Part shown: positions 1-64,000 of the stretch, piece by piece
Layout: each line of letters opens with the position of its first letter
Numbering within the stretch: the first letter of the stretch is position 1
Position numbers and translations under genes: made by a program
Assembly (NCBI RefSeq): GCF_900631615.1
Contig: NZ_LR131273.1
Coordinates: 3,938,850 to 4,002,849, forward strand
Source: Tsukamurella paurometabola
Lineage (GTDB): Bacteria; Actinomycetota; Actinomycetes; Mycobacteriales; Mycobacteriaceae
Length of the DNA stretch: 64,000 nucleotides
Direction of reading: 5' to 3'
The notes under the pieces: model-generated
Told to the model about the DNA's origin: nothing
Databases searched by the model: none
What the model saw: the letters and a program-made list of their open reading frames with translations, nothing else

Positions 1-122
1 GTGTACGCGTACGCCGCCGCGGAGGCCTCGACGAAGGCGTCGACGTCGGCGGACGACGGCGTCGCGCCGGGTAGTTCCTCGAACGGGACGTCGGCGAAGC
101 TGCCGATGGTGGTGTCAGTCAT
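1..122 (-). CDS. mutB: Methylmalonyl-CoA mutase large subunit, N-terminal fragment
   Basis: Only the first 40 codons are inside the window; the gene runs off the left edge. The ATG at 122 follows the mutA stop by one base, the usual mutA-mutB operon layout. The N-terminus (MTDTTIGSFADVPF...) resembles the start of actinobacterial MutB, the adenosylcobalamin-binding catalytic subunit that interconverts methylmalonyl-CoA and succinyl-CoA in propionate metabolism. The catalytic barrel and B12 domain lie outside the window, so the call rests on gene order and the N-terminal resemblance. Confidence 0.85.
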   Translation of the reverse strand, partial: MTDTTIGSFADVPFEELPGATPSSADVDAFVEASAAAYAY

Positions 123-123
123 C

Positions 124-1917
124 TCATGCCCCCAGCCGGGTCAGCAGATCGTCCAGCGCCGTGGCGGCGTCGATCTTCGCGTGCAGATAGATGTCGATGA
201 GGCCGTCGTCGACGGTGCCCGGCGCACCGGCCAGGAGCACCAGCCAGCCCTCGTCGCGCAGAGCGCGGGCCAGCGCCTCGCCCTCCTCGACGTACCCGGC
301 GTCGGATCCGGCCAGCGCGGCGATCTTCGCGCCCGGCGTGCCGTCGAGGGTGGCCGCGCCGGCGGCCTGCTCGGCCGCGTCGAGGACCGTCTCGATGCCG
401 CCGGAGGCGAGGAGGTTGGTCAGGAACGTCGAGCGGCCGTTGTGCTGCGCGACGGTACCGATCGTCACCATCCGGACCCGCGGACGCACGCCGTGCTCGC
501 GCAGGAAGGCGTCCGAACGGGTGCGCAGGGCCTCGAACGGCGCGGCGTGGGCCCGAACGACGGGGCCGTTGGTCGCGGCCGACGGTGCCACCGGCGGCTC
601 GGCCAGGTTCGGGAACTCGTTCACCCCCGTCAGCTTCTTCGCGCGCCGGGCCACGGCGGCGTCGCGGCGGTCGGCGGACTCTCCGAGCTGCGTCGCGATG
701 GTCTCTTCGGCCGCACCGCGGGCGAACCCGCCCGCGGCCTCGACGGACTGGAGAACGGCCCAGGCCGCGCGGGCGAGGTCGTCGGTGAGCGACTCGACGT
801 GCCACGAGCCGGCGCCGGGGTCGACGACGCGGCCGAGGTTCGACTCCTCGAGCAGCAACAGCTGGGTGTTGCGCGCGATCCGTCGCGCGAAGGCGGCGGA
901 GTACCCGTCGACGCCGCCGGGCAGTGCCTCGTCGTAGTCGAGGGTGGTGACGTAGTCGGCGCCGCCCAGGCCCGCGCCGAAGGCGGCGACGGTGGTGCGG
1001 AGCATGTTGACCCAGGGATCCCGCTGGGTGGTCGCGGCGAGCGAGGTGACGGCGTGCACGGGGGCGTTGCCGGCCTCCGCTGCGCCGAGCTGCCGCGCGA
1101 CCCGCGCCCAGACCGTGCGCCAGGCGCGGATCTTGGCGAGGGTGAGGAACTGGTCGTCGGTGGCCGCGAGCCGCACGGTCAGCTGGCGCAGCGCGGCGGC
1201 CACGGGGAGGCCCGCGGCGACGAGAGCGCGCACCTGGTCGAGCGCTGCGGCGGCGGTCAGGCCCAGCTCCTGCGCCGCGGTCGCGCCGGCGTTGTGCAGG
1301 TCGGCACCGTCGGCGACGAGCGCGCGGACGTCCTCGGCGCGAGCATCGGCGGCACCGGCCAGTTCGACCGCCTCGTCGAGGGTGACGTCGGAACGACCGA
1401 CCACCTGCGAGGTGAGCGGTGCGGCACCGAGGCTGACACGCACCAGGTCGGCGCGGTAGGCGTCGGACTGCGCCGCCCTGTCGAGGGCCGCGTACACCTG
1501 CGCGGCGGCGTCGGCCGCGCGGCCGCCGGCGGTGAGCAGGATCGGCGCCATGTCCGGGTAGACGCCCTCGAGCAGCGGGGCGGGATCGGGACGGGTCAAC
1601 CAGAGCGCGCTCGAACCGGACTCCAGCGCGCCGAGCACGTCCGCCGAGTCCGTCGTGCCGTCGAAGCGCTCGGCGACCTTCCAGCCCAGGCGCACGTCCG
1701 GGGTCGGGTTCCCGCCGCGGACGAAGGGAAACGCGCCGGGCAGGGGCGCCTCGGGCAACTCGTCCCGCTGCGAGTAGAGCGGCGCGATCTGCACCCCGTC
1801 GTCCTCGGTGGGGGTGGTCAACGCGGCGATCGGGTCCTCGGGCGGCGTCCCGCCGCGCGACTTCGCGAGCACGGCGCCGACGGACTCACGCCACGCCTCA
1901 AAGGGACTGTCCACCAC
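124..1917 (-). CDS. mutA: Methylmalonyl-CoA mutase small subunit
   Basis: This 597-residue protein matches MutA, the non-catalytic subunit of the MutAB heterodimer used in propionyl-CoA assimilation through methylmalonyl-CoA. The sequence shows the mutase barrel features (WLTRPDPAPLLEGVY near residue 120, and the stretch beginning MLRTTVAAFGAGLGGAD near 295) and a C-terminal region corresponding to the degenerate B12-binding domain. Two adjacent GTG codons (1917 and 1914) can start it. A GAGGAGG ribosome site lies 5 nt before the first, so I chose 1917. The stop is followed one base later by mutB. A TVP38 gene is divergent upstream, as in the Rv1491c-mutA-mutB order of M. tuberculosis. Confidence 0.93.
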   Translation of the reverse strand: MVDSPFEAWRESVGAVLAKSRGGTPPEDPIAALTTPTEDDGVQIAPLYSQRDELPEAPLPGAFPFVRGGNPTPDVRLGWKVAERFDGTTDSADVLGALESGSSALWLTRPDPAPLLEGVYPDMAPILLTAGGRAADAAAQVYAALDRAAQSDAYRADLVRVSLGAAPLTSQVVGRSDVTLDEAVELAGAADARAEDVRALVADGADLHNAGATAAQELGLTAAAALDQVRALVAAGLPVAAALRQLTVRLAATDDQFLTLAKIRAWRTVWARVARQLGAAEAGNAPVHAVTSLAATTQRDPWVNMLRTTVAAFGAGLGGADYVTTLDYDEALPGGVDGYSAAFARRIARNTQLLLLEESNLGRVVDPGAGSWHVESLTDDLARAAWAVLQSVEAAGGFARGAAEETIATQLGESADRRDAAVARRAKKLTGVNEFPNLAEPPVAPSAATNGPVVRAHAAPFEALRTRSDAFLREHGVRPRVRMVTIGTVAQHNGRSTFLTNLLASGGIETVLDAAEQAAGAATLDGTPGAKIAALAGSDAGYVEEGEALARALRDEGWLVLLAGAPGTVDDGLIDIYLHAKIDAATALDDLLTRLGA

Positions 1918-2025
1918 GTGGGCCTCCTCACCTGTGGCCGCGCACACGCACGGCCGCGCACGCGCCGTCGCGTCACAACGGCGTCCGAGAACCCACGTTA
2001 ACCGATTGCGTTCGCTACGCCCCAG

Positions 2026-2031
2026 TAGGGT
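2026..2031 (+). promoter_or_regulatory. Leaderless -10 element (TAGGGT) of the TVP38 gene
   Basis: A TANNNT hexamer ends 6 nt before the GTG at 2038 and no ribosome site intervenes. This is the arrangement of leaderless mycobacterial transcripts, where transcription begins at the start codon. Confidence 0.5.
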
Positions 2032-2037
2032 CGTCCC

Positions 2038-2727
2038 GTGGGTGCCAACGAATCTCGGATCCGGCCCGGCGACCGCGGACTGGTGGTCCGGGCGGCGGTC
2101 GGCGGTGCCGTGATCCTCGGACTGGTCGCGCTCGGCATGCTGTTGCCGCACCCCGGCGCCGCCACGATCCGGGCCTGGGCGGATTCGACGGGACCGTGGT
2201 TCCTCGCCCTGTTCTTCGTCGCGCACGCGGTGGTCACGATCCTCCCGATCCCGCGCACCATGTTCACGGTGTCCGCGGGGTTCCTGTTCGGCCCGGTGGT
2301 GGGGATCGCGGTGTGCATGGCGGCGTCGACCGTCGCGGCGTCGGTCGCCTTCCTCGGCGTCCGGGAGATCGACCGCCGGCACCCGTCGCGCGTCATCGCG
2401 CGGGCCCGGGAGCACCGCGCCTACGCGCCGATCGCCGCCCGGCTCCGGGCCCGGGGATGGCTGGCCGTGGGCTCGCTGCGGCTCATCGCCGCCGCGCCCT
2501 TCTCGCTCGTCAACTACGCCTCGGCGCTGTCCCCGGTCCCGTTCTGGCCGTACTTCGGGGCGACGGTGGCGGGGCTCGCGCCCGGCACGATCGCCGTCGT
2601 CCTGCTGGGCGACGCGCTCACCGGCGAGTCCTCGCCGTGGCTCGTCGTGATCAGCGGGGTCCTGATGGCCACCGGCATCGCCGGGCTGCTCCTCGACGCC
2701 CGGATGCCTGCAAGCCGAGAGGCTTGA
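2038..2727 (+). CDS. TVP38/TMEM64 (DedA-like) membrane protein
   Basis: A 229-residue integral membrane protein of the VTT/SNARE-associated superfamily, equivalent by position to Rv1491c. There is a hydrophobic segment at about 18-40, a re-entrant-looking stretch with the family motif (TILPIPRTMFTVSAGFLFGP, about 67-86), then the second signature containing GSLRLIAAAPFSLVNYASA (about 143-161) and C-terminal hydrophobic helices. Members of this family are linked to lipid scrambling and membrane homeostasis, but the substrate here is unknown. The GTG start at 2038 is favoured because a -10 box ends six bases upstream. It is convergent with the phosphonatase-like gene. Confidence 0.88.
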   Translation: MGANESRIRPGDRGLVVRAAVGGAVILGLVALGMLLPHPGAATIRAWADSTGPWFLALFFVAHAVVTILPIPRTMFTVSAGFLFGPVVGIAVCMAASTVAASVAFLGVREIDRRHPSRVIARAREHRAYAPIAARLRARGWLAVGSLRLIAAAPFSLVNYASALSPVPFWPYFGATVAGLAPGTIAVVLLGDALTGESSPWLVVISGVLMATGIAGLLLDARMPASREA

Positions 2728-2735
2728 CGCAGGCA
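2704..2735. terminator. Candidate bidirectional terminator hairpin
   Basis: Nested inverted repeats lie between two convergent genes: the outer arms TGCCTGC and GCAGGCA flank an inner AAGCC-GAGA-GGCTT hairpin. The structure overlaps the TVP38 stop codon (2725-2727) and precedes the end of the HAD gene at 2747. There is no clear T-tract, which is common in high-GC actinobacteria. Confidence 0.5.
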
Positions 2736-2746
2736 AGCGCAAGCCT

Positions 2747-3448
2747 TCAGTCCTGCGCCGCTCCGTCGAGCAATGCCGGAATGTCGACGACGCCGCCGAG
2801 CACGTGGTCTGCGCCGGCATCGGCGAGCATCTGCGGGTCGGCCTTGCCGGTAAGGACGCCCACGGACACGGCGCCCGCATTGTTCGCGGCCTGCACGTCG
2901 ACGGCCGTGTCGCCCGCGGCGAGCACGCGGCGGACGTCGCGGACGCCGGTGCGCTCCATCGCGCGGTGGATCATGTACGGCGCCGGGCGCCCCGCGGCCA
3001 CGTCGGAGGTGGTGACCACGGCGTCGACGGTCGCGTCCGCACCGTCGCCGATCTTCCAGCCGAGCGCGGCGAGCAGTGGCAGGGCGACGGCGTCGTCGAA
3101 ACCAGTGGTCAGCGCGACCTTGATCCCCCGTCCGCGGAGCCCGGCGAGCGCGGCGGGTACCCCGTCGATCGCGGTGGGCGGGGTCGACGCGTACGCCTCC
3201 TGCAGGCGCTCGCGGAAGCGCGCGAAACCCGCGTCGACCCGTTCGGGCGTGGGTTCGACACCGCCGAGGCGCAGCAGGTTGGTGATGGCCTCCACCTTGT
3301 CGGTGCCCATCCACACCTGCAGGTCGGCCTGCGCGACGGCCGCACCGCCGTCCTCGACGGCGCCGCGCAGCGCCTCGTACACGGCGCCGCCGTCGTCGAT
3401 GGTGGTGCCGGCCATGTCCAGCGCGACGAGGTCGATGGTGCGGGTCAT
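2747..3448 (-). CDS. Phosphonatase-like HAD hydrolase
   Basis: A 233-residue HAD-superfamily enzyme of the PhnX-like type (TIGR03351 family by resemblance). The nucleophile loop reads ALDMAGTT (residues 9-16), the form typical of phosphonoacetaldehyde hydrolases. The cap domain keeps a lysine in WMGTDK (about residue 50), the position where true phosphonatases form a Schiff base with the aldehyde. Motif II is in LTTGF, and the acidic motif near the C-terminus is in AAGDTAVD. It should cleave the C-P bond of phosphonoacetaldehyde or a close relative in the cytoplasm. Its ATG overlaps the GntR stop (ATGA), so regulator and enzyme are co-translated. The divergent FAD oxidase and importer would supply its substrate. 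Confidence 0.85.
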   Translation of the reverse strand: MTRTIDLVALDMAGTTIDDGGAVYEALRGAVEDGGAAVAQADLQVWMGTDKVEAITNLLRLGGVEPTPERVDAGFARFRERLQEAYASTPPTAIDGVPAALAGLRGRGIKVALTTGFDDAVALPLLAALGWKIGDGADATVDAVVTTSDVAAGRPAPYMIHRAMERTGVRDVRRVLAAGDTAVDVQAANNAGAVSVGVLTGKADPQMLADAGADHVLGGVVDIPALLDGAAQD

Positions 3449-4209
3449 GCATCTCTCCTGACGGGGACGGAGCGCAACGCCGGGCTCGGCGCCGCGAAGA
3501 GTCGGTTCTCGACGATCACGGTGGTCACACCGGGGACGTAGCGGTCCTCGCCGTATTCGACGACGTCGCCGGCGGCGTCGGTCGTGGTGCGGCGCACCCG
3601 CAGCAGCGGCGCGCCCTCCGCGAGGCCGAGCTGCGCCGCGTCCTCGGCGGTCGCGGCGACGGCATCGATCTGATGGGTGGAGGCGTACAGGTCGGCGCCG
3701 GCGTCCAGGAGGAAGCGGTTCACCGAGCCGGTGTCCGGGTCGAACTCCATCAGGCGCTTGCCGAGCGACCAGACGAAGTGCATGGTCTCGCAGAGCGCGG
3801 GAGCACCGTCGAGCGTGCGGACGCGGCGGAGCTCCAGAACGGGCTCCCCCGGCTCCACCTGCAGGCGCTCGGCGATGTCCGGGGACGCGGGGACGCGGGC
3901 CTGGAGGGTGGTGCGCTGTCCGGGTTCACGGCCCTGTTCGCGGGCCCAGGCGGTGAACGAGCCGAGGGCGCTGGCGCTATGGCTGGGGACGTTGCGGCGG
4001 ACGATCGGCGAGCGACCCTGACCGCCGACGATCAGGCCCTCCGCGCGCAGGGTGGCCAGCGCCTGGCGCACCGGCCCGCGCGACGTGCCGAACTCCTCGC
4101 ACAACAGCGCCTCGCTGGGCGCCTGCTCGCCCTCCGGCCAGCGGCCGGAGGCGATGCGCGCACGGAACTCCGCGGCAAGGCGTTGATGAAGGGGCTGAGC
4201 TGCGACCAC
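3445..4209 (-). CDS. GntR/HutC-family regulator of the aminophosphonate genes
   Basis: A 254-residue regulator. Residues 1-75 form the winged helix-turn-helix with the GntR signature (LCEEFGTSRGPVRQALATLR). Residues 90-245 form a UTRA effector domain of the HutC/PhnF class. It heads a two-gene operon with the phosphonatase-like enzyme and is divergent from the FAD oxidase/ABC importer operon, so it most likely represses both in response to an aminophosphonate. The GTG start is supported by a TATACT -10 box ending 7 nt upstream with no ribosome site, a probable leaderless start. A HutC-type operator is present at 4304-4313. Confidence 0.88.
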   Translation of the reverse strand: MVAAQPLHQRLAAEFRARIASGRWPEGEQAPSEALLCEEFGTSRGPVRQALATLRAEGLIVGGQGRSPIVRRNVPSHSASALGSFTAWAREQGREPGQRTTLQARVPASPDIAERLQVEPGEPVLELRRVRTLDGAPALCETMHFVWSLGKRLMEFDPDTGSVNRFLLDAGADLYASTHQIDAVAATAEDAAQLGLAEGAPLLRVRRTTTDAAGDVVEYGEDRYVPGVTTVIVENRLFAAPSPALRSVPVRRDA

Positions 4210-4216
4210 GCCACTG

Positions 4217-4222
4217 AGTATA
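4217..4222 (-). promoter_or_regulatory. Leaderless -10 element (TATACT) of the GntR gene
   Basis: Read on the minus strand, TATACT ends seven bases before the GTG at 4209. The same region contains TATACAAGT (4219-4227), an inverted copy of ACTTGTATA at 4301-4309, so the regulator may also act here. Confidence 0.5.
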
Positions 4223-4303
4223 CAAGTGAGACCGATTCAGACCTGCACTGTCGGTGAACAGTCGATGAACGACCGTGTTACCTCGATGTACAGCTAGCCA
4301 ACT

Positions 4304-4313
4304 TGTATAGACA
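4304..4313. promoter_or_regulatory. HutC-type GntR operator
   Basis: TGTATAGACA fits the GTMTAKAC core described for HutC-subfamily GntR regulators and resembles the PhnF site of mycobacteria. It sits about 50 bp before the FAD oxidase start, in the divergent promoter region shared with the GntR gene. Confidence 0.6.
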
Positions 4314-4364
4314 TCGAGCGATCCGTCTTGCCAAGGGTCGCACCGGGACGCCAGGCTGGGAGCC

Positions 4365-5468
4365 ATGAACACCGCAACGGACGTCCTCGTCGTCGGCGCC
4401 GGGATCGTGGGTCTGGCGCACGCCGTGGAGGCCCTGGACCGCGGCCTGACGGTCACCGTCGTCGAGCGCGACAGCCGCGCCGTGGGCGCCTCCATCCGGA
4501 ACTTCGGGCACGCGTGCGTCACCGGACAGTCCGGCGACCTCGCCGAGCTCGCGCACCTGGCCCGCGAGCGCTGGCTCGACCTCGACGGCCGGGCCGGCCT
4601 CGGAGTCCGCGCGACCGGCGGCCTCGCGGTCGCGCGCCACGCCACCGAGCTCGCCGTGCTCGAGGAACTCGCCGCGGCCCGGCCCGGCGAGGTCGCCCTC
4701 CGCACCCCGGACGAGGTCCGCGGGGAACTGCCCGGCGGCGCCGGCGACGTGGTGGGCGGCGCCGCGCTGCTCGCGGACCTGCGCGTCGACCCGCGGGTCA
4801 CCGTCGCGCGACTGGCCGCCTGGGTCGGCGCGCAGCCCGGCGCCGAGGTCCGCTTCGGCACCGCCTACCTCGGCTTCGATGGCACCCGCGCCCACACCAG
4901 CCGCGGCCCGATCGAGGCACAGCGGGTGATCGTGTGCGTCGGACACGACCTCGATCACCTCTACCCCACCCTCGCCGAGGAGCACCGGGTGGACCGGTGC
5001 GCGCTGCAGATGGCCCGCGCGGCCGACCCCGGCGCGGCCGTGACCCCCGCGGTCCTCACCGCGACCTCACTCCTGCGCTACGCGGCCTTCGCCGAGACGA
5101 GCGCCGCGGCCGCCCTCCGCGCGCGGATGGAGGCGGACCGGCCCGACCTGTTGGGCATCGACGCGAACGTCATGTTCACGCAGCGTCCCGACGGCACCCT
5201 GCTCATCGGCGACTCCCACCACACCGAGCGCACCGTCGACCCGTTCCTCGATGAGTCCGTCACCGAGATCCTCCGCGCCGAAGCGACCCGGGTCCTGGGC
5301 GTCGAAGGTCTGCGGATCATCGAGCGCTGGCAGGGCGTCTACGCCTCCAGTCCCCTCCGCCCCTACCTCGTCGCCGAACCGGAGGAGCGCCTCAGCGTGC
5401 GCATCGTGACCTCCGGTGTCGGCATGACCATCGCCCACGGCTTCGCCCGGCGGCACTTCCCGGCCTGA
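4365..5468 (+). CDS. FAD-dependent amine oxidase, aminophosphonate-associated
   Basis: A 367-residue DAO-type flavoenzyme. The dinucleotide-binding motif VVGAGIVGLAHA lies at residues 8-19, followed by the acidic strand end VVERD (about 34-38). The C-terminal FAD contact is in VTSGVGMTIAHGFA. It resembles the TIGR03364 oxidoreductases that recur beside phosphonatase-like HAD enzymes and are thought to oxidise an aminophosphonate (for example an N-methylated or hydroxylated aminoethylphosphonate) to the aldehyde that the HAD enzyme cleaves. A GGGAG site precedes the ATG by 3 nt. The importer genes follow 65 bp downstream on the same strand. The substrate is inferred from context only. Confidence 0.85.
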   Translation: MNTATDVLVVGAGIVGLAHAVEALDRGLTVTVVERDSRAVGASIRNFGHACVTGQSGDLAELAHLARERWLDLDGRAGLGVRATGGLAVARHATELAVLEELAAARPGEVALRTPDEVRGELPGGAGDVVGGAALLADLRVDPRVTVARLAAWVGAQPGAEVRFGTAYLGFDGTRAHTSRGPIEAQRVIVCVGHDLDHLYPTLAEEHRVDRCALQMARAADPGAAVTPAVLTATSLLRYAAFAETSAAAALRARMEADRPDLLGIDANVMFTQRPDGTLLIGDSHHTERTVDPFLDESVTEILRAEATRVLGVEGLRIIERWQGVYASSPLRPYLVAEPEERLSVRIVTSGVGMTIAHGFARRHFPA

Positions 5469-5533
5469 CCCCACCGAACACCGTCACAACCCGACCACCA
5501 CCTCCGCTCCACTCGAACGAAGGGCACTCCCCC

Positions 5534-6565
5534 ATGCGTATCACCCGATCCCTCTCCGCGATCACGGCCGTCGCCGCGGTCTTCGCCGTCGCCGCGTGCG
5601 GCGGCACCGGCGGCGGCACCGGATCTTCGGACACCGTGACCGTCTACAGCGCCGACGGCCTCGGCGATTGGTACAAGGCCGAGTTCGAGGACTTCACCCG
5701 CCGCACCGGCGTCAAGGTCGCGCTCGTCGAAGCCGGCTCGGGCGAGGTCGTCTCCCGCGCCCAGAAGGAGAAGGCGAATCCGCAGGTCGACGTCCTCGTC
5801 ACCCTGCCCCCGTTCATCCAGCAGGCCCAGCAGCAGGGCTCCCTGGCGAAGTCCGCCGTCGACACCTCGGCGGTGCCGGCGGAGCTCAAGGCCGCCGACG
5901 GCACCTACGTGGCGGTGGTCAACAACTACTTCGCGATGATCCGCAACACCGCGGCGCAGCCCAAGCCCGCCGACTGGTCCGAGTTCACGGGTCCGGCGTT
6001 CAAGCAGAAGATCCAGTATTCGACGCCCGGCAAGGCCGGCGACGGCACCGCGCTGCTGCTGCTCCTCCAGCACGTCATGGGCAAGGAGGCCGCGCTGAAG
6101 TACCTCGCCGACCTCCAGCCCAACAACGTCGGCCCGTCGACGTCCACCGGCAAGCTCGGCCCGAAGACCTCCAAGGGCGAGCTGACCGTCGCGAACTCCG
6201 ACGTCCAGATGGCCCTCGCGGCGATCGCCGCCGACAAGGTCGCCTACGAGGTCTTCTACCCCACCTGGAACGGCAAGCGCACCACGCTGCCACTGCCGTA
6301 CTACATGGGCCTCGCCGACAAGGCGCCCCACGCGGGTAACGGCACGAAGCTCATGGAGCATCTGCTCTCCAAGGACGTCCAGCAGAACGTTCCGGCGCGT
6401 GCCTGGGGTGCACCGGTCCGCTCGGACGTCACCGCCTCCGGCCCCGAGGCCGACGCCTTTCGCACGGCTCTCGACGGCGTCGAGATCTGGTACCCGAACT
6501 GGGACGAGGTCCTCGGCGGACTGGACGCGGACGTCAAGGCGTACGAGAAGGCCACGGGCCAGTGA
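5534..6565 (+). CDS. Phosphonate-type ABC transporter substrate-binding lipoprotein
   Basis: A 343-residue iron/spermidine-type binding protein (SBP family 1/6) similar to the PhnS group that imports 2-aminoethylphosphonate. The signal peptide ends in the lipobox FAVAAC, with lipidated Cys22 followed by a Gly/Ser linker, so it should be anchored outside the membrane. The mature part starts with VTVYSADGLGDWY, a typical first beta-strand of this fold. Its stop overlaps the ATPase start (GTGA at 6562-6565). The ligand is inferred from the neighbouring FAD oxidase and phosphonatase-like genes. Confidence 0.87.
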   Translation: MRITRSLSAITAVAAVFAVAACGGTGGGTGSSDTVTVYSADGLGDWYKAEFEDFTRRTGVKVALVEAGSGEVVSRAQKEKANPQVDVLVTLPPFIQQAQQQGSLAKSAVDTSAVPAELKAADGTYVAVVNNYFAMIRNTAAQPKPADWSEFTGPAFKQKIQYSTPGKAGDGTALLLLLQHVMGKEAALKYLADLQPNNVGPSTSTGKLGPKTSKGELTVANSDVQMALAAIAADKVAYEVFYPTWNGKRTTLPLPYYMGLADKAPHAGNGTKLMEHLLSKDVQQNVPARAWGAPVRSDVTASGPEADAFRTALDGVEIWYPNWDEVLGGLDADVKAYEKATGQ

Positions 6566-7656
6566 CCGCGCCGAAGGACGCCCGCTCCGCCCTGTCCGCC
6601 GCGCCCAAGGGCCTCGACGACGACGCGGTGGACCGCACGGTCCGCCGCGCGGTCGCCGTCGGCCTCCAGGACGTCAGCGTCGCCTACGGCGACACGGTCG
6701 CCCTGCGGGACTGCAGTTTCGAGGTCGCCCGCGGCGAGACCGTCGCCCTGCTCGGACCGTCCGGCTCGGGCAAGTCCACCGCTCTCAAGGCGATCGCCGG
6801 CTTCGAACGGGTCTCGTCCGGCACCGTCACCATCGACGGCCGCGACGTCACGCACCTCTCGCCCGCCAAGCGCGGCATCGGCATCGTCGTGCAGAGCTAC
6901 GCCCTGTTCCCGCACATGACCGTCGCGAAGAACGTGGCCTTCGGCCTGCGGTCGCGCCGCGCGGATCGCGCGGAGATCGCGCCCCGCGTCGCCGAGGTAC
7001 TCGGAATGGTCGGCATGGCGGAGTACGCGGATCGTCTGCCGCGGCAGTTGTCCGGCGGGCAACAGCAGCGCGTCGCCATTGCCCGCGCGCTCGCCACCCG
7101 CCCGGACGTCGTGCTGCTCGACGAGCCGCTGTCCGCACTCGACGCCGGGATGCGCAAGGACATGCTCGGCGAACTGCAGCGCCTGCGCCGCGAGCTCCCC
7201 GACGTCGCGATGGTCTACGTGACGCACGATCAGAGCGAGGCGCTCGCCCTGGCCGACCGGGTCGCGATCATGCGCGACGCCCGGCTCGAGGCGATCGGCA
7301 CCACCGAGGAGCTCTTCCACCGCCCGCCGACGCGGTTCACCGCGACCTTCCTCGGCGGCGCGGACGTCCTGCCGGGCGGAGCGCTGCGCACCTCCCGGCC
7401 GCTGCCCGACGGTGACCACCTCCTCGCGGTCCGGCCGTGGGCGTGGCGGTTCACCCGCACGGCACCGTCGAACGGGCTGCGGGTGACCGTCGAGCAGGAG
7501 CAATGGCGGGGCGCCGTCCGACACGTCACCGCGCGGGTCACCGACACGGGCGAGACGATCGGTGTCGACGTGCCGGTGCTCACCGAGGCGCCCCTGCGGG
7601 CCGAGACGCTGTGGGTCGAGGTCGCTCCCGCCGACGTCATGGTGGTGCCCAGGTGA
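6562..7656 (+). CDS. ABC transporter ATP-binding protein, aminophosphonate importer
   Basis: A 364-residue ATPase of the PotA/FbpC/PhnT type. It shows Walker A GPSGSGKST (about 68-76), the Q-loop VVQSYALFPHMTV, the signature LSGGQQQR (about 167-174), Walker B VVLLDEP (about 188-194) and the switch histidine in VTHDQSEA. The last 110 residues form a TOBE-like regulatory domain. It starts at GTG 6562, overlapping the binding-protein stop, and its own stop overlaps the first permease start, so the four importer genes form one coupled unit. Confidence 0.9.
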   Translation: MTAPKDARSALSAAPKGLDDDAVDRTVRRAVAVGLQDVSVAYGDTVALRDCSFEVARGETVALLGPSGSGKSTALKAIAGFERVSSGTVTIDGRDVTHLSPAKRGIGIVVQSYALFPHMTVAKNVAFGLRSRRADRAEIAPRVAEVLGMVGMAEYADRLPRQLSGGQQQRVAIARALATRPDVVLLDEPLSALDAGMRKDMLGELQRLRRELPDVAMVYVTHDQSEALALADRVAIMRDARLEAIGTTEELFHRPPTRFTATFLGGADVLPGGALRTSRPLPDGDHLLAVRPWAWRFTRTAPSNGLRVTVEQEQWRGAVRHVTARVTDTGETIGVDVPVLTEAPLRAETLWVEVAPADVMVVPR

Positions 7657-8513
7657 CCGCTGTTCTCGACGCCCCGACCGCTCCGCAGGCACCGTCGGCC
7701 GAGCCGGGCCACGCGGTCCCGCGCTGGGTGTGGGTGCTGCCGCCGGTCGCGTTCATCCTCGTCGCCGTCGTGTATCCGCTGGTCGGGATCGTGGCGCGCA
7801 CGTTCACCGACAAGGCGGAGCGCCCCGCCGGCCTCGCGACCTGGCGCGACACCCTCACCGACGGCGCGGTGCTCAGCGCCCTGGGCACGACGGTGAAGGT
7901 CGCGGCACTCTCGACGGCCGGATGCCTGATCGCCGGCACGTTCCTCGCGCTGGTGCTGGCGTTCGTCCCCTTCCCCGGGACAGCGGCGGTCGCGCGGCTG
8001 ATCGAGGTCGTGGTCTCCTTCCCCAGCTTCCTCATCCCGCTGGCGCTCGGCGTGCTGCTCGGTCCGGTGGGCGTGGCGCAGGCCCTGGGCGTGCCGACGG
8101 GGTCGTTCACGACGTCGCTGTGGGGCGTGGTCCTCGCCGAGATCGCTTTCTACACCCCGTTCGTCGTGCGCCCGATGCTCGCGGCGTTCGGCCAGTTCCC
8201 GACGGTGCAGATCGATGTCGCGTCGTCGCTCGGCGCGGGGCCGCTGCGCATCATCGCCCGCGTCATCCTGCCCGCCGTGCTTCCGGCTCTGGCCGCCGCG
8301 GGCTCGCTGACCTTCCTGCTCACGCTCAACGAGTTCGGGATCGTGCTGTTCACGGGCGCCAAGGACGTCATCACGGTGCCGATGCTCATCTACACCCGCT
8401 CGATCGTGGGCCAGGACTTCGCCTCGGCCGCCGTCCTGGCGACGGTGCAGTTGGTCATCTCCATCGGCGCGTACGTCACGTACCGCCTGCTCGTGCGGAA
8501 GGGAGTGCGCTGA
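7653..8513 (+). CDS. ABC transporter permease 1, aminophosphonate importer
   Basis: A 286-residue permease with about six transmembrane helices beginning at residue 27. The cytoplasmic EAA-type loop that contacts the ATPase is in the stretch around SSLGAGPLRIIARVILPAVLP (about 195-213). The GTG start at 7653 overlaps the ATPase stop, and its stop overlaps the next permease start (TGATG). It resembles the PhnU-type inner-membrane component; the assignment to phosphonates comes from gene context. Confidence 0.88.
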   Translation: MTAVLDAPTAPQAPSAEPGHAVPRWVWVLPPVAFILVAVVYPLVGIVARTFTDKAERPAGLATWRDTLTDGAVLSALGTTVKVAALSTAGCLIAGTFLALVLAFVPFPGTAAVARLIEVVVSFPSFLIPLALGVLLGPVGVAQALGVPTGSFTTSLWGVVLAEIAFYTPFVVRPMLAAFGQFPTVQIDVASSLGAGPLRIIARVILPAVLPALAAAGSLTFLLTLNEFGIVLFTGAKDVITVPMLIYTRSIVGQDFASAAVLATVQLVISIGAYVTYRLLVRKGVR

Positions 8514-9304
8514 TGCTGGTGCGCAATCCGGCGGCCCGCGCCGCCGTCTGGGTGGTGTTCGCCGTGGTGCTGCTGGCCCTGGTGATCACCCCGATCGCCG
8601 TCACCGTGGTCACGGCGTTCAGTGCGAGCTGGACCTCGGTGCTGCCGTCCGCTCTGACGATGGACCACGTCGCCGGGGTGTTCACGCCCGAGAACGCGGC
8701 CAGCATCGGCGTCTCTGTGCAGACCGCGCTCCTCGCGTCGGCCGTCGCGGTGGTCGCCGGGACCTGGGCGGCGCTCGCCGTCCCGGGCCTGCCAGGCCGG
8801 CTCCGCGGCGCCGTCGACGCGTTCTTCCACCTCCCGGTGGCGGTCCCGTCGGTGGTGGTCGGCCTGGGCGTGCTCGTGGCCTTCTCAGCACCGCCGCTGG
8901 TGCTGGGCGGCACCCCGTCGATCGTGATCCTGGTGCAGGCGATCCTGGTCTTCGCGTTCGCCTACTCGATGGTCTCGGCTGCCGTCTCGCAGCTGGATCC
9001 GATGCTGGACAAGGTGGGTGGTTCGCTCGGTGCGTCGTCGGTGCGCCTGCTCGTGACGGTGCGGCTGCCCCTGCTCCTGCCGTCGATCGCGGCGGCCGCG
9101 GGCCTGTCGATCGCCCTGTGCATGGGCGAACTCGGCGCCACGATCATGGTCTACCCAGCGTCCTGGCGCACGTTGCCGGTCACGGTGTTCACGCAGTCGG
9201 ACCGCGGCGACCTCTTCGGTGCGGCCGCGAACACGATGTTCCTCGTGCTGGTCACCGTGGTGATCCTCGGTGTGCTCTCGGCGTTCCGGCGGCGCGCCCG
9301 CTAG
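8513..9304 (+). CDS. ABC transporter permease 2, aminophosphonate importer
   Basis: A 263-residue permease with about six membrane helices. The EAA-type loop is in GGSLGASSVRLLVTVRLPLLL (about 165-184). It is the second half of the heterodimeric channel (PhnV-like) and the last gene of the importer operon. Its 3' end overlaps the 3' end of the convergent LysR gene by 53 bp (9252-9304), so the transcripts must read into each other. Confidence 0.88.
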   Translation: MLVRNPAARAAVWVVFAVVLLALVITPIAVTVVTAFSASWTSVLPSALTMDHVAGVFTPENAASIGVSVQTALLASAVAVVAGTWAALAVPGLPGRLRGAVDAFFHLPVAVPSVVVGLGVLVAFSAPPLVLGGTPSIVILVQAILVFAFAYSMVSAAVSQLDPMLDKVGGSLGASSVRLLVTVRLPLLLPSIAAAAGLSIALCMGELGATIMVYPASWRTLPVTVFTQSDRGDLFGAAANTMFLVLVTVVILGVLSAFRRRAR

Positions 9305-10181
9305 CAACGGCGAGCAAGGTGTCGACCACCTCGCGCGGTGCGGCGTCCTTGCGCCGCACCGCGCGCATGCGCCGATGCAGATCGACACCGGCGGTGGGGA
9401 TCTCGACGAGGCGACCGTCGCGCAGTTCCGCCGCCACCGCGAGCTCACTGAGCACCGCCGCTCTGCCTCCCGCGGCGACCATGATCTTGACGGCCGCGTT
9501 CGTTCCGAGCGCCACCGCGTGCGGGTTCGGCGGGAGTCCGACCCGCCGCAGCGCGGCCTCGAGCGCGTCGCGGGTTCCCGCGCCCGGCTCGCGCGTGACG
9601 AGCGGCAGGTCCGCCAACTCCGCCGCGGTGACGGGGCGGTCGTCGCGCCGTCGGGCGAGCCGATCGCCGGGGGCGGCGACGAGCACCATCCGGTCGATCC
9701 GCACCGAGCGCGACGCGAGGTCGTCGGGCACCGTCGGGCCCTCGATGAAGCCCAGGTCGGCGATGTGGCTCCGCACCTCGGCGATCACGGCGGCCGAGTT
9801 GCCGACGGTCAGGTGCACGGGCTCGTCGGTGTGCTCGCGCAGCCGGGCGAGCCAGGCAGGCATGAGGTACTCGGCGATGGTCTGGCTGCACGCGATGCGC
9901 ACGGTGTGGTCGGAGCGCAGCGCCTCGGCACCGGTCTGCAGGGCGGACATCGCGCTGACCACCGAGCGCGCCCACTCGGTGACCGCGGCACCTTCCGGGG
10001 TGAGTTCGGCGCCGCGGGTGCGGCGGTCCAACAGGTCGAGGCGCAGTTGGCGTTCGAGGTGCCGCAGGCGGGAGCTGGCGCTGGGCTGGGAGATCGAGCA
10101 CGCGCGAGCGGCCGCGGAGATCGACCCCAGGTCGGCGACGGCGACCAGCAGGCGCAACGACTCGACGGACGGCATCTCCAT
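9252..10181 (-). CDS. LysR-family transcriptional regulator
   Basis: A 309-residue LysR protein. Residues 3-62 form the N-terminal winged HTH (LLVAVADLGSISAAARACSISQPSASSRLRHLE), and residues 90-295 form the periplasmic-binding-like effector domain. It is divergent from the TDT-family exporter gene, whose control it probably exerts. A T-N11-A dyad lies across its own start codon (10178-10196). The ATG at 10181 or the one at 10175 could start it. The effector is unknown. Confidence 0.9.
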   Translation of the reverse strand: MEMPSVESLRLLVAVADLGSISAAARACSISQPSASSRLRHLERQLRLDLLDRRTRGAELTPEGAAVTEWARSVVSAMSALQTGAEALRSDHTVRIACSQTIAEYLMPAWLARLREHTDEPVHLTVGNSAAVIAEVRSHIADLGFIEGPTVPDDLASRSVRIDRMVLVAAPGDRLARRRDDRPVTAAELADLPLVTREPGAGTRDALEAALRRVGLPPNPHAVALGTNAAVKIMVAAGGRAAVLSELAVAAELRDGRLVEIPTAGVDLHRRMRAVRRKDAAPREVVDTLLAVASGRAAGTPRAHRGSPR

Positions 10182-10196
10182 AGCCCTATTCTATGG
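10178..10196. promoter_or_regulatory. LysR-type dyad in the LysR/TDT intergenic region
   Basis: CCATAG and CTATGG form a perfect 6-bp dyad with a 7-nt spacer, giving the T-N11-A geometry of LysR boxes. It overlaps the LysR start codon and lies about 60 bp before the exporter start, so it may serve autoregulation and activation. Confidence 0.45.
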
Positions 10197-10252
10197 GTAG
10201 ATAGACGTCCTGTGGGTTCCGGGTCGCGACCGCCGGCGACAGTGTGGTCGTC

Positions 10253-11410
10253 ATGCACGCGACGACCACCGACTCCCGCACCACCCGCCCCGCTCGGGGC
10301 GTTCTGCTGCGCGATCTCCGGGCCCCGGGCGAGGCGGTGTCCAACCTGACGCCGAACTGGTTCGCGTCGGTGATGGGGACCGGCATCGTCGCCACCGCGG
10401 CCGTCGGCCTCCCGATCCACGTGCCGGGCCTCCGCACCGTTGCCGCCGCGGTCTGGGCGCTGGCCGCGATCCTGCTCACGATCCTGACGACCGGCACCGT
10501 CGCGCATTGGATCCGGTATCCCGCGTTCGCCCGCCGGCATCACCGCGATCCCGTGATCGGCAACTTCTACGGCGCGATGGCGATGGCCTTCCTCACCGTC
10601 GGCATCGGGGCCGTAGTGGTGGGCAGGGATTGGATCGGACTCCGGGCCGCCCTCGTCGTGGGGATCACCCTCTGGACGGTCGGCTCCGCGCTGGGCCTGT
10701 TCTTCGCGGTCCTGATCCCGGCCCTGATGTTCCGCGGCGGCCACTACCGCGCGGATGCCGCCTTCGCGGGGTGGCTCATGCCGGTCGTCTCCCCCATGGT
10801 CACCGCGGCGGGTGGGGCCGTGCTGCTCCCGTACACGCCCGCGGGCGTGCCGCGCACGGCGCTCCTGTGGTTCAGCTACGGCTGCTTCGCCTTCACCCTC
10901 GTCAGCGCGCTGCTGGTACTGCCCGCCGTGATCCTGCGCCTGCTCCGGGGGCCGGCGTGGACCCCGGCGATCGTTCCGACCGCCTGGATCGTGCTCGGCC
11001 CGCTCGGGCAGTCGATCACCGCGGCGAACGGGCTCGGCGCCAACGCCCACCTCGCGGTGGGACCGGATGCGGCCGCCGCGCTGCAGCGTTTCGGCACCGA
11101 TTACGGGTGGACGGTCACGGTGGCGGTGCTGATGTGGACGGCGGTCGCGCTGACCCTCACCGCCCGCACCGCACTGGCCGACGCGGAAGGGTTGCCGTTC
11201 GCGCTGACCTGGTGGTCGTTCACGTTCCCCGTGGGGACGTGCGCCACGGGCTTCAGCGCCATGACGGTGGCGACGGGCGCGACCGGGTACGGGGTGCTCG
11301 CGGTGGCCTACTTCCTGGGCCTGGTGGCGGGGTGGGCGCTCGCGGCCAGGGGCACCGCACCGCGCGCCGTCGTCAGTGGCGCGCTCCTGCGGCACCCCGA
11401 GCTGACCTGA
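10253..11410 (+). CDS. TDT-family (TehA/Mae1/SSU1-like) transporter
   Basis: A 385-residue membrane protein with about ten hydrophobic helices. The N-terminal family signature NLTPNWFASVMGTGIVATA (about 31-49) is typical of the tellurite-resistance/dicarboxylate transporter family, which includes TehA anion channels, malate carriers and sulfite exporters. The substrate cannot be told from sequence. It is divergently paired with a LysR regulator. The frame is also open from GTG 10244, three codons upstream; I chose the ATG. Confidence 0.85.
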   Translation: MHATTTDSRTTRPARGVLLRDLRAPGEAVSNLTPNWFASVMGTGIVATAAVGLPIHVPGLRTVAAAVWALAAILLTILTTGTVAHWIRYPAFARRHHRDPVIGNFYGAMAMAFLTVGIGAVVVGRDWIGLRAALVVGITLWTVGSALGLFFAVLIPALMFRGGHYRADAAFAGWLMPVVSPMVTAAGGAVLLPYTPAGVPRTALLWFSYGCFAFTLVSALLVLPAVILRLLRGPAWTPAIVPTAWIVLGPLGQSITAANGLGANAHLAVGPDAAAALQRFGTDYGWTVTVAVLMWTAVALTLTARTALADAEGLPFALTWWSFTFPVGTCATGFSAMTVATGATGYGVLAVAYFLGLVAGWALAARGTAPRAVVSGALLRHPELT

Positions 11411-11439
11411 GCCTCGACCAAGGCCGCAAGACCACGACC

Positions 11440-11469
11440 TTGCTATCACCCTAGGCAAGCCCATACACT
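11440..11469 (+). promoter_or_regulatory. Promoter of the HTH/membrane gene pair
   Basis: TTGCTA (11440-11445) and TACACT (11464-11469) are spaced by 18 bp, and the ATG at 11476 begins 6 nt after the -10 box. There is no ribosome site, so the transcript is probably leaderless. Confidence 0.6.
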
Positions 11470-11475
11470 TGCGAT

Positions 11476-12078
11476 ATGTTCGTTCTCACCGCCGACCAGC
11501 GGGGCAGCCGCGCCGACATCGACCGCGTGGAGGCGGCCCACGCGCTGCTCGCACCGCTCGCGTGGCTCCGCGCGCCCGACCGTACGGCGGGCGACGAACT
11601 GCAGGCCGTCACGGACGAGGCCACCGTCGCCGTCGACGCCGCGCTCGCACTTCTCACCGATGGGCACTGGAGCGTCGGCCTCGGCGTGGGCCCCGTCGAG
11701 ACGCCACTCCCCGCCCAGACCCGCGCGGGGCGCGGCCGCGCCTACGAGGCGGCGCGGGAGGCGGTCGAGGCGGCGAAGAGCACGGCGGTCCCCGTGCAGG
11801 TCCGGGGGACCGACGGGGCCTCCGCCGCGCGCGCCGAGGCGATCCTGTCGGTGCTCGGCCTTATCGTGGGCCGCAGATCACGGGAGGGGCAGGAGGTGAC
11901 CGCCTTGTTGAACACGGGCATGTCGATCACGGCGGCGGCCGCGGAGCTCGGCATCTCGCGGCAGGCCGCGTCGCAGCGCGCCGCGGCGGCGGGCTGGTCA
12001 GTGGAGCCCGCGGGCCGGGCCCTCGCGGTGGACCTGCTGACCGAGGCGGACACGGCGAGCGCGGGGGCGGGCCGATGA
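11476..12078 (+). CDS. SatD-like protein with C-terminal helix-turn-helix
   Basis: A 200-residue protein I do not recognise with certainty. Residues 1-115 resemble the SatD pattern: an N-terminal strand (MFVLTADQRGSR), GDELQ near residue 39, a GLGVG strand near 68, and a helix beginning AYEAAREAVEAAK near 89. This is reminiscent of a nucleotidyl-cyclase-like fold. Residues 140-174 form a convincing helix-turn-helix (SITAAAAELGISRQAASQRA). Its stop overlaps the start of the membrane protein gene, so the two likely work together. It could be a DNA-binding sensor. Function unknown. Confidence 0.6.
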   Translation: MFVLTADQRGSRADIDRVEAAHALLAPLAWLRAPDRTAGDELQAVTDEATVAVDAALALLTDGHWSVGLGVGPVETPLPAQTRAGRGRAYEAAREAVEAAKSTAVPVQVRGTDGASAARAEAILSVLGLIVGRRSREGQEVTALLNTGMSITAAAAELGISRQAASQRAAAAGWSVEPAGRALAVDLLTEADTASAGAGR

Positions 12079-12695
12079 TCGCGGCGGTGGTGGCACTGCT
12101 GCTCGCCGCGGCGGCCACCGGCGTGCTCGCGGCGCGGCGCGGCGGCACATCGGGACTCGCGTGGGCCGCGGTGCCGGCGGTGCTGCTGGGCGCCGCCGCG
12201 GCCGTGGCACTGGCCGCCCCCGCCGCCCACGGTGTCGGCTTGGCCGCCGTCCGCGTCGCCGCCGTCCTCGCGGCGATGGCGGGCGGCAGCGCGCTCGTGA
12301 CCGCCGCGTTCGCACTGGCCGGTGCCACGGGCGCCGACGAGCCCGGCACCGAGCCTCCCGCCCCCTCCACGGACGAACCGCAGCCGGAGGGGACGGAGGG
12401 TGCCGGCGCGACCGAGGGTGACGGCCGGGCGGAGGACCCGCCCGCCGATGAGCCGGTACCCGCATCCCCGCTGCGCGGCGGCCTCGCGATCGGCGTTCTC
12501 GAACGCGCCGCGATCACGGTGTGCGTGCTCGCGAACTTCGGCGGCGGTCTCGCGGTGATCGTCGCCGCGAAGGGCCTCGCCCGGTACCCGGAGCTGCGTC
12601 ACCCCGGCGCCGCGGAGCAGTTCATCATCGGCACCTTCGTCTCGGTGCTGTGGGCGGCCGCCTGTGCGGGCGTCGCGGTCGCGGTGGGCCGCTGA
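12075..12695 (+). CDS. Membrane protein, partner of the HTH protein
   Basis: A 206-residue protein with about three N-terminal hydrophobic helices (residues 1-85), an acidic Pro/Glu-rich linker (about 88-130), and two C-terminal helices. The conserved-looking core is in AAKGLARYPELR and AAEQFIIGTF (about 166-190). It is translationally coupled to the preceding HTH protein by an ATGA overlap. I do not recognise a named family. The layout suggests a membrane component sensed or controlled by the cytoplasmic partner. Confidence 0.6.
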   Translation: MIAAVVALLLAAAATGVLAARRGGTSGLAWAAVPAVLLGAAAAVALAAPAAHGVGLAAVRVAAVLAAMAGGSALVTAAFALAGATGADEPGTEPPAPSTDEPQPEGTEGAGATEGDGRAEDPPADEPVPASPLRGGLAIGVLERAAITVCVLANFGGGLAVIVAAKGLARYPELRHPGAAEQFIIGTFVSVLWAAACAGVAVAVGR

Positions 12696-12716
12696 CCGTC
12701 GCCCGACGCCCGCAGC

Positions 12717-14003
12717 TCAGTCGTCGCGCTCCTGCGGCGTCTGCGGCTCGGGCTCTCCCGCCTCGGGCTGGGTGAGCTTCTGCCACCGGGTGTGTCCCTG
12801 CCCCAGCTGTCCCTGCCCCAGCTGTCCCTGGGCCTGGCCGAGCGGGAGCCGGGCGGCGGCGGTCGACGGGTCGCCCGGCGCGGGCTCCGGCACCGGGGGC
12901 ACGGATGCCGATGCGGCCGCCGGCGCGTCGGGCACCTCGTCCTTCGTCACGACCACGGGCGAGACGGGCTCGGGCGTGTCGAACCAGCCCTCGGTGTCGA
13001 TGTCCGGTGCCGCCGCCGTGTCGTCCTCCGACGGCTCGAACCGGAAGACACCGTCGGAACCCGGGGTGCCGAGGTTGCGCATGAAGCCCTGCAGCGCGGC
13101 GTTGAAGTCGCTCGGCACCACCCAGACCTTGTTCGCGTCGCCCTGCGCCATCTCCGGAAGCGTCTGCAGGTACTGGTAGGCGAGGAGCTCGGGCGTCGGC
13201 CGACCCGACTTGATCGCCGAGAACGTGGTCTCGATGGCCTTGGCCTCGCCCTGGGCCTCCAGGTAGGAGGCCGCCCTGCGCCCCTCGGCGCGCAGGATCT
13301 CGGCCTGCCGATCGGCCTCGGCGGAGAGGATGGCGGCCTGGCGCTCACCCTCGGCGAGGAGGATCCGGCTGGCCTTGTCGCCCTCGGCGGACTTGATCGC
13401 GGCCTCGCGATGCCCCTCGGCGGCGAGGATGGTCGCGCGCTTCTCGCGGTCCGCCTTCATCTGCTTCTCCATCGACTCCTGGATCGTCGGAGGCGGCAGG
13501 ATCGACTTCAGTTCGACCCGGGCCACGCGCAGGCCCCAGCGGGAGGTGGCCTCGTCGAGCACGCCGCGGAGCTGGCCGTTGATGACCTCGCGCGAGGTGA
13601 GCGTCTCCTCGAGCGTCATGCCGCCCACCACGTTCCGCAAGGTGGTGGTGGTGATCTGCTCGACGCCGACGACGTAGTTGCTGATCTCGTAGACGGCTGC
13701 CTCGGGGCGAGTGACCTGGAAGTACACCACGGTATCGATGTTGACGGTCAGGTTGTCCTCGGTGATCACCGGCTGCGGCGGGAAGGAGACCACCTGTTCG
13801 CGGAGGTCCACCCGGGCGCGGACCTTGTCGATGAACGGGATGAGCAGCGCGAGCTGGCCGGACACCGTGCGCGTGTAGCGGCCGAGCCGTTCGATCACCG
13901 CGGCCTGCGCCTGTGGCACCAGCACCAGTGCCTTCACCAGGACGACCACCGCCGCCAGGATCAGTACGAGGAGTACGACCAGCCCGATTCCTATGCCCTC
14001 CAT
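12717..14003 (-). CDS. SPFH/stomatin-prohibitin family membrane protein
   Basis: A 428-residue protein matching the Rv1488 position. An N-terminal membrane anchor (about 4-28) is followed by the SPFH/band 7 domain (about 30-190) and a long Ala/Glu-rich coiled coil (about 190-260) with repeated AEG/EAD units. The tail is Pro/Gly/Gln-rich and low-complexity. Such proteins scaffold membrane microdomains and often pair with NfeD, whose gene lies 26 bp upstream in the same operon. The C-terminal tail carries a short tandem DNA repeat, giving GQLGQGQLGQG. The ATG at 14003 directly precedes the hydrophobic anchor. Confidence 0.92.
   Translation of the reverse strand: MEGIGIGLVVLLVLILAAVVVLVKALVLVPQAQAAVIERLGRYTRTVSGQLALLIPFIDKVRARVDLREQVVSFPPQPVITEDNLTVNIDTVVYFQVTRPEAAVYEISNYVVGVEQITTTTLRNVVGGMTLEETLTSREVINGQLRGVLDEATSRWGLRVARVELKSILPPPTIQESMEKQMKADREKRATILAAEGHREAAIKSAEGDKASRILLAEGERQAAILSAEADRQAEILRAEGRRAASYLEAQGEAKAIETTFSAIKSGRPTPELLAYQYLQTLPEMAQGDANKVWVVPSDFNAALQGFMRNLGTPGSDGVFRFEPSEDDTAAAPDIDTEGWFDTPEPVSPVVVTKDEVPDAPAAASASVPPVPEPAPGDPSTAAARLPLGQAQGQLGQGQLGQGHTRWQKLTQPEAGEPEPQTPQERDD
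12793..12830. repeat. 15-bp tandem repeat inside the SPFH gene
   Basis: The unit TGTCCCTGCCCCAGC occurs twice in full and then a partial third time. It is in frame, so it only lengthens a Gly/Gln/Leu linker. Copy number may vary between strains. Confidence 0.8.
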
Positions 14004-14029
14004 GGATCTTCCTCTCCGTTGGTCTTCGA

Positions 14030-14461
14030 TCAGCTGTCGACCACGACGGCGACCGCGCCGTCGATCTCGACGATGGTCACCTCCACGCCGACGGGGATGG
14101 GCGCACCGTCGTAGGGGGTCCGTGCGGACCACTCCTCGCCGCCGATCAGCACCCGCCCGGCGTCGCCCGAGACGGACTGCAGCACCGTCGCTTTCGACCC
14201 GGGGAGCGACTCGAGGTACGACGGAGCGTCACCGCGGCGGCGTTCGACGTACCGCCGCAGCGGCGGCCGGGCAACCAGGAGCAACAGCACCGATGAGACG
14301 GCGAAGACGACTCCCTGGGCCCACAGCGGCAGGCCGAACACGCCCGTGGCGCCGGCGGTCACGAGCGCCCCGCCACCGAGCATGAGCAGGGTGAACTCGC
14401 CGGCCGCCGTCTCCGCCGCGGCCAGCAGGATCGCGCCGATGAGCCAGAGCGCCGCTGCCAT
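14030..14461 (-). CDS. NfeD-like membrane protein
   Basis: A 143-residue protein in the Rv1487 position. It has two or three N-terminal helices (about 5-62) and a C-terminal OB-fold-like NfeD domain (about 80-141, with the stretch GRVLIGGEEWSARTP). NfeD proteins form membrane complexes with stomatin/SPFH proteins. The SPFH gene follows 26 bp downstream on the same strand. Confidence 0.9.
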   Translation of the reverse strand: MAAALWLIGAILLAAAETAAGEFTLLMLGGGALVTAGATGVFGLPLWAQGVVFAVSSVLLLLVARPPLRRYVERRRGDAPSYLESLPGSKATVLQSVSGDAGRVLIGGEEWSARTPYDGAPIPVGVEVTIVEIDGAVAVVVDS

Positions 14462-14516
14462 ACCTCGATCCTGCCAGAATCGGACAGGACGGGCGAGAAC
14501 CGTCAGGGCGCGCCGC

Positions 14517-14522
14517 TACCCT
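14517..14522 (+). promoter_or_regulatory. Leaderless -10 element (TACCCT) of the alpha/beta hydrolase gene
   Basis: TACCCT ends 6 nt before the ATG at 14529, and no ribosome site is present. Confidence 0.5.
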
Positions 14523-14528
14523 GTGGCC

Positions 14529-15404
14529 ATGCCGCACACCCAGGGGACGAGCAGATACTTCAGCACGCGCGACGGCAGGAGGCTGCACACCGCCCAGCTC
14601 GACGGCCCCCGTGACGCACCGGTCGTGGTCTTCGAGGCCGGTGCGGGCGGCACTCGATCCAGCTGGGGCACTGTGCAACCGGCCGTCGCCCGCTTCGCAC
14701 GGGCCGTCGTGTACGACCGGTCCGGGCTCGGCCGGAGCGAGCCCGATGCGGCCGACCGCACGTTCGGGCGGATGGCCGACGACCTGAACGACCTGCTCGA
14801 CGGTCTCGACGACGGCGACGGCGCCCGGTTCGTCCTCGTCGGCCACAGCCTGGGCGGGGTCATCGTGCGCCTGGCCGCATCGCGGCGGCCCGACCGGATC
14901 GCCGGCCTGGTACTGGTGGACCCGTCCGACGAGGCGGCCGACGACATGTTCCGGGAGGGAGCAGGCCGGCGCGCAGCGATCATGATGACCGTGATGCGCG
15001 GGCTCGCCCGCACTGGGATCCTCCGACTCCTGGGCGGGCTCGCCTTCCGTCGGGCACCGGCGGACGTCCGGGCGGACCTCGCCCGCGAGGCGACGACGCC
15101 GCGGGCGATCGACACGATGGCGCAGGAGCTGAAGACGTTCTATCCGGAGCTGCAGTCGTGGCGGGGATCCGCGCCGGACCTCGGCGACCTGCCCGTCACC
15201 GTCGTGTCCGGGGCGAAGAGCGGCGGCCTCGGGAAGGCGGTGCGCGCGCGGGTCAACGAGGCGCACGCCGGGCGGGCCGCGGCCTCGCCCGCGGGACGGC
15301 ACGTGGTTGCCGCGAACTCGGGGCACCAGGTTCCGCTGACCGATCCGGAGGTGATCGTCGACGAGGTCCGCCGACTCGTCGCCGGGCCGGCGATGGTGGA
15401 CTGA
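14529..15404 (+). CDS. Alpha/beta-fold hydrolase
   Basis: A 291-residue soluble hydrolase. The nucleophile elbow is GHSLGG (about 104-109), the oxyanion-side stretch is FEAGAGGTRSSWG (about 37-49), and the catalytic histidine is likely in NSGHQVPL near the C-terminus (about 265). The fold is clear but the substrate is not. The start is supported by a -10 box six bases upstream and by the natural beginning of the fold. It ends one base before the stop of the convergent DUF4873 gene. Confidence 0.88.
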   Translation: MPHTQGTSRYFSTRDGRRLHTAQLDGPRDAPVVVFEAGAGGTRSSWGTVQPAVARFARAVVYDRSGLGRSEPDAADRTFGRMADDLNDLLDGLDDGDGARFVLVGHSLGGVIVRLAASRRPDRIAGLVLVDPSDEAADDMFREGAGRRAAIMMTVMRGLARTGILRLLGGLAFRRAPADVRADLAREATTPRAIDTMAQELKTFYPELQSWRGSAPDLGDLPVTVVSGAKSGGLGKAVRARVNEAHAGRAAASPAGRHVVAANSGHQVPLTDPEVIVDEVRRLVAGPAMVD

Positions 15405-15405
15405 G

Positions 15406-16170
15406 TCAGAGCGGATACGGGGGCGCACCGACGCCGACGAGCCGGTAGGTCCCCCACACGGTCCTGTCGGTCACCATCGCGGGGGACGCCTCTCCCCCGG
15501 CGACCGACACGGTGACGCTGCCGCGCGGCATCTTCTTCAGCGCCGCACCGATCTCCGCATCGTCGACGGTGCCGTACCAGTGGTAGTTCCCGTCGAGGGG
15601 TTCGAGGTGCCCGGCGAGCCGCACGGGCGAGACCGCCTCGTAGTCGCCCGACCGGAGCACGGCCTCGCCGGCGTAGACGCCCTCGTCGCGCACGTGGTCG
15701 TTGGACAGGTCGATCGCGTCCCGATCCGGCCGCGACGGCGCCCGGCGCCCCTTGTGGATCCACCGCGCGGTCACCGGCGGCCGTGACAGCAGTCGCGTCG
15801 CCGCCTCCGTGTACATCCAGCGCAGCCACGCGTGCAGCGTGGTGACCTGGAGCGACGAGCCGTCGGTGAGGACCAGGTTGGGCACCCCGTCGACGAGCAT
15901 GCCGAGGTACGCGCGCTCGGCGTCCGCGGGCCCGACGGTGCCGGGCGGGACGACCCGCGGGTCCAGGGCCGGGACCTCGATCGCGGCCGTCGTGCCCGCG
16001 AGCACGACGAGGTCGTAGTCGGTCGCTCCGGCGGGGGTGGTCAGGGTCCAGGCGTCGCGGTCGGGCCGGAACCGGAGGCCCGCCACGTCCGACGGTGCCA
16101 CGACGGTCCCGTCGATCCCGGGTACACGCGACCCGATCACGGCGATCCGCGGCTGCTCCTCGGCGATCAC
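15406..16170 (-). CDS. DUF4873 domain-containing protein
   Basis: A 254-residue protein. The N-terminal third (about 8-75) is a truncated-looking Rossmann-type segment (RIAVIGSRVPG, YDLVVLAGTTA) like that found in flavin monooxygenases. The C-terminal part (about 155-254) matches DUF4873, with GDYEAVSPVRLAGHLEPLDG and NYHWYG. Its GTG start overlaps the stop of the AurF-type oxygenase gene (GTGA at 16167-16170), so the two are translationally coupled and probably act on the same substrate or as partners. DUF4873 is often fused to or beside monooxygenases; its function is unknown. Confidence 0.8.
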   Translation of the reverse strand: MIAEEQPRIAVIGSRVPGIDGTVVAPSDVAGLRFRPDRDAWTLTTPAGATDYDLVVLAGTTAAIEVPALDPRVVPPGTVGPADAERAYLGMLVDGVPNLVLTDGSSLQVTTLHAWLRWMYTEAATRLLSRPPVTARWIHKGRRAPSRPDRDAIDLSNDHVRDEGVYAGEAVLRSGDYEAVSPVRLAGHLEPLDGNYHWYGTVDDAEIGAALKKMPRGSVTVSVAGGEASPAMVTDRTVWGTYRLVGVGAPPYPL

Positions 16171-17072
16171 GCCAGGAACCCCGCCTTCTTCCACGACCAC
16201 CGCGCGAATCCGCCCATGAGGCCGACGGAGTCGAGGAACCGGCCGAGGTCGCGGAAGCCGTCCTGCTTGGCCTTGATGTGGTGCGGGTTGGTGATCGCGG
16301 CGCGGTAGGCCGCCTTCGGGTCGAGGCCGACGCGGGCGTACATGCGCGGGTTCGCGAACAGCATGCGGAAGCCGAAGGCCGCACCGGCGTGCAGGTTGCC
16401 CACCAGCAGCGTCTGCAACCGGCTGCGATCGGCCTGCCCGCGCCGGGCGCCGTCGCGGGCGTAGCCGATGTGCCGCGCCTCCTCGGTCACGTGGATCTGC
16501 ATGAGCCGGGCGACGATGGGCTGCAGCTCGGGGTCGTCCTTGATCTGCCGCTGCTGGGCGTCGAAGATCTCCTCGCCGACGAGCGCGGCGATCCAGACGG
16601 CCTGGCCGCGGATCACCGGCGCCAGCACGAACTTCACCACCGCGAGCTGCCAACCGCGCAGGCGGTAGGGACGCGCGCCGACGCGGTCGATGACCTTGCC
16701 GAACATCACCATGTGCCGGCACTCGTCACCCATCTCGGTGAGCGAGTAGAAGGAATCGCGCGACGTGGGGTCCTTGGAGAGCAACTCGCGGAGCAGGAGC
16801 CGGTTGAGCAGGTTCTCGAACCAGATCCCCATGGACAGCAGGTTGACCATTTCCTGGCGCGACAGTTCGATCTGCTGCTCGCGGGTCATGCCGTTCCAGA
16901 GGTCGGTGCCGTAGAGGGTGCACATGTGCGGCGGCAGGAAGAACTTGTCGGGGTCGATGGGAGCGTCCCAGTCGATGTCCACGACGGGTGCGTAGGAGCG
17001 CTTCACGGAGCCGCCGAGGAGCCGGTCGGCAACCGCGTCTCGGGTGCGTTCGGGCAGAGTCGTATCGGTCAT
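16167..17072 (-). CDS. AurF-type diiron oxygenase
   Basis: A 301-residue helical protein of the AurF/p-aminobenzoate N-oxygenase-like diiron family. The iron ligands are visible: Glu86 in WFENLL, the first ExxH at Glu117-His120 (MGDECRH), Glu167/168 in VGEEIFD, and the second ExxH at Glu198-His201 (TEEARH). Members oxidise amines or hydroxylate lipids and aromatic acids; the substrate here is unknown. The start at 17072 follows a TetR-type dyad, and the longer upstream frame lacks support. A TetR gene lies upstream on the same strand and DUF4873 is coupled downstream, forming a regulator-oxygenase-partner unit. Confidence 0.85.
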   Translation of the reverse strand: MTDTTLPERTRDAVADRLLGGSVKRSYAPVVDIDWDAPIDPDKFFLPPHMCTLYGTDLWNGMTREQQIELSRQEMVNLLSMGIWFENLLNRLLLRELLSKDPTSRDSFYSLTEMGDECRHMVMFGKVIDRVGARPYRLRGWQLAVVKFVLAPVIRGQAVWIAALVGEEIFDAQQRQIKDDPELQPIVARLMQIHVTEEARHIGYARDGARRGQADRSRLQTLLVGNLHAGAAFGFRMLFANPRMYARVGLDPKAAYRAAITNPHHIKAKQDGFRDLGRFLDSVGLMGGFARWSWKKAGFLA

Positions 17073-17095
17073 GTGGCGAACGTAACACCGAAGGC

Positions 17096-17118
17096 AGACA
17101 GAGTAAAGCATTCTGTCT
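17096..17118. promoter_or_regulatory. TetR-type operator before the AurF gene
   Basis: AGACAGA and TCTGTCT form a perfect 7-bp inverted repeat with a 9-nt spacer, centred about 35 bp before the oxygenase start. The TetR gene ends 24 bp further upstream, so this is the likely operator for that regulator. Confidence 0.6.
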
Positions 17119-17141
17119 ATTCGAGCAGGTACAAGGCCTGT

Positions 17142-17765
17142 CTACGGCACGAACTGGGCCCGCGCAGGCAGAACGAACGTCTCCGCGTACCGGCGGCCCG
17201 CTTCGACGTTCGCGGAGCTCGGGCCGCGGTGGTCAGGGCCGTCGGCGGCGCCCTCGACTGCCGGCAACGGCGTCAGCAGCAGGGAGTGCAACTGCCGGAC
17301 GAAGAAGTCGGCGAGGGCGCCGACGTCGGCGTCGTCGCGGTACTCGCCGCGGCGGATCTCCTGCAGGAAGAAGCGCCGCCCCTGCTTGATCTGCGGGGAA
17401 TCGCCGTGGATGTACGGCAGGATCAGCGCCGGGTTGACGGCGAGGACGCGCTGCAGCGCACGGTGCTCGCGCAGGTACGCGTAGGCGTAGCCGAAACCGG
17501 CCGCGAGCCGCTCATCGTTGTCCTCGATCGCGTCGGCGTAGGCGTGGATCCGGCTGTAGAACTTGTCCAGCTCGCTGGACACCACGGCCTCGACCAGCGC
17601 GTCCTTGCCGGTGAAGTGCTGGTAGAGCGTGGCCCGGGCCAGGCGGGCGCGCTTGGCCAGCGCACCCATCGAGATCCGCGTCAGACCCGCCTCATCGACC
17701 CAGTCGAGCGCCGCGCGCAGGATCTGCTGCCGGGTGTCGGGTTTCGTCGTCGGGGTCGATGCCAC
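17142..17765 (-). CDS. TetR-family regulator beside the diiron oxygenase
   Basis: A 207-residue TetR protein. The N-terminal HTH is at about 13-59 (ILRAALDWVDEAGLTRISMGALAKRA, then YQHFTGKDALVEAVV). The remainder is an all-helical ligand domain. It is transcribed towards the oxygenase, with a dyad operator in the 69-bp gap between them. The GTG at 17765 follows a TAGAAT -10 box by six bases, a likely leaderless start. Confidence 0.9.
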   Translation of the reverse strand: MASTPTTKPDTRQQILRAALDWVDEAGLTRISMGALAKRARLARATLYQHFTGKDALVEAVVSSELDKFYSRIHAYADAIEDNDERLAAGFGYAYAYLREHRALQRVLAVNPALILPYIHGDSPQIKQGRRFFLQEIRRGEYRDDADVGALADFFVRQLHSLLLTPLPAVEGAADGPDHRGPSSANVEAGRRYAETFVLPARAQFVP

Positions 17766-17771
17766 CTGCGG

Positions 17772-17777
17772 ATTCTA
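17772..17777 (-). promoter_or_regulatory. Leaderless -10 element (TAGAAT) of the TetR gene
   Basis: On the minus strand TAGAAT ends six bases before the GTG at 17765, with no ribosome site between. Confidence 0.5.
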
Positions 17778-17800
17778 TCCCTGCAAACCCGCTGATCGGG

Positions 17801-18622
17801 TCAGGCCGACGGATCGGTGACGAAGTCGACGAGCCGCTCGACGGCGCCGATGAGCGACGCGTCGAGGTCGCGGAACGAGGTGACGGCACCCTGAACGCGG
17901 CGCCAGCCGTCCTGTGGGGTACCCCACCCGAGGCGCGCACACGTACCGGTCTTCCAGTCCTCACCCCGCGGAACGTCGGGCCACGCGTCGATGCCCACGG
18001 ACGAGGGCTTCACCGCGGCCCAGATGTCGATGAACGGGTGGCCGGTCACCATGACGTACTCGCCGAGCGACTGGGTCATGCGGGACTCCTTGGAGCCCTC
18101 GACGAGGTGGTCGGCGAGCACGCCGACCTTGCGGCCCGGACCCGGCTGGAACTCGGCGAGCCGGGCGCCGAGGTGGTCGAGGCCCTCGAGCTGTTCGACG
18201 ACCACACCCTCGACCCGCAGGTCGTGTCCCCAGACGCGTTCGACGAGCGCGGCATCGTGAATGCCCTCTACCCAGATCCGGCTCGGCAGCGCGACGCGGG
18301 CCTTCACGCCCTCCACCCGGGTGGATCCGGACGCGCTGCGCTGCGGGCCCGACGGTGCCTTCGCCCGCGGCTTGACCAGCGTCACGGGCTTACCGTCGAT
18401 GAGGAAGGCGGCCTTGCGCATCGCGAACACCCGCACGGCGCCGCGGCCGTCCTCGAGCTTGACGAAGTCCCCGTCGTAGCTCTTGTCGAAGCCCACGACA
18501 GCCCCGCAGAACCCCGTGGCCGCGTCCTCCACGACGAGGTCGCGGTCGGCCGGAACCTCGGGAACGGCGCGGGCTCTCCGGCTCGCGTGCCCGGCGTAGA
18601 TGTCTCCATAGCTGTTCGCCAC
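17801..18622 (-). CDS. DUF3097 family protein
   Basis: A 273-residue protein matching the actinobacterial DUF3097 family, whose members are about this long. Recognisable stretches are VGFDKSYDGDFVKLEDG (about 43-59), RIWVEGIHDAALVERVWGHDLR (about 114-135) and the segment from VTGHPFIDIWAAVKP (about 195-209). The WVEGxHDAxLxE pattern recalls a TOPRIM-like core, which is inference. The GTG at 18622 is the best start. A TACCGT box ends eight bases upstream. It stands alone on this strand, with the TetR gene downstream. Function unknown. Confidence 0.82.
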   Translation of the reverse strand: MANSYGDIYAGHASRRARAVPEVPADRDLVVEDAATGFCGAVVGFDKSYDGDFVKLEDGRGAVRVFAMRKAAFLIDGKPVTLVKPRAKAPSGPQRSASGSTRVEGVKARVALPSRIWVEGIHDAALVERVWGHDLRVEGVVVEQLEGLDHLGARLAEFQPGPGRKVGVLADHLVEGSKESRMTQSLGEYVMVTGHPFIDIWAAVKPSSVGIDAWPDVPRGEDWKTGTCARLGWGTPQDGWRRVQGAVTSFRDLDASLIGAVERLVDFVTDPSA

Positions 18623-18663
18623 GGCGCTCAACGGTAGTCGAGAGGACGGCCGGAACCGGGGAT

Positions 18664-19803
18664 CTACGGGGCCGGGTCGACGTACTGCGTGAAGCCGTAC
18701 CGCGCGTGCGGGCCGATGGCGCCGAACTCGAACAGTCCCTCGCCCTCCTCGCTGCGCCCGTCCGGATGCCGGACGGTGCACGTGGCGAGGTATTCGACGG
18801 GCACCAGCATCGTGAGACTCGCGTCGAGGTCGGGCACGCGGAAGCGCCGGCCCTCGACCTTCTCCTCGCCCTGCCACATGCCGTGCCGCCAGTCCTGGTC
18901 CAGCCCGTAGCCGGTGCCGAAGCCGAAATGGTTCGCGAGCAGGATCCGCACGTCCACCGTGGTGGCGGCACCGTCGGACCCGGTGAAGGTCAGCCGGGCG
19001 GCGCGGGCTTGGCGGGTGCCCGGCACGAAGTCGACGTCGTGCGCGACGTGACCCAGCCAGCGCGGCGCGGAACCGTCGTGCGGGATCCAGGTGGCGTCCT
19101 CGACGACGGGACGACCCTGCGCGTCCTCCTGCAGGACCACGCAGATCGCGGCGTCGGCGAGGTCGAGTACGGAGTAGATCCAGAAGAAGGTGCCGGCCTC
19201 GGTGACCCGGCGGCCGGGCGGCTCGGCCTCGCCGACCGGGCGCACGCCCCACGAACGGTCGCGGTTGCCGCGCCAGGTGCTCACGTCGAAGCTCTCCCCG
19301 TCCACCGTGAGGCCGCCCGCCCAGGACCCGACCTGCACGAACCGCTGTGTGTCGAAGGTGACGCGCTCGAGCTGGCGGTGGAAGTGCCGCGGCTCGAGAT
19401 GCGCCGGGCCGGTGCCGGTGAACGTGAGATCGAAGGCGAGGTCGTAGTCCGCGCCCGGTTCGAGGGTGACGCGCAGGCGCCGCAGGCCGTCGAGCACTGC
19501 GACGCGCATCGGGCCCACCGCGGTGTCGGCGCGGTCGGCGCCGAGGGCCCTGGACGCGCGGAACACGATCTGGTCGTCGCCGTGACGCGCGACGGCGAAG
19601 CAGTCGACGACGCCGAGGTTCGGATAGACGCCGAGGCCGAGTACCAGGAAGGGCTCGTCGGCGGTGCCGTTGTGGGCGTTGAAGTAGTAGCGGTCGTAGA
19701 AGTTGCGGTCGGAGGTGGCCGGGTGGCGGATCACCTCGGCGACCTGGTGGACGGGAAGGTCGTCCGCCGGGGACAGTGGCGAACCGGCCCACTGCGCCGT
19801 CAT
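18664..19803 (-). CDS. Lipocalin/hydratase-like beta protein (DUF7064/DUF7065 type)
   Basis: A 379-residue soluble protein rich in beta-strands, lacking signal peptide and membrane segments. Its pattern (DRNFYDRYYFNAHN near 32, STWRGNRDRSWGVRP near 175, then a second domain ending in EYLATCTVRHPDG) resembles the two-domain proteins distantly related to carotenoid 1,2-hydratase/AttH lipocalin-like folds, common in lipid-degrading actinobacteria. No catalytic residue can be named. Its ATG overlaps the stop of the phosphotransferase gene (19800-19803), so both share one operon behind a KstR-type box. A role on a sterol- or lipid-derived compound is inference. Confidence 0.65.
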   Translation of the reverse strand: MTAQWAGSPLSPADDLPVHQVAEVIRHPATSDRNFYDRYYFNAHNGTADEPFLVLGLGVYPNLGVVDCFAVARHGDDQIVFRASRALGADRADTAVGPMRVAVLDGLRRLRVTLEPGADYDLAFDLTFTGTGPAHLEPRHFHRQLERVTFDTQRFVQVGSWAGGLTVDGESFDVSTWRGNRDRSWGVRPVGEAEPPGRRVTEAGTFFWIYSVLDLADAAICVVLQEDAQGRPVVEDATWIPHDGSAPRWLGHVAHDVDFVPGTRQARAARLTFTGSDGAATTVDVRILLANHFGFGTGYGLDQDWRHGMWQGEEKVEGRRFRVPDLDASLTMLVPVEYLATCTVRHPDGRSEEGEGLFEFGAIGPHARYGFTQYVDPAP

Positions 19804-20918
19804 GGCAGCGCCTCCCAGTAGGTGCCGGCGAGCATCGCCTCGATGGCGGCGCGGTGCAGGATCATGTCGTCGGGGTTCTGCGGCGCGGCCGCGGCTCCGA
19901 AGTCGATGGCGCGGGTCTGGATCCGGTACATGATGACGCCGTGCACGATCGCCGCGTAGGCGGTGTAGAAGTCCATGTCCCGCGGGACGTGGCCGGTGCG
20001 TTCCGCGTACCGTCGCTCCACGTCGGCGCGGCGCAGGAAGCCCGGCAGGCCCGGTTGCCCGGCGAGCTCGGCGAGGTCCTGGAAGAACCGGTGCAGGTAG
20101 ACGAACCAGCCGAGGTCCAGCTCACACGGGCCGACGGTCGCCATCTCCCAGTCGAGCACGGCGACGGGCGTGGTGCCGGACGGCCCGCCGTACATGATGT
20201 TGCCGATGCGGGCATCGCCCCAGAGGAGCACCTGGTCGGCGTGGCCCGGCAGGTGCTTCTCGGCCCAGTCCAGCGCGCGGTCGAGCAGCGGCGCTCCGCC
20301 GTGGTTCTGCGCCGCCCAGTCGTAGAACGCCCGCAGCCGACGCAGGTGCGCGGCGAGCGCCGTCTCCCCGGGTCCGGGAGTCGGCACGACGCCCGGCGCG
20401 GGCGCCGGCACGGCGTGGATGGTGGCGAGCACGTCCACCGAGGCGTCGGCGAGTTCCCGCAGGTCCGCGTCGGTGGAATCGGGCCGCCAGGCACCGAAGG
20501 TGTAGGGCATGACGTCGGGCGGCACGTCGCCGTCGACGCGGTCCATCACGAGGAACGGCGCGCCGATCACCGCGGAGTCCTCCTCCCCCCACAGGCACGA
20601 CGGGGCCGGAACACCGTAGGACTCGACGTGCCGCATCACGGCGAACTGCGCGGGCAGATCGTAGGTCGGGAACACGGGGTCGGACTCCGGCCGGGGCGCG
20701 ACGCGGATGACGAGGCGCCGCTCGTCGGAGCCGAACCGGACGGTCGCGAGCAGGGTCTCGCTCGACATGCCGTTGCCCTGCGGGACCTGGAGATCGAGCA
20801 CCTCGGCGCCCGGCTCGCGCGCGGCGAACCACTGCTGCAACTGGGCGCGCACCTCGTCCGGCGTGCGCTGTGAGGAGGCCGGGCGGGCCTGCTCGGCGAA
20901 GGTGTCCGATTCGGTCAT
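19800..20918 (-). CDS. Phosphotransferase-family (APH/ACAD10-like) protein
   Basis: A 372-residue protein with the aminoglycoside-phosphotransferase fold found in ACAD10/11 N-terminal domains. N-terminal lobe: GNGMSSETLLATVRFG near 48 and a conserved Glu region. The catalytic loop is LLWGDARIGNIMY (about 232-244), where Trp replaces the His usual before Gly-Asp. The metal-binding motif is VLDWEMATVGPCELDLGW (about 256-273). Human ACAD11-type kinases act on 4-hydroxy acyl-CoA, so a role in lipid degradation is plausible. The start follows TACCCT by seven bases, and a KstR-type box lies at 20950-20963. Confidence 0.85.
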   Translation of the reverse strand: MTESDTFAEQARPASSQRTPDEVRAQLQQWFAAREPGAEVLDLQVPQGNGMSSETLLATVRFGSDERRLVIRVAPRPESDPVFPTYDLPAQFAVMRHVESYGVPAPSCLWGEEDSAVIGAPFLVMDRVDGDVPPDVMPYTFGAWRPDSTDADLRELADASVDVLATIHAVPAPAPGVVPTPGPGETALAAHLRRLRAFYDWAAQNHGGAPLLDRALDWAEKHLPGHADQVLLWGDARIGNIMYGGPSGTTPVAVLDWEMATVGPCELDLGWFVYLHRFFQDLAELAGQPGLPGFLRRADVERRYAERTGHVPRDMDFYTAYAAIVHGVIMYRIQTRAIDFGAAAAPQNPDDMILHRAAIEAMLAGTYWEALP

Positions 20919-20925
20919 GCAGGTC

Positions 20926-20931
20926 AGGGTA
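20926..20931 (-). promoter_or_regulatory. Leaderless -10 element (TACCCT) of the phosphotransferase gene
   Basis: On the minus strand TACCCT ends seven bases before the ATG at 20918. The KstR-type box begins 19 bp further upstream, covering the -35 position. Confidence 0.5.
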
Positions 20932-20949
20932 GATCCGCGCGACCTTTGC

Positions 20950-20963
20950 TAGAACATGTTTCA
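20950..20963. promoter_or_regulatory. KstR-type operator
   Basis: TAGAACATGTTTCA fits the TNNAACNNGTTNNA motif known for KstR, the TetR repressor of cholesterol catabolism in mycobacteria and rhodococci. It sits across the expected -35 region of the phosphotransferase operon, where binding would repress it. Other TetR-type lipid regulators use related AACNNGTT cores. Confidence 0.6.
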
Positions 20964-21005
20964 GGAATTCGGCGGCGGGCGCAGCGCACGGTCCCCGCGC
21001 GAGGC

Positions 21006-21078
21006 GCTGAGATGTGCGCCCCAGCGGCGCCCGCAACGCGTGTCGCGGCCGTCGCGCCGCTGCATCGCACATCTCAGC
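21006..21078. repeat. 73-bp extended inverted repeat in a divergent intergenic region
   Basis: Outer arms of 13 bp (21006-21018 and 21066-21078, GCTGAGATGTGCG and its complement) and inner arms of 9 bp (21022-21030 and 21054-21062, CAGCGGCGC and its complement) are both perfect. They are separated by 3-nt mismatched bulges and a 23-nt loop. It lies between the phosphotransferase and the Rv1486c-like genes, which diverge, so it is not a simple terminator of either. Confidence 0.75.
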
Positions 21079-21104
21079 GGGTACCGCGACTACGATGGGC
21101 GACC

Positions 21105-21881
21105 ATGAGTTCTCCCGTCATCACCCTCGCCCGTCGCGCCACCGCGGGGCCCGCTCAGGGCTTCGCGGTGTGGTCGGCGGCGTGGCTGGCGGGCTCGGCG
21201 GGCACCGACGAGCTGCTCGCGGCGCTCGGCGAATGGGCGCCGGTGCAGTCCGTCGTCGACGGCGACCTCCCCGACCTGCTGGCGGAGATCCGTGCGCTGG
21301 AGCCGCACGCCGTCCGGCTGCTGCTGCCGGCGCCGGGAGACGCCCGGGGCCTGCCTGCGGGCACGGACCTGGAACAGGCCGCGATGGCCCGCGGCGAGGT
21401 GGTGCTCTTCGACGGCGCGACGTCGACGATCGCCCTGGTGCCGACGCCCGAGGCCGGCGACGTGATGCGCTGGCAGGCGTTCCTGCACGAGCCCGCGCTC
21501 GTCGATCCCGATCCGGTCTCGCTGGGCGCGGCGGAGCACGCGCTGCGCGACGCGGTGCGCGAGGCGCCGTCGGCGCTGGCGAGCCTGCCGCCCGCCCCGG
21601 ACGCGGCGTCGGATCCGCGGGGCGTGGTGATGGAACTGACCCGGTACCTCGGTGGGCACCGGCTCCCCCGCGCTGCCACCGAGCGGGCGCACCGTGTGCT
21701 CGACAGCGCGGGCATGGTGGAGGCGATCCTGCTGGTCGCGGGCGCGGAGAACCCGTACGCCGGACTGACTCTCGCGTCCGCGCAGGGCGGCGACGCCGCC
21801 TACCGCGACCTGTGGCGCACCGTCCGCGCCGCGCGGGTGGCCGCGGTCAACGCCGTCTGCCGGGACGAGCTCCGACTCTGA
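21105..21881 (+). CDS. Conserved hypothetical protein (Rv1486c-like)
   Basis: A 258-residue protein convergent with hemH, exactly the place of Rv1486c in M. tuberculosis. It has no signal peptide or membrane helix. Recognisable stretches are ARRATAGPAQGFAVWSAAWLAG near the start, LLPAPGDARGLP near 75, MRWQAFLHEP near 125, and DAAYRDLWRTVRAARVAAVNAVC at the C-terminus. The start codon follows TACGAT by eight bases. Function unknown; the conserved linkage to hemH may be only positional. Confidence 0.78.
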   Translation: MSSPVITLARRATAGPAQGFAVWSAAWLAGSAGTDELLAALGEWAPVQSVVDGDLPDLLAEIRALEPHAVRLLLPAPGDARGLPAGTDLEQAAMARGEVVLFDGATSTIALVPTPEAGDVMRWQAFLHEPALVDPDPVSLGAAEHALRDAVREAPSALASLPPAPDAASDPRGVVMELTRYLGGHRLPRAATERAHRVLDSAGMVEAILLVAGAENPYAGLTLASAQGGDAAYRDLWRTVRAARVAAVNAVCRDELRL

Positions 21882-21887
21882 TCCCGC

Positions 21888-22901
21888 TCACGAGCGCACG
21901 GGCCGCCGCACCGCGGGGCAGCAGCCCTCGACACAGGCGGCGCCGTCCACGCTGACACCGAGCCCGCTCGATCGGCCCGCATCGGCATCGGCGACGAGGT
22001 CCGCCACCATCGCCGCGAACCGGGGATCACCGATCGGCGTGGCGGCACGGGCGAAGGGCATGCCCAGCTCGCCGGCCAGGTCCTTCGCCTCGGTGTCGAG
22101 GTCCCAGATCACCTCGAGGTGGTCGGAGACGAAGCCGATCGGCACGACCGCCACGCCCGGCACGCGGTCGTCCCACAGCGCCTGGATGTGATCGCAGATG
22201 TCGGGCTCGAGCCACGGCACCTGCGGCGGCCCCGAGCGGGACTGCCACACCACGTCGTGGTCGACCCCGAGCCGTGCGGCGACGTTCGCGGCGGCGTCGC
22301 GGACCTGGGTCGAGTACAACCGCGACACCCCGGGCGGGCCGGCGTTCAGGTCCGCGGCGTCCGGGATCGAGTGGGCGGTGAACACGAGCCGCGATCCGGC
22401 GGGCACCGCCGCCAGGGCGGTGGTCGCGGCGTCGGCGAAGCACTCCAGGAACAGCTCGTGGTCGTGGAACTGCGGGAGCTTGGTCAACCGGGGCGCACCG
22501 GCTCCGACTGCCGCGAGCGCGCGGGCGATGTCCTCGTCGTACTGCCGGCAGCCGGAGAAGCCGCCCCACGCAGAGGTCGCGAAAACGAGCGCGTCGCGCA
22601 CCCCGTCGTCCTTCATCTGCGCGACGGTGTCCTCGACCATCGGATGCCAGTTCCGGTTGCCGAAGTACACGGGCAGCTCCCGGCCCCGGCGGCCGAACTC
22701 GGCCTCGACCGCCGCGATGAGCGAGCGGTTCTGCTCGTTGATCGGCGAGACGCCGCCGAACCGCAGGTAGTGCTGTTCGACGGCGTCCAGGCGCTCGGGT
22801 GGTACTCCCCGGCCGCGCACGACGTTCTCGAGGAACGGCCGGACGTGATCGGGGTGCTCGGGCCCTCCGAAGGAGAGCACGAGGAGTGCGTCGTGGCTCA
22901 C
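21888..22901 (-). CDS. hemH: Coproporphyrin/protoporphyrin ferrochelatase
   Basis: A 337-residue ferrochelatase, which inserts iron into the porphyrin ring; in actinobacteria the substrate is coproporphyrin III (CpfC). The N-terminus ([22 protein letters not shown]), the catalytic His region FTAHSIPD (about 185) and [14 protein letters not shown] (about 270) are all family signatures. Cysteines at 154, 323 and 327/328 (CVEGCC at the tail) fit the [2Fe-2S] cluster ligands of actinobacterial enzymes. Its ATG overlaps the inhA stop by ATGA, the fabG-inhA-hemH operon order of mycobacteria. Confidence 0.96.
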
Positions 22902-23740
22902 GACTGGGCGTTGATCATGTCCTCGGGGAACCAGGTGTTGTGGCTGGCGCCGCCGTCGACGTAGACGATGGAGCCGGTGGTGCCGGGCAGCCAGTCCGAG
23001 AGCAGCGCACAGATGCTCTTGCCCACGACCTCCGGGTCGTCGACGTTCCAGCCGATGGGCGATGCGCCGTCCCAGTACTGGTTGAGCATGTTGAGCTTCT
23101 TGGCGTCGTCGGTCGCGGTGCCCGAGATCGCCTTGGCCGCGAGGGTCTTGATGGGGCCGGCGGCGACCAGGTTCGAGCGGATCTTCTTGGCGTAGCCGAC
23201 CTCGCGCGCGACGTAGCGGTTGACCGACTCGAGGGCGGCCTTCTGCACGCCCATCCAGTTGTAGTCGGGCATCGCGGTGCGGGGATCGAAGTCCATGCCC
23301 ACGATGGAGCCGCCCTCGTTCATGACGGGCAGCACGGCGCGGGCGAGCGAGGCGTAGCTCCAGGCGGAGATCTCGAAGGACTTCGCCACGTCGGGGCCGG
23401 GGCCCTCGAGGAAGGGCAGCGCGTCCGGGCCCATGAGGGTGCGGGGCGCGAAGGCGATCGAGTGCAGCACGCCGTCGATGCCCTCGGGCGCGAGCTCGCG
23501 CACCTTGTCGGCCAGGCCGCCGAGGTACTCCTCATCGGTGATGTCGAGCGGGATGGCGGGCGGCACCTCCTGCGGGAGGCGCTTGGCGATCCGGTCGATG
23601 AGGCGGAGCCGCTCCGGGATGCCGGTGATGATCACCTTGGCGCCCTGCTCCTGGGCCACCTTGGCGGCCGAGAAGGCGATCGAGGCATCGGTGATGATGC
23701 CGGTGATGAGGATGGTCTTGCCTTCGAGCAGTCCGGTCAC
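22898..23740 (-). CDS. inhA: Enoyl-[acyl-carrier-protein] reductase InhA
   Basis: A 280-residue NADH-dependent enoyl-ACP reductase of FAS-II, the mycolic-acid precursor elongation system and target of isoniazid and ethionamide. It keeps the mycobacterial active-site residues: Tyr160 and Lys167 in YNWMGVQK (Tyr158/Lys165 in M. tuberculosis) and Ser94 in LHSIAF, the residue altered in resistant S94A strains. The cofactor loop is [12 protein letters not shown] (about 12-23). It starts at GTG 23740 behind a strong GAAGGAGG site. It is preceded by fabG and coupled to hemH. Confidence 0.96.
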
Positions 23741-23808
23741 GGACGTGCCTCCTTCAGTTCTCGTGGGCTGGTTCGACGGTGCGCCGTCGGGGTGCGGGTG
23801 GGCGGGGC

Positions 23809-24654
<846 letters not shown>

Positions 24655-25638
24655 TCACGGTAGGCGCCGGTTGAACAGCACCGCGCCGGCGGCGCCGAGC
24701 ACGAGGAGGCCGGTGCCCCAGAGCACCCAGATCCGCGAGTTGTCGCCCTTCTGCATCTCCCAGCCGATCTCGTCGCGCAGGGTGCCGTAGGCCTCGTTGA
24801 GGTCGCTGAGCGAGGACGCCGAGAAGAACTGTCCGCCCGAGAGGTCCGCGATCCGCTTGAGGGAGGCGTCGTCCACGGGGACCGGGATGTTCTGGCCGTC
24901 GATCTCGACGGTGCCGTTCGGGGTGCCGAAGGAGATGGTGGAGATGGGGATGCCCTCCTCCTTCGCCTTGCGGGCTGCGGTGAAGCCACCCCGCGGATCG
25001 TCGAGATCGACGGGCACCGTCTGCTTGCCGTCGGACTCGAGGATGATCCGGGCCGGCGGCGCGGCGTCCTTGCCGCCCAACACGTCCCGGATGTTCTTGA
25101 TCGACTGGATCGCCGCGTAGATGCCCTCTCCCGTGGCGGTGCGCTGCGCTAGGTCGAGGTGGTCGATCGCGTTGGTGGCCAGCGAGCGGTCGGGCGTGGG
25201 CGAGACGAGCAGCTGCGCGGTGCCGGCGTACGAGACGATGCCGAGGTTCATGCCCTGAGGGAGCTCGCCGACGAACTTCTTCGCCGCCTCCTTGGCGGCA
25301 TCGAGCCGGTTGGGGCTGACGTCGGTGGCCTTCATCGACAGGGAGACGTCGACGACCAGCACGACGGTCGCTTTGCTCCTCGGGACCTTCCGCATCGCCT
25401 GCGGCCCGGACAGCGCGATCATGAGCAGGATCAGGCCGATGCTCAACAGCGCGATGGGAACGTGCCGCCACCGGTTGGGTCCGGGCGGGGCCACGGAATC
25501 GAGCACGGAGGTGTTCGCGAACTTCAGCGCGCGCTTGCTGCGCCGCCGCTCGTTGTAGACGTACCCCGCGAGGATGGCGAGCACGACGAGGATGCCGAGC
25601 AGCCAGATCGGGGTGGCGAGCGAGGTCAGTCCGCCCAT
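24655..25638 (-). CDS. VWA-domain membrane protein (Rv1481-like, BatA type)
   Basis: A 327-residue protein. It has two N-terminal membrane helices (about 8-28 and 58-76), a von Willebrand factor A domain with the MIDAS motif DVSLS (about 97-101), and a C-terminal helix (about 303-321). It is the third gene of a MoxR-DUF58-VWA unit with 1-2 nt gaps. Such units act as chaperone-like systems at the envelope, and in mycobacteria MoxR1 and its partners sit beside the RipA hydrolase genes. The start at 25638 lies one base after the DUF58 stop. Confidence 0.92.
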   Translation of the reverse strand: MGGLTSLATPIWLLGILVVLAILAGYVYNERRRSKRALKFANTSVLDSVAPPGPNRWRHVPIALLSIGLILLMIALSGPQAMRKVPRSKATVVLVVDVSLSMKATDVSPNRLDAAKEAAKKFVGELPQGMNLGIVSYAGTAQLLVSPTPDRSLATNAIDHLDLAQRTATGEGIYAAIQSIKNIRDVLGGKDAAPPARIILESDGKQTVPVDLDDPRGGFTAARKAKEEGIPISTISFGTPNGTVEIDGQNIPVPVDDASLKRIADLSGGQFFSASSLSDLNEAYGTLRDEIGWEMQKGDNSRIWVLWGTGLLVLGAAGAVLFNRRLP

Positions 25639-25639
25639 G

Positions 25640-26605
25640 TCAGGAAGCACCAGCCAATCCACGTCGACGTGCGGCGACGAACCGCACGATGTCGGCGAGC
25701 CAGTCGCGGTCCGTGCGCAGTTCCAGGACGGGCGCACCCACGCCGCGCAGCGTCCGGGCCACCCGCCGGCGGTGCTCCTGTGCCGCGGCGGCGAACCGTT
25801 GCTGCAGCTCGGGGGTCACGGTCAGGTCGCGCACGGCGCCGGACTCGGCGTCGCGGAGCGTGATCTCCCCGACCGCCGGGAGTTCGACGTCGCGCGGATC
25901 CAGGACCTCGACCGCCAGCACCTCGTGCCGCGCGGCGATGCCGCGCAGCTCGCGCACGTAGTCCACGTCGCCGAGGAAGTCGCTGATCACCACGACGAGG
26001 CCTCGGGGCTGTTCGGGGCGGCGCAGGGCGTCGAGCGCGACGCGCAGGTCGCCGCGGGTGCCCTCGACGGCGCGCGGCGCGGTGGCGATGGCCTTGAGCA
26101 CCTTCTGCCGCTGCGCGCGACCCGATTTCGGCTGCACGCGGACCAGCTGCGTGCCGTTGGTGACGAGGCAGCCGACGCGGTTCGCGGCGCCGCTGACGAG
26201 GTGCACGACCGCGGCCGATGCGGCGACGGCGAGATCGCGCTTCGTGCCGCCCGTCGAACCGAAGTCCATCGACGCCGACAGGTCGACGACGATCCACGTC
26301 TGCAGTTCGCGGTCGGCGATCATCTGCCGCACGTGCGGGTGGGTGGTGCGGGCGGTGACGGACCAGTCCATGAGGCGCACGTCGTCGCCGGGCGTGTACG
26401 GGCGCGACTCCCCCGGCTCCGAGCCCGGGCCGGGGAGCAGCCCCTGATGGTCGCCCTTGAGGACGCCGTCGAGCCGCCGGCGCACGAGCAGCTCGAGCAT
26501 CTTCAACGAGGCCTGCATGCGAGCCTCGTCGACCTCGCCGCCGGCGAAGCTCGGGAGCGGGCTGTGCCGGGGGCCGGGAGTGGAGCCGGAGGGTGTGGCC
26601 GGCAT
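25640..26605 (-). CDS. DUF58 domain protein (Rv1480-like)
   Basis: A 321-residue soluble protein. The DUF58 signature with ESRPYTPGDDVRLMDWSVTAR lies at about 65-85, followed by a VWA-like fold with DLSASMDFGS (about 109-118). It is the middle gene of the MoxR-DUF58-VWA unit, starting two bases after the moxR stop. DUF58 proteins are predicted adaptors for the MoxR AAA+ chaperone. Confidence 0.92.
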   Translation of the reverse strand: MPATPSGSTPGPRHSPLPSFAGGEVDEARMQASLKMLELLVRRRLDGVLKGDHQGLLPGPGSEPGESRPYTPGDDVRLMDWSVTARTTHPHVRQMIADRELQTWIVVDLSASMDFGSTGGTKRDLAVAASAAVVHLVSGAANRVGCLVTNGTQLVRVQPKSGRAQRQKVLKAIATAPRAVEGTRGDLRVALDALRRPEQPRGLVVVISDFLGDVDYVRELRGIAARHEVLAVEVLDPRDVELPAVGEITLRDAESGAVRDLTVTPELQQRFAAAAQEHRRRVARTLRGVGAPVLELRTDRDWLADIVRFVAARRRGLAGAS

Positions 26606-26607
26606 CG

Positions 26608-27669
26608 TCAGCTCTGGTGCTGCTGCGCCGGGGCGTACTGCTGCGGGGCGGGCGCCGCCTGCTGCGGGACGGGCTGGCCGACGACCTGGGGCAGCGCGAC
26701 GGTCTGCAGCACGCGGGTGATCGCCTGATCCGGAGTCACCTCGTCGGCGAGGGCGTCGTAGCTCATGACGAGGCGGTGGCGCAGGACGTCCGGGATGATC
26801 TCCACGACGTCCTGCGGCACCACGTAGTCGCGGCCGCGGAGCAGCGCGAGGGCGCGGGCGGCGGCGACGATGCCCAGGGTCGCGCGCGGCGAGGCGCCGT
26901 AGGTGATCCAGGAGGCGACGTCGTCGAGGCCGAACTCGCGCGGCGTGCGGGTCGCGGCGATGACCCGGACCACGTAGTCGACGAGGGCGTGGTGCACGAA
27001 GACCTCGCTCGCGGCGCGCTGCAGGCGCTGCACCGTCGCAGGGTCGAGGATCTGCGAGGGCACGGGCGGGACGGTGCCCATGCGGTAGACGATCTCCCGC
27101 TCCTCCTCGATCGACGGGTAGCCGACGACGACCTTGAACAGGAAGCGGTCGCGCTGCGCCTCGGGCAGCGGGTACACGCCCTCGTTCTCGATGGGGTTCT
27201 GGGTGGCGAGCACGAGGAACGGATCGGGCATCGGGTAGGTCTGCCCGCCGATCGACACCTTGCGCTCGGCCATGACCTCGAGCAGCGCGGACTGCACCTT
27301 CGCCGGAGCGCGGTTGATCTCGTCGGCGAGGAGGAAGTTCGCGGAGACCGGGCCGATCTCGGTGTCGAACTGCTCCTTGCCCTGGCGGTAGATGCGGGTA
27401 CCGACGAGGTCGGAGGGCACCAGGTCGGGAGTGAACTGGATGCGGGAGAAGGACCCGCCCACCACCGTCGCGAAGGTCTCGACCGCGAGGGTCTTGGCGA
27501 CGCCGGGAACGCCCTCCAGCAGCACGTGGCCCTTGGCGAGCATGCCGACCAGGATCCGCTCGACGAGCCGGTCCTGGCCCACGATCACGCGCTTGACCTC
27601 GTAGACCGCCCGTTCCAGCAGCTTGACCTCATCGCTCGAGGCGGTGTCCTGCACCTGTGAGTGCGTCAC
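26608..27669 (-). CDS. moxR1: MoxR-family AAA+ ATPase (Rv1479-like)
   Basis: A 353-residue AAA+ protein. Walker A is GVPGVAKT (53-60), Walker B FLLADEINRAP (about 111-121), and sensor 1 lies in LATQNP (about 152-157). The last 20 residues are a Gln/Pro/Ala-rich tail. It leads the MoxR-DUF58-VWA unit, which in M. tuberculosis is linked to ripA/ripB and stress survival. The GTG start is preceded by an AAGGGGA site. Confidence 0.94.
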   Translation of the reverse strand: MTHSQVQDTASSDEVKLLERAVYEVKRVIVGQDRLVERILVGMLAKGHVLLEGVPGVAKTLAVETFATVVGGSFSRIQFTPDLVPSDLVGTRIYRQGKEQFDTEIGPVSANFLLADEINRAPAKVQSALLEVMAERKVSIGGQTYPMPDPFLVLATQNPIENEGVYPLPEAQRDRFLFKVVVGYPSIEEEREIVYRMGTVPPVPSQILDPATVQRLQRAASEVFVHHALVDYVVRVIAATRTPREFGLDDVASWITYGASPRATLGIVAAARALALLRGRDYVVPQDVVEIIPDVLRHRLVMSYDALADEVTPDQAITRVLQTVALPQVVGQPVPQQAAPAPQQYAPAQQHQS

Positions 27670-27766
27670 GCACGTCCCCTTCGTCGTCGTTCCCCCGGCC
27701 CGTCAGGACCCGTCCGATCCCGGACCGCGCCGGCCCGTTCCCCCGAGCGTACTGAATGGCGCGGAG

Positions 27767-29260
27767 TCAGCTGTTGATCACGCGGACGCCCTGGGAGAGG
27801 AACGTCGAGGCGTCGAACGGGGCGATGCGCACCGCGCCGCCGGACTGCGGCGACTCGAGGATCTGGTTGTTCCCGAGGTACATGGCCACGTGCTGGGTGC
27901 CGCCCGGGCCGCGGAAGACCATGTCGCCGCGCTTGAGCTGGCTGATCGGCACCTTGGTTCCGGTCGTGTACTGGTAGCCCGAGTACTTGGGCAGCGCGAT
28001 ACCGACCGCGGCGTAGGCGTAGGCCATGAGGCCGGAGCAGTCGAAGCCGATGCGGTTGTAGTCGCCGAAGCTGTCCGCGACGCCGCCGTCGCGCACACCC
28101 TTGGTCGCTCCCCAGGCGTTGCCGCCACCCCAGGCGTACTGCACACCGATGACCGACATGCCGCGCTGGATCACCGTCTCGATCATCTGCGCACCGCTCA
28201 TGCTCGACACACCGGGGACGGCCTGCGAGGCCGGCGCGGTCGGCTGCTGCTGGCCCGCGGGGGCCGCCTGGCCGGTGACCGCGCCGAAGGGATTGGTGAA
28301 CCACGAGGACGCCTGCCCGACGATGCCCTGCGCGAAGCTCCGGGCGGCCGCCAGTGGATCGGAGCCGTCGGCGGCGCCGGCCTGCCCCGCGGGCGCGGCC
28401 GGTGCCGCGGCCTGGGCCGCAGGAGCCGCCGGCTGCGCGGCGGGCGCGGCCGGCGCGGCGATCTGCTGAGTCTGCTGCTCGTCGACGACGTACTGCGCGT
28501 AGATCTTCTGCTGCGCGGCGCGGTCCTCGGCGCGCTTGGCCTGGTCGAGCGCCCGCTGCGCCAACTCCCGCTGCGCGGTGAGCTTGGCCTGCTCCTGCTG
28601 CTGCGTGGTCAGGGCGGCGACGGTCTGGGTGATCGAGTCCTCGGCGGTGGTCTTGCGTTCAGCGGCCGCAGCGGTGGCGGCGTCGGCCTGCACCTTCGCG
28701 GCGCGGGCGGCGGTACGCGAGGCCTCGGCGCGCTTCTTCGCGGCCTGGAGATCGCCGAGTGCGGTCTTCTGCTTATCGGCGACGATGCGGAGCGTGGTGG
28801 CGCGGTCGACCGCGGCACCGGGATCGTTCCCGCCCAGCGTGTTGACCAGCGCACCGGCGCTGTTGCCCTGCGCGTACGCGGCGCGCACCACCTGGTCGAA
28901 GGCGTCCTGCGCGGTCTTGATCTTGGCGTCGGACTCCTTGACCGCGGCCTCGGAGACGCTGATCGCGCCATTCGCCGCGGTAGCGGCGTCGCGGGCGGCC
29001 TGGAGGTCGACCACGGCGCGGTTGACGGACTGGCGCTTCGCCGCGACGTCCCCGCGGAGGTCCGCGATCCGCTGGTCGGCCTGGGCGAGTCGGTCGACCA
29101 GCGCGGCGACGACGTTGGCGGGATTGGCGTCGGGGCCGTTGGGCTCGGCGAAGGCCGATCCGGCGCCCGCGAGCGAGCCGGCCACCAGTGACCCGGTGGC
29201 GACTGCCGCGAGCAACGACCGCGCAGCGAGATTCGTGGCGGGGTGTGCCGTACGCCTCAA
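27767..29260 (-). CDS. ripA: RipA-like NlpC/P60 peptidoglycan endopeptidase
   Basis: A 497-residue secreted protein. The signal peptide ends in AFA near residue 38. A long coiled coil (about 45-240) acts in RipA as an inhibitory lid. An Ala/Pro/Gln-rich linker follows (about 255-375), then the NlpC/P60 domain. The catalytic residues are Cys408 (FDCSGL), His457 and Glu469, with the same spacing as Cys383/His432/Glu444 of M. tuberculosis RipA. It should cut stem peptides at the septum. It starts at TTG 29260 behind AGGGAGA. There is no separate ripB copy next to it, unlike M. tuberculosis. It is upstream of moxR1. Confidence 0.93.
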   Translation of the reverse strand: MRRTAHPATNLAARSLLAAVATGSLVAGSLAGAGSAFAEPNGPDANPANVVAALVDRLAQADQRIADLRGDVAAKRQSVNRAVVDLQAARDAATAANGAISVSEAAVKESDAKIKTAQDAFDQVVRAAYAQGNSAGALVNTLGGNDPGAAVDRATTLRIVADKQKTALGDLQAAKKRAEASRTAARAAKVQADAATAAAAERKTTAEDSITQTVAALTTQQQEQAKLTAQRELAQRALDQAKRAEDRAAQQKIYAQYVVDEQQTQQIAAPAAPAAQPAAPAAQAAAPAAPAGQAGAADGSDPLAAARSFAQGIVGQASSWFTNPFGAVTGQAAPAGQQQPTAPASQAVPGVSSMSGAQMIETVIQRGMSVIGVQYAWGGGNAWGATKGVRDGGVADSFGDYNRIGFDCSGLMAYAYAAVGIALPKYSGYQYTTGTKVPISQLKRGDMVFRGPGGTQHVAMYLGNNQILESPQSGGAVRIAPFDASTFLSQGVRVINS

Positions 29261-29500
29261 GGTGTCTCCCTCAACTCAAGACTCGTTCATCCCGATGAGT
29301 ACGCATGGTTCACACGCACAACATTGGCTTCATTCGTACCGTACGGCACTTTCACAACAATAGAAAACAGGAACCGCAAATTACACACATGTGAGTAGCC
29401 GGAACAGCCCACTGACCAGCAGGGATCCCCGATGTCGCCATTGCTTGCGAAACGGACAGCAGCTGAGAATTACACAGCTGGAATTTCGAATGAATGTGCG
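29261..29500 (-). promoter_or_regulatory. AT-rich upstream region of ripA
   Basis: This 240-bp gap is conspicuously poorer in GC than the rest of the window. It contains TATTGT (29357-29362, minus strand), a possible -10 element about 95 bp before the TTG, and a near-palindrome around CCGTACGG (29339-29346). I see no open reading frame and none of the conserved c-di-AMP riboswitch core. It probably carries regulated promoter elements for the cell-division hydrolase. Confidence 0.4.
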
Positions 29501-33137
<3,637 letters not shown>

Positions 33138-33157
33138 TCGCGGAGTTTCGACCAGTG

Positions 33158-33192
33158 ACGGCGGGTCCGGCCCCAGGGGCCGGGCCCGCCGT
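33158..33192 (+). terminator. Hairpin between acn and acnR
   Basis: A 17-bp GC-rich stem (33158-33174 with 33176-33192, one G-T pair) directly follows the acn stop and precedes acnR. There is no T-tract. It may end most acn transcripts while letting some read into acnR. Confidence 0.65.
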
Positions 33193-33240
33193 TCGCGTAG
33201 CGGACACGAAGCAACCGTCCCCTCGATCAGGAGCATCCAC

Positions 33241-33804
33241 ATGCCCAAGGTGAGCGACGATCACCTCGCCGCACGACGCCGCCAGATCCTCGACGGTGCG
33301 CGCACGTGCTTCGCCGAGTACGGCTACGACGGGGCCACGGTGCGGCGGCTGGAGGCCGCGACCGATCTGTCCCGCGGGGCGATCTTCCACCACTTCCGCG
33401 ACAAGGACGCGCTCTTCCTCGCGCTGGCTCGCGAGGATGCGGAGCGAATGGCCGACATCGCCGCGGAGGAGGGCCTCGTGCAGGTCATGCGCGACATGCT
33501 GAGCCACCCGGAGCGGTTCGACTGGCTCGGGACCCGGCTCGAGATCGCCCGCCGGCTCAAGAACGACGGCGACTTCCGTGCCGAGTGGACCGAGCGGAGC
33601 GCCGAGCTCACCGAGGCCACGCTGCGGCGACTCGAGCGGCAGAAGCAGCGCGGCCGGCTGCGCGACGACCTGCCGACCGACGTCATCCTGGGCTATCTCG
33701 ACCTCGTCCTCGACGGCCTGGTCACCCATCTCGCGTCGGGTCGCCCGACGGCGGGCCTGGAGGCGGTCCTCGACCTCGTCGAGGAGAGCGTGCGCCGCCG
33801 CTGA
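33241..33804 (+). CDS. acnR: TetR-family repressor of aconitase
   Basis: A 187-residue TetR protein directly downstream of acn, as for AcnR in Corynebacterium and Rv1474c in M. tuberculosis. The HTH is at about 15-60 (CFAEYGYDGATVRRLEAATDLSRGAIFHHFRDKDALF). Known AcnR repressors sense citrate-Mg and dampen acn; a matching operator is present at the acn promoter. The ATG has an AGGAG site eight bases upstream. Confidence 0.93.
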   Translation: MPKVSDDHLAARRRQILDGARTCFAEYGYDGATVRRLEAATDLSRGAIFHHFRDKDALFLALAREDAERMADIAAEEGLVQVMRDMLSHPERFDWLGTRLEIARRLKNDGDFRAEWTERSAELTEATLRRLERQKQRGRLRDDLPTDVILGYLDLVLDGLVTHLASGRPTAGLEAVLDLVEESVRRR

Positions 33805-33840
33805 CCCCTGGCGCGGCCCGCTCACATCCCGGCGGGCGGC

Positions 33841-34665
33841 TTACATCCCCTCGGGCGGCGTCGCGTAGAGGAACACCGCGCCTCCGGGGTCCTTCGCCGA
33901 GCCCATCGTGGCCCACGGTGTGACCTCGGCGGCACGCAGGATCTCGCCGCCCGCGGCGACGATGCGCTGTTCCGCGGCCGTCGTGTCCTCGACGGTCAGG
34001 TACACCTGCCAGAACGAGGGCATGCCCTCGCCGAACACCCCCGAGTCGAAGAGCGGGGCGGCGTCCATGATCCCGGCGACGGCCTCCTGCTGCCCTTCCG
34101 GACCGGCGAACACCTGGCTGTAGCGGTCCGGGCCGAACGAGCCCTCCTTGCCGCCACTGCCGATCTCCTCGAGCCGCCATCCGAAGACGTCGCGGTAGAA
34201 GGCCCGGGTCGCGTCGTAGCTGCGGCTCATGCAGTCGAACCAGTACGGGGTGCCCGGAACCCCGCGCTCGGCGAAGCCCTCGTGCCTCCCCGGCTCCCAG
34301 AGCCCGATCGCGGCGCCGACCGGATCGATGACGTAGGCGAAGCGCCCGAGGTCGCCCACCGGCGCCACCGGCACCACCACCGACGCGCCGGCGTCGGTCG
34401 CCGCGCGCAGCGACGCCTTCGCGTCCTCGACCCGCAGGTAGGTCGACCAGACGTCGCCGGGGCCACCGCCGCCGTCCGGGGGCGCCATCACGCCGGCCAC
34501 CCGGTTCCCGTTGACCCGGAAGTTCCGGTAGCCGCCGAACTCCTCGCTCGCCGGTTCCGCCTCCCAGCCGAACACGGCGCCGTAGAAGTCAACGGCCGCA
34601 TCGACGTCGGAGGACATGAGGTCGATCCACACGGGTGCGCCCAGCGGGGCGTGGTACGCGGTCAT
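33841..34665 (-). CDS. VOC (glyoxalase/bleomycin-resistance fold) two-domain protein
   Basis: A 274-residue protein of two tandem vicinal-oxygen-chelate domains (about 5-125 and 137-270). Each begins with a strand followed by DAAVDFYGAVFGW or DATRAFYRDVFGW and ends with a conserved GxxxxLYATPP or GLWEP edge. Such proteins include hydrolases and isomerases, but most are uncharacterised. The ATG at 34665 starts the first domain. Function cannot be assigned. Confidence 0.85.
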   Translation of the reverse strand: MTAYHAPLGAPVWIDLMSSDVDAAVDFYGAVFGWEAEPASEEFGGYRNFRVNGNRVAGVMAPPDGGGGPGDVWSTYLRVEDAKASLRAATDAGASVVVPVAPVGDLGRFAYVIDPVGAAIGLWEPGRHEGFAERGVPGTPYWFDCMSRSYDATRAFYRDVFGWRLEEIGSGGKEGSFGPDRYSQVFAGPEGQQEAVAGIMDAAPLFDSGVFGEGMPSFWQVYLTVEDTTAAEQRIVAAGGEILRAAEVTPWATMGSAKDPGGAVFLYATPPEGM

Positions 34666-34796
34666 GGGAGATACGGTGGCACATCCGGCCGACAAGTTTC
34701 CAGCATTCGCCCCACTTCGGGCGGCGACCGTCCGCAGCGCGGGGTGGACCGATCCCCGTGGGCGGGTGACGAACCCGCCCACAACGCGCCGCCGGA

Positions 34797-35558
34797 TCAG
34801 ATCCGCGCGACGCCCCGCGCGTCCCGGTAGACACCGGCGACGCCGCTGGCCGACATCGGACCGGACTGGATCTTGGCGTCGGAGGCGACGACGGCCTGCA
34901 GGGTGATCCCGGCGACGAGGAAGTCGGCGACCGACCGGCGGGTGTGGTCGGCGGAGGTGACGAGCACCGCGCCGTTACCGAAGCCGTTCTGCTGCATGAG
35001 GACCGCGGTGTTGATGGCGTTCCCCTGGGTGGAGCCCGCCTTCTCCTCGGTGTAGATGCGGGTACCGGACACGCCCTGCGCGAGCAGCCATTCCTTCATC
35101 GCCGCCGCCTCGGTCTTCCCGGCCTTGGGTGCGCCACCCGTCACGACGATCGGGAATGCCGGATAGGCCTGTGCGACCGCCAGCCCCTTGGTGAGGCGTT
35201 CGACGAGGATCGGCCGCATGGCGCCGTTGTCCTCCAGGCCGAACCCGAGGATCACGATCGCCGTTCCCGGGGCGACGCCGCTGGGCACCTGGTCGGTGAG
35301 CGGGAAGGTGAGCGCCTTGTTGACGTTCGTCATCAGGGCCACGACCTTCTGCGCGTGGTCGATCGGCATCTGATTGATGGCGGCCTGCGCGCCCGCGGTG
35401 TCCCCCGCGGCCTGGCGCTCGATCGCCTGGTCGGTCAGGGACGACGTCGACGTCGTGGTCGACGGTGCCGCACCCGCCGTCCCCGTCGCCAGGGTGGCGG
35501 CGACCGCGAGCGCGGTCGTCAGCGAAACGATCGAGCTAAAGAAACCAGAGACACGCAT
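34797..35558 (-). CDS. Secreted YdcF/SanA-like (DUF218) protein
   Basis: A 253-residue exported protein. The signal peptide (about 1-31) ends in TAGAA, followed by a Ser/Thr stretch. The DUF218 domain (about 95-250) has IVILGFGLEDNG, VVTGGAPKAGKTEAAAMKEWL and the ADHTRRS motif near 212. E. coli SanA/ElyC relatives affect envelope integrity, but the enzymatic role is unknown. A GGAGGG site precedes the ATG. It diverges from the SWIM-MoxR operon. Confidence 0.85.
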   Translation of the reverse strand: MRVSGFFSSIVSLTTALAVAATLATGTAGAAPSTTTSTSSLTDQAIERQAAGDTAGAQAAINQMPIDHAQKVVALMTNVNKALTFPLTDQVPSGVAPGTAIVILGFGLEDNGAMRPILVERLTKGLAVAQAYPAFPIVVTGGAPKAGKTEAAAMKEWLLAQGVSGTRIYTEEKAGSTQGNAINTAVLMQQNGFGNGAVLVTSADHTRRSVADFLVAGITLQAVVASDAKIQSGPMSASGVAGVYRDARGVARI

Positions 35559-35609
35559 GTTGCCCTCCGTGACAAATGAGTCTATCGGTGGAAAACTACA
35601 CCACTGAGG

Positions 35610-35624
35610 CGTGTGTTGCACACG
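35610..35624. promoter_or_regulatory. Dyad between the YdcF-like and SWIM genes
   Basis: CGTGTG and CACACG form a perfect 6-bp dyad with a 3-nt spacer in the 123-bp divergent region. It lies 58 bp before the SWIM gene start and 52 bp before the YdcF-like start. A minus-strand TAGACT (35579-35584) may be the -10 of the latter. Confidence 0.35.
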
Positions 35625-35681
35625 TGAATGCTCGATCGCGCACACTCCCCCACTTCACAGCCGATGTGCTTTAGTGGATCC

Positions 35682-36977
35682 GTGGGGGTGGAACGGTGGT
35701 CGCGGGAGCAGGTGCTCTCGCTCGCTCCGGACGCGGCGTCGGAGAAGGCGGGCACGAAACTCGGTGTCCCAGGCCCGTGGACGCTCACCGGCGCGACGGA
35801 TTCCGCCGTCTGGGGAAACTGCCAGGGCAGCGGGAAGCGGCCGTACCAGACCGTGGTCGAACTGGCCGGCCCCGCCTACAAGTGCTCCTGTCCGTCACGA
35901 AAGTTCCCGTGCAAGCACGCACTCGGGCTCCTGTTGCTCTGGGCGGACGCGACCGTGCCCGACGCGAGCGAGCCCGCGGACTTCGCTGCGGAATGGCTCG
36001 CCGCGCGGGACAGGCGACGGGAGGACTCCGCCGACCGCGCAGCGATTCCCCGTGATCCCGATCGTGCGGCCCGCACCGCCGCCCAGCGCTCCGAATCGGT
36101 CGCGGGTGGAGTCGCCGAGTTACGGTTGTGGCTGCTCGACCAGGTCCATTCGGGCCTCGCGGGCATCGACGCCTCCGTCTACGAACGCGTCGACCCGCTC
36201 GCCCGGCGCCTCGTCGACGCGAAGGCCCCGGGCCTCGCGGGCCGCGTGCGCGCGCTGTCGGCGGCGGTGGTGGGCCCCCGCTGGCCCGAGCGCATCGTCC
36301 AGGAGCTCGGCCTCCTGTGGCTACTCACGCGCGGCCACGACCGTCTCGACCAGCTCGACGGCCCCGTCGCCGCCGCCGTCCGCCGCCACGTCGGGTACCC
36401 CGTCGCCACCGCCGACGTGCTGGCGGGCCCCTCGGTAACCGACGACTGGACGGTACTGGGCACGTCCGAGAGCGAGGCCGATCGGATCACCACGCGGACC
36501 ACCTGGCTGCGTGCCGCGTCCTCGGGTCGATGGGCCTCGGTCCTCGACTTCAAGGCACCCGGCGGTCCGCCGCTTCCGCTGCGCCCACCGATCGGCACGA
36601 CGGTCCGCGCCGAGTTGGCGTTCTACCCGGACGGCCTCCGCGCCATCCCCCGCGGGGATCTCACTCCTACCGCCCCGGCACCGTCGACGGCACCGTCGGA
36701 CTGGGCGACGGCCCTCGCGGAGCGGGCGGCGCGCTGCGCGGACGACCCGTGGCACGGCAAGCATCCCGTTCTCGTCGCCGGGCGGCCGGCCACCGCACCG
36801 GAGCCGTGCCTGATCGATGCGCAGGGAACCGCCCTGCCCCTGACGATCAGCGCCCCCGCCTGGTGGATGCTCCTCGCGGGTTCCGGCGGCGCGTCGGTCA
36901 CCGTCGCCGGCCTCCTGGGGCCGGAAGCGCTCGAGCCGATGTCGATGATCGCCGGAGACGAGGTGCTGGCCCTGTGA
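35682..36977 (+). CDS. SWIM zinc-finger protein of the MoxR-VWA operon
   Basis: A 431-residue protein. The SWIM finger CxCx6CxH is Cys68, Cys70, Cys77 and His79 (KCSCPSRKFPCKH), a zinc module that binds DNA or protein. The rest is a mixed alpha/beta body with tryptophan-rich stretches (TTWLRAASSGRWASVLDFKAPG near 270) typical of SWIM proteins encoded beside MoxR/VWA genes. It heads a five-gene operon; its stop overlaps the DUF5691 start. The start is uncertain: GTG 35682 or 35688, or ATG 35664. Confidence 0.82.
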   Translation: MGVERWSREQVLSLAPDAASEKAGTKLGVPGPWTLTGATDSAVWGNCQGSGKRPYQTVVELAGPAYKCSCPSRKFPCKHALGLLLLWADATVPDASEPADFAAEWLAARDRRREDSADRAAIPRDPDRAARTAAQRSESVAGGVAELRLWLLDQVHSGLAGIDASVYERVDPLARRLVDAKAPGLAGRVRALSAAVVGPRWPERIVQELGLLWLLTRGHDRLDQLDGPVAAAVRRHVGYPVATADVLAGPSVTDDWTVLGTSESEADRITTRTTWLRAASSGRWASVLDFKAPGGPPLPLRPPIGTTVRAELAFYPDGLRAIPRGDLTPTAPAPSTAPSDWATALAERAARCADDPWHGKHPVLVAGRPATAPEPCLIDAQGTALPLTISAPAWWMLLAGSGGASVTVAGLLGPEALEPMSMIAGDEVLAL

Positions 36978-38314
36978 CGAACGCCGCCCCGCTCTGGCCG
37001 CAGGTCGTCTCCGCGGCACTGCTCGGTACCGCGACCAGGCCCGTCAGCACCGCCGGGGCCGACCCCGCGCTGGCGCCTCACCTCGGTGCCCTACCGGCCG
37101 ACACCCCACCCGCGGAACTGGTGCTCCACACCGCCGCGCTCACCGCTGTCGCGACGAACGCCCAGGGCCCGCTACCCGCGCCGGGCCCCGAACCGGTTCC
37201 CACCGCGGCACACGACCCCAGACCGCCGCTCTCGCCGCGCCTGGCGGCCGTCGTCCACGCCGCCCTGTCCCTGCCGGGCGCCGAACGGTGGTGCCTGGCA
37301 CCCGTCGCGGCATCCGGGCTGCGCAGCCCGGCGCGGCTGCTGCCCGACCTGTTGCTCTACACCGCCGATCGCCCCGAAGCCGGTCCCGCCGTCGCGGCCC
37401 TGACCGGGCCGCGGGGTGCCTGGCTGGCCCGGATCGCTCCGGACATCAAGGCCCGGCTCGGCACCGGGACGGGGGCGGGCCCGATGGACGACGGGATCGT
37501 GCCCGCACAGGCGGACTGGGACGCGCTACGCGCACCGGAGCGAGCACAGGTGCTGCAGGACCTGGGCCCCGTCACGCCTGGGAGCGACGCGGAGTCGCTG
37601 TGCGAGCGCGGACTCGACGATCGCACCGCCACGGTCCGCGCCGCAGCCGTCCGCGCCCTGAGCGGGTCGGCCGGCACCGCCTACGAGCGCCGCATGCGCT
37701 CGCGCGCATCGGCCGTGGTGCGCCGGCGCCGCACGCTGCGCGGCGAACGGATCGAGGTCGCCCCCGCCGATCCGCCCGATCCCGCAGCGGTGCGAGACGG
37801 GGTGGCGTGGCCTCCCCCGCAGGGCGTGTCGCCGACGGCGCAGTGGGTGGCGCAGCTGGCGACCGCGCTACCGCTCAGCGCCTGGGAGGAACTGCTCGAC
37901 GCCACTCCGGATCGGCTCGTCGGCGCCTCGGGCGACTACACCGCGGAGTTCAGGTCCGGGTGGCGCGAACGCACCGCCCGCGAGCGCGAACCGCGCTGGG
38001 CGGCGGCACTCGCGCAGAGCGGCGAACCCGCGGACCTCGCCCTGCTCCCCGGACCGTGGCCGGACACCCTGAGCGAGAGGGTGATCCGCGTCTTCGCCAC
38101 GATCGCGGCGTCCGACGATCGGCGCCCGCTTCCGCCGGGCGACAGCGCCCTCATCGCCGCCGCCGCCGAGCACCTTCCCGCCGCCACCGGGGCGCCCTGG
38201 CCGCAGCGCGTCGCGGACCTCGCCGCCCGAGGCACCACGTCGCGCACCCGGTACCTCGCACCGCTCGCCGAGATCCTCCGCCTCCGCACCGTCATCGAAG
38301 AGGAGCTGCCATGA
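36974..38314 (+). CDS. DUF5691 family protein
   Basis: A 446-residue, Ala/Pro-rich, probably helical-repeat protein that occurs with SWIM, MoxR and VWA genes. Visible features: LWPQVVSAALLGTATRP at the start, ERWCLAPVAASGLRSPARLLPDLL near 105, and ERGLDDRTATVRAAAVRALSG near 220, which reads like a HEAT repeat. GTG 36974 overlaps the SWIM stop (GTGA), and its stop overlaps the MoxR start (ATGA). It probably acts as a scaffold for the ATPase; this is inference. Confidence 0.78.
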   Translation: MTNAAPLWPQVVSAALLGTATRPVSTAGADPALAPHLGALPADTPPAELVLHTAALTAVATNAQGPLPAPGPEPVPTAAHDPRPPLSPRLAAVVHAALSLPGAERWCLAPVAASGLRSPARLLPDLLLYTADRPEAGPAVAALTGPRGAWLARIAPDIKARLGTGTGAGPMDDGIVPAQADWDALRAPERAQVLQDLGPVTPGSDAESLCERGLDDRTATVRAAAVRALSGSAGTAYERRMRSRASAVVRRRRTLRGERIEVAPADPPDPAAVRDGVAWPPPQGVSPTAQWVAQLATALPLSAWEELLDATPDRLVGASGDYTAEFRSGWRERTAREREPRWAAALAQSGEPADLALLPGPWPDTLSERVIRVFATIAASDDRRPLPPGDSALIAAAAEHLPAATGAPWPQRVADLAARGTTSRTRYLAPLAEILRLRTVIEEELP

Positions 38315-39399
38315 CCGACACCACCGACCTGCTGCGCCCGCACGCCGAGCAGGTCCACGCCGCCGAGCTCGCCGCGCTCGCCGCACAGGATCGGGGCATG
38401 CGACCGACGCGGTGGCGGCTATCACCAGCCGCGGTCGTCGACTACCTGTGCGGCACCACGCTGCCGGACGGGACGGTGATCGCGCCCAAGTACATCGGCC
38501 CGCGCCGCCTCATGGAGGTGGCGGTCGCGACCCTCGCGACGGATCGCGCCCTCCTGCTACTGGGAGTTCCGGGCACCGCCAAGACCTGGGTGTCCGAGCA
38601 TCTCGCCGCCGCCATCAGCGGCGATTCCACGCTGCTGGTGCAGGGGACGGCGGGCACCCCGGAGGAGGCCATCCGGTACGGATGGAACTACGCCCGCCTC
38701 ATCGCCGAGGGACCCAGCCGGGAGGCGCTGGTCGCGTCGCCGATCATGACCGCGATGGCCGAGGGGCGCGTCGCCCGCCTCGAAGAGCTCACGCGCATTC
38801 CGTCGGACGTCCAGGACGCGCTCATCACCGTCCTGTCCGAGAAGACGCTCCCCGTCCCGGAGCTCGGCATCGAGGTGCAGGCCGCGAAGGGCTTCACCCT
38901 CATCGCGACGGCGAACGACCGGGACCGGGGCGTCAACGAGCTGTCGTCCGCGCTGCGGCGGCGGTTCAACACCGTGGTGCTGCCGCTCCCCGCCACCGCC
39001 GACGACGAGGTCCGCATCGTCTCCGACCGGGTGGCCTCCCTCGGCAGGGCGCTCGACCTCCCGGAACTGCCGGCCGCCGCCGAGGAGATCCGCCGGGTGG
39101 TCACCGTGTTCCGCGAGCTCCGCTCGGGGGTCACCGAGGACGGTCGCACCAAGGTCAAGCAGCCCAGCGGCACCCTGTCGACGGCGGAGGCGATCTCGGT
39201 CCTCACCCACGGCACAGCGATGGCATCCCATTTCGGCGACGGCGTGCTGCGCCCGAGCGACGTGGCCGCGTCGATCCGCGGGGCGGTCGTCAAGGACCCC
39301 GTCTCGGACGCGGTGGCATGGACCGAGTACCTCGAGTCCGTGGTCCGGGAGCGGCCCGGCTGGTCGGACTTCTACCGCGCCGCACGGGACGCCGGATAG
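38311..39399 (+). CDS. MoxR-type AAA+ ATPase of the SWIM/VWA operon
   Basis: A 362-residue AAA+ protein distinct from the RipA-linked MoxR1. Walker A is GVPGTAKT (85-92). The Walker B region reads VARLEELTRIP (about 154-164), with Glu-Glu where most MoxR proteins have Asp-Glu. Sensor 1 is in IATAND (about 203), and the arginine finger in SSALRRRFN. It should remodel a client using the VWA protein as adaptor. Coupled upstream to DUF5691; DUF5682 starts 9 nt after its stop. Confidence 0.9.
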   Translation: MTDTTDLLRPHAEQVHAAELAALAAQDRGMRPTRWRLSPAAVVDYLCGTTLPDGTVIAPKYIGPRRLMEVAVATLATDRALLLLGVPGTAKTWVSEHLAAAISGDSTLLVQGTAGTPEEAIRYGWNYARLIAEGPSREALVASPIMTAMAEGRVARLEELTRIPSDVQDALITVLSEKTLPVPELGIEVQAAKGFTLIATANDRDRGVNELSSALRRRFNTVVLPLPATADDEVRIVSDRVASLGRALDLPELPAAAEEIRRVVTVFRELRSGVTEDGRTKVKQPSGTLSTAEAISVLTHGTAMASHFGDGVLRPSDVAASIRGAVVKDPVSDAVAWTEYLESVVRERPGWSDFYRAARDAG

Positions 39400-39408
39400 G
39401 CGCTCGCG

Positions 39409-41631
39409 GTGACCGCTGTCCACGTTCTGGGGGTCCGCCACCACGGCCCGGGGTCCGCCCGTGCGGTGGTGGCGGAGCTCGAGCGGCTGCGCCCCGAGGT
39501 CGTGCTGATCGAGGGGCCGGCGGACGCCACGGACCTCCTGCAGCACATCGCGGACCCCGGCCTGCAACCGCCTGTCGCGCTGCTCGGATACGCGGCCGAC
39601 GATCCCTCCACCTCCGCGTTCTGGCCCTTCGCCGTCTTCTCCCCCGAATGGCAGGCGGCGAGCTGGGCCGTCGCGCGCGGGGTTCCCGCGGAGTTCATCG
39701 ACCTGCCGGTCGCGCAGACGCTCGCGGACCGCGGCGAGAACGACGACCAGGACTCCGACGACCCCGTGCGCGCCGACCCGATCGCGGCCCTGGCGGCCGC
39801 CGCCGGGTACGACGACGCCGAACGGTGGTGGGACGACGTCATCGAATCCCGGGGCGAGTCCGACGTCTTCGGTTCCCTCGGCGGCGCCATGCGGGCGGTG
39901 CGCGAGGCAGTGGCTCCGGCCCCGCCGGGCAACTCTTCATCACCGTCGCGGGAGGAGCGGCGCGAAGCCCACATGCGTAAGTGCCTGCGCGCCGCCATGA
40001 AACGCGACGGTGTCGAGACGGTGGTCGTGATCTGCGGAGCGTGGCACGTACCGGCGCTCACCGGGACGCTGCCGAGTGCGGCCGCCGATGCCAAGGTCCT
40101 CGCCGGTGCGCCGAAGGTGAAATCCCGTGCCGCGTGGGTGCCGTGGACCCATTCGCGGCTGTCCTCGGCCTCCGGCTACGGGGCCGGCGTCACCTCGCCG
40201 GGGTGGTACCACCACCTGTTCACCACCGAGCCGGACGAGGTGGTGGTGCGGTGGCTGACGGGCGTCGCCGAGCTCCTGCGCTCCGAGGACGTCGCCGTCT
40301 CGTCGGCGCACATCATCGAGGCGACCAGACTCGCGGAGACGCTCGCCGCGCTGCGCAGGCGGCCGTTGGCGGGCCTCTCGGAGGTGGAGGAGGCCACGTT
40401 GGCCGTGCTCTGCGACGGTTCCACGGAGCGCGCGGATCTGGTCCGGAGACGGGCCGTGGTCGGCGAGCGGCTCGGCACCGTCCCCGAGGATCTCCCGGTC
40501 GTCCCGCTCCAGGCGGACATCGACCGCACGGCGCGCTCGCTCCGGTTCAAGCCGTCCCCGGCCGTCAAACAGATCGTCCTGGACCTGCGCAAACCCGGCG
40601 ACGTCGAACGCTCGCGGCTCTTGCACCGCCTACGGCTGCTCGGCGTGGAATGGGGCGAGCCCGCGGAGACCAGCGGCAAGGGCACGTTCAAGGAGGGCTG
40701 GGCGGTCCAGTGGCGGCCCGAGCTTTCGGTCGACGTCGTGGTCGCCTCCGTGTGGGGGACCACCGTGCCGGTGGCCGCGACGCGCAGACTCGCGGCCACC
40801 GCCGAGGAGGCGACCTCTCTCGCCGAGGTGACGTCCGCGCTCGAGGCGGCGCTGCTGGCGGATCTTCCGGACGCCGTATCGGTGCTGCTCCACGCCATCG
40901 AGAACCGTGCCGCCGTCGCCCACGACGTCGACGCGCTGATGGCGGCGCTGCCGGCGTTGGGCCGTACTCAGCGCTACGGCGACACCCGCGGCACCGACAC
41001 CGGGGCGCTCGCCGACGTCGCGGCGGGACTGCTGCTACGCGTGTGCATCGGCCTGCCGGCGGCGGTCACCGGCCTGGGTGAGGATGCCGCGGTCCGGCTC
41101 GTACAGCGGGTGGACGCGGTCGAGGACACCGTCGGGCTGCTCACCGAGGGTGACCGCGAGCGGTGGTACGGCGCGCTGCGCGTCGTCGCGGACCGGCCGG
41201 ACGTGCACGGCTCCCTCGTGGGCCGGGTGACCCGTCTCCTCCTCGACGCGGGGCTTCTCGACGGTGCCGACGCCGCGGTCCGCCTGCACCGTGCCCTCTC
41301 CTCCGGGGTTCCCCCGGACGCGAAGGCCGCCTGGATCGCGGGATTCCTCGGACGCAGCGGCATCGTGCTGGTGCACGACCCCGCCGTGCTGGGGGTGCTC
41401 GACGAGTGGCTGGTGGGGCTGGGCGAGCAGGAGTTCATCGACGTGCTCCCCCTTCTGCGGCGAACCTTCGCCGAGTTCGATCCCGGCGTGCGGCGCAACA
41501 TCGGCGACCGCATCGGCAGGATCGAAGGCGGGCGCACCGACGCGGAGACCAGGAGTTTCGACGCCGAGCTCACGGGCGCCGCCCTCGCGACCGCCGCGCG
41601 GTTGCTCGGCATCGCGGAGGGGGCGACATGA
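39409..41631 (+). CDS. DUF5682 protein with Tiki/TraB/EreA-like motifs
   Basis: A 740-residue protein. The N-terminal 220 residues carry the hallmarks of the Tiki/TraB/EreA superfamily of metal-dependent hydrolases: a first GxxH at 8-11 (GVRHHGPGS), a following Glu35 (LIEGP), an R-rich helix (REERREAHMRKCL, about 181) and a second GxxH at 210-213 (CGAWHVPA). The remaining 500 residues are helical and of unknown role. It lies between the MoxR ATPase and VWA genes and overlaps the latter (ATGA). If the motifs are right, it is the enzymatic effector of the operon. GTG start. Confidence 0.75.
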   Translation: MTAVHVLGVRHHGPGSARAVVAELERLRPEVVLIEGPADATDLLQHIADPGLQPPVALLGYAADDPSTSAFWPFAVFSPEWQAASWAVARGVPAEFIDLPVAQTLADRGENDDQDSDDPVRADPIAALAAAAGYDDAERWWDDVIESRGESDVFGSLGGAMRAVREAVAPAPPGNSSSPSREERREAHMRKCLRAAMKRDGVETVVVICGAWHVPALTGTLPSAAADAKVLAGAPKVKSRAAWVPWTHSRLSSASGYGAGVTSPGWYHHLFTTEPDEVVVRWLTGVAELLRSEDVAVSSAHIIEATRLAETLAALRRRPLAGLSEVEEATLAVLCDGSTERADLVRRRAVVGERLGTVPEDLPVVPLQADIDRTARSLRFKPSPAVKQIVLDLRKPGDVERSRLLHRLRLLGVEWGEPAETSGKGTFKEGWAVQWRPELSVDVVVASVWGTTVPVAATRRLAATAEEATSLAEVTSALEAALLADLPDAVSVLLHAIENRAAVAHDVDALMAALPALGRTQRYGDTRGTDTGALADVAAGLLLRVCIGLPAAVTGLGEDAAVRLVQRVDAVEDTVGLLTEGDRERWYGALRVVADRPDVHGSLVGRVTRLLLDAGLLDGADAAVRLHRALSSGVPPDAKAAWIAGFLGRSGIVLVHDPAVLGVLDEWLVGLGEQEFIDVLPLLRRTFAEFDPGVRRNIGDRIGRIEGGRTDAETRSFDAELTGAALATAARLLGIAEGAT

Positions 41632-42773
41632 CGGAACGGGATCGCCGGTGGCGTCTGCTGCTCGGCGGCGCGGCGGACGGTCTGCCGGCGCTGACGAGCG
41701 CCGATGCGGGGATCGACAAGGCACTGGCCTCGCTGTACGACGGCGCGGGCAAACGCGGTGCGGGCCTCGGCACGTCGGCGCCGTCGGTGGTGCGGTGGCT
41801 CGGTGACATCCGGGGGTACTTCCCCTCGTCCGTGGTCCAGGTGATGCAGCACGATGCGGTCGAGCGCCTGGGGCTGCACCAGCTGCTCCTGGAGCCCGAA
41901 CTGATGGAGGCGGTGGAGCCGAACATCGAACTCGTCACCACGCTCATCTCACTCGGACGGGCGATCCCCGAGACCTCCAAGGCCACGGCACGATCGGTGG
42001 TGCGGCGGGTGGTCGACGAGGTCGAGCGGCGGATCGCCGACCGGACGCGGGCGACGGTCACCGGAGCCCTCAACCGGGCGTCCCGGACCCACCGGCCGCG
42101 GCTGCGCGACGTCGACTGGAATCGCACCATCGCGGCGAACCTGAAGAACTACCTGCCCGAGCACCGGACCGTCGTCCCGGAACGCCTCATCGGGTACGGC
42201 CGCCGATCGCAGTCCGTGTCGAAGGACATCGTGCTGGCGATCGACCAGTCCGGGTCGATGGCCGCTTCCGTCGTGTACTCCGCGGTGTTCGGGGCCGTGC
42301 TCGCCACGATGAGGTCCGTGCGGACGTCGCTGGTGGTCTTCGACACCGAAGTGGTGGACCTGACGGATCAGCTCGACGACCCGGTGGATGTCCTGTTCGG
42401 TACGCAACTCGGCGGCGGCACCGACATCAACCGCGCGATCGCGTACTGCCAAAGCCTGATCACTCGCCCGCAGGACAGCATCTTCGTGCTGATCTCCGAC
42501 CTGTACGAGGGCGGCGTGCGGGACGAGATGCTGACCCGCGTCGCCCAGTTGCAGGCGGCGGGCGTGCAGGTGGTGGTGCTCCTCGCGCTGTCGGACGAGG
42601 GCGCACCGTCGTTCGACCGCGACATCGCGGCGGCGTTGGCGGGCATGGGGATCCCCGCGTTCGCCTGCACCCCGGACGCCTTCCCCGACCTCCTCGCCGT
42701 GGCGCTGAGCCGTGGCGACATCGTGGGCTGGGCCGACCGTACCGAGCTCAGCAAACGCGGAATGGGCGATTGA
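41628..42773 (+). CDS. VWA-domain protein of the SWIM/MoxR operon
   Basis: A 381-residue soluble protein. The N-terminal helical part (1-195) contains LGTSAPSVVRWLGDIRGYFP near 47. The VWA domain has a complete MIDAS: Asp206-x-Ser208-x-Ser210 (DQSGS), Thr265 (GGGTD) and Asp291 (ISDLYEGG). No signal or membrane segment is seen, unlike the Rv1481-type VWA in this window. It closes the five-gene operon and likely presents substrates to the MoxR ATPase in a metal-dependent way. Its start overlaps the DUF5682 stop. Confidence 0.88.
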   Translation: MTERDRRWRLLLGGAADGLPALTSADAGIDKALASLYDGAGKRGAGLGTSAPSVVRWLGDIRGYFPSSVVQVMQHDAVERLGLHQLLLEPELMEAVEPNIELVTTLISLGRAIPETSKATARSVVRRVVDEVERRIADRTRATVTGALNRASRTHRPRLRDVDWNRTIAANLKNYLPEHRTVVPERLIGYGRRSQSVSKDIVLAIDQSGSMAASVVYSAVFGAVLATMRSVRTSLVVFDTEVVDLTDQLDDPVDVLFGTQLGGGTDINRAIAYCQSLITRPQDSIFVLISDLYEGGVRDEMLTRVAQLQAAGVQVVVLLALSDEGAPSFDRDIAAALAGMGIPAFACTPDAFPDLLAVALSRGDIVGWADRTELSKRGMGD

Positions 42774-42816
42774 CGACACCGCGCACCGGGACATCGCCCG
42801 GGCGCACCGCCACCGG

Positions 42817-43023
42817 TCAGTCGGGCTTGATCTCCCAGCTGTCCTGGCCGTCCATCGGCCCCACCTTCACGGTGAGCGTGCCGGTGGCACCGTTGGAACC
42901 GGTCGCCTTGCAAGGGAACTCCTTGCCGGGCTCAAGAGCTTTGAGACCCGCAGTCCAGGGTCACCTTGCCGTCACCGGGAGCAGAGCGACGACCACCGCG
43001 ATTCCGACATTCCTCATCTTCAT
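42817..43023 (-). pseudogene. Broken small secreted protein (DUF4333-like)
   Basis: Three reading frames on the minus strand together spell a small exported protein. MKMRNVGIAVVVALLPVTA (from 43023) is a signal peptide but hits a stop at 42961. A second frame gives GDGKVTLDCG, and a third gives ALEPGKEFPCKATG ... TLTVKVGPMDGQDSWEIKPD before the stop at 42817. The paired cysteines and closing strands recall DUF4333 lipoproteins. Two frameshifts, and probably a lost middle part, make it inactive unless the sequence has errors. The rest of the gap between the VWA and GDPD genes shows nothing further. Confidence 0.6.
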
Positions 43024-43082
43024 GAATCTGCACTGTAGCGGATTCGGCAAACGGTTCGAACTCGCCGACTCCGTAGCCGCGG

Positions 43083-44114
43083 TCAGGACGCCGCGGGGAG
43101 CGCGATCCCGAGTTCTCGGAGCACGACGCGCGCACGATCCGGATAGTCGGTGATGAGCCCGTCGACACCGTCGTCGATCAACGCCCGCATCGTCGCGGGA
43201 TCGTTCACCGTCCACGGGATGACCTTCAGGCCGAGGTCGTGCGCACGCCGGATCAGCGCGGCGGTCGTGAACCGCGCGAAACCCGGGTCGCCGATCCCGC
43301 CGTCCTGCGGATCGCCCTGCACCGGCGAGATCGCGGTCAGGCCGGGGATCGTCGCCTGGGCGGCCCGCACCCAGTCACCGCCGAAGGCGTCGACGTCGAG
43401 GCCGAGCCACGGCGAGGCTCCCGACTTCCCGGTCTGCAGGAACTGCTCGCCGTTGGTGAGCGCGATCAGCTCCACGCCCGGCAGCAGCGGTCCGATCTCC
43501 CGTAGGGCCGTCCAGTCGAAGCTCTGGATCGTCACCTGTCCGGCGAGACCCGAGCGGGTGATCTCCCCCGCCACGGCGCGCACGAACTCGCCGCGCGGTG
43601 CCGTCTCCGACGGTGCCCCCGCCTCCACCTTGGTCTCGATGTTCATCCGCACCGGCGAACGGCGCACGCGAACGAGGTCGAAGAGCTCGTGCAGCTGCGG
43701 CATCCGTGCGCCGTCGACCGCCCTCTGCGTGGCGTTGACCTTCTCGTAGCCGCAGTTCATGGTGCGGATCTGCGCGTAGGTGAGGTCGCGGACGTACTTG
43801 CCGACGTACGGGTACTGCGGGTCGCCGGCCGTCGCGGGCGCGGTGTCGGCACACTTCTTCGGGTCGACCTTCCGGTCGTGCGTTATCACGACCTTCCGGT
43901 CCCTCGTCACCTGCGTGTCCAGCTCCAGCGTGGTCACGCCGAGCCGCATCGCGGCGGAGAAGCCCTCCAGCGTCGACTCCGTCTGCAGGCCGAGCCCTCC
44001 CCGGTGCGCCTGCAGGTCGACGGTCCGTGGCGCAGCTCCGGTCGGCGCCGCCGGCAGGGCGCCCACCAGCAGCGCGAGGCACAGCGAGACGACGGCGACG
44101 CGGCGCGGAATCAT
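43083..44114 (-). CDS. Secreted glycerophosphodiester phosphodiesterase
   Basis: A 343-residue exported GDPD enzyme that hydrolyses glycerophosphodiesters to glycerol-3-phosphate. The signal peptide is residues 1-27 (ends AAP). Catalytic signatures are the AHRGG loop (about 35), TTLELDTQVTRDRKVVITHD (about 60-79) with the metal-binding Glu/Asp and second His, and the C-terminal VIPWTVNDP and GLITDYPD. The ATG at 44114 follows TAGCGT by seven bases, a probable leaderless start. It diverges from the Jet operon. Confidence 0.92.
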   Translation of the reverse strand: MIPRRVAVVSLCLALLVGALPAAPTGAAPRTVDLQAHRGGLGLQTESTLEGFSAAMRLGVTTLELDTQVTRDRKVVITHDRKVDPKKCADTAPATAGDPQYPYVGKYVRDLTYAQIRTMNCGYEKVNATQRAVDGARMPQLHELFDLVRVRRSPVRMNIETKVEAGAPSETAPRGEFVRAVAGEITRSGLAGQVTIQSFDWTALREIGPLLPGVELIALTNGEQFLQTGKSGASPWLGLDVDAFGGDWVRAAQATIPGLTAISPVQGDPQDGGIGDPGFARFTTAALIRRAHDLGLKVIPWTVNDPATMRALIDDGVDGLITDYPDRARVVLRELGIALPAAS

Positions 44115-44121
44115 GGCCCGT

Positions 44122-44127
44122 ACGCTA
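44122..44127 (-). promoter_or_regulatory. Leaderless -10 element (TAGCGT) of the GDPD gene
   Basis: On the minus strand TAGCGT ends seven bases before the ATG at 44114, with no ribosome site. Confidence 0.45.
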
Positions 44128-44267
44128 GGCCGCGCCGGTGAATCACACCTGTCCGCCGCGTTACGAGCGACGACACCGATCATCTCGAGCCTGAGGTCGT
44201 CCCGGTCCCCCGCCCGCCACCGCGCCATCGATACACTGGACCGTCGCTGACGAACGGGAGGTACACG

Positions 44268-45770
44268 ATGGCGCAGTCGGCCGCGCAGCTGTACGCCGCG
44301 TTCACGGACAACGCCGACAACGACGTCGCGCTCCGTCTCCTCCGCTCCCCCAACGCGGTCGCCTACCTGGCGCTGATGGCCGCCCGGCTGGGTACCGGCC
44401 CCGTCGACGCGGAGGAATTGGCCGACGCGCTCACCGCCGACCTGCAGTCCCTTGCACACCACTTCACCGAGCGCGCGCGGCCGGTCCCCGCCGGACCGGA
44501 CGTCCTCGACAGCTGGGTCAAGGCGGGGTACGTCTCACGCACCCTCGACGAGGACGATCGGGAAACCATCCAGCTCACCCGCGGCGCGACGACGGCCCTC
44601 GGCCAGGTGCAGGCCGTGTCGCTGGACCGCAACGTCGCCACCGAGACCGCGCTGGAACTGGTCACAGCACGACTGTCCGCGGTCGCCGTCACCGTCAGCT
44701 CCGACCCCGACGACCACCTGCGTGCCCTCGACGAGCAGATCGCCGAGCTCACCCGCCGCCGCGAGGCCCTGCGCGCCGGCTTGGTCCCCGAGTACGACCG
44801 CGACAAGGTGGTCGACGACCTCAAGATCGTCAGCTCGCTCGCCGAGCGGATGCCGGCCGACATCCTCGGCTACGGCGAGAAGCTCCGCGAGCACACGCGC
44901 GCCCTCCTCACGCACGGCCTGGACGCCTCCGACTCCACAGAGGCCGAGGCCTACGCGAAGACCCTGCAGCGTCTCTTCGACGGCCACGACGAGCTCGCGA
45001 ACACCCCCGAGGGCAAGGCCTTCGACGCCTTCTACACGCTGCTCTCCGACCACCGCCTGCGCCGCCAGCTCGAGACCTCCGTCGCTGCGGTGGTCACCGA
45101 GGTCGCCCTGCCCGACGACCTGCGCGACTCCCTCACCGGCTTCCTCGACCGCATGTGGATGCAGGTCCAGCGCGTCGACGAGATCCGCGGGCAGGTCTAT
45201 CGGCGCATCAACACGTTCGTCAAGGACGGCGACTTCCTGCAGTACCAGTCGCTGCGTGCCCGGATCACCGAGGCGCAGCGCGCGGCGGTCGACGCCTTCG
45301 ACGCCGTGCCTGCCGGGCGCGACACGGGCCTCGCCGTCCCCATGTCGGCCGTCGACACCAGCTCCGTCGGCGCCCTGCGGTTCCACGACGGCGTCGTGAC
45401 TCTGCCGCCCGAGGTGCGCGAGACCTCGGGCGAGTTCACCATCGACCCGGCCCGCCTCGTCGGCCGGGAGGCGATCGACTGGGACGCCCTCGCCTCCGCG
45501 ATCAACCATCAGGTCAGTGCGTTCGACGCTGCGACCCTCTCCGAGGTCCTCGAGGCCATCGGCGCGCCGCGCGCCGGCGACGTCGTCGGGGTCTGGTCGC
45601 TCGGCGCGCGGTACGGCACCGTCGACGCCGACCGCCCGGTCACCGTCGTCGCGCACACGGCCCGCGGGCCCCGCGAACTGACGGTGCCGCACGTGGAGTT
45701 CGCCGCCGCGCTCCCGCCCCTGACCCCCGCCTCGGCCGCGCCCGAGCCGACCACCCTGTTCGAGGAGTGA
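44268..45770 (+). CDS. jetA: Wadjet JetA / MksF-like kleisin (DUF3375)
   Basis: A 500-residue DUF3375 protein, the kleisin subunit of the Wadjet/MksBEF condensin-like complex that recognises and loop-extrudes small circular DNA. The N-terminal winged-helix part begins SAAQLYAAFTDNADNDVALRLLRS. The middle is coiled-coil (DEQIAELTRRREALRAG near 155), and the C-terminus holds a second winged-helix part. A GGGAGG site precedes the ATG, and TACACT (44232-44237) may be the -10. jetB follows after 2 nt. Confidence 0.9.
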   Translation: MAQSAAQLYAAFTDNADNDVALRLLRSPNAVAYLALMAARLGTGPVDAEELADALTADLQSLAHHFTERARPVPAGPDVLDSWVKAGYVSRTLDEDDRETIQLTRGATTALGQVQAVSLDRNVATETALELVTARLSAVAVTVSSDPDDHLRALDEQIAELTRRREALRAGLVPEYDRDKVVDDLKIVSSLAERMPADILGYGEKLREHTRALLTHGLDASDSTEAEAYAKTLQRLFDGHDELANTPEGKAFDAFYTLLSDHRLRRQLETSVAAVVTEVALPDDLRDSLTGFLDRMWMQVQRVDEIRGQVYRRINTFVKDGDFLQYQSLRARITEAQRAAVDAFDAVPAGRDTGLAVPMSAVDTSSVGALRFHDGVVTLPPEVRETSGEFTIDPARLVGREAIDWDALASAINHQVSAFDAATLSEVLEAIGAPRAGDVVGVWSLGARYGTVDADRPVTVVAHTARGPRELTVPHVEFAAALPPLTPASAAPEPTTLFEE

Positions 45771-45772
45771 GT

Positions 45773-46567
45773 GTGACCGACGAGACCGTGGACGACTCCC
45801 TGGACATCGCCGCCGGCGAGGCCCTGCCCGAGATCGACCTCGCGGACTTCAGCATCGCCGATGACGACGCCGTGAAGTCGCTGCGCGGCGCCGACACCGC
45901 GCCCCGCTTCGACGGCGACACCTCCGCGCTGCCGAACTCGGTCTGCTACGCCCTGCAGGAGCTGATCGCGGCGCCGCACGTCTCGGCCAAGTCCAAGAAC
46001 TGGGCCGTCATCGAGGCCGAGGAGACGCTGCTGCGCAGCCGGCTCTCCGAACTGAACCTGCTGCTGGAGATCAACCGCGAGACCAAGCACGCCTTCACCC
46101 GCCAGGTCAGCGAGAACGACCCCCGCCAGCGGAACCTGCTCCGCGCCCAGAGTCTCTCGCTCGCCGCCTCCGTGCTCGCACTGTTCCTGCGCCTCAAGCA
46201 CCTGTCCAGCCCGGACGAGACGGCGGTCGTCGAGCGCCAGGAGATGATCGACCATCTCCTCACCTTCCGCCCCGCCCGCGACACCGACGAGGCCGGCTTC
46301 ATCAAGAAGGCCGACGCCGCGATCAACCAGCTGGAGACCCGCCGGCTGATCCGCCGGGTGGGCACCAGCGACCGGTACGCCGTGCACGCGGTGATCGCCT
46401 CCCTGCTCACCCCCGAGCAGGTGGACCTGTACACCGCCGCCTACCGCGACCTCGCCAGTACCGACCAGGACCTCGGAGAGGCGGCGGCGCCCGTCGACGG
46501 GGCGGATGACCAGGACGGCGAGGACGCCACCGTCGAACCCGAGAACGAGACGCAGGAGCCCCAGTGA
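45773..46567 (+). CDS. jetB: Wadjet JetB / MksE-like KITE protein (DUF4194)
   Basis: A 264-residue DUF4194 protein, the winged-helix (KITE) subunit that binds the kleisin JetA. An acidic N-terminal region (1-45) is followed by the core with LRSRLSELNLLLEINRETKHAF and LLRAQSLSLAASVLALFLRLKHL (about 84-145), and an acidic tail. GTG 45773 has a GGAG site ten bases upstream; its stop overlaps the jetC start (GTGA). Confidence 0.88.
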   Translation: MTDETVDDSLDIAAGEALPEIDLADFSIADDDAVKSLRGADTAPRFDGDTSALPNSVCYALQELIAAPHVSAKSKNWAVIEAEETLLRSRLSELNLLLEINRETKHAFTRQVSENDPRQRNLLRAQSLSLAASVLALFLRLKHLSSPDETAVVERQEMIDHLLTFRPARDTDEAGFIKKADAAINQLETRRLIRRVGTSDRYAVHAVIASLLTPEQVDLYTAAYRDLASTDQDLGEAAAPVDGADDQDGEDATVEPENETQEPQ

Positions 46568-49500
46568 CCCGCAAGCATCTCGGCCAGTACCGCCTCACCC
46601 GCCTGCAGGTGGTCAACTGGGGCACGTTCGACGGTTACAAGGACTTCCCGATCGATGAGCGGGGCGTGATCCTCACGGGACCGTCGGGCTCGGGCAAGAG
46701 TTCGCTCATGGACGCGCACTCGGTGGTGCTGCTGCCCACCTACGACCAGTCCTTCAACGCGTCCGCCGACATGACGGCGAAGGGCGCCAAGCGCGCCGCC
46801 CGCTCCCTGGCGGACTACGTCCGCGGCGCGTGGTCGGTCAACGACGACGAGCACCAGCAGTCCAAGGTGCAGTACCTGCGCGGGGATTCGGCCACGTGGT
46901 CGGCGGTCGCCGCGACCTACGACAACGGCGCGGGCAACGTCACGACGGCCGTCGCCGTGAAGTGGTTCCCGGGCAGCGGCACGGACGGCGCCTCGCTCAA
47001 ATCCTGGTACCAGATCCACTCCGGCGCCTTCGATCTCCTGGATCTGCAGGAGTGGGCGACCGCCGGCTTCGACACCCGGGGCTGGCGATCGCGGCACAGC
47101 GGCGTCGAGTCCTTCGACACGCAGGCCGCGTACCAGGACGCGCTCCGCCGCCGCGTCGGTATCGGTACGTCCTCAGCAGCGCTCGCGCTGCTCGGCAAGG
47201 CCAAGGCGATGAAGAACGTCGGCGACCTCGACGCCTTCATCCGCACGTACATGCTGGACCGGCCGCAGACCTACGCCCGCGCCGAGCGCCTCGTGGAGAA
47301 CTTCACCCAGCTCGACGAGGCGTACCGGGCCGCGGCACGCGCGGAAGCGCAGGAGAAGGTCCTGCGGCCCATGCCGGAGGCCTACGAGACGTACCGCTCC
47401 GCCACCGTCGGGACCACCCGCGCTGCGGACCTGCTCGGCGCGCCCGTGCGGTCCTACCTGCGCGGGCACAAGCTGCGCCTGCTGCAGGAGCAGATGGACC
47501 GCATCGAGGGCGAGCGCGCCGGCATGGACGCGCAGATCGCCCACTGGGAGGACCGGGCCGAGGAGCGCAAGATGCGCTACAACGACCTGCTGCACCGGCT
47601 CCGGCAGGAGCAGGGCGAGGTCGGCGTCCTCGAGGCCGAGCTCCAGTCCCGCGAGCTCCAGACCCAGGCCCGCCAACGCGCCTACGAGCGCTTCGCCGCC
47701 GCCGTCGAGAAGCTCGGCGAGCGGGCGCCGGAGTCGGCGGAGGAGTTCGCCGCGCTGCGCGAACAGGTCCCCGGTATCCGCGACCGCGCCACCGAGGCCG
47801 CCGAGGCACTCGCCGCGCGCGTGCACTCCGCGTACACGGACGAGTCGGACGCGCGCCGCGCCGTCGAGGCCGTCGACGACGAGCTCTCCGTCCTGGATCG
47901 CCGGGCCTCGCTGCTGCCGCCCGCTCTGCTCGACCAGCGCGACGTGATCGCCCGCGCCACCGGGGTTCCCGCCGAGGAGCTGCCGTACGCGGCGGAGCTG
48001 ATCGACGTCGAGCCCGCGGAGCAGGCGACGTGGGCGGGCGCCGCCGAACGCGTCCTGCGGCCGCTGGCCACGACGCTGCTCGTGCCCGCCGAGCACCAGC
48101 GCGCGGTCGCCGACTACGTCAACGCCAACCGCGTCCACGGCGTGCTCACCTACCAGGTGGTCGACGGTGCCGACCCCACCCGCCCGGAGCCCGGGTCGCT
48201 GGCCGCCAAGCTCACGGTCGATACGTCGACCGCGGCCGGACGCTGGCTGGCGGGCGCGGTCGCCCGCGCCGCCCGGCACACCTGCGTGGACTCCCCCGCC
48301 GAACTGGAGAAGCACGAGCAGGCCGTGACCCCGGAGGGACTGGTCAAGAACGCGGGCGGCCGGTTCCGCAAGGACGATCGCCGCGCCGTCGCCGACCGTT
48401 CGCAGTGGGTGCTCGGCACCAACACCGGCAGCAAGCGCGAAGCCCTGCAGCGCCGTCGCGACGAACTGGCGGCGGTGCACGCCAAGGCCGCCGAGGCGTC
48501 CGCGACGCTGCGCGACGACCTCGCCGAGCACAAGGCGGTCGCGGACAGCGCGGCCGGGGTGCTGGGTTACACGTCGTGGGCCGAACTCGACCACTGGGCG
48601 GCGAAGGCCGAGGCCGAGGAGCTGGCCGATCGGATCTCCGACGCCCGTTCCGGCAACGCGAACCTCGGAGAGCTCGAGCTCCAGGCCGACAACGCGTACG
48701 GCGAACTGGCCGAGGCGCAGACCCGGATCGGTGCGCTCACGGAGACCATGAACCGCGCCGGGACCGAGTTCGACGATCTCCTCGCCGAGTTCGAGAAGAT
48801 CGACGCCGAGAGCGCGCCGAAGCTCACCGAGGAGGACGAGGACTTCCTGGCGACCGCGCTGTGGCACCTGCTCACCGGAGATGAGCCGCGCCGCCTGACG
48901 CTGGAGAACTTCGGCGAGGTCCGCGCCGACCTCCGCGCCGAGTTGGAGCGCCAGCAGGCGGCGGCCACCGCGGAACGGGACGCGGCCGAGGCGCGGATAG
49001 TGCGCACCGCGGAGCAGTTCCTGCGTGAGTGGCCCGACGCCTCGACCGAGCTGTCCGCCGATGTGGCGTCCGCCCCGGACTTCGTCGCCGTGCACGAGAA
49101 CCTCGTCGCGCACGGGCTGGCTGCTGCGACGGAGAAGTTCCGGCGGCTCATCACGACCGACGTCAGCCACTCGGTGTCGAACCTGTTCAAGGAGGTCGAC
49201 GACACGCACCGCGCGATCACCCGCGGTATCGCCGACGTCAACGCGGGCCTGCGCCGGGTGGAGTTCAACGAGGGCACCTACCTGCAGATCGCCTACGCCG
49301 CCCGGCCGACACCGGAGGCACAGGAGTTCGCGAAACTCGTCGACGAGATGGTTCGCGACGCCCCCGCCGCGAAGCGGGCGGAACCCGCGGCGATGGCCGC
49401 GCAGTTCAAACGGATCCGCGGCCTGGTGCTGCGGCTCACCGGCGACGACCCCGAATCGCGACGCTGGACGGAGAACGTCCTCGACGTCCGCACCGGATAC

Positions 49501-49920
49501 TCGTTCTACGGCCGCGAGAACGCCGTCGGCGCAGAGCCGGACGCCCCCGCGGTGGTCACCTACCGCAACACCGCGACCAACTCGGGCGGCGAGCAGGAGA
49601 AGCTGGTCGCCTTCTGCCTGGCGGCGGCACTGAGCTTCGCCCTCGGCAGCCACGGGATCGACGGATCGAACGAGCCGGCGTTCGCGCCGCTCATGCTCGA
49701 CGAGGCGTTCAGCAAATCCGACGAGCGGTTCTCCGCACAGTCGCTGCGGGCCTTCGAGCAGTTCGGCTTCCAGCTCATCATCGCCGCGCCGATCCGCATG
49801 GTCGGCATCGTGGAGCCCTTCATCGGGCAGGTGATCCTGGTGGACAAGCAGGTCACGCCCGACGGTGCCCGCTCGGACGCCCGGTACGCCACGTTCGGCG
49901 AGCTGACCCCGTCGCGCTGA
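46564..49920 (+). CDS. jetC: Wadjet JetC / MksB-like SMC ATPase
   Basis: A 1118-residue SMC/SbcC-type ATPase. Walker A is GPSGSGKSS (39-47). Long coiled coils occupy about 290-420 and 610-830 around a hinge-like region (about 450-560). The ABC signature is TNSGGEQEK (about 1005), and Walker B is in PLMLDEAFSKSDERF (about 1042-1056). It is the motor of the Jet complex. The gene after it is a convergent AraC regulator, so no jetD (TOPRIM nuclease) follows, which is unusual for a Wadjet operon. Confidence 0.92.
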   Translation: MTRKHLGQYRLTRLQVVNWGTFDGYKDFPIDERGVILTGPSGSGKSSLMDAHSVVLLPTYDQSFNASADMTAKGAKRAARSLADYVRGAWSVNDDEHQQSKVQYLRGDSATWSAVAATYDNGAGNVTTAVAVKWFPGSGTDGASLKSWYQIHSGAFDLLDLQEWATAGFDTRGWRSRHSGVESFDTQAAYQDALRRRVGIGTSSAALALLGKAKAMKNVGDLDAFIRTYMLDRPQTYARAERLVENFTQLDEAYRAAARAEAQEKVLRPMPEAYETYRSATVGTTRAADLLGAPVRSYLRGHKLRLLQEQMDRIEGERAGMDAQIAHWEDRAEERKMRYNDLLHRLRQEQGEVGVLEAELQSRELQTQARQRAYERFAAAVEKLGERAPESAEEFAALREQVPGIRDRATEAAEALAARVHSAYTDESDARRAVEAVDDELSVLDRRASLLPPALLDQRDVIARATGVPAEELPYAAELIDVEPAEQATWAGAAERVLRPLATTLLVPAEHQRAVADYVNANRVHGVLTYQVVDGADPTRPEPGSLAAKLTVDTSTAAGRWLAGAVARAARHTCVDSPAELEKHEQAVTPEGLVKNAGGRFRKDDRRAVADRSQWVLGTNTGSKREALQRRRDELAAVHAKAAEASATLRDDLAEHKAVADSAAGVLGYTSWAELDHWAAKAEAEELADRISDARSGNANLGELELQADNAYGELAEAQTRIGALTETMNRAGTEFDDLLAEFEKIDAESAPKLTEEDEDFLATALWHLLTGDEPRRLTLENFGEVRADLRAELERQQAAATAERDAAEARIVRTAEQFLREWPDASTELSADVASAPDFVAVHENLVAHGLAAATEKFRRLITTDVSHSVSNLFKEVDDTHRAITRGIADVNAGLRRVEFNEGTYLQIAYAARPTPEAQEFAKLVDEMVRDAPAAKRAEPAAMAAQFKRIRGLVLRLTGDDPESRRWTENVLDVRTGYSFYGRENAVGAEPDAPAVVTYRNTATNSGGEQEKLVAFCLAAALSFALGSHGIDGSNEPAFAPLMLDEAFSKSDERFSAQSLRAFEQFGFQLIIAAPIRMVGIVEPFIGQVILVDKQVTPDGARSDARYATFGELTPSR

Positions 49921-49941
49921 CCGGCCCGCGGATCGCGGACG

Positions 49942-50892
49942 TCAGTCGGCCGCCGCGCGGTGCGCGCGGGGCGAGCGTCCGAACCGCCGGCGGAACGCGG
50001 TGCTGAACGCGCTCGCCGAGCCGTAGCCCACCGAGTCCGCGATGAAGGAGATCCCGCGGCTCGCCCAGCGCGGATCGGTGAGCCGGTCCCGGGCCAGATC
50101 GAGTCGCTCCCCGCGCACCGCGTCGGAGAAGGTCTCGCCCGTGCGCGAGAGCACCGCCTGGATGTGCCGGGCGGACCAGCCGACGGCCGCGGCGACCCCG
50201 GCCAGGCTGAGGTCCGGCTCGGTGGCGTGCGCCCGGACGTGCCGGAGCACCGCGGCCCGGACCTCGCCGTCGGCGGTACCGGCACCGTCGGACTCCCCGC
50301 TCGCGGCCAGGCAGAACAGGTCCACGGCGCGGTCGCAGGCGGCGTCGAACTCCGCCGCGGTGAGCCGGTCGCGCTCGTCGATGAGCGCCGCCGCGAGGTC
50401 GCGGGTGACCCGGCCCAGCCCGCGGCCGCCGCGCAGCCGCACGCCCTCCTTGGCGACCGAGCCGAGCGTCCGGGCGACGCGATGCTCGGGGATGAGCAGA
50501 GCGAGCGCGGAGACGTCGTCGTCGTGCGCCAGGACGAACGGCGAGTCGATGGAGACGAGGACCATCTCCCCCGGTGTCAGAGCGTCCTCGGTGACGTCGC
50601 CGCCGACGTGCAGGGCGCCCTTCAGGGGCATGAACAGCTCGTAGTGGCCGCGGGGATCGTTGCGGATGCCGCGCGCATCGCGCCGCACGTGCTCGCGCTG
50701 GCTGGTCCACGACACCAGCTGGTACTCGTCGGTGCGCTGGCGCAGGACGTCGCCGCGGTAGCCGTCGCCGTGGAAGGAGATGTCGAACTCGCCGTGGACG
50801 CCGCTGCACCAGTCCCGCCACGCGCCGTGGGCGCGCGCCCCGGTGAGCCTCCGCTCGGCCCCGGTGACCAGGCCGTCGATGGTGTACGGCAC
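49942..50892 (-). CDS. AraC-family regulator
   Basis: A 316-residue regulator. Residues 1-185 are a cupin-like AraC_binding_2 domain (with PRGHYELFMPLKGALHVGG near 81), as in XylS/NahR-type activators. Residues 210-312 are two HTH motifs (LSLAGVAAAVGWSARHIQAVL and ISFIADSVGYGSASAFSTAFRRRFG). The GTG start has a GGGAGGAG site. It diverges from the cyclase/ligase operon, which it probably activates in response to an aromatic or acid ligand. Confidence 0.9.
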   Translation of the reverse strand: MPYTIDGLVTGAERRLTGARAHGAWRDWCSGVHGEFDISFHGDGYRGDVLRQRTDEYQLVSWTSQREHVRRDARGIRNDPRGHYELFMPLKGALHVGGDVTEDALTPGEMVLVSIDSPFVLAHDDDVSALALLIPEHRVARTLGSVAKEGVRLRGGRGLGRVTRDLAAALIDERDRLTAAEFDAACDRAVDLFCLAASGESDGAGTADGEVRAAVLRHVRAHATEPDLSLAGVAAAVGWSARHIQAVLSRTGETFSDAVRGERLDLARDRLTDPRWASRGISFIADSVGYGSASAFSTAFRRRFGRSPRAHRAAAD

Positions 50893-51042
50893 GCCCTGCT
50901 CCTCCCTTCCCCGCGGCGCGTGCGCCTGCGCGAAAGAACCGTGCGCGCGGGCGAACGTTCCGCCGGCACGCGCTTCCTACCTTCGATTGTGACACTCGTC
51001 ACCACCGGGCCGGCCCGGTGCACCGTCGAACAAGGAGGACCG

Positions 51043-52008
51043 ATGACCGAACAGACCGTGACCGCGCCCGCGCTCGGCGAACTGCTCGCGGAGGCACCGT
51101 CGAACTGGGGCAAGTGGGGTCCGGACGACGAGGTGGGCTCGCTCAACTACCTCGGCCCGGAGCAGGCGATCGCCGCGGCGGCACTGGTCCGCAGCGGCAA
51201 GGTCTTCACCTTGCAGCGGCTCATCGGCGACCCGAAGGGCGACCCCGTCTGGCCCGGCCGGAGCCCCGCGGTCCGCACGCAGATCATGGACGAGGCCAGC
51301 TGGGACGGCGCCGAGGCACCGCAGTTCCCGGGCGGCCTGCACTACGCCGACGACAAGATCGACGCCTTCCTGCAGGGCTCCACACAGTACGACGCCCTGG
51401 GGCACGTCTGGTACGACGGGAAGCTGTGGAACGGCTACGACGCCCGCACCACCGTGGGCGGTATGGACGTCGCGAGCGTCGAGCCGATCGCGCAGCGCGG
51501 CGTCGTGGGCCGCGGCGTACTGCTCGACATGGCGCGCTTCCGCGGCAGGGAGCACCTCGATACCGCGGAGACCTTCGACCACACCGACCTGGAGGCGTGC
51601 GCCGCCGCACAGGGCGTGGAGCTGCGCCCGCGCGACGTACTGCTCCTCCGCACCAACTACCTGCAGCTGTTCTTCGAACTGGGTGAAGCCTTCTACGAGG
51701 GCTTCTGCGAACCGGGCCTGCAGTACAGCCCCGAGTTGGTGCAGTGGTTCGCCGACCGGGAGATCCCGAACCTGGTCACCGACACCATCGCCAACGAGGT
51801 CACGACCGACCAGAACAACGGCGTCGCGCTCACCCTGCACTGCGCGCTGATGCGCAACCTGGGCGTCGTCTTCACGGAGATCACCGACCTCGAAGCGCTC
51901 GCCGCGGACTGCGCCGCCGACGGCGTCTACGAGTTCATGTACACCGCGGCCCCGCTCAAGATCGCGCAGGGCAGCGGTGCGCCCGTCAACCCGGTCGTCG
52001 TGAAGTGA
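51043..52008 (+). CDS. Cyclase-family (kynurenine formamidase-like) hydrolase
   Basis: A 321-residue PF04199-type metal hydrolase. The metal site HxGTHxDxxxH of the family appears here as STQYDALGHVWYDG (about 113-126), with Gln for the second His, as in the GTQxDxxxH branch. The C-terminal part includes PNLVTDTIANE (about 243-253). It should open or hydrolyse a cyclic amide, ester or lactone; the substrate is unknown. A strong AAGGAGGA site is present. The ligase gene starts at its stop codon (GTGA). Confidence 0.85.
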   Translation: MTEQTVTAPALGELLAEAPSNWGKWGPDDEVGSLNYLGPEQAIAAAALVRSGKVFTLQRLIGDPKGDPVWPGRSPAVRTQIMDEASWDGAEAPQFPGGLHYADDKIDAFLQGSTQYDALGHVWYDGKLWNGYDARTTVGGMDVASVEPIAQRGVVGRGVLLDMARFRGREHLDTAETFDHTDLEACAAAQGVELRPRDVLLLRTNYLQLFFELGEAFYEGFCEPGLQYSPELVQWFADREIPNLVTDTIANEVTTDQNNGVALTLHCALMRNLGVVFTEITDLEALAADCAADGVYEFMYTAAPLKIAQGSGAPVNPVVVK

Positions 52009-53669
52009 CCGCGGAGACGGCGTACGCGCAGCGCCCGTGGCTGGGCCGGTACGAGACCCTGCCGGACGAGGTCGACATCGCCTTCGACAACGCGCTCGAC
52101 ATGTTCCGGGCCGGCCTCGCGAGCCACCCCGACCAGGTGGCGATCCGGTACTTCGACGGGGCGATCACCCGCCGCGAGCTCGACGAGCTGACGGACGCGC
52201 TGGCGGCCGGTCTGCTCGCCGAGGGCTTCGCGCCGGGCGACCGGTTGGCCCTGTACCTGCAGAACGTGCCCCAGTTCGTGATCGGGATGATCGCGGCCTG
52301 GAAAGCCGGCGGCTGCACCGTCTCGATCAATCCGATGAGCCGCGCCAGGGAGCTCGAGAACCTGCTCCTCGACTCGGGCGCTACCGCACTCATCGCGCTC
52401 GACGACCTGTACGAGGAGATCGCTCGCGACGTGCTGCCCGGCACCGACGTCCGCACCGTGTTCACGACCAGCGGTCTCGACCTGCAGACCCGCGCCGACC
52501 CGCGGCTCTTCCCCGCGCCCCGTCGTGCGACGCCCGACGGGGCGGCGGACCTGCTGGAGTTCATCGCGGCGCACCGGGGCGAGGCACCACCGCCGGTCCA
52601 CCCGGCACCGGGCGACACCGCCTTCCTCACCTACACCTCGGGCACGACGGGGAAGCCGAAGGGCGCGATCAACACCCACCGCAACGTCGTGTTCACCGCG
52701 ACCGTCTACCGCGATGCCGCGAAGTTCGCGCCGGCACCCGAGGCGGCGGTGCTGGCGATCGCGCCCCTGTTCCACATCACGGGCCTCATCGGGCACATCG
52801 CGCTGAGCATGCTCGCCCCGATGCCGATGATCCTGGCGTACCGGTTCGATCCCGCGGTAATGCTGGAGGCGATGCGCGAGCACCGCCCCACGTGCACGAT
52901 CGGCGCGGTCACGGCGTTCAACGCGCTGCTCAACCATCCGGGCTACGACCGCGATGCGTTCTCCTCCCTCACGTCGGTGTACTCGGGCGGCGCCCCGATC
53001 TCGCCGACGGCCGCGCGGCGCTTCGCCGAAGCCACCGGCCGGCCGCTGCACAACGCCTACGGGCTCACGGAGACCACGAGTCCCATGACGGTCTCCCCGT
53101 ACGGTGTGGAGATCCCCGTCGATCCGGACTCCGGTGCGCTGTCGGTGGGGCTGCCGGCACCGTCGACCGTGGTGCGGATCGTCGGGGACGACGGTGCCGA
53201 CCTCCCGCTCGGGGAGATCGGCGAGATCGTCGCCGAGGGACCGCAGGTGGTCGCCGGGTACTGGAACAAGCCCGAGGAGACCGCGGCGGGGATCCCCGGC
53301 GGGGCGCTGCACAGCGGCGACGTGGGTTTCATGGACGAACGCGGCTGGGTGTTCATCGTGGACCGCAAGAAGGACATGATCAACGCCTCCGGGTACAAGG
53401 TGTGGCCGCGCGAGGTCGAGGACGTGCTCGCCGAGCATCCGGCGGTCCGGGAGGCGGCCGTCGTGGGCGTGCCGGACGAGGTCCGCGGGGAGACCGTCCG
53501 CGCGTTCGTCAGTCTGCTGCCGGGGGCGGACGCGGGCCCGGAGGAGCTCATCGCGCACTGTCGCGAACGCATGGCCGCGTACAAGTACCCCCGTGAGGTG
53601 CGGATCGTCGAGGAGTTGCCGAAAACGGTGACGGGCAAGATCCTGCGCCGCGAACTCCGCGACGCCTGA
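52005..53669 (+). CDS. Acyl-CoA synthetase (AMP-forming ligase)
   Basis: A 554-residue ANL-superfamily enzyme. Motifs: YTSGTTGKPKG (about 208), NAYGLTETTS (about 350), GDVGFMDERGWVFIVDRKKDM (about 441-460) and the C-terminal Lys in PKTVTGKILRREL (about 540). It should activate a carboxylic acid to its CoA thioester, likely the product of the coupled cyclase-family hydrolase. GTG 52005 overlaps the upstream stop. The substrate acid is unknown. Confidence 0.9.
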   Translation: MTAETAYAQRPWLGRYETLPDEVDIAFDNALDMFRAGLASHPDQVAIRYFDGAITRRELDELTDALAAGLLAEGFAPGDRLALYLQNVPQFVIGMIAAWKAGGCTVSINPMSRARELENLLLDSGATALIALDDLYEEIARDVLPGTDVRTVFTTSGLDLQTRADPRLFPAPRRATPDGAADLLEFIAAHRGEAPPPVHPAPGDTAFLTYTSGTTGKPKGAINTHRNVVFTATVYRDAAKFAPAPEAAVLAIAPLFHITGLIGHIALSMLAPMPMILAYRFDPAVMLEAMREHRPTCTIGAVTAFNALLNHPGYDRDAFSSLTSVYSGGAPISPTAARRFAEATGRPLHNAYGLTETTSPMTVSPYGVEIPVDPDSGALSVGLPAPSTVVRIVGDDGADLPLGEIGEIVAEGPQVVAGYWNKPEETAAGIPGGALHSGDVGFMDERGWVFIVDRKKDMINASGYKVWPREVEDVLAEHPAVREAAVVGVPDEVRGETVRAFVSLLPGADAGPEELIAHCRERMAAYKYPREVRIVEELPKTVTGKILRRELRDA

Positions 53670-53734
53670 CCGCGCCGCACCCGCCGCCATACCGGCGGCG
53701 GGCCGCGTGGCCGGGGAGCTGCTATACAGAGCGC

Positions 53735-54511
53735 ATGGCCTCGGTCGTCGCGCTCAACGCCCACCCGGACGACGAGACGCTCCTCGCCGGCGGAACGCTG
53801 GCGCGGTTCGCCGCGGAGGGACACCGGGTGGTCATCGTCGTCGCCACCGACGGGATGATGCGCGGCGACGACGAACCCGACCCGCGGCGCCGGCTCGACG
53901 AGCTGTCCGCGGCGGCAGCGGAACTGGGCGTGCACGAGGTGCGCTGGCTCGGCTACGCCGACAGTGGGCACGGCGGCGAGCTGTACCCGGACCCGCCTGG
54001 CCGGGTGCGGCTCGCGCGCGCCGGGGTCGAGGAGCCGGCGGAACGCCTGGCGGCGATCCTGCGCGAGGTCTCGGCCGATCTCCTTCTCGGGTCCGACGAG
54101 GCCGGCGGCTACCGCCACCGGGACCACCTCGCGGTGCACCGCATCGCCCGCCGGGCCGCCGAGCTCACGGGCGTCCGCCTGGCGGAGGCCACGGCGCCGC
54201 GCGAGGCGGTCCTGCGCATCCTGTCCATCGCCTCCCGGCTCCGGCTGCTCCGCTCGGAGGACGTGGCGCAGGCGCGCACCTGGTTCACCCCGGCCGCCGA
54301 GATCACGCATCGCGTCGATGTGCGGCGGCACGTCGCCGCCAAACAGCGCGCGCTCGCCGCGCACCGCTCGGAGATCGCGAAGCCGGGCGGCCTCGCTCGT
54401 GCCCTGCGCCTGGTCCTGCGCCTCCCCGCGTGGGCACTGGCACCACTGGTCGGCACGGAGTACTACCTCGAACCGGCGGGCGCCACGTCGCCGGCGGACC
54501 GACTGCTCTGA
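53735..54511 (+). CDS. PIG-L family deacetylase
   Basis: A 258-residue zinc-dependent de-N-acetylase of the PIG-L/MshB type. The metal site is NAHPDDE (8-14) with the later His in YRHRDHLAVH (about 128-137). The C-terminal part contains RLVLRLPAWALAPLVGTEYY, possibly membrane-associated. Relatives deacetylate GlcNAc-inositol, mycothiol precursors or glycolipids. It could act with the glycosyltransferase two genes downstream; this is inference. The ATG follows TATACA by six bases. Confidence 0.87.
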   Translation: MASVVALNAHPDDETLLAGGTLARFAAEGHRVVIVVATDGMMRGDDEPDPRRRLDELSAAAAELGVHEVRWLGYADSGHGGELYPDPPGRVRLARAGVEEPAERLAAILREVSADLLLGSDEAGGYRHRDHLAVHRIARRAAELTGVRLAEATAPREAVLRILSIASRLRLLRSEDVAQARTWFTPAAEITHRVDVRRHVAAKQRALAAHRSEIAKPGGLARALRLVLRLPAWALAPLVGTEYYLEPAGATSPADRLL

Positions 54512-54515
54512 GGAA

Positions 54516-54551
54516 TAGATCAGATGATCTATAGTTAGATCATGCGATCTA
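54516..54551. promoter_or_regulatory. Twin TetR operators over the promoter and start codon
   Basis: Two dyads: TAGATCA-GA-TGATCTA (54516-54531, perfect) and TAGATC-ATGC-GATCTA (54536-54551). Their centres are 20 bp apart. Between them is TATAGT (54530-54535), a -10 box ending 6 nt before the ATG at 54542, which itself lies inside the second dyad. This is a strong autorepression site for the TetR gene it precedes, with a leaderless mRNA. Confidence 0.75.
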
Positions 54552-55153
54552 CGGAGACCTTCACCGAACAGGCCCGCCGCGCCCAGATCACCACCTGCGC
54601 CATCGAAGCCATCGCCGAACTCGGCTACGCCCAGGCCTCCGTCCGGAAGATCGCCGATCGCGCCGGGGTGGCGATGAGCGTCGTGCTCTACCACTTCGGC
54701 GACAAGGACGCCCTCATCGCGGCGGTCGTCTCCGAGTGCTACCGCACCCTGTTCGAGGCGATGGTCCCCGCCGTCGACGCGGCCCCGACGGCCGCCGGCA
54801 AGCTCGAGGCCCACATCCGCGCGCACCTCGGCTACCTGCAGTCCCACTCCGGACACCAGGTCGCGATCACCGAGATCGGCAACGGTTTCCGGGGCAAGGG
54901 CGGCATCCGGCTGTGGGACCTGCCGGTCGATCCCGAGCACGACGAGGCCCGCAGCCGGGTCGAGCTCGAGGTCATCCTCGGGCAGGGCGTCGAGAGCGGC
55001 GAGTTCCGTCCGCTCAACCCCGCATCGCTCGCCTCCGCCGTCCGCGGCGCGATCGGGAACGCCGTGTTCGCCCGGACCGTCCACCCCGGCTTCGACCTGG
55101 ACGCCTACGCCGACGACCTCGTCGACGCCTTCCTCCGCGCCTGCGCCCCCTGA
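54542..55153 (+). CDS. TetR-family regulator of the glycosyltransferase gene
   Basis: A 203-residue TetR protein. The HTH is at about 17-60 (IEAIAELGYAQASVRKIADRAGVAMSVVLYHFGDKDALI). Tandem operators cover its promoter and start codon, so it represses itself. The glycosyltransferase gene begins 22 bp after its stop and is probably co-transcribed. Many such pairs control efflux or detoxification by glycosylation. Confidence 0.9.
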   Translation: MRSTETFTEQARRAQITTCAIEAIAELGYAQASVRKIADRAGVAMSVVLYHFGDKDALIAAVVSECYRTLFEAMVPAVDAAPTAAGKLEAHIRAHLGYLQSHSGHQVAITEIGNGFRGKGGIRLWDLPVDPEHDEARSRVELEVILGQGVESGEFRPLNPASLASAVRGAIGNAVFARTVHPGFDLDAYADDLVDAFLRACAP

Positions 55154-55174
55154 CACCACCGAATCGAGGCACCC

Positions 55175-56413
55175 ATGGCCCACGTCCTGATCGCCACCTA
55201 CGGCTCCCGGGGCGACACGATGCCGCTCGCCGGGCTCGGCCTGCGTCTCCAGCGCGCCGGCCATACGGTCACCATCACGGCCAACACGGAGCTCGCCACC
55301 GAGACCGCGGCCCTCGGCATCGACACCCGCGCGATCGCCGTGGACCTCGGCGATCCGTCCGGGGACCCCTCCCTCAGGGACGCGATGGCGCTGGTGCGGC
55401 CCGCCGGGATCCGGCGGCTGAGCCGCACGCTGCTCGGGGCCGTCGAAGACGTGGCCGCCGACGTCGTGCTCATGACGCCCTTCGCCGAGCCCGCGGGTCA
55501 GACGCTCGCGGAGGCGCGCGGCGTCCCGGGGATCCCGCTGCGCCTGCAGCCGATCTCCGCCACGCGCGCGTACCCGCCCAGTCTCCTCGCGACACGGTCG
55601 GTGGGCGGCCCGCTCAACCTCGTGGCCGGCCGCGCCGCCGAACGCGCGGTCGACAGCCTGTACAACGGCGTCGTGGCCGATCTCCGCCGCGACCTCGGGC
55701 TCCCCCGGCGTTCGTCCCGCCGCCTCCGGCGCGACCGCGCCGCGGCAGGGCAGCCCATCCTCGGCGGCTGGTCCCCCGCAGTGCTGCCCCGCCCCGCCGA
55801 CTGGCGGCCCGGCATCGACGTCACCGGCTACTGGTGGTCGCCGGAGCCGGAGAGCTGGGCACCGTCGGACGATCTCGTGGCCTTCCTCGCCGACGGTCCG
55901 CCGCCCGTCCTCATCGGCCTCGGCTCGCTCATGGTCCCGACCGCCGAACGCGACCGCCTGTCCGCGGTCGCCGACGAGTCGCTCCGCCGCGCGGGCGTCC
56001 GCGGGATCGTCCAGGCGGGCGGCGCCGGGCTCAGGGTCGCGGACCGCGATGGCGTCCTGAACATCGGCGCCGCCCCGTACTCGTGGTTGTTCCCGCGTCT
56101 CGCGGCCGTCGTCCACTCGTGCGGCGCGGGCACCACCGCCTCCGCCCTCCGCGCCGGCGTCCCGACGGTGCCGCTCCCGTCGCCCGGCGCGGACCAGTTC
56201 TTCTGGGCGGACCGGATCCACGCGCTCGGCGCCGCGACCGCCCCGATCCCGCGGACGAAGGTCACGGTTTCCACTCTCGCCGACGCGATACGTGCCGCCG
56301 CGGACGACGACGCGTATCGCAGGGCGGCCGGCGCGCTGAGCAGGGCGATCGCGGCGGAGGACGGGGCATCGGCGGTGCTCGCGGCGGTGGAGCGCGCCAT
56401 AACGATCGAGTAA
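55175..56413 (+). CDS. UDP/dTDP-sugar-type glycosyltransferase (GT1/MGT)
   Basis: A 412-residue GT-B glycosyltransferase. The N-terminal acceptor domain starts VLIATYGSRGDTMPLAGLGLRLQRAGH, as in macrolide and sterol glycosyltransferases. The donor domain has GLGSLMVPTAERD (about 247) and the family signature VVHSCGAGTTASALRAGVPTVPLPSPGADQF abbreviated around residues 309-340 (His311, Gly/Thr-rich loop, Asp-Gln). It could glycosylate a sterol, polyketide or xenobiotic. Regulated by the upstream TetR. Confidence 0.88.
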   Translation: MAHVLIATYGSRGDTMPLAGLGLRLQRAGHTVTITANTELATETAALGIDTRAIAVDLGDPSGDPSLRDAMALVRPAGIRRLSRTLLGAVEDVAADVVLMTPFAEPAGQTLAEARGVPGIPLRLQPISATRAYPPSLLATRSVGGPLNLVAGRAAERAVDSLYNGVVADLRRDLGLPRRSSRRLRRDRAAAGQPILGGWSPAVLPRPADWRPGIDVTGYWWSPEPESWAPSDDLVAFLADGPPPVLIGLGSLMVPTAERDRLSAVADESLRRAGVRGIVQAGGAGLRVADRDGVLNIGAAPYSWLFPRLAAVVHSCGAGTTASALRAGVPTVPLPSPGADQFFWADRIHALGAATAPIPRTKVTVSTLADAIRAAADDDAYRRAAGALSRAIAAEDGASAVLAAVERAITIE

Positions 56414-56500
56414 CAGGGCTAACGGAATCCGCGCCGCGTCCCGATCTCCCTCATGTCGGCGGACATCGCCGCAGGGGGAATCACGAACGAGGAGGACGCG

Positions 56501-57742
56501 ATGTGGAACCCGAACCGGAGGAACCGGATCCGACGCGCGCTGGTGCTGCCGGCGGCGTTCGTCCCGATGCTGGGCCTGGTGCCCGCGGTCGCAGGAGCCG
56601 AGCCGACCACACCGGCGCCGGCCCCGGTCACGACCCCGGCGCCAACGACGACCACGACGCCGCCGGCGCCCACGCCGCCACGGACGTCGACACCCACCGC
56701 GCCCGCGACGACGCCGACCGCCCCGGCGACCACACCGTCACCGACGATCACACTCCCGACCACGCCGCTGCCGACCACCACGCCGCCGCCGCAGGGTCCG
56801 CCCGGCCGACTCACCGTCGCCGCGGTCCAGATCATCGATGCGAAGACGCAGGGCATCGGCGTCCCCGGCGCGACCGTCCGCGTCCAGGGCTGCTCCGGCG
56901 GCCCCGCCGCGACACTCTCGCACGGCGGCGCCACGACGGTGACCGGCCCGTGCGTCCGCGCCACCGTGGAGAGGGTGCCGACCAACTGGCACCTGGTCTC
57001 CCCGTCGGTGCAGACCAGGACGTCGACCTCGGGCCGCGTCGACTTCCTCTTCAGCCTGGAGCGCGGCGGCATCGTCCCGCCGACGTCGACCACACCGCCG
57101 CCGAACCGGCACGTCCGGTTCACGCTGGCCGCCCGCGACCAGGACGGGCGGGGCGTCGCCTCCGAGTACGCGGTCGCCGAGTGCGACACCTGGCGGCCGC
57201 TGGGCGGCGCGCGCACCGATGGCGCCGGCGACGGCGGAGGCGCGTTCCCCCGCGACTGCGTCAGCGTCGTGCCGACGGCGTGGCCGTCGTCGTGTGTGCT
57301 CCTCGGCCCGAACGCCTACTCCCGGGTCGAGGGCAACGGCGTGAACCGGCTGGCCTTCCGCTTCCGGTGCGGTGTGACCGTCCCGCCCGGCGAGGTCGAG
57401 ACCGAGGGCACCCTGGTCAAGACGGACCGCGTCACGGGAGCCCCGCTCGCCGGCGCGTCCTTCGTGATCTCCCGTTGCGGCTCCGACGAGGCGATCCGCG
57501 CCGTGACCACCGGGGAGAACGGCGTCGCCGCGTTCGCGCTGCCGTCGGGCTGCTACCGGGCCACCGAGACCGCCGCCCCCGCCGGGTACGTCCGCGACGC
57601 CGCGGCAGTCCCCTTCGAGGTGCGACTGACGCCGCGGTTCGAGGTGCGCGTCACCAACACCAAGATCGGCGCCGGGCCCGTGGTCCGCAATCCCGGCGTC
57701 CGCGTCCCGATCGCTTCGATCCCGTCCGGGCGGAGCCTGTGA
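56501..57742 (+). CDS. Secreted SpaA/Cna-B-fold surface protein
   Basis: A 413-residue exported protein. The signal peptide is residues 1-33 (ending VAGA). A Pro/Thr stalk spans 35-100. Three beta domains follow (about 102-190, 203-290, 302-390). The last is a SpaA domain (VKTDRVTGAPLAGASF, ETAAPAGY) whose Lys307, Glu356 and Asn386 match the positions of the isopeptide-forming triad. There is no LPXTG signal or C-terminal helix, although a sortase-like lipoprotein gene overlaps its end by one base. A GGAGG site supports the ATG at 56501. It may be an adhesin-like wall protein. Confidence 0.75.
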   Translation: MWNPNRRNRIRRALVLPAAFVPMLGLVPAVAGAEPTTPAPAPVTTPAPTTTTTPPAPTPPRTSTPTAPATTPTAPATTPSPTITLPTTPLPTTTPPPQGPPGRLTVAAVQIIDAKTQGIGVPGATVRVQGCSGGPAATLSHGGATTVTGPCVRATVERVPTNWHLVSPSVQTRTSTSGRVDFLFSLERGGIVPPTSTTPPPNRHVRFTLAARDQDGRGVASEYAVAECDTWRPLGGARTDGAGDGGGAFPRDCVSVVPTAWPSSCVLLGPNAYSRVEGNGVNRLAFRFRCGVTVPPGEVETEGTLVKTDRVTGAPLAGASFVISRCGSDEAIRAVTTGENGVAAFALPSGCYRATETAAPAGYVRDAAAVPFEVRLTPRFEVRVTNTKIGAGPVVRNPGVRVPIASIPSGRSL

Positions 57743-58338
57743 TGCGGCGCGGTGGGAGGTCGGTGGCCGTGGCCGCCGCGGCGGTGTTCGCCCTCGCGGG
57801 GTGCGGGAGCACCGTCGACGGGTCGGCGGCGGCACCGTCGTCCAACCCGAGCGCGCAGAGCGACCTGCGGCCGCCGGTCAGCGCGACGGCGACGGAACCG
57901 ACCGCGCCGGTCTCCGTCACCGTCGACGGGGCGAGGGCCCCGATCGACGCCGTCGCCACCGACTCGCAGGGCGCCCTCTACCCGCCGACGGACGTGAACC
58001 GGCTCGGCTGGTGGGTCGACTCCGCTCTGCCGGGTTCCGGGGCCGGGTCGGTCGTCGTCACCGGACACGTCGACGACGCCCGGCAGGGCGCCGGCTACGC
58101 GAAGCGCTTCTCCGGGCTCGCGCGGGGCGACGAGGTCACCCTCACGGGCAAGGACGGGGCGTCCGTGCGGTACCGCGTCACCCGCACCGCGTCGGTGCAC
58201 AAGGGCGTCCTGCCGACGGACGACCTGAACCGGCTCGACGGTCCCGAGACCCTGATCCTCGTCACCTGCGGCGGGCGGTTCGTGGGTCCGCCGATGGGTT
58301 ACGAGAACAACGATCTCGTCTACGCGGAGCGCGCCTGA
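57742..58338 (+). CDS. Class F-like sortase lipoprotein
   Basis: A 198-residue lipoprotein: lipobox FALAGC with Cys21, a Ser/Pro-rich linker, then a sortase barrel (about 62-196). The catalytic pair is visible: His109 in VVTGHVDD and Cys176 in LILVTCGG. The Arg usually found after the Cys in class F (a YRDN-like motif) reads GYENN here, while Arg179 sits close to the Cys, so the triad is not standard. Its ATG overlaps the SpaA-protein stop (TGATG), so it probably acts on or with that protein outside the membrane. Confidence 0.78.
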   Translation: MRRGGRSVAVAAAAVFALAGCGSTVDGSAAAPSSNPSAQSDLRPPVSATATEPTAPVSVTVDGARAPIDAVATDSQGALYPPTDVNRLGWWVDSALPGSGAGSVVVTGHVDDARQGAGYAKRFSGLARGDEVTLTGKDGASVRYRVTRTASVHKGVLPTDDLNRLDGPETLILVTCGGRFVGPPMGYENNDLVYAERA

Positions 58339-58350
58339 CGGTCGCGCGGT

Positions 58351-58356
58351 TAGGGT
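58351..58356 (+). promoter_or_regulatory. Leaderless -10 element (TAGGGT) of the SDR gene
   Basis: TAGGGT ends seven bases before the ATG at 58364, directly after the sortase-like gene. Confidence 0.45.
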
Positions 58357-58363
58357 CGGAAGC

Positions 58364-59158
58364 ATGCGTATCGACCTGAGCGGGCGGACCGCCCTCGTGA
58401 CCGGATCCACCCAGGGCATCGGCCTCGCCATCGCCGCCGGCCTCGCGCAGGCGGGCGCACGGGTGGGGATCAACGGGCGATCGGAGGGCCGCGTCGGCGG
58501 CGCGATCACGGCCCTCCGCGACCGGGTGCCCGGGGCGGACCTGGTCCCCGTCGTCGCGGACGTCACCGTCGAGATCGAGGCCGAGCACGCGGTCTCCGAG
58601 CTCGGCGCGGTCGACGTCCTGGTGAACAATCTGGGCGTCTTCGGCGCCGCGGACCCGCTCGAGATCTCCGACGACGAATGGCGCCGCTACTTCGACGTCA
58701 ACGTGCTCGCCGCGGTGCGCCTGACGCGACTCCTGTTGCCCGGTATGACGGACCGCGGGTGGGGGCGCGTGCTCAACATCGCGAGCGACTCCGCGATCGT
58801 CACTCCGGCCGAGATGATCCACTACGGCGTCTCCAAGACCGCTCTGCTCGGTGTGTCCCGCGGCTTCGCGAAGGCCGCGGCGGGCACCGGCGTCACGGTC
58901 AATTCGGTGATCGCCGGCCCCACGCACACCGGCGGCGTCGAGGACTTCGTCTACCAGCTGGTGAGCCGCGACCTGCCGTGGGAGGAGGCGCAGCGCGAAT
59001 TCATGCGCCTGCACCGCCCGCAGTCGCTGATCCAGCGCCTCATCGAGCCGGAGGAGATCGCGAACATGGTGGTGTACCTCAGCTCGCCGCTCGCCTCCGC
59101 CACGACGGGCGGCGCGGTCCGTGTCGACGGCGGGTACGTGGACTCGATCCTGCCCTGA
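58364..59158 (+). CDS. Short-chain dehydrogenase/reductase
   Basis: A 264-residue classical SDR. The cofactor motif is TGSTQGIG (about 14-21), NNLG near 87, the catalytic Ser in NIASDS (about 142) and Tyr-x-x-x-Lys in HYGVSKTALLG (about 154-164). It should use NAD(P)H to interconvert an alcohol and ketone; the substrate is unknown. It is transcribed alone and converges with the ABC-F gene. Confidence 0.9.
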   Translation: MRIDLSGRTALVTGSTQGIGLAIAAGLAQAGARVGINGRSEGRVGGAITALRDRVPGADLVPVVADVTVEIEAEHAVSELGAVDVLVNNLGVFGAADPLEISDDEWRRYFDVNVLAAVRLTRLLLPGMTDRGWGRVLNIASDSAIVTPAEMIHYGVSKTALLGVSRGFAKAAAGTGVTVNSVIAGPTHTGGVEDFVYQLVSRDLPWEEAQREFMRLHRPQSLIQRLIEPEEIANMVVYLSSPLASATTGGAVRVDGGYVDSILP

Positions 59159-59190
59159 CCTCGGCGGCCCGACGGGCCGTGCCTCCGGGG

Positions 59191-60819
<1,629 letters not shown>

Positions 60820-60830
60820 AACGGTCCAGC

Positions 60831-62060
60831 TTACCGGTCCGGCGGTGCGCTTCTCACCTCCGTTTGCGGCGCCGTGACGCCGCTCACGCGCGGGTCCGGG
60901 TCGGTAGGCGCCTGCGCGGGGGCCACGGCGCCACAGGGATCGCGCACGACGATCCGCAGCGACCGATCGGCCTTCGCCTCGTACAGGGCCGTGTCCGCGA
61001 TCTCGATCGCCTCGGGCAGACGGCGCGGGTCACGCACGGGCACGATGGCCACGCCCACACTCGCAGCGATCAGCGGCGGACCCTCCTGCGCGACGACGAG
61101 GGCGCGGACCGCGCCGAGGATCGCCTCGACGTCGGCGCGACGGGCGCCGGTCCCCACGATGAGGAACTCGTCGCCGCCCATCCGGGCGAGCGCCGCCGTC
61201 GGAATCCCGGCCTGCAGGCACCGCGCCGTCTCCACCAGTCGCCGGTCACCGGCCTGGTGGCCGTACGCGTCGTTGAAGGCCTTGAAACCGTCGAGATCGA
61301 GGACCGCGACCACGCACACGCCGTCGGCGTCCCCGCGCAGCCGCCGCCGCATCTCGGCGTCGAGGCCCCGTCGTCCGTAGAGTCCCGTGAGCGTGTCGTG
61401 GTCCCGCTCGAGGGTGACCTGACCGAGCCCCCGTCGCCCGGCCTCCACCACGAACTGGACGATGAGCGGGAGCGCGATCGCGATGGTCGCGGCGGGCGCC
61501 ACGACGGGATAGAGCTCGCCGAAGGCGATCCCGTGGGCGTGCACGGTCACCACCGTCGCCGCGATCACGGCCGCGGTGCTGAACAGGCAGTGCAGCAGCA
61601 GGATCCGCCAGCCCAGCAGGAACGCGACCAGCATCGCGAGCATGCCGAAGTACATCGTCGTCCCGACGAGCCCGTAGCCGGACATGGTCAGGGCGGAGAT
61701 CAGGAGCAGGACGTCCGCGCACGCGACGAAGACGATGGCGTCCCGGCACGACCGCCTGCGGCGCAGCAGCCACCACACGCCCAGGACCGCTCCGCCGATC
61801 GATCCCCCGAGATACGCCACGGTCGCCGCCGGGGTGGACGGCCCGATCGGGAGGAACAGGCTCACCACGCCGATCGGCAGCAGGACGATGGCGAGGGCCG
61901 ACACCACGAAGCGGAGCGCGAGACCGCCGCCCTGGCCGATGATGCCCGACGTGGCGAAGGCGTACTCGGCGCGCCCCGCCTCCCGCCACCCGGATCGATC
62001 GGTGAGGATGCGCGCGAGTCGGCGAACGTTCCTGCCGTACCGTCGCGACCGAGGACTCAC
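60831..62060 (-). CDS. Membrane GGDEF diguanylate cyclase 1
   Basis: A 409-residue protein. Six or so transmembrane helices (about 45-205) precede a GGDEF domain (about 220-385) with the full motif RMGGDEF and DLDGFKAFNDAYGHQAGD. It should make cyclic di-GMP. No RxxD inhibitory site is seen five residues before GGDEF. GTG 62060 starts 11 nt after the stop of the next GGDEF gene. Close paralogue of the two genes upstream. Confidence 0.88.
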   Translation of the reverse strand: MSPRSRRYGRNVRRLARILTDRSGWREAGRAEYAFATSGIIGQGGGLALRFVVSALAIVLLPIGVVSLFLPIGPSTPAATVAYLGGSIGGAVLGVWWLLRRRRSCRDAIVFVACADVLLLISALTMSGYGLVGTTMYFGMLAMLVAFLLGWRILLLHCLFSTAAVIAATVVTVHAHGIAFGELYPVVAPAATIAIALPLIVQFVVEAGRRGLGQVTLERDHDTLTGLYGRRGLDAEMRRRLRGDADGVCVVAVLDLDGFKAFNDAYGHQAGDRRLVETARCLQAGIPTAALARMGGDEFLIVGTGARRADVEAILGAVRALVVAQEGPPLIAASVGVAIVPVRDPRRLPEAIEIADTALYEAKADRSLRIVVRDPCGAVAPAQAPTDPDPRVSGVTAPQTEVRSAPPDR

Positions 62061-62071
62061 GATCGCAAATC

Positions 62072-63244
62072 CTAGTCGGAGTCGTCGGCGTCCCGCACGG
62101 TCAGATCGCGAACCACCAGGCGGCGCGAGCGGTCCGCCTTCGCCGTGTAGAGGGCCCGATCGGCCTCTCCCACCGCGCTGGGCAGGTCCGAGGTGCTGAG
62201 GCGGGGGCGCACGACGAGGCCGATGCTCCCGGCGATCGGGCCGCCCTCGTCCACCAACCGGCGCAGGTCGCCGATGACCACGTCCGCCTCCGTGCGCCCC
62301 AGCCGGAGGGCGACGATCACGAACTCGTCGCCGCCCATTCGGCCGATGAGCGCGCTCGAGAGACCGCCGCGGAGCCACTGCGCCGTCTCGGCGAGGTACT
62401 TGTCGCCGGCGAGATGGCCGTAGGTGTCGTTGTAGGCCTTGAAGCCGTCGAGGTCCAGGATCGCGACCACCGCGGTGTCGTGCTCACGCCGGTGGACGAG
62501 GCCGCGGAGCGTGGCCTGCAGGCCGGCGCGGCTGAACAGGCCCGTCAAGGTGTCCCGGTTGCGCTCGACCGTCACCACGCCGATCCCGCGTCGACCGAAC
62601 TCGACGATGAACTGGACGAGCATCGGGAGAGCGAAGTCGATCGTCGCCGCAGGAGCGAGGATCGCGTACAGCTGACCCATCGCGACGCCGTCGGCCTGGA
62701 CGGCCGCGACCGTGCAGGCCGCGATCGCGGCGAGGGAGAACAGGCAGTGCACGACCAGGATCCGCCACCCCAGGAGGAAGGCGGTGAGCATCGCCAGCAT
62801 GCCGAGGTAGGTGGTTCCCGCCACCTTGGCGATGCCGAACTGGGCGAGGCACCCGGTGAGGAGACAGATGTCGGCGATCGCCACGAAGGTCATCGCATCC
62901 TGAGCGCGCGGCCTCCGCAGCCGGAGCCACCAGGTACCGAGTACCGCGCTGCCGCTGGCGGCGACCACGAACACGATCATCGCGGCGGTGCTGCGCGGGC
63001 GGGCGTCGGAGAACAGGACGCCGATGCACAGCGGCACCATCAGCAGCGCCAGGGACCCCACCACGAAGCGCAGCGCGATACCGCCGCCCTGCCCCTTGAT
63101 CCAGGACGTCGCCTGTTCGTACTCGGCGCGCCCGGCGTACCGCCAACCGGATCGGCGGGTCAGCGCCCGAGCCCCGGCACGGAGAAGATGCGGCAGACCG
63201 ACCGGTCCCCACAGCTCGGCCGGCCGCCGCGCGTCAGCGGCCAA
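62072..63244 (-). CDS. Membrane GGDEF diguanylate cyclase 2
   Basis: A 390-residue paralogue of the first cyclase with the same layout: about six N-terminal helices (about 50-205), then a GGDEF domain with RMGGDEF and DLDGFKAYNDTYGHLAGD. The N-terminal segment SGWRYAGRAEYEQATSWIKGQGGGIALRFVV matches gene 1 closely in residues before the first helix (quoted here only by its ends: SGWRYAGRAEYE and GGGIALRF). The TTG start at 63244 is uncertain. No RxxD site is seen. Confidence 0.87.
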   Translation of the reverse strand: MAADARRPAELWGPVGLPHLLRAGARALTRRSGWRYAGRAEYEQATSWIKGQGGGIALRFVVGSLALLMVPLCIGVLFSDARPRSTAAMIVFVVAASGSAVLGTWWLRLRRPRAQDAMTFVAIADICLLTGCLAQFGIAKVAGTTYLGMLAMLTAFLLGWRILVVHCLFSLAAIAACTVAAVQADGVAMGQLYAILAPAATIDFALPMLVQFIVEFGRRGIGVVTVERNRDTLTGLFSRAGLQATLRGLVHRREHDTAVVAILDLDGFKAYNDTYGHLAGDKYLAETAQWLRGGLSSALIGRMGGDEFVIVALRLGRTEADVVIGDLRRLVDEGGPIAGSIGLVVRPRLSTSDLPSAVGEADRALYTAKADRSRRLVVRDLTVRDADDSD

Positions 63245-63319
63245 CGCTGATCCCGGTCGTCACGGGAGTCGATCCTACTAGGGCGCCCCGTGCCCCCGAT
63301 GCAGGCGCCCGAATTCCAG

Positions 63320-64000
63320 TTACAACATCAGCGGATTCCGCACCACGACCGCCGTCGTCGGGGAGCGCTTGGCCTGATACAGGGCCTCGTCCGCCTCGAC
63401 CGCGAGCTCTCCGAGCCGGTCCCGATCACGACCTCGCGCGATCACGACACCGAGGCTGCCGCGGATCCTCCTGTCCCCGTCCCCGTGCCGCTGCACGAGG
63501 TCGCGGAGCTCCTCCAGCACGCGCGCGGCGTCGTCCCGGTCGGCACGGACCGCGAACAGGCCGAACTCGTCGCCGCCGTTGCGGCCCACGACCAACCGCG
63601 GCACGGCCATGAGGCGCCGCGCGACGTCGACGAGCAACTCGTCCCCCGCCGTGTGTCCGTGGGAGTCGTTGTACCGCTTGAAGTCGTCCAGATCGAGGGC
63701 CCCTACGAGCATGATGTCGTCGGAGCCGACCCGCAGCGCGGCACGGCGCACGGCGAAGGACATCCCGCGCCGATTGTGCACGCCCGTGAGAACGTCGGTG
63801 TACCACTCGCGGGAGACACGGGTGATGCCGTACCGCCCGGTTTCCACGACGACCTGGATGACGACGGGAAGCCCGACCACGGTGGTGATCGCGGGAGTCG
63901 TGTACACGTACAGATCCAGAAGGGAACGCCCCTCCGCGAGGATCGAGTAGCCCGTCAGCCCCGCGATGAGCACCAGCGAGTAGACGCAGTGCACCAGCAG
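63320..64000 (-). CDS. Membrane GGDEF diguanylate cyclase 3, N-terminus cut by window edge
   Basis: The C-terminal 226 codons of a third paralogue; the frame stays open to the edge (LLVHCVYS aligns with the fifth helix of the other two). It has two remaining helices and a GGDEF domain with GRNGGDEF and DLDDFKRYNDSHGHTAGD. Start and the first helices lie beyond the window. It is followed by a 75-bp gap before cyclase 2. Confidence 0.87.
   Translation of the reverse strand: MLVHCVYSLVLIAGLTGYSILAEGRSLLDLYVYTTPAITTVVGLPVVIQVVVETGRYGITRVSREWYTDVLTGVHNRRGMSFAVRRAALRVGSDDIMLVGALDLDDFKRYNDSHGHTAGDELLVDVARRLMAVPRLVVGRNGGDEFGLFAVRADRDDAARVLEELRDLVQRHGDGDRRIRGSLGVVIARGRDRDRLGELAVEADEALYQAKRSPTTAVVVRNPLML

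Follow-up and report, generated by a model that had tools for sequence, protein, structure and literature searches.

A conserved five-gene MoxR–VWA operon with a predicted DNA-damage promoter in many actinobacterial relatives

What kind of system is encoded by the five consecutive genes at nucleotides 35682–42773 of the 64,000-nucleotide stretch of Tsukamurella paurometabola DNA analysed here (the window)? The SWIM/DUF5691/MoxR/DUF5682/VWA operon is real (Table 1). As the original prediction described, the five genes lie in a row with open translations, joined by a GTGA overlap (SWIM/DUF5691), an ATGA overlap (DUF5691/MoxR), a 9-nt gap at 39400–39408 (MoxR/DUF5682) and a second ATGA overlap (DUF5682/VWA). 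All five proteins scored above their Pfam cut-offs (SWIM 26.3 bits, DUF5691 204.5, AAA_5 131.9, DUF5682 870.3 and VWA_CoxE 181.5). The identities proposed for the SWIM, MoxR and MIDAS VWA proteins were borne out by motifs read in the translations: CxCx6CxH at about nt 35883–35918, the Walker A sequence GVPGTAKT at about nt 38563–38586 and the MIDAS sequence DQSGS at about nt 42243–42257. In an alignment of 35 SWIM homologues, C68, C70, C77 and H79 were invariant. The operon had also been held to be separate from a RipA-linked MoxR unit, and the MoxR of that unit (26608–27669), the member compared, is indeed a distinct gene.

Table 1 Features of the operon and its expected promoter region in the window
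Feature	Position	Strand	Basis
Expected operon promoter region, between divergent YdcF-like gene and SWIM	35559..35681	+	position
SWIM zinc-finger protein, 431 aa	35682..36977	+	open translation, Pfam SWIM
DUF5691 protein, 446 aa	36974..38314	+	open translation, Pfam DUF5691
MoxR-type AAA+ ATPase, 362 aa	38311..39399	+	open translation, Pfam AAA_5
DUF5682 protein, 740 aa	39409..41631	+	open translation, Pfam DUF5682
CoxE-type VWA protein, 381 aa	41628..42773	+	open translation, Pfam VWA_CoxE

Co-occurrence of the five families, which had been suggested as a check, was confirmed in other genomes. Of 80 relatives fetched, drawn from six phyla, 59 carried all five genes in identical order and strand, an arrangement beyond chance, with the reservation that the loci are related and counts across them are not independent. 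DUF5691 exceeded its cut-off in 21 of 121 related genomes, every one of which also carried DUF5682. Since the families co-occur and their order is fixed in most relatives examined, they form one system. The order was also kept in annotated Deinococcus and Rhizobium plasmids, the Deinococcus operon having a small additional gene between MoxR and DUF5682. Four-nucleotide overlaps were counted in 30/68 SWIM/DUF5691, 47/69 DUF5691/MoxR, 36/75 MoxR/DUF5682 and 35/75 DUF5682/VWA pairs, using a script that picks the in-frame start codon closest to the upstream stop and is thereby biased toward overlaps. DUF5682 accompanied MoxR and VWA in all 33 loci of one locus set and was fused to VWA in five of them, while SWIM and DUF5691 formed a single ORF in 12 of 68 pairs; these fusions suggest that DUF5682 with VWA, and SWIM with DUF5691, are physical partners. 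Among the five proteins DUF5691 evolved fastest and MoxR slowest, SWIM and DUF5691 both diverging rapidly. A sixth conserved partner was rejected: clustering of 758 flanking ORFs gave no neighbour common to all 80 loci, and the largest flanking family covered 14 of them.

Part of this system has a cousin in Escherichia coli, where yehL, yehM, yehP and yehQ encode MoxR, DUF5682 and VWA in the same order as in the window, plus a SWIM protein. Over the aligned parts, blastp identity was 39% for MoxR, 29% for DUF5682 and 36% for VWA. Unlike the window, the E. coli control genome had no DUF5691 match, and its SWIM gene comes last and resembles the window SWIM in the zinc-finger motif only. The WGR gene yehF and the DUF4132 gene yehI lie upstream of yehLMPQ, exemplifying a second architecture in which DUF4132/WGR proteins replace DUF5691. 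Remote homology of SWIM and DUF5691 to YehQ and DUF4132 was considered and dropped, as hhalign of shallow sets (6 YehQ-like and 7 DUF4132-like sequences) returned the zinc-finger motif only. MoxR–DUF5682–VWA is shown to be the common core, and SWIM with one large partner, either DUF5691 or DUF4132/WGR, the variable part. A 2006 review cited by PMC3893208 had named YehL as a MoxR subfamily; as in YehL-type loci, the window MoxR gene adjoins DUF5682 and VWA genes and is accompanied by a SWIM gene, its link to YehL resting on the blastp identity and this gene context. Because yehLMPQ is a cousin and YehL had already been named, the original prediction went too far, as regards the core, in calling the operon "undescribed". 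Sequence set A3 was derived from set A2 by leaving out E. coli.

We scored a site typical of the RecA-independent PafBC DNA-damage regulon (TGTCRGTG-N8-TAnnnT) upstream of SWIM. From 91 loci with a SWIM match, 90 had enough upstream DNA, yielding 87 distinct upstreams (77 actinobacterial and 10 other). The site was perfect in 18 of the 77 actinobacterial upstreams and present with at most one mismatch in 37; the remaining 40 had two or more mismatches. Background for the motif was 38 of 15,917 pieces. Control spacers of 4–7 and 9–12 gave no perfect site and 0–5 upstreams with at most one mismatch, five permuted motifs gave none at that threshold, and the same threshold was reached in 9/77 antisense strands of the same upstreams and 4/76 gene interiors. 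None of the 10 non-actinobacterial upstreams had a site at two mismatches or fewer, nor did the E. coli yeh region have a sense site within one mismatch. Divergent Streptomyces-type loci carried a perfect site on the SWIM side and a one-mismatch site on the MoxR side in 11 of 12 cases, and in a Streptomyces plasmid operon a perfect site lay 107 nt before the DUF4132 gene. By class, a site preceded the operon in 0/5 fused-class loci (in the upstream DNA examined) and in 1/6 VWA-first loci, there about 2 kb upstream. The LexA (SOS) box, the only other regulatory motif tried, was not enriched (0.227 vs 0.222 per kb). Many actinobacterial copies are shown to have a predicted PafBC-type promoter.

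The window itself lacks this site. Its promoter region offered at best a three-mismatch match at −99, whose PSSM score of −2.9 falls inside the window background (median −5.1, 95% at 3.3), and the operons of three congeners likewise had no PafBC-type site; the window genome uses the motif elsewhere, with 19 perfect matches. Since the damage site is missing in the genus, the operon is probably expressed another way there. In Deinococcus radiodurans, DUF4132 and WGR genes are reported to be strongly raised upon DdrO depletion (PMC8533742). Although absent from the window's own promoter, the promoter evidence points to a DNA-damage response, a role that the original prediction did not propose.

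The core also invites comparison with MoxR–VWA pairs that serve maturation. CoxD–CoxE and RavA–ViaA likewise join a MoxR ATPase to a VWA partner and have reported clients (PMC3893208, PMC7159879). A housekeeping module of this kind, in which MoxR and VWA assemble a single enzyme or insert its metal, with DUF5682 as that client enzyme and not a subunit, would suit the CoxE-type VWA of the window, the constant company and occasional fusion of DUF5682 with its partners, the view that MoxR proteins aid the maturation of particular complexes (PMC3893208) and the appearance of yehM among the mutated genes of a copper-evolution study (PMC12409786). We nevertheless consider it rather unlikely, as maturation alone predicts neither the SWIM and DUF5691/DUF4132 partners nor the damage-type promoter; an enzyme partner may still lie nearby, the largest family among the clustered flanks covering 14 of the 80 loci. 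The window system differs from both pairs by including three more conserved proteins, along with the damage-type promoter seen in many relatives.

MoxR–vWA ternary conflict systems, with VMAP, iSTAND, FtsH or beta-propeller components, resemble the window in combining MoxR, VWA and a third conserved protein (PMC7159879) but differ in that the third component here is DUF5682. The bpMoxR domain scored 25.0 bits in the window MoxR, under the Pfam cut-off of 27, and the word YehL is absent from PMC7159879. That such systems have already been proposed lends some plausibility to an anti-phage or anti-plasmid role, in which MoxR–VWA would set a threshold, SWIM and DUF5691 sense invaders, DUF5682 act as effector and the damage promoter merely arm the system. 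Among 16 genomes of the genus, only 4 carried the operon, all at one site, with dS similar to or above that of its flanks, which is compatible with transfer; SWIM and DUF5691 diverge rapidly, and DUF5682 relatives occurred in 36 of 72,556 plasmid records, some of them chromosome-sized. Against this, PADLOC-DB 2.0.0 (E ≤ 0.01) returned two marginal MoxR matches (13.5 and 13.2 bits) and none for the other four proteins, a viral-contig pattern scan confirmed no relative, phage records gave one match in 50,697, yehM was present in 5284 of 5426 E. coli genomes, and Streptomyces-type loci kept shared neighbours that recurred in up to 13 loci. Nor is the site a defence island, a possibility we discarded: the five proteins had no PADLOC match above noise, and the adjacent Wadjet-like JetC is core in the genus (16 of 16 genomes), which disqualifies it as an island marker. 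When JetA/JetC models were run over the relatives' loci, the window alone matched. The conflict reading advanced originally therefore has little support, and we judge it unlikely.

DUF5682 consists of an alpha/beta N-terminal domain followed by a helical-repeat C-terminal part. The invariant residues of the N-terminal domain are H11, H12, E35, E80, D98, R185, E186 and H213, with H11, H12, E35, R185, E186 and H213 identical in 26/26 DUF5682 proteins; in an AlphaFold model (pLDDT 87.7) these residues all fall within one alpha/beta domain, on or beside its strands and a helix. Its first strand is followed by a His motif and its second bears a Glu, and further on come an R[E/D]xxM segment and, late in the domain, xxH; these features may correspond to those of the TIKI/erythromycin-esterase/TraB superfamily, but the first Glu of the superfamily's 2His/2Glu set maps by eye to Val in the window protein. 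Sequence searches did not assign DUF5682 to a known hydrolase. PDB profile searches gave nothing significant (best E 0.65 and 0.07), hhalign against 13 erythromycin-esterase homologues gave a probability of 0.2% from shallow alignments (Neff 3–4), TraB (PF01963) had no match in 41 relatives, and going through E. coli YbaP to reach TraB proteins of solved structure yielded nothing significant. ChaN, Ere and TIKI were not named among the 50 VIA-align matches listed, 49 of which cover DUF5682 from residue 364 on. Judged by its motifs, DUF5682 is possibly a hydrolytic subunit. Those hydrolase-like motifs, together with the damage-type promoter in many relatives, would also accommodate a growth-arrest or cell-death device, in which DNA damage switches the complex on and DUF5682 attacks a cell component; the presence of the system in nearly all E. 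coli genomes makes this highly improbable.

The explanation we prefer, with about an even chance of being right, is a single MoxR–VWA machine for ATP-driven protein remodelling that takes part in the DNA-damage response in many relatives. Within the "sensor-remodeller-effector machine" first envisaged, the MoxR–VWA remodeller agrees with the sequences and with how such pairs are generally modelled (PMC7159879, PMC3893208). MoxR would form a hexamer, and VWA, through its MIDAS, would hold a client protein and transmit ATPase motion to it. The client, or a DNA site bearing it, may be recognised by SWIM and the large partner, and DUF5682 may hydrolyse a bond in the client or a small ligand via its His/Glu-bearing N-terminal domain. 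Proteins trapped on damaged DNA, or complexes that are themselves damaged, might be the clients; this is the weakest step of the scheme. A more specific version is tentative and on balance doubtful: a widespread, unnamed damage-response machine with a MoxR–VWA engine, a TIKI-like DUF5682 hydrolase and exchangeable recognition subunits (SWIM plus DUF5691 or DUF4132/WGR), which would clear or process proteins at damaged DNA. In many actinobacteria PafBC would control it, and yehLMPQ would be the form found in E. coli.

Several phyla carry the set, and nearly all E. coli genomes carry its core. Even so, the literature searched yielded no mention of DUF5682, DUF5691 or their Pfam accessions, searches by yeh gene names found no paper on the operon by title, and no known function was found for the five-gene system or for yehLMPQ. 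Parts of the core were known already through yehLMPQ; the new lead is the damage-type promoter, which makes the function of a widespread, uncharacterised MoxR system directly testable. The Streptomyces sites also bear on whether the Mycobacterium smegmatis-type PafBC motif is conserved in Streptomyces, where an initial search by Stratton et al. (2022) suggested that it is not conserved in S. venezuelae (PMC9380542). Near the Streptomyces-type loci we also noted sucC, sucD and pcrA, assigned by eye.

The five genes form one system. All five plus-strand ORFs exceeded their Pfam cut-offs, in the order SWIM, DUF5691, MoxR (AAA_5), DUF5682 and VWA_CoxE, and the original prediction of a five-gene operon with overlapping junctions was correct in the details checked, including the families, the junctions (GTGA, ATGA, 9 nt, ATGA) and the SWIM, Walker A and MIDAS motifs. 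The four SWIM metal ligands were invariant across 35 homologues. DUF5682 occurred in 30 of 121 genomes of relatives; DUF5691 above cut-off occurred in 21, all of them within these 30, and in none of the 91 DUF5682-less genomes, one of which has a sub-cut-off match. A genome-collection scan confirmed at least 538 DUF5682 relatives. Among the best 80 of these, by selection the most window-like, 59 carried all five genes in the order and strand of the window, eight had SWIM-DUF5691 divergent to MoxR-DUF5682-VWA, and the remaining 13 had fewer genes, some lying at contig ends. By record titles, the 59 loci include actinobacteria, cyanobacteria, Chloroflexi, a planctomycete, Bacteroidota and Thiofilum; the operon is also borne by annotated plasmids of Rhizobium and Deinococcus, the latter having an additional small gene ahead of DUF5682. 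The system first noticed is thus real and widespread.

Whether it is also undescribed, as had been claimed, depends on the part considered: some components are already known as the YehL type (E. coli yehLMPQ), whereas neither DUF5682, DUF5691 nor their Pfam accessions were mentioned in the literature searched, which left most subscription papers outside. The yeh gene names likewise returned no title on this operon within that scope. A multi-stress study (PMC9501238) reportedly mentions yehQ. Excerpts of other sources list YehL as one of seven MoxR subfamilies (PMC3893208, crediting a 2006 review), yehM as one of the genes that acquired mutations when E. coli evolved under copper (PMC12409786), yehQ as one that a butanol study cloned and deleted, and yehP among predicted CRP targets. 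yehM matched 5284 of 5426 complete E. coli genomes; in 5166 of them, cover was 80% or more.

We compared architectures across 33 longer loci of relatives, using class names of our own. The five-gene class comprised 18 complete loci and one more cut by its contig. DUF5682 and VWA were fused into one protein in five loci, each with a SWIM-motif ORF adjoining downstream (5/5), and three loci combined a DUF4132 neighbour with a SWIM-motif ORF. Six VWA-first loci had the order VWA-MoxR-DUF5682 and showed no SWIM-motif ORF; overall, the SWIM protein was present in 26 of 33. A conjugative plasmid of Sinorhizobium carries, between DUF5682 and VWA, a DUF4132 protein that also contains WGR, a domain that binds DNA breaks in PARPs; SWIM follows. 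On a Streptomyces plasmid, DUF4132 and a 1639-aa protein precede MoxR, and a SWIM-like protein (16.5 bits, under the cut-off of 19.6) follows the DUF5682 gene. The E. coli K-12 order is yehF (WGR), yehH (pseudogene), yehI (DUF4132), yehL, yehM, yehP and yehQ (SWIM). Taken together, these architectures define a MoxR-DUF5682-VWA core, with a further place occupied by DUF5691 or DUF4132, between which no homology was detectable by comparison.

Evolutionary rates differed among the subunits. In pairs among the 86 loci having all five genes, identity fell in the order MoxR, VWA, DUF5682, SWIM and DUF5691; for the 1765 pairs whose MoxR identity was 75-80%, median identity was 0.68 for VWA, 0.54 for DUF5682, 0.43 for SWIM and 0.34 for DUF5691. 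SWIM and DUF5691 swapped rank or tied in MoxR bins of 90-95% and above. Approximate dN/dS between the window and the congener locus L039, resting on near-saturated dS of 0.6-1.0, was 0.06 for MoxR, 0.12 for VWA, 0.23 for DUF5682, 0.32 for SWIM and 0.54 for DUF5691. By these rates, the engine is conserved and fast change is found in the SWIM/DUF5691-type parts, which we take for putative recognition subunits. The window DUF5691 shares 46% identity with that of L039 despite 93% for MoxR (median at that MoxR distance, 0.71), through either fast evolution or replacement by recombination.

Because DUF4132 and WGR genes of Deinococcus radiodurans are reported to rise strongly upon depletion of the damage repressor DdrO (PMC8533742), we looked for damage motifs of two kinds: the LexA box and a promoter of the PafBC type (PMC11804915 describes PafBC with its -26 motif). 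The LexA box was not enriched; the PafBC pattern was. We took the latter as TGTCRGTG-N8-TAnnnT and applied it to the sense strand of the 170 nt upstream of SWIM in actinobacteria. Among 77 distinct sequences, 18 had a perfect site and 37 had at most one mismatch, although these loci are mutually related and p-values are not independent. Eight other spacers gave no perfect site and 0-5 with at most one mismatch, and five permuted motifs gave none at that threshold, which was reached by 38 of 15,917 background pieces, 4 of 76 gene interiors and 9 of 77 antisense strands, where divergent loci carry MoxR-side sites. Since PafBC is an actinobacterial regulator, non-actinobacterial SWIM upstreams served as a further control, and none of 10 came within two mismatches. 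The 37 sites, spread over at least 14 named genera, begin at -32 to -55 (27) or -68 to -84 (10) relative to the inferred gene start. Of the 12 divergent loci of Streptomyces type, 11 carry paired SWIM- and MoxR-side sites, which suggests a putative PafBC-type regulon there; in L125, the remaining one, only one of two scans showed the SWIM-side site. According to a passage of a 2022 paper, the motif is apparently not conserved in S. venezuelae. Among the four actinobacterial DUF4132 loci, a perfect site lies 107 nt before the DUF4132 gene (L186) or within the longest ORF call (L063), a one-mismatch site lies directly upstream of the ORF (L055), and L056 has none.

Coordinates of features in the window and in compared loci
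Feature	Position	Remark
Five-gene operon	window 35682-42773	+ strand
DUF5691 gene	window 36974-38314	
Span replaced by ~125 bp in genome G004	window 35631-43086	
Small stretch beside operon	window 42817-42972	also conserved in operon-less congeners L147, L151, L153
jetA-jetB-jetC, Wadjet/Mks-like	window 44268-49920	near operon
Perfect PafBC-type site	window 11846-11867 (genome 3950695)	no clear target gene seen
L189, L198	733592, 2656725 (own genome)	very similar 406-aa ORFs
L089, L112, L116, L121, L124, L128, L129, L134, L136, L137, L140		SWIM-side site perfect, MoxR-side one mismatch

The DNA-damage reading rests on the promoters of relatives, not on that of the window. No PafBC-type site precedes the operon in the window (best, three mismatches) or in three congeners (four), and the window upstream scored inside background by PSSM, though its genome holds 19 perfect matches against none for a backward control, several preceding genes resembling, by eye, uvrA, uvrB, recQ, sbcD and a tag-like glycosylase. 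In this genus, PafBC-type control of the operon thus appears to have been lost or never present. Forty of the 77 actinobacterial upstreams were likewise not clear matches. Within the DNA covered, no site preceded the operon in the five fused-class loci, in some of which the first genes lie near locus ends, and one of six VWA-first loci (L058) had a site, ~2 kb upstream of VWA. Separately, L189 and L198 encode very similar 406-aa ORFs, each starting 28 nt past the start of a perfect site.

In MoxR-VWA pairs, the client is thought to be bound via the VWA domain and reshaped with ATP (PMC7159879 and PMC3893208). The two fusions suggest physical contacts between DUF5682 and VWA and between SWIM and DUF5691. 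Given the damage-type promoter in many relatives and the WGR domain in the DUF4132 class, all this is most simply read as a machine that would locate a protein at damaged DNA and then reshape or cut it. The possible role in conflict raised earlier is the weaker of the two readings.

Within the genus of the window, the system was found in 4 of 16 genomes. In 10 of 12 operon-less genomes, 0.13-2.1 kb separate the YdcF-like gene from the GDPD gene on the other flank; at this position, no GDPD gene turned up in the other two, G006 and G007, or in the operon holder G011. The small stretch next to VWA is kept without the operon, so the operon edge falls between the two. Operon holders are scattered across the flank-gene tree, some nodes of which are weak, and operon dS was similar to or above flank dS (0.61-0.97 versus 0.45-0.60 for L039; 0.56-0.75 versus 0.37-0.76 for the congener locus L048). 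This patchy presence may stem either from an old resident that was lost repeatedly or from transfer via flank recombination. In L048 (G014, assembly 83% complete), the operon genes are broken across several frames, reflecting sequencing errors or decay. JetC of the neighbouring jet genes is present in all 16 genomes. By eye, no JetD-like frame directly follows JetC, so these genes may fit a condensin-like MksBEF set better than an active Wadjet.
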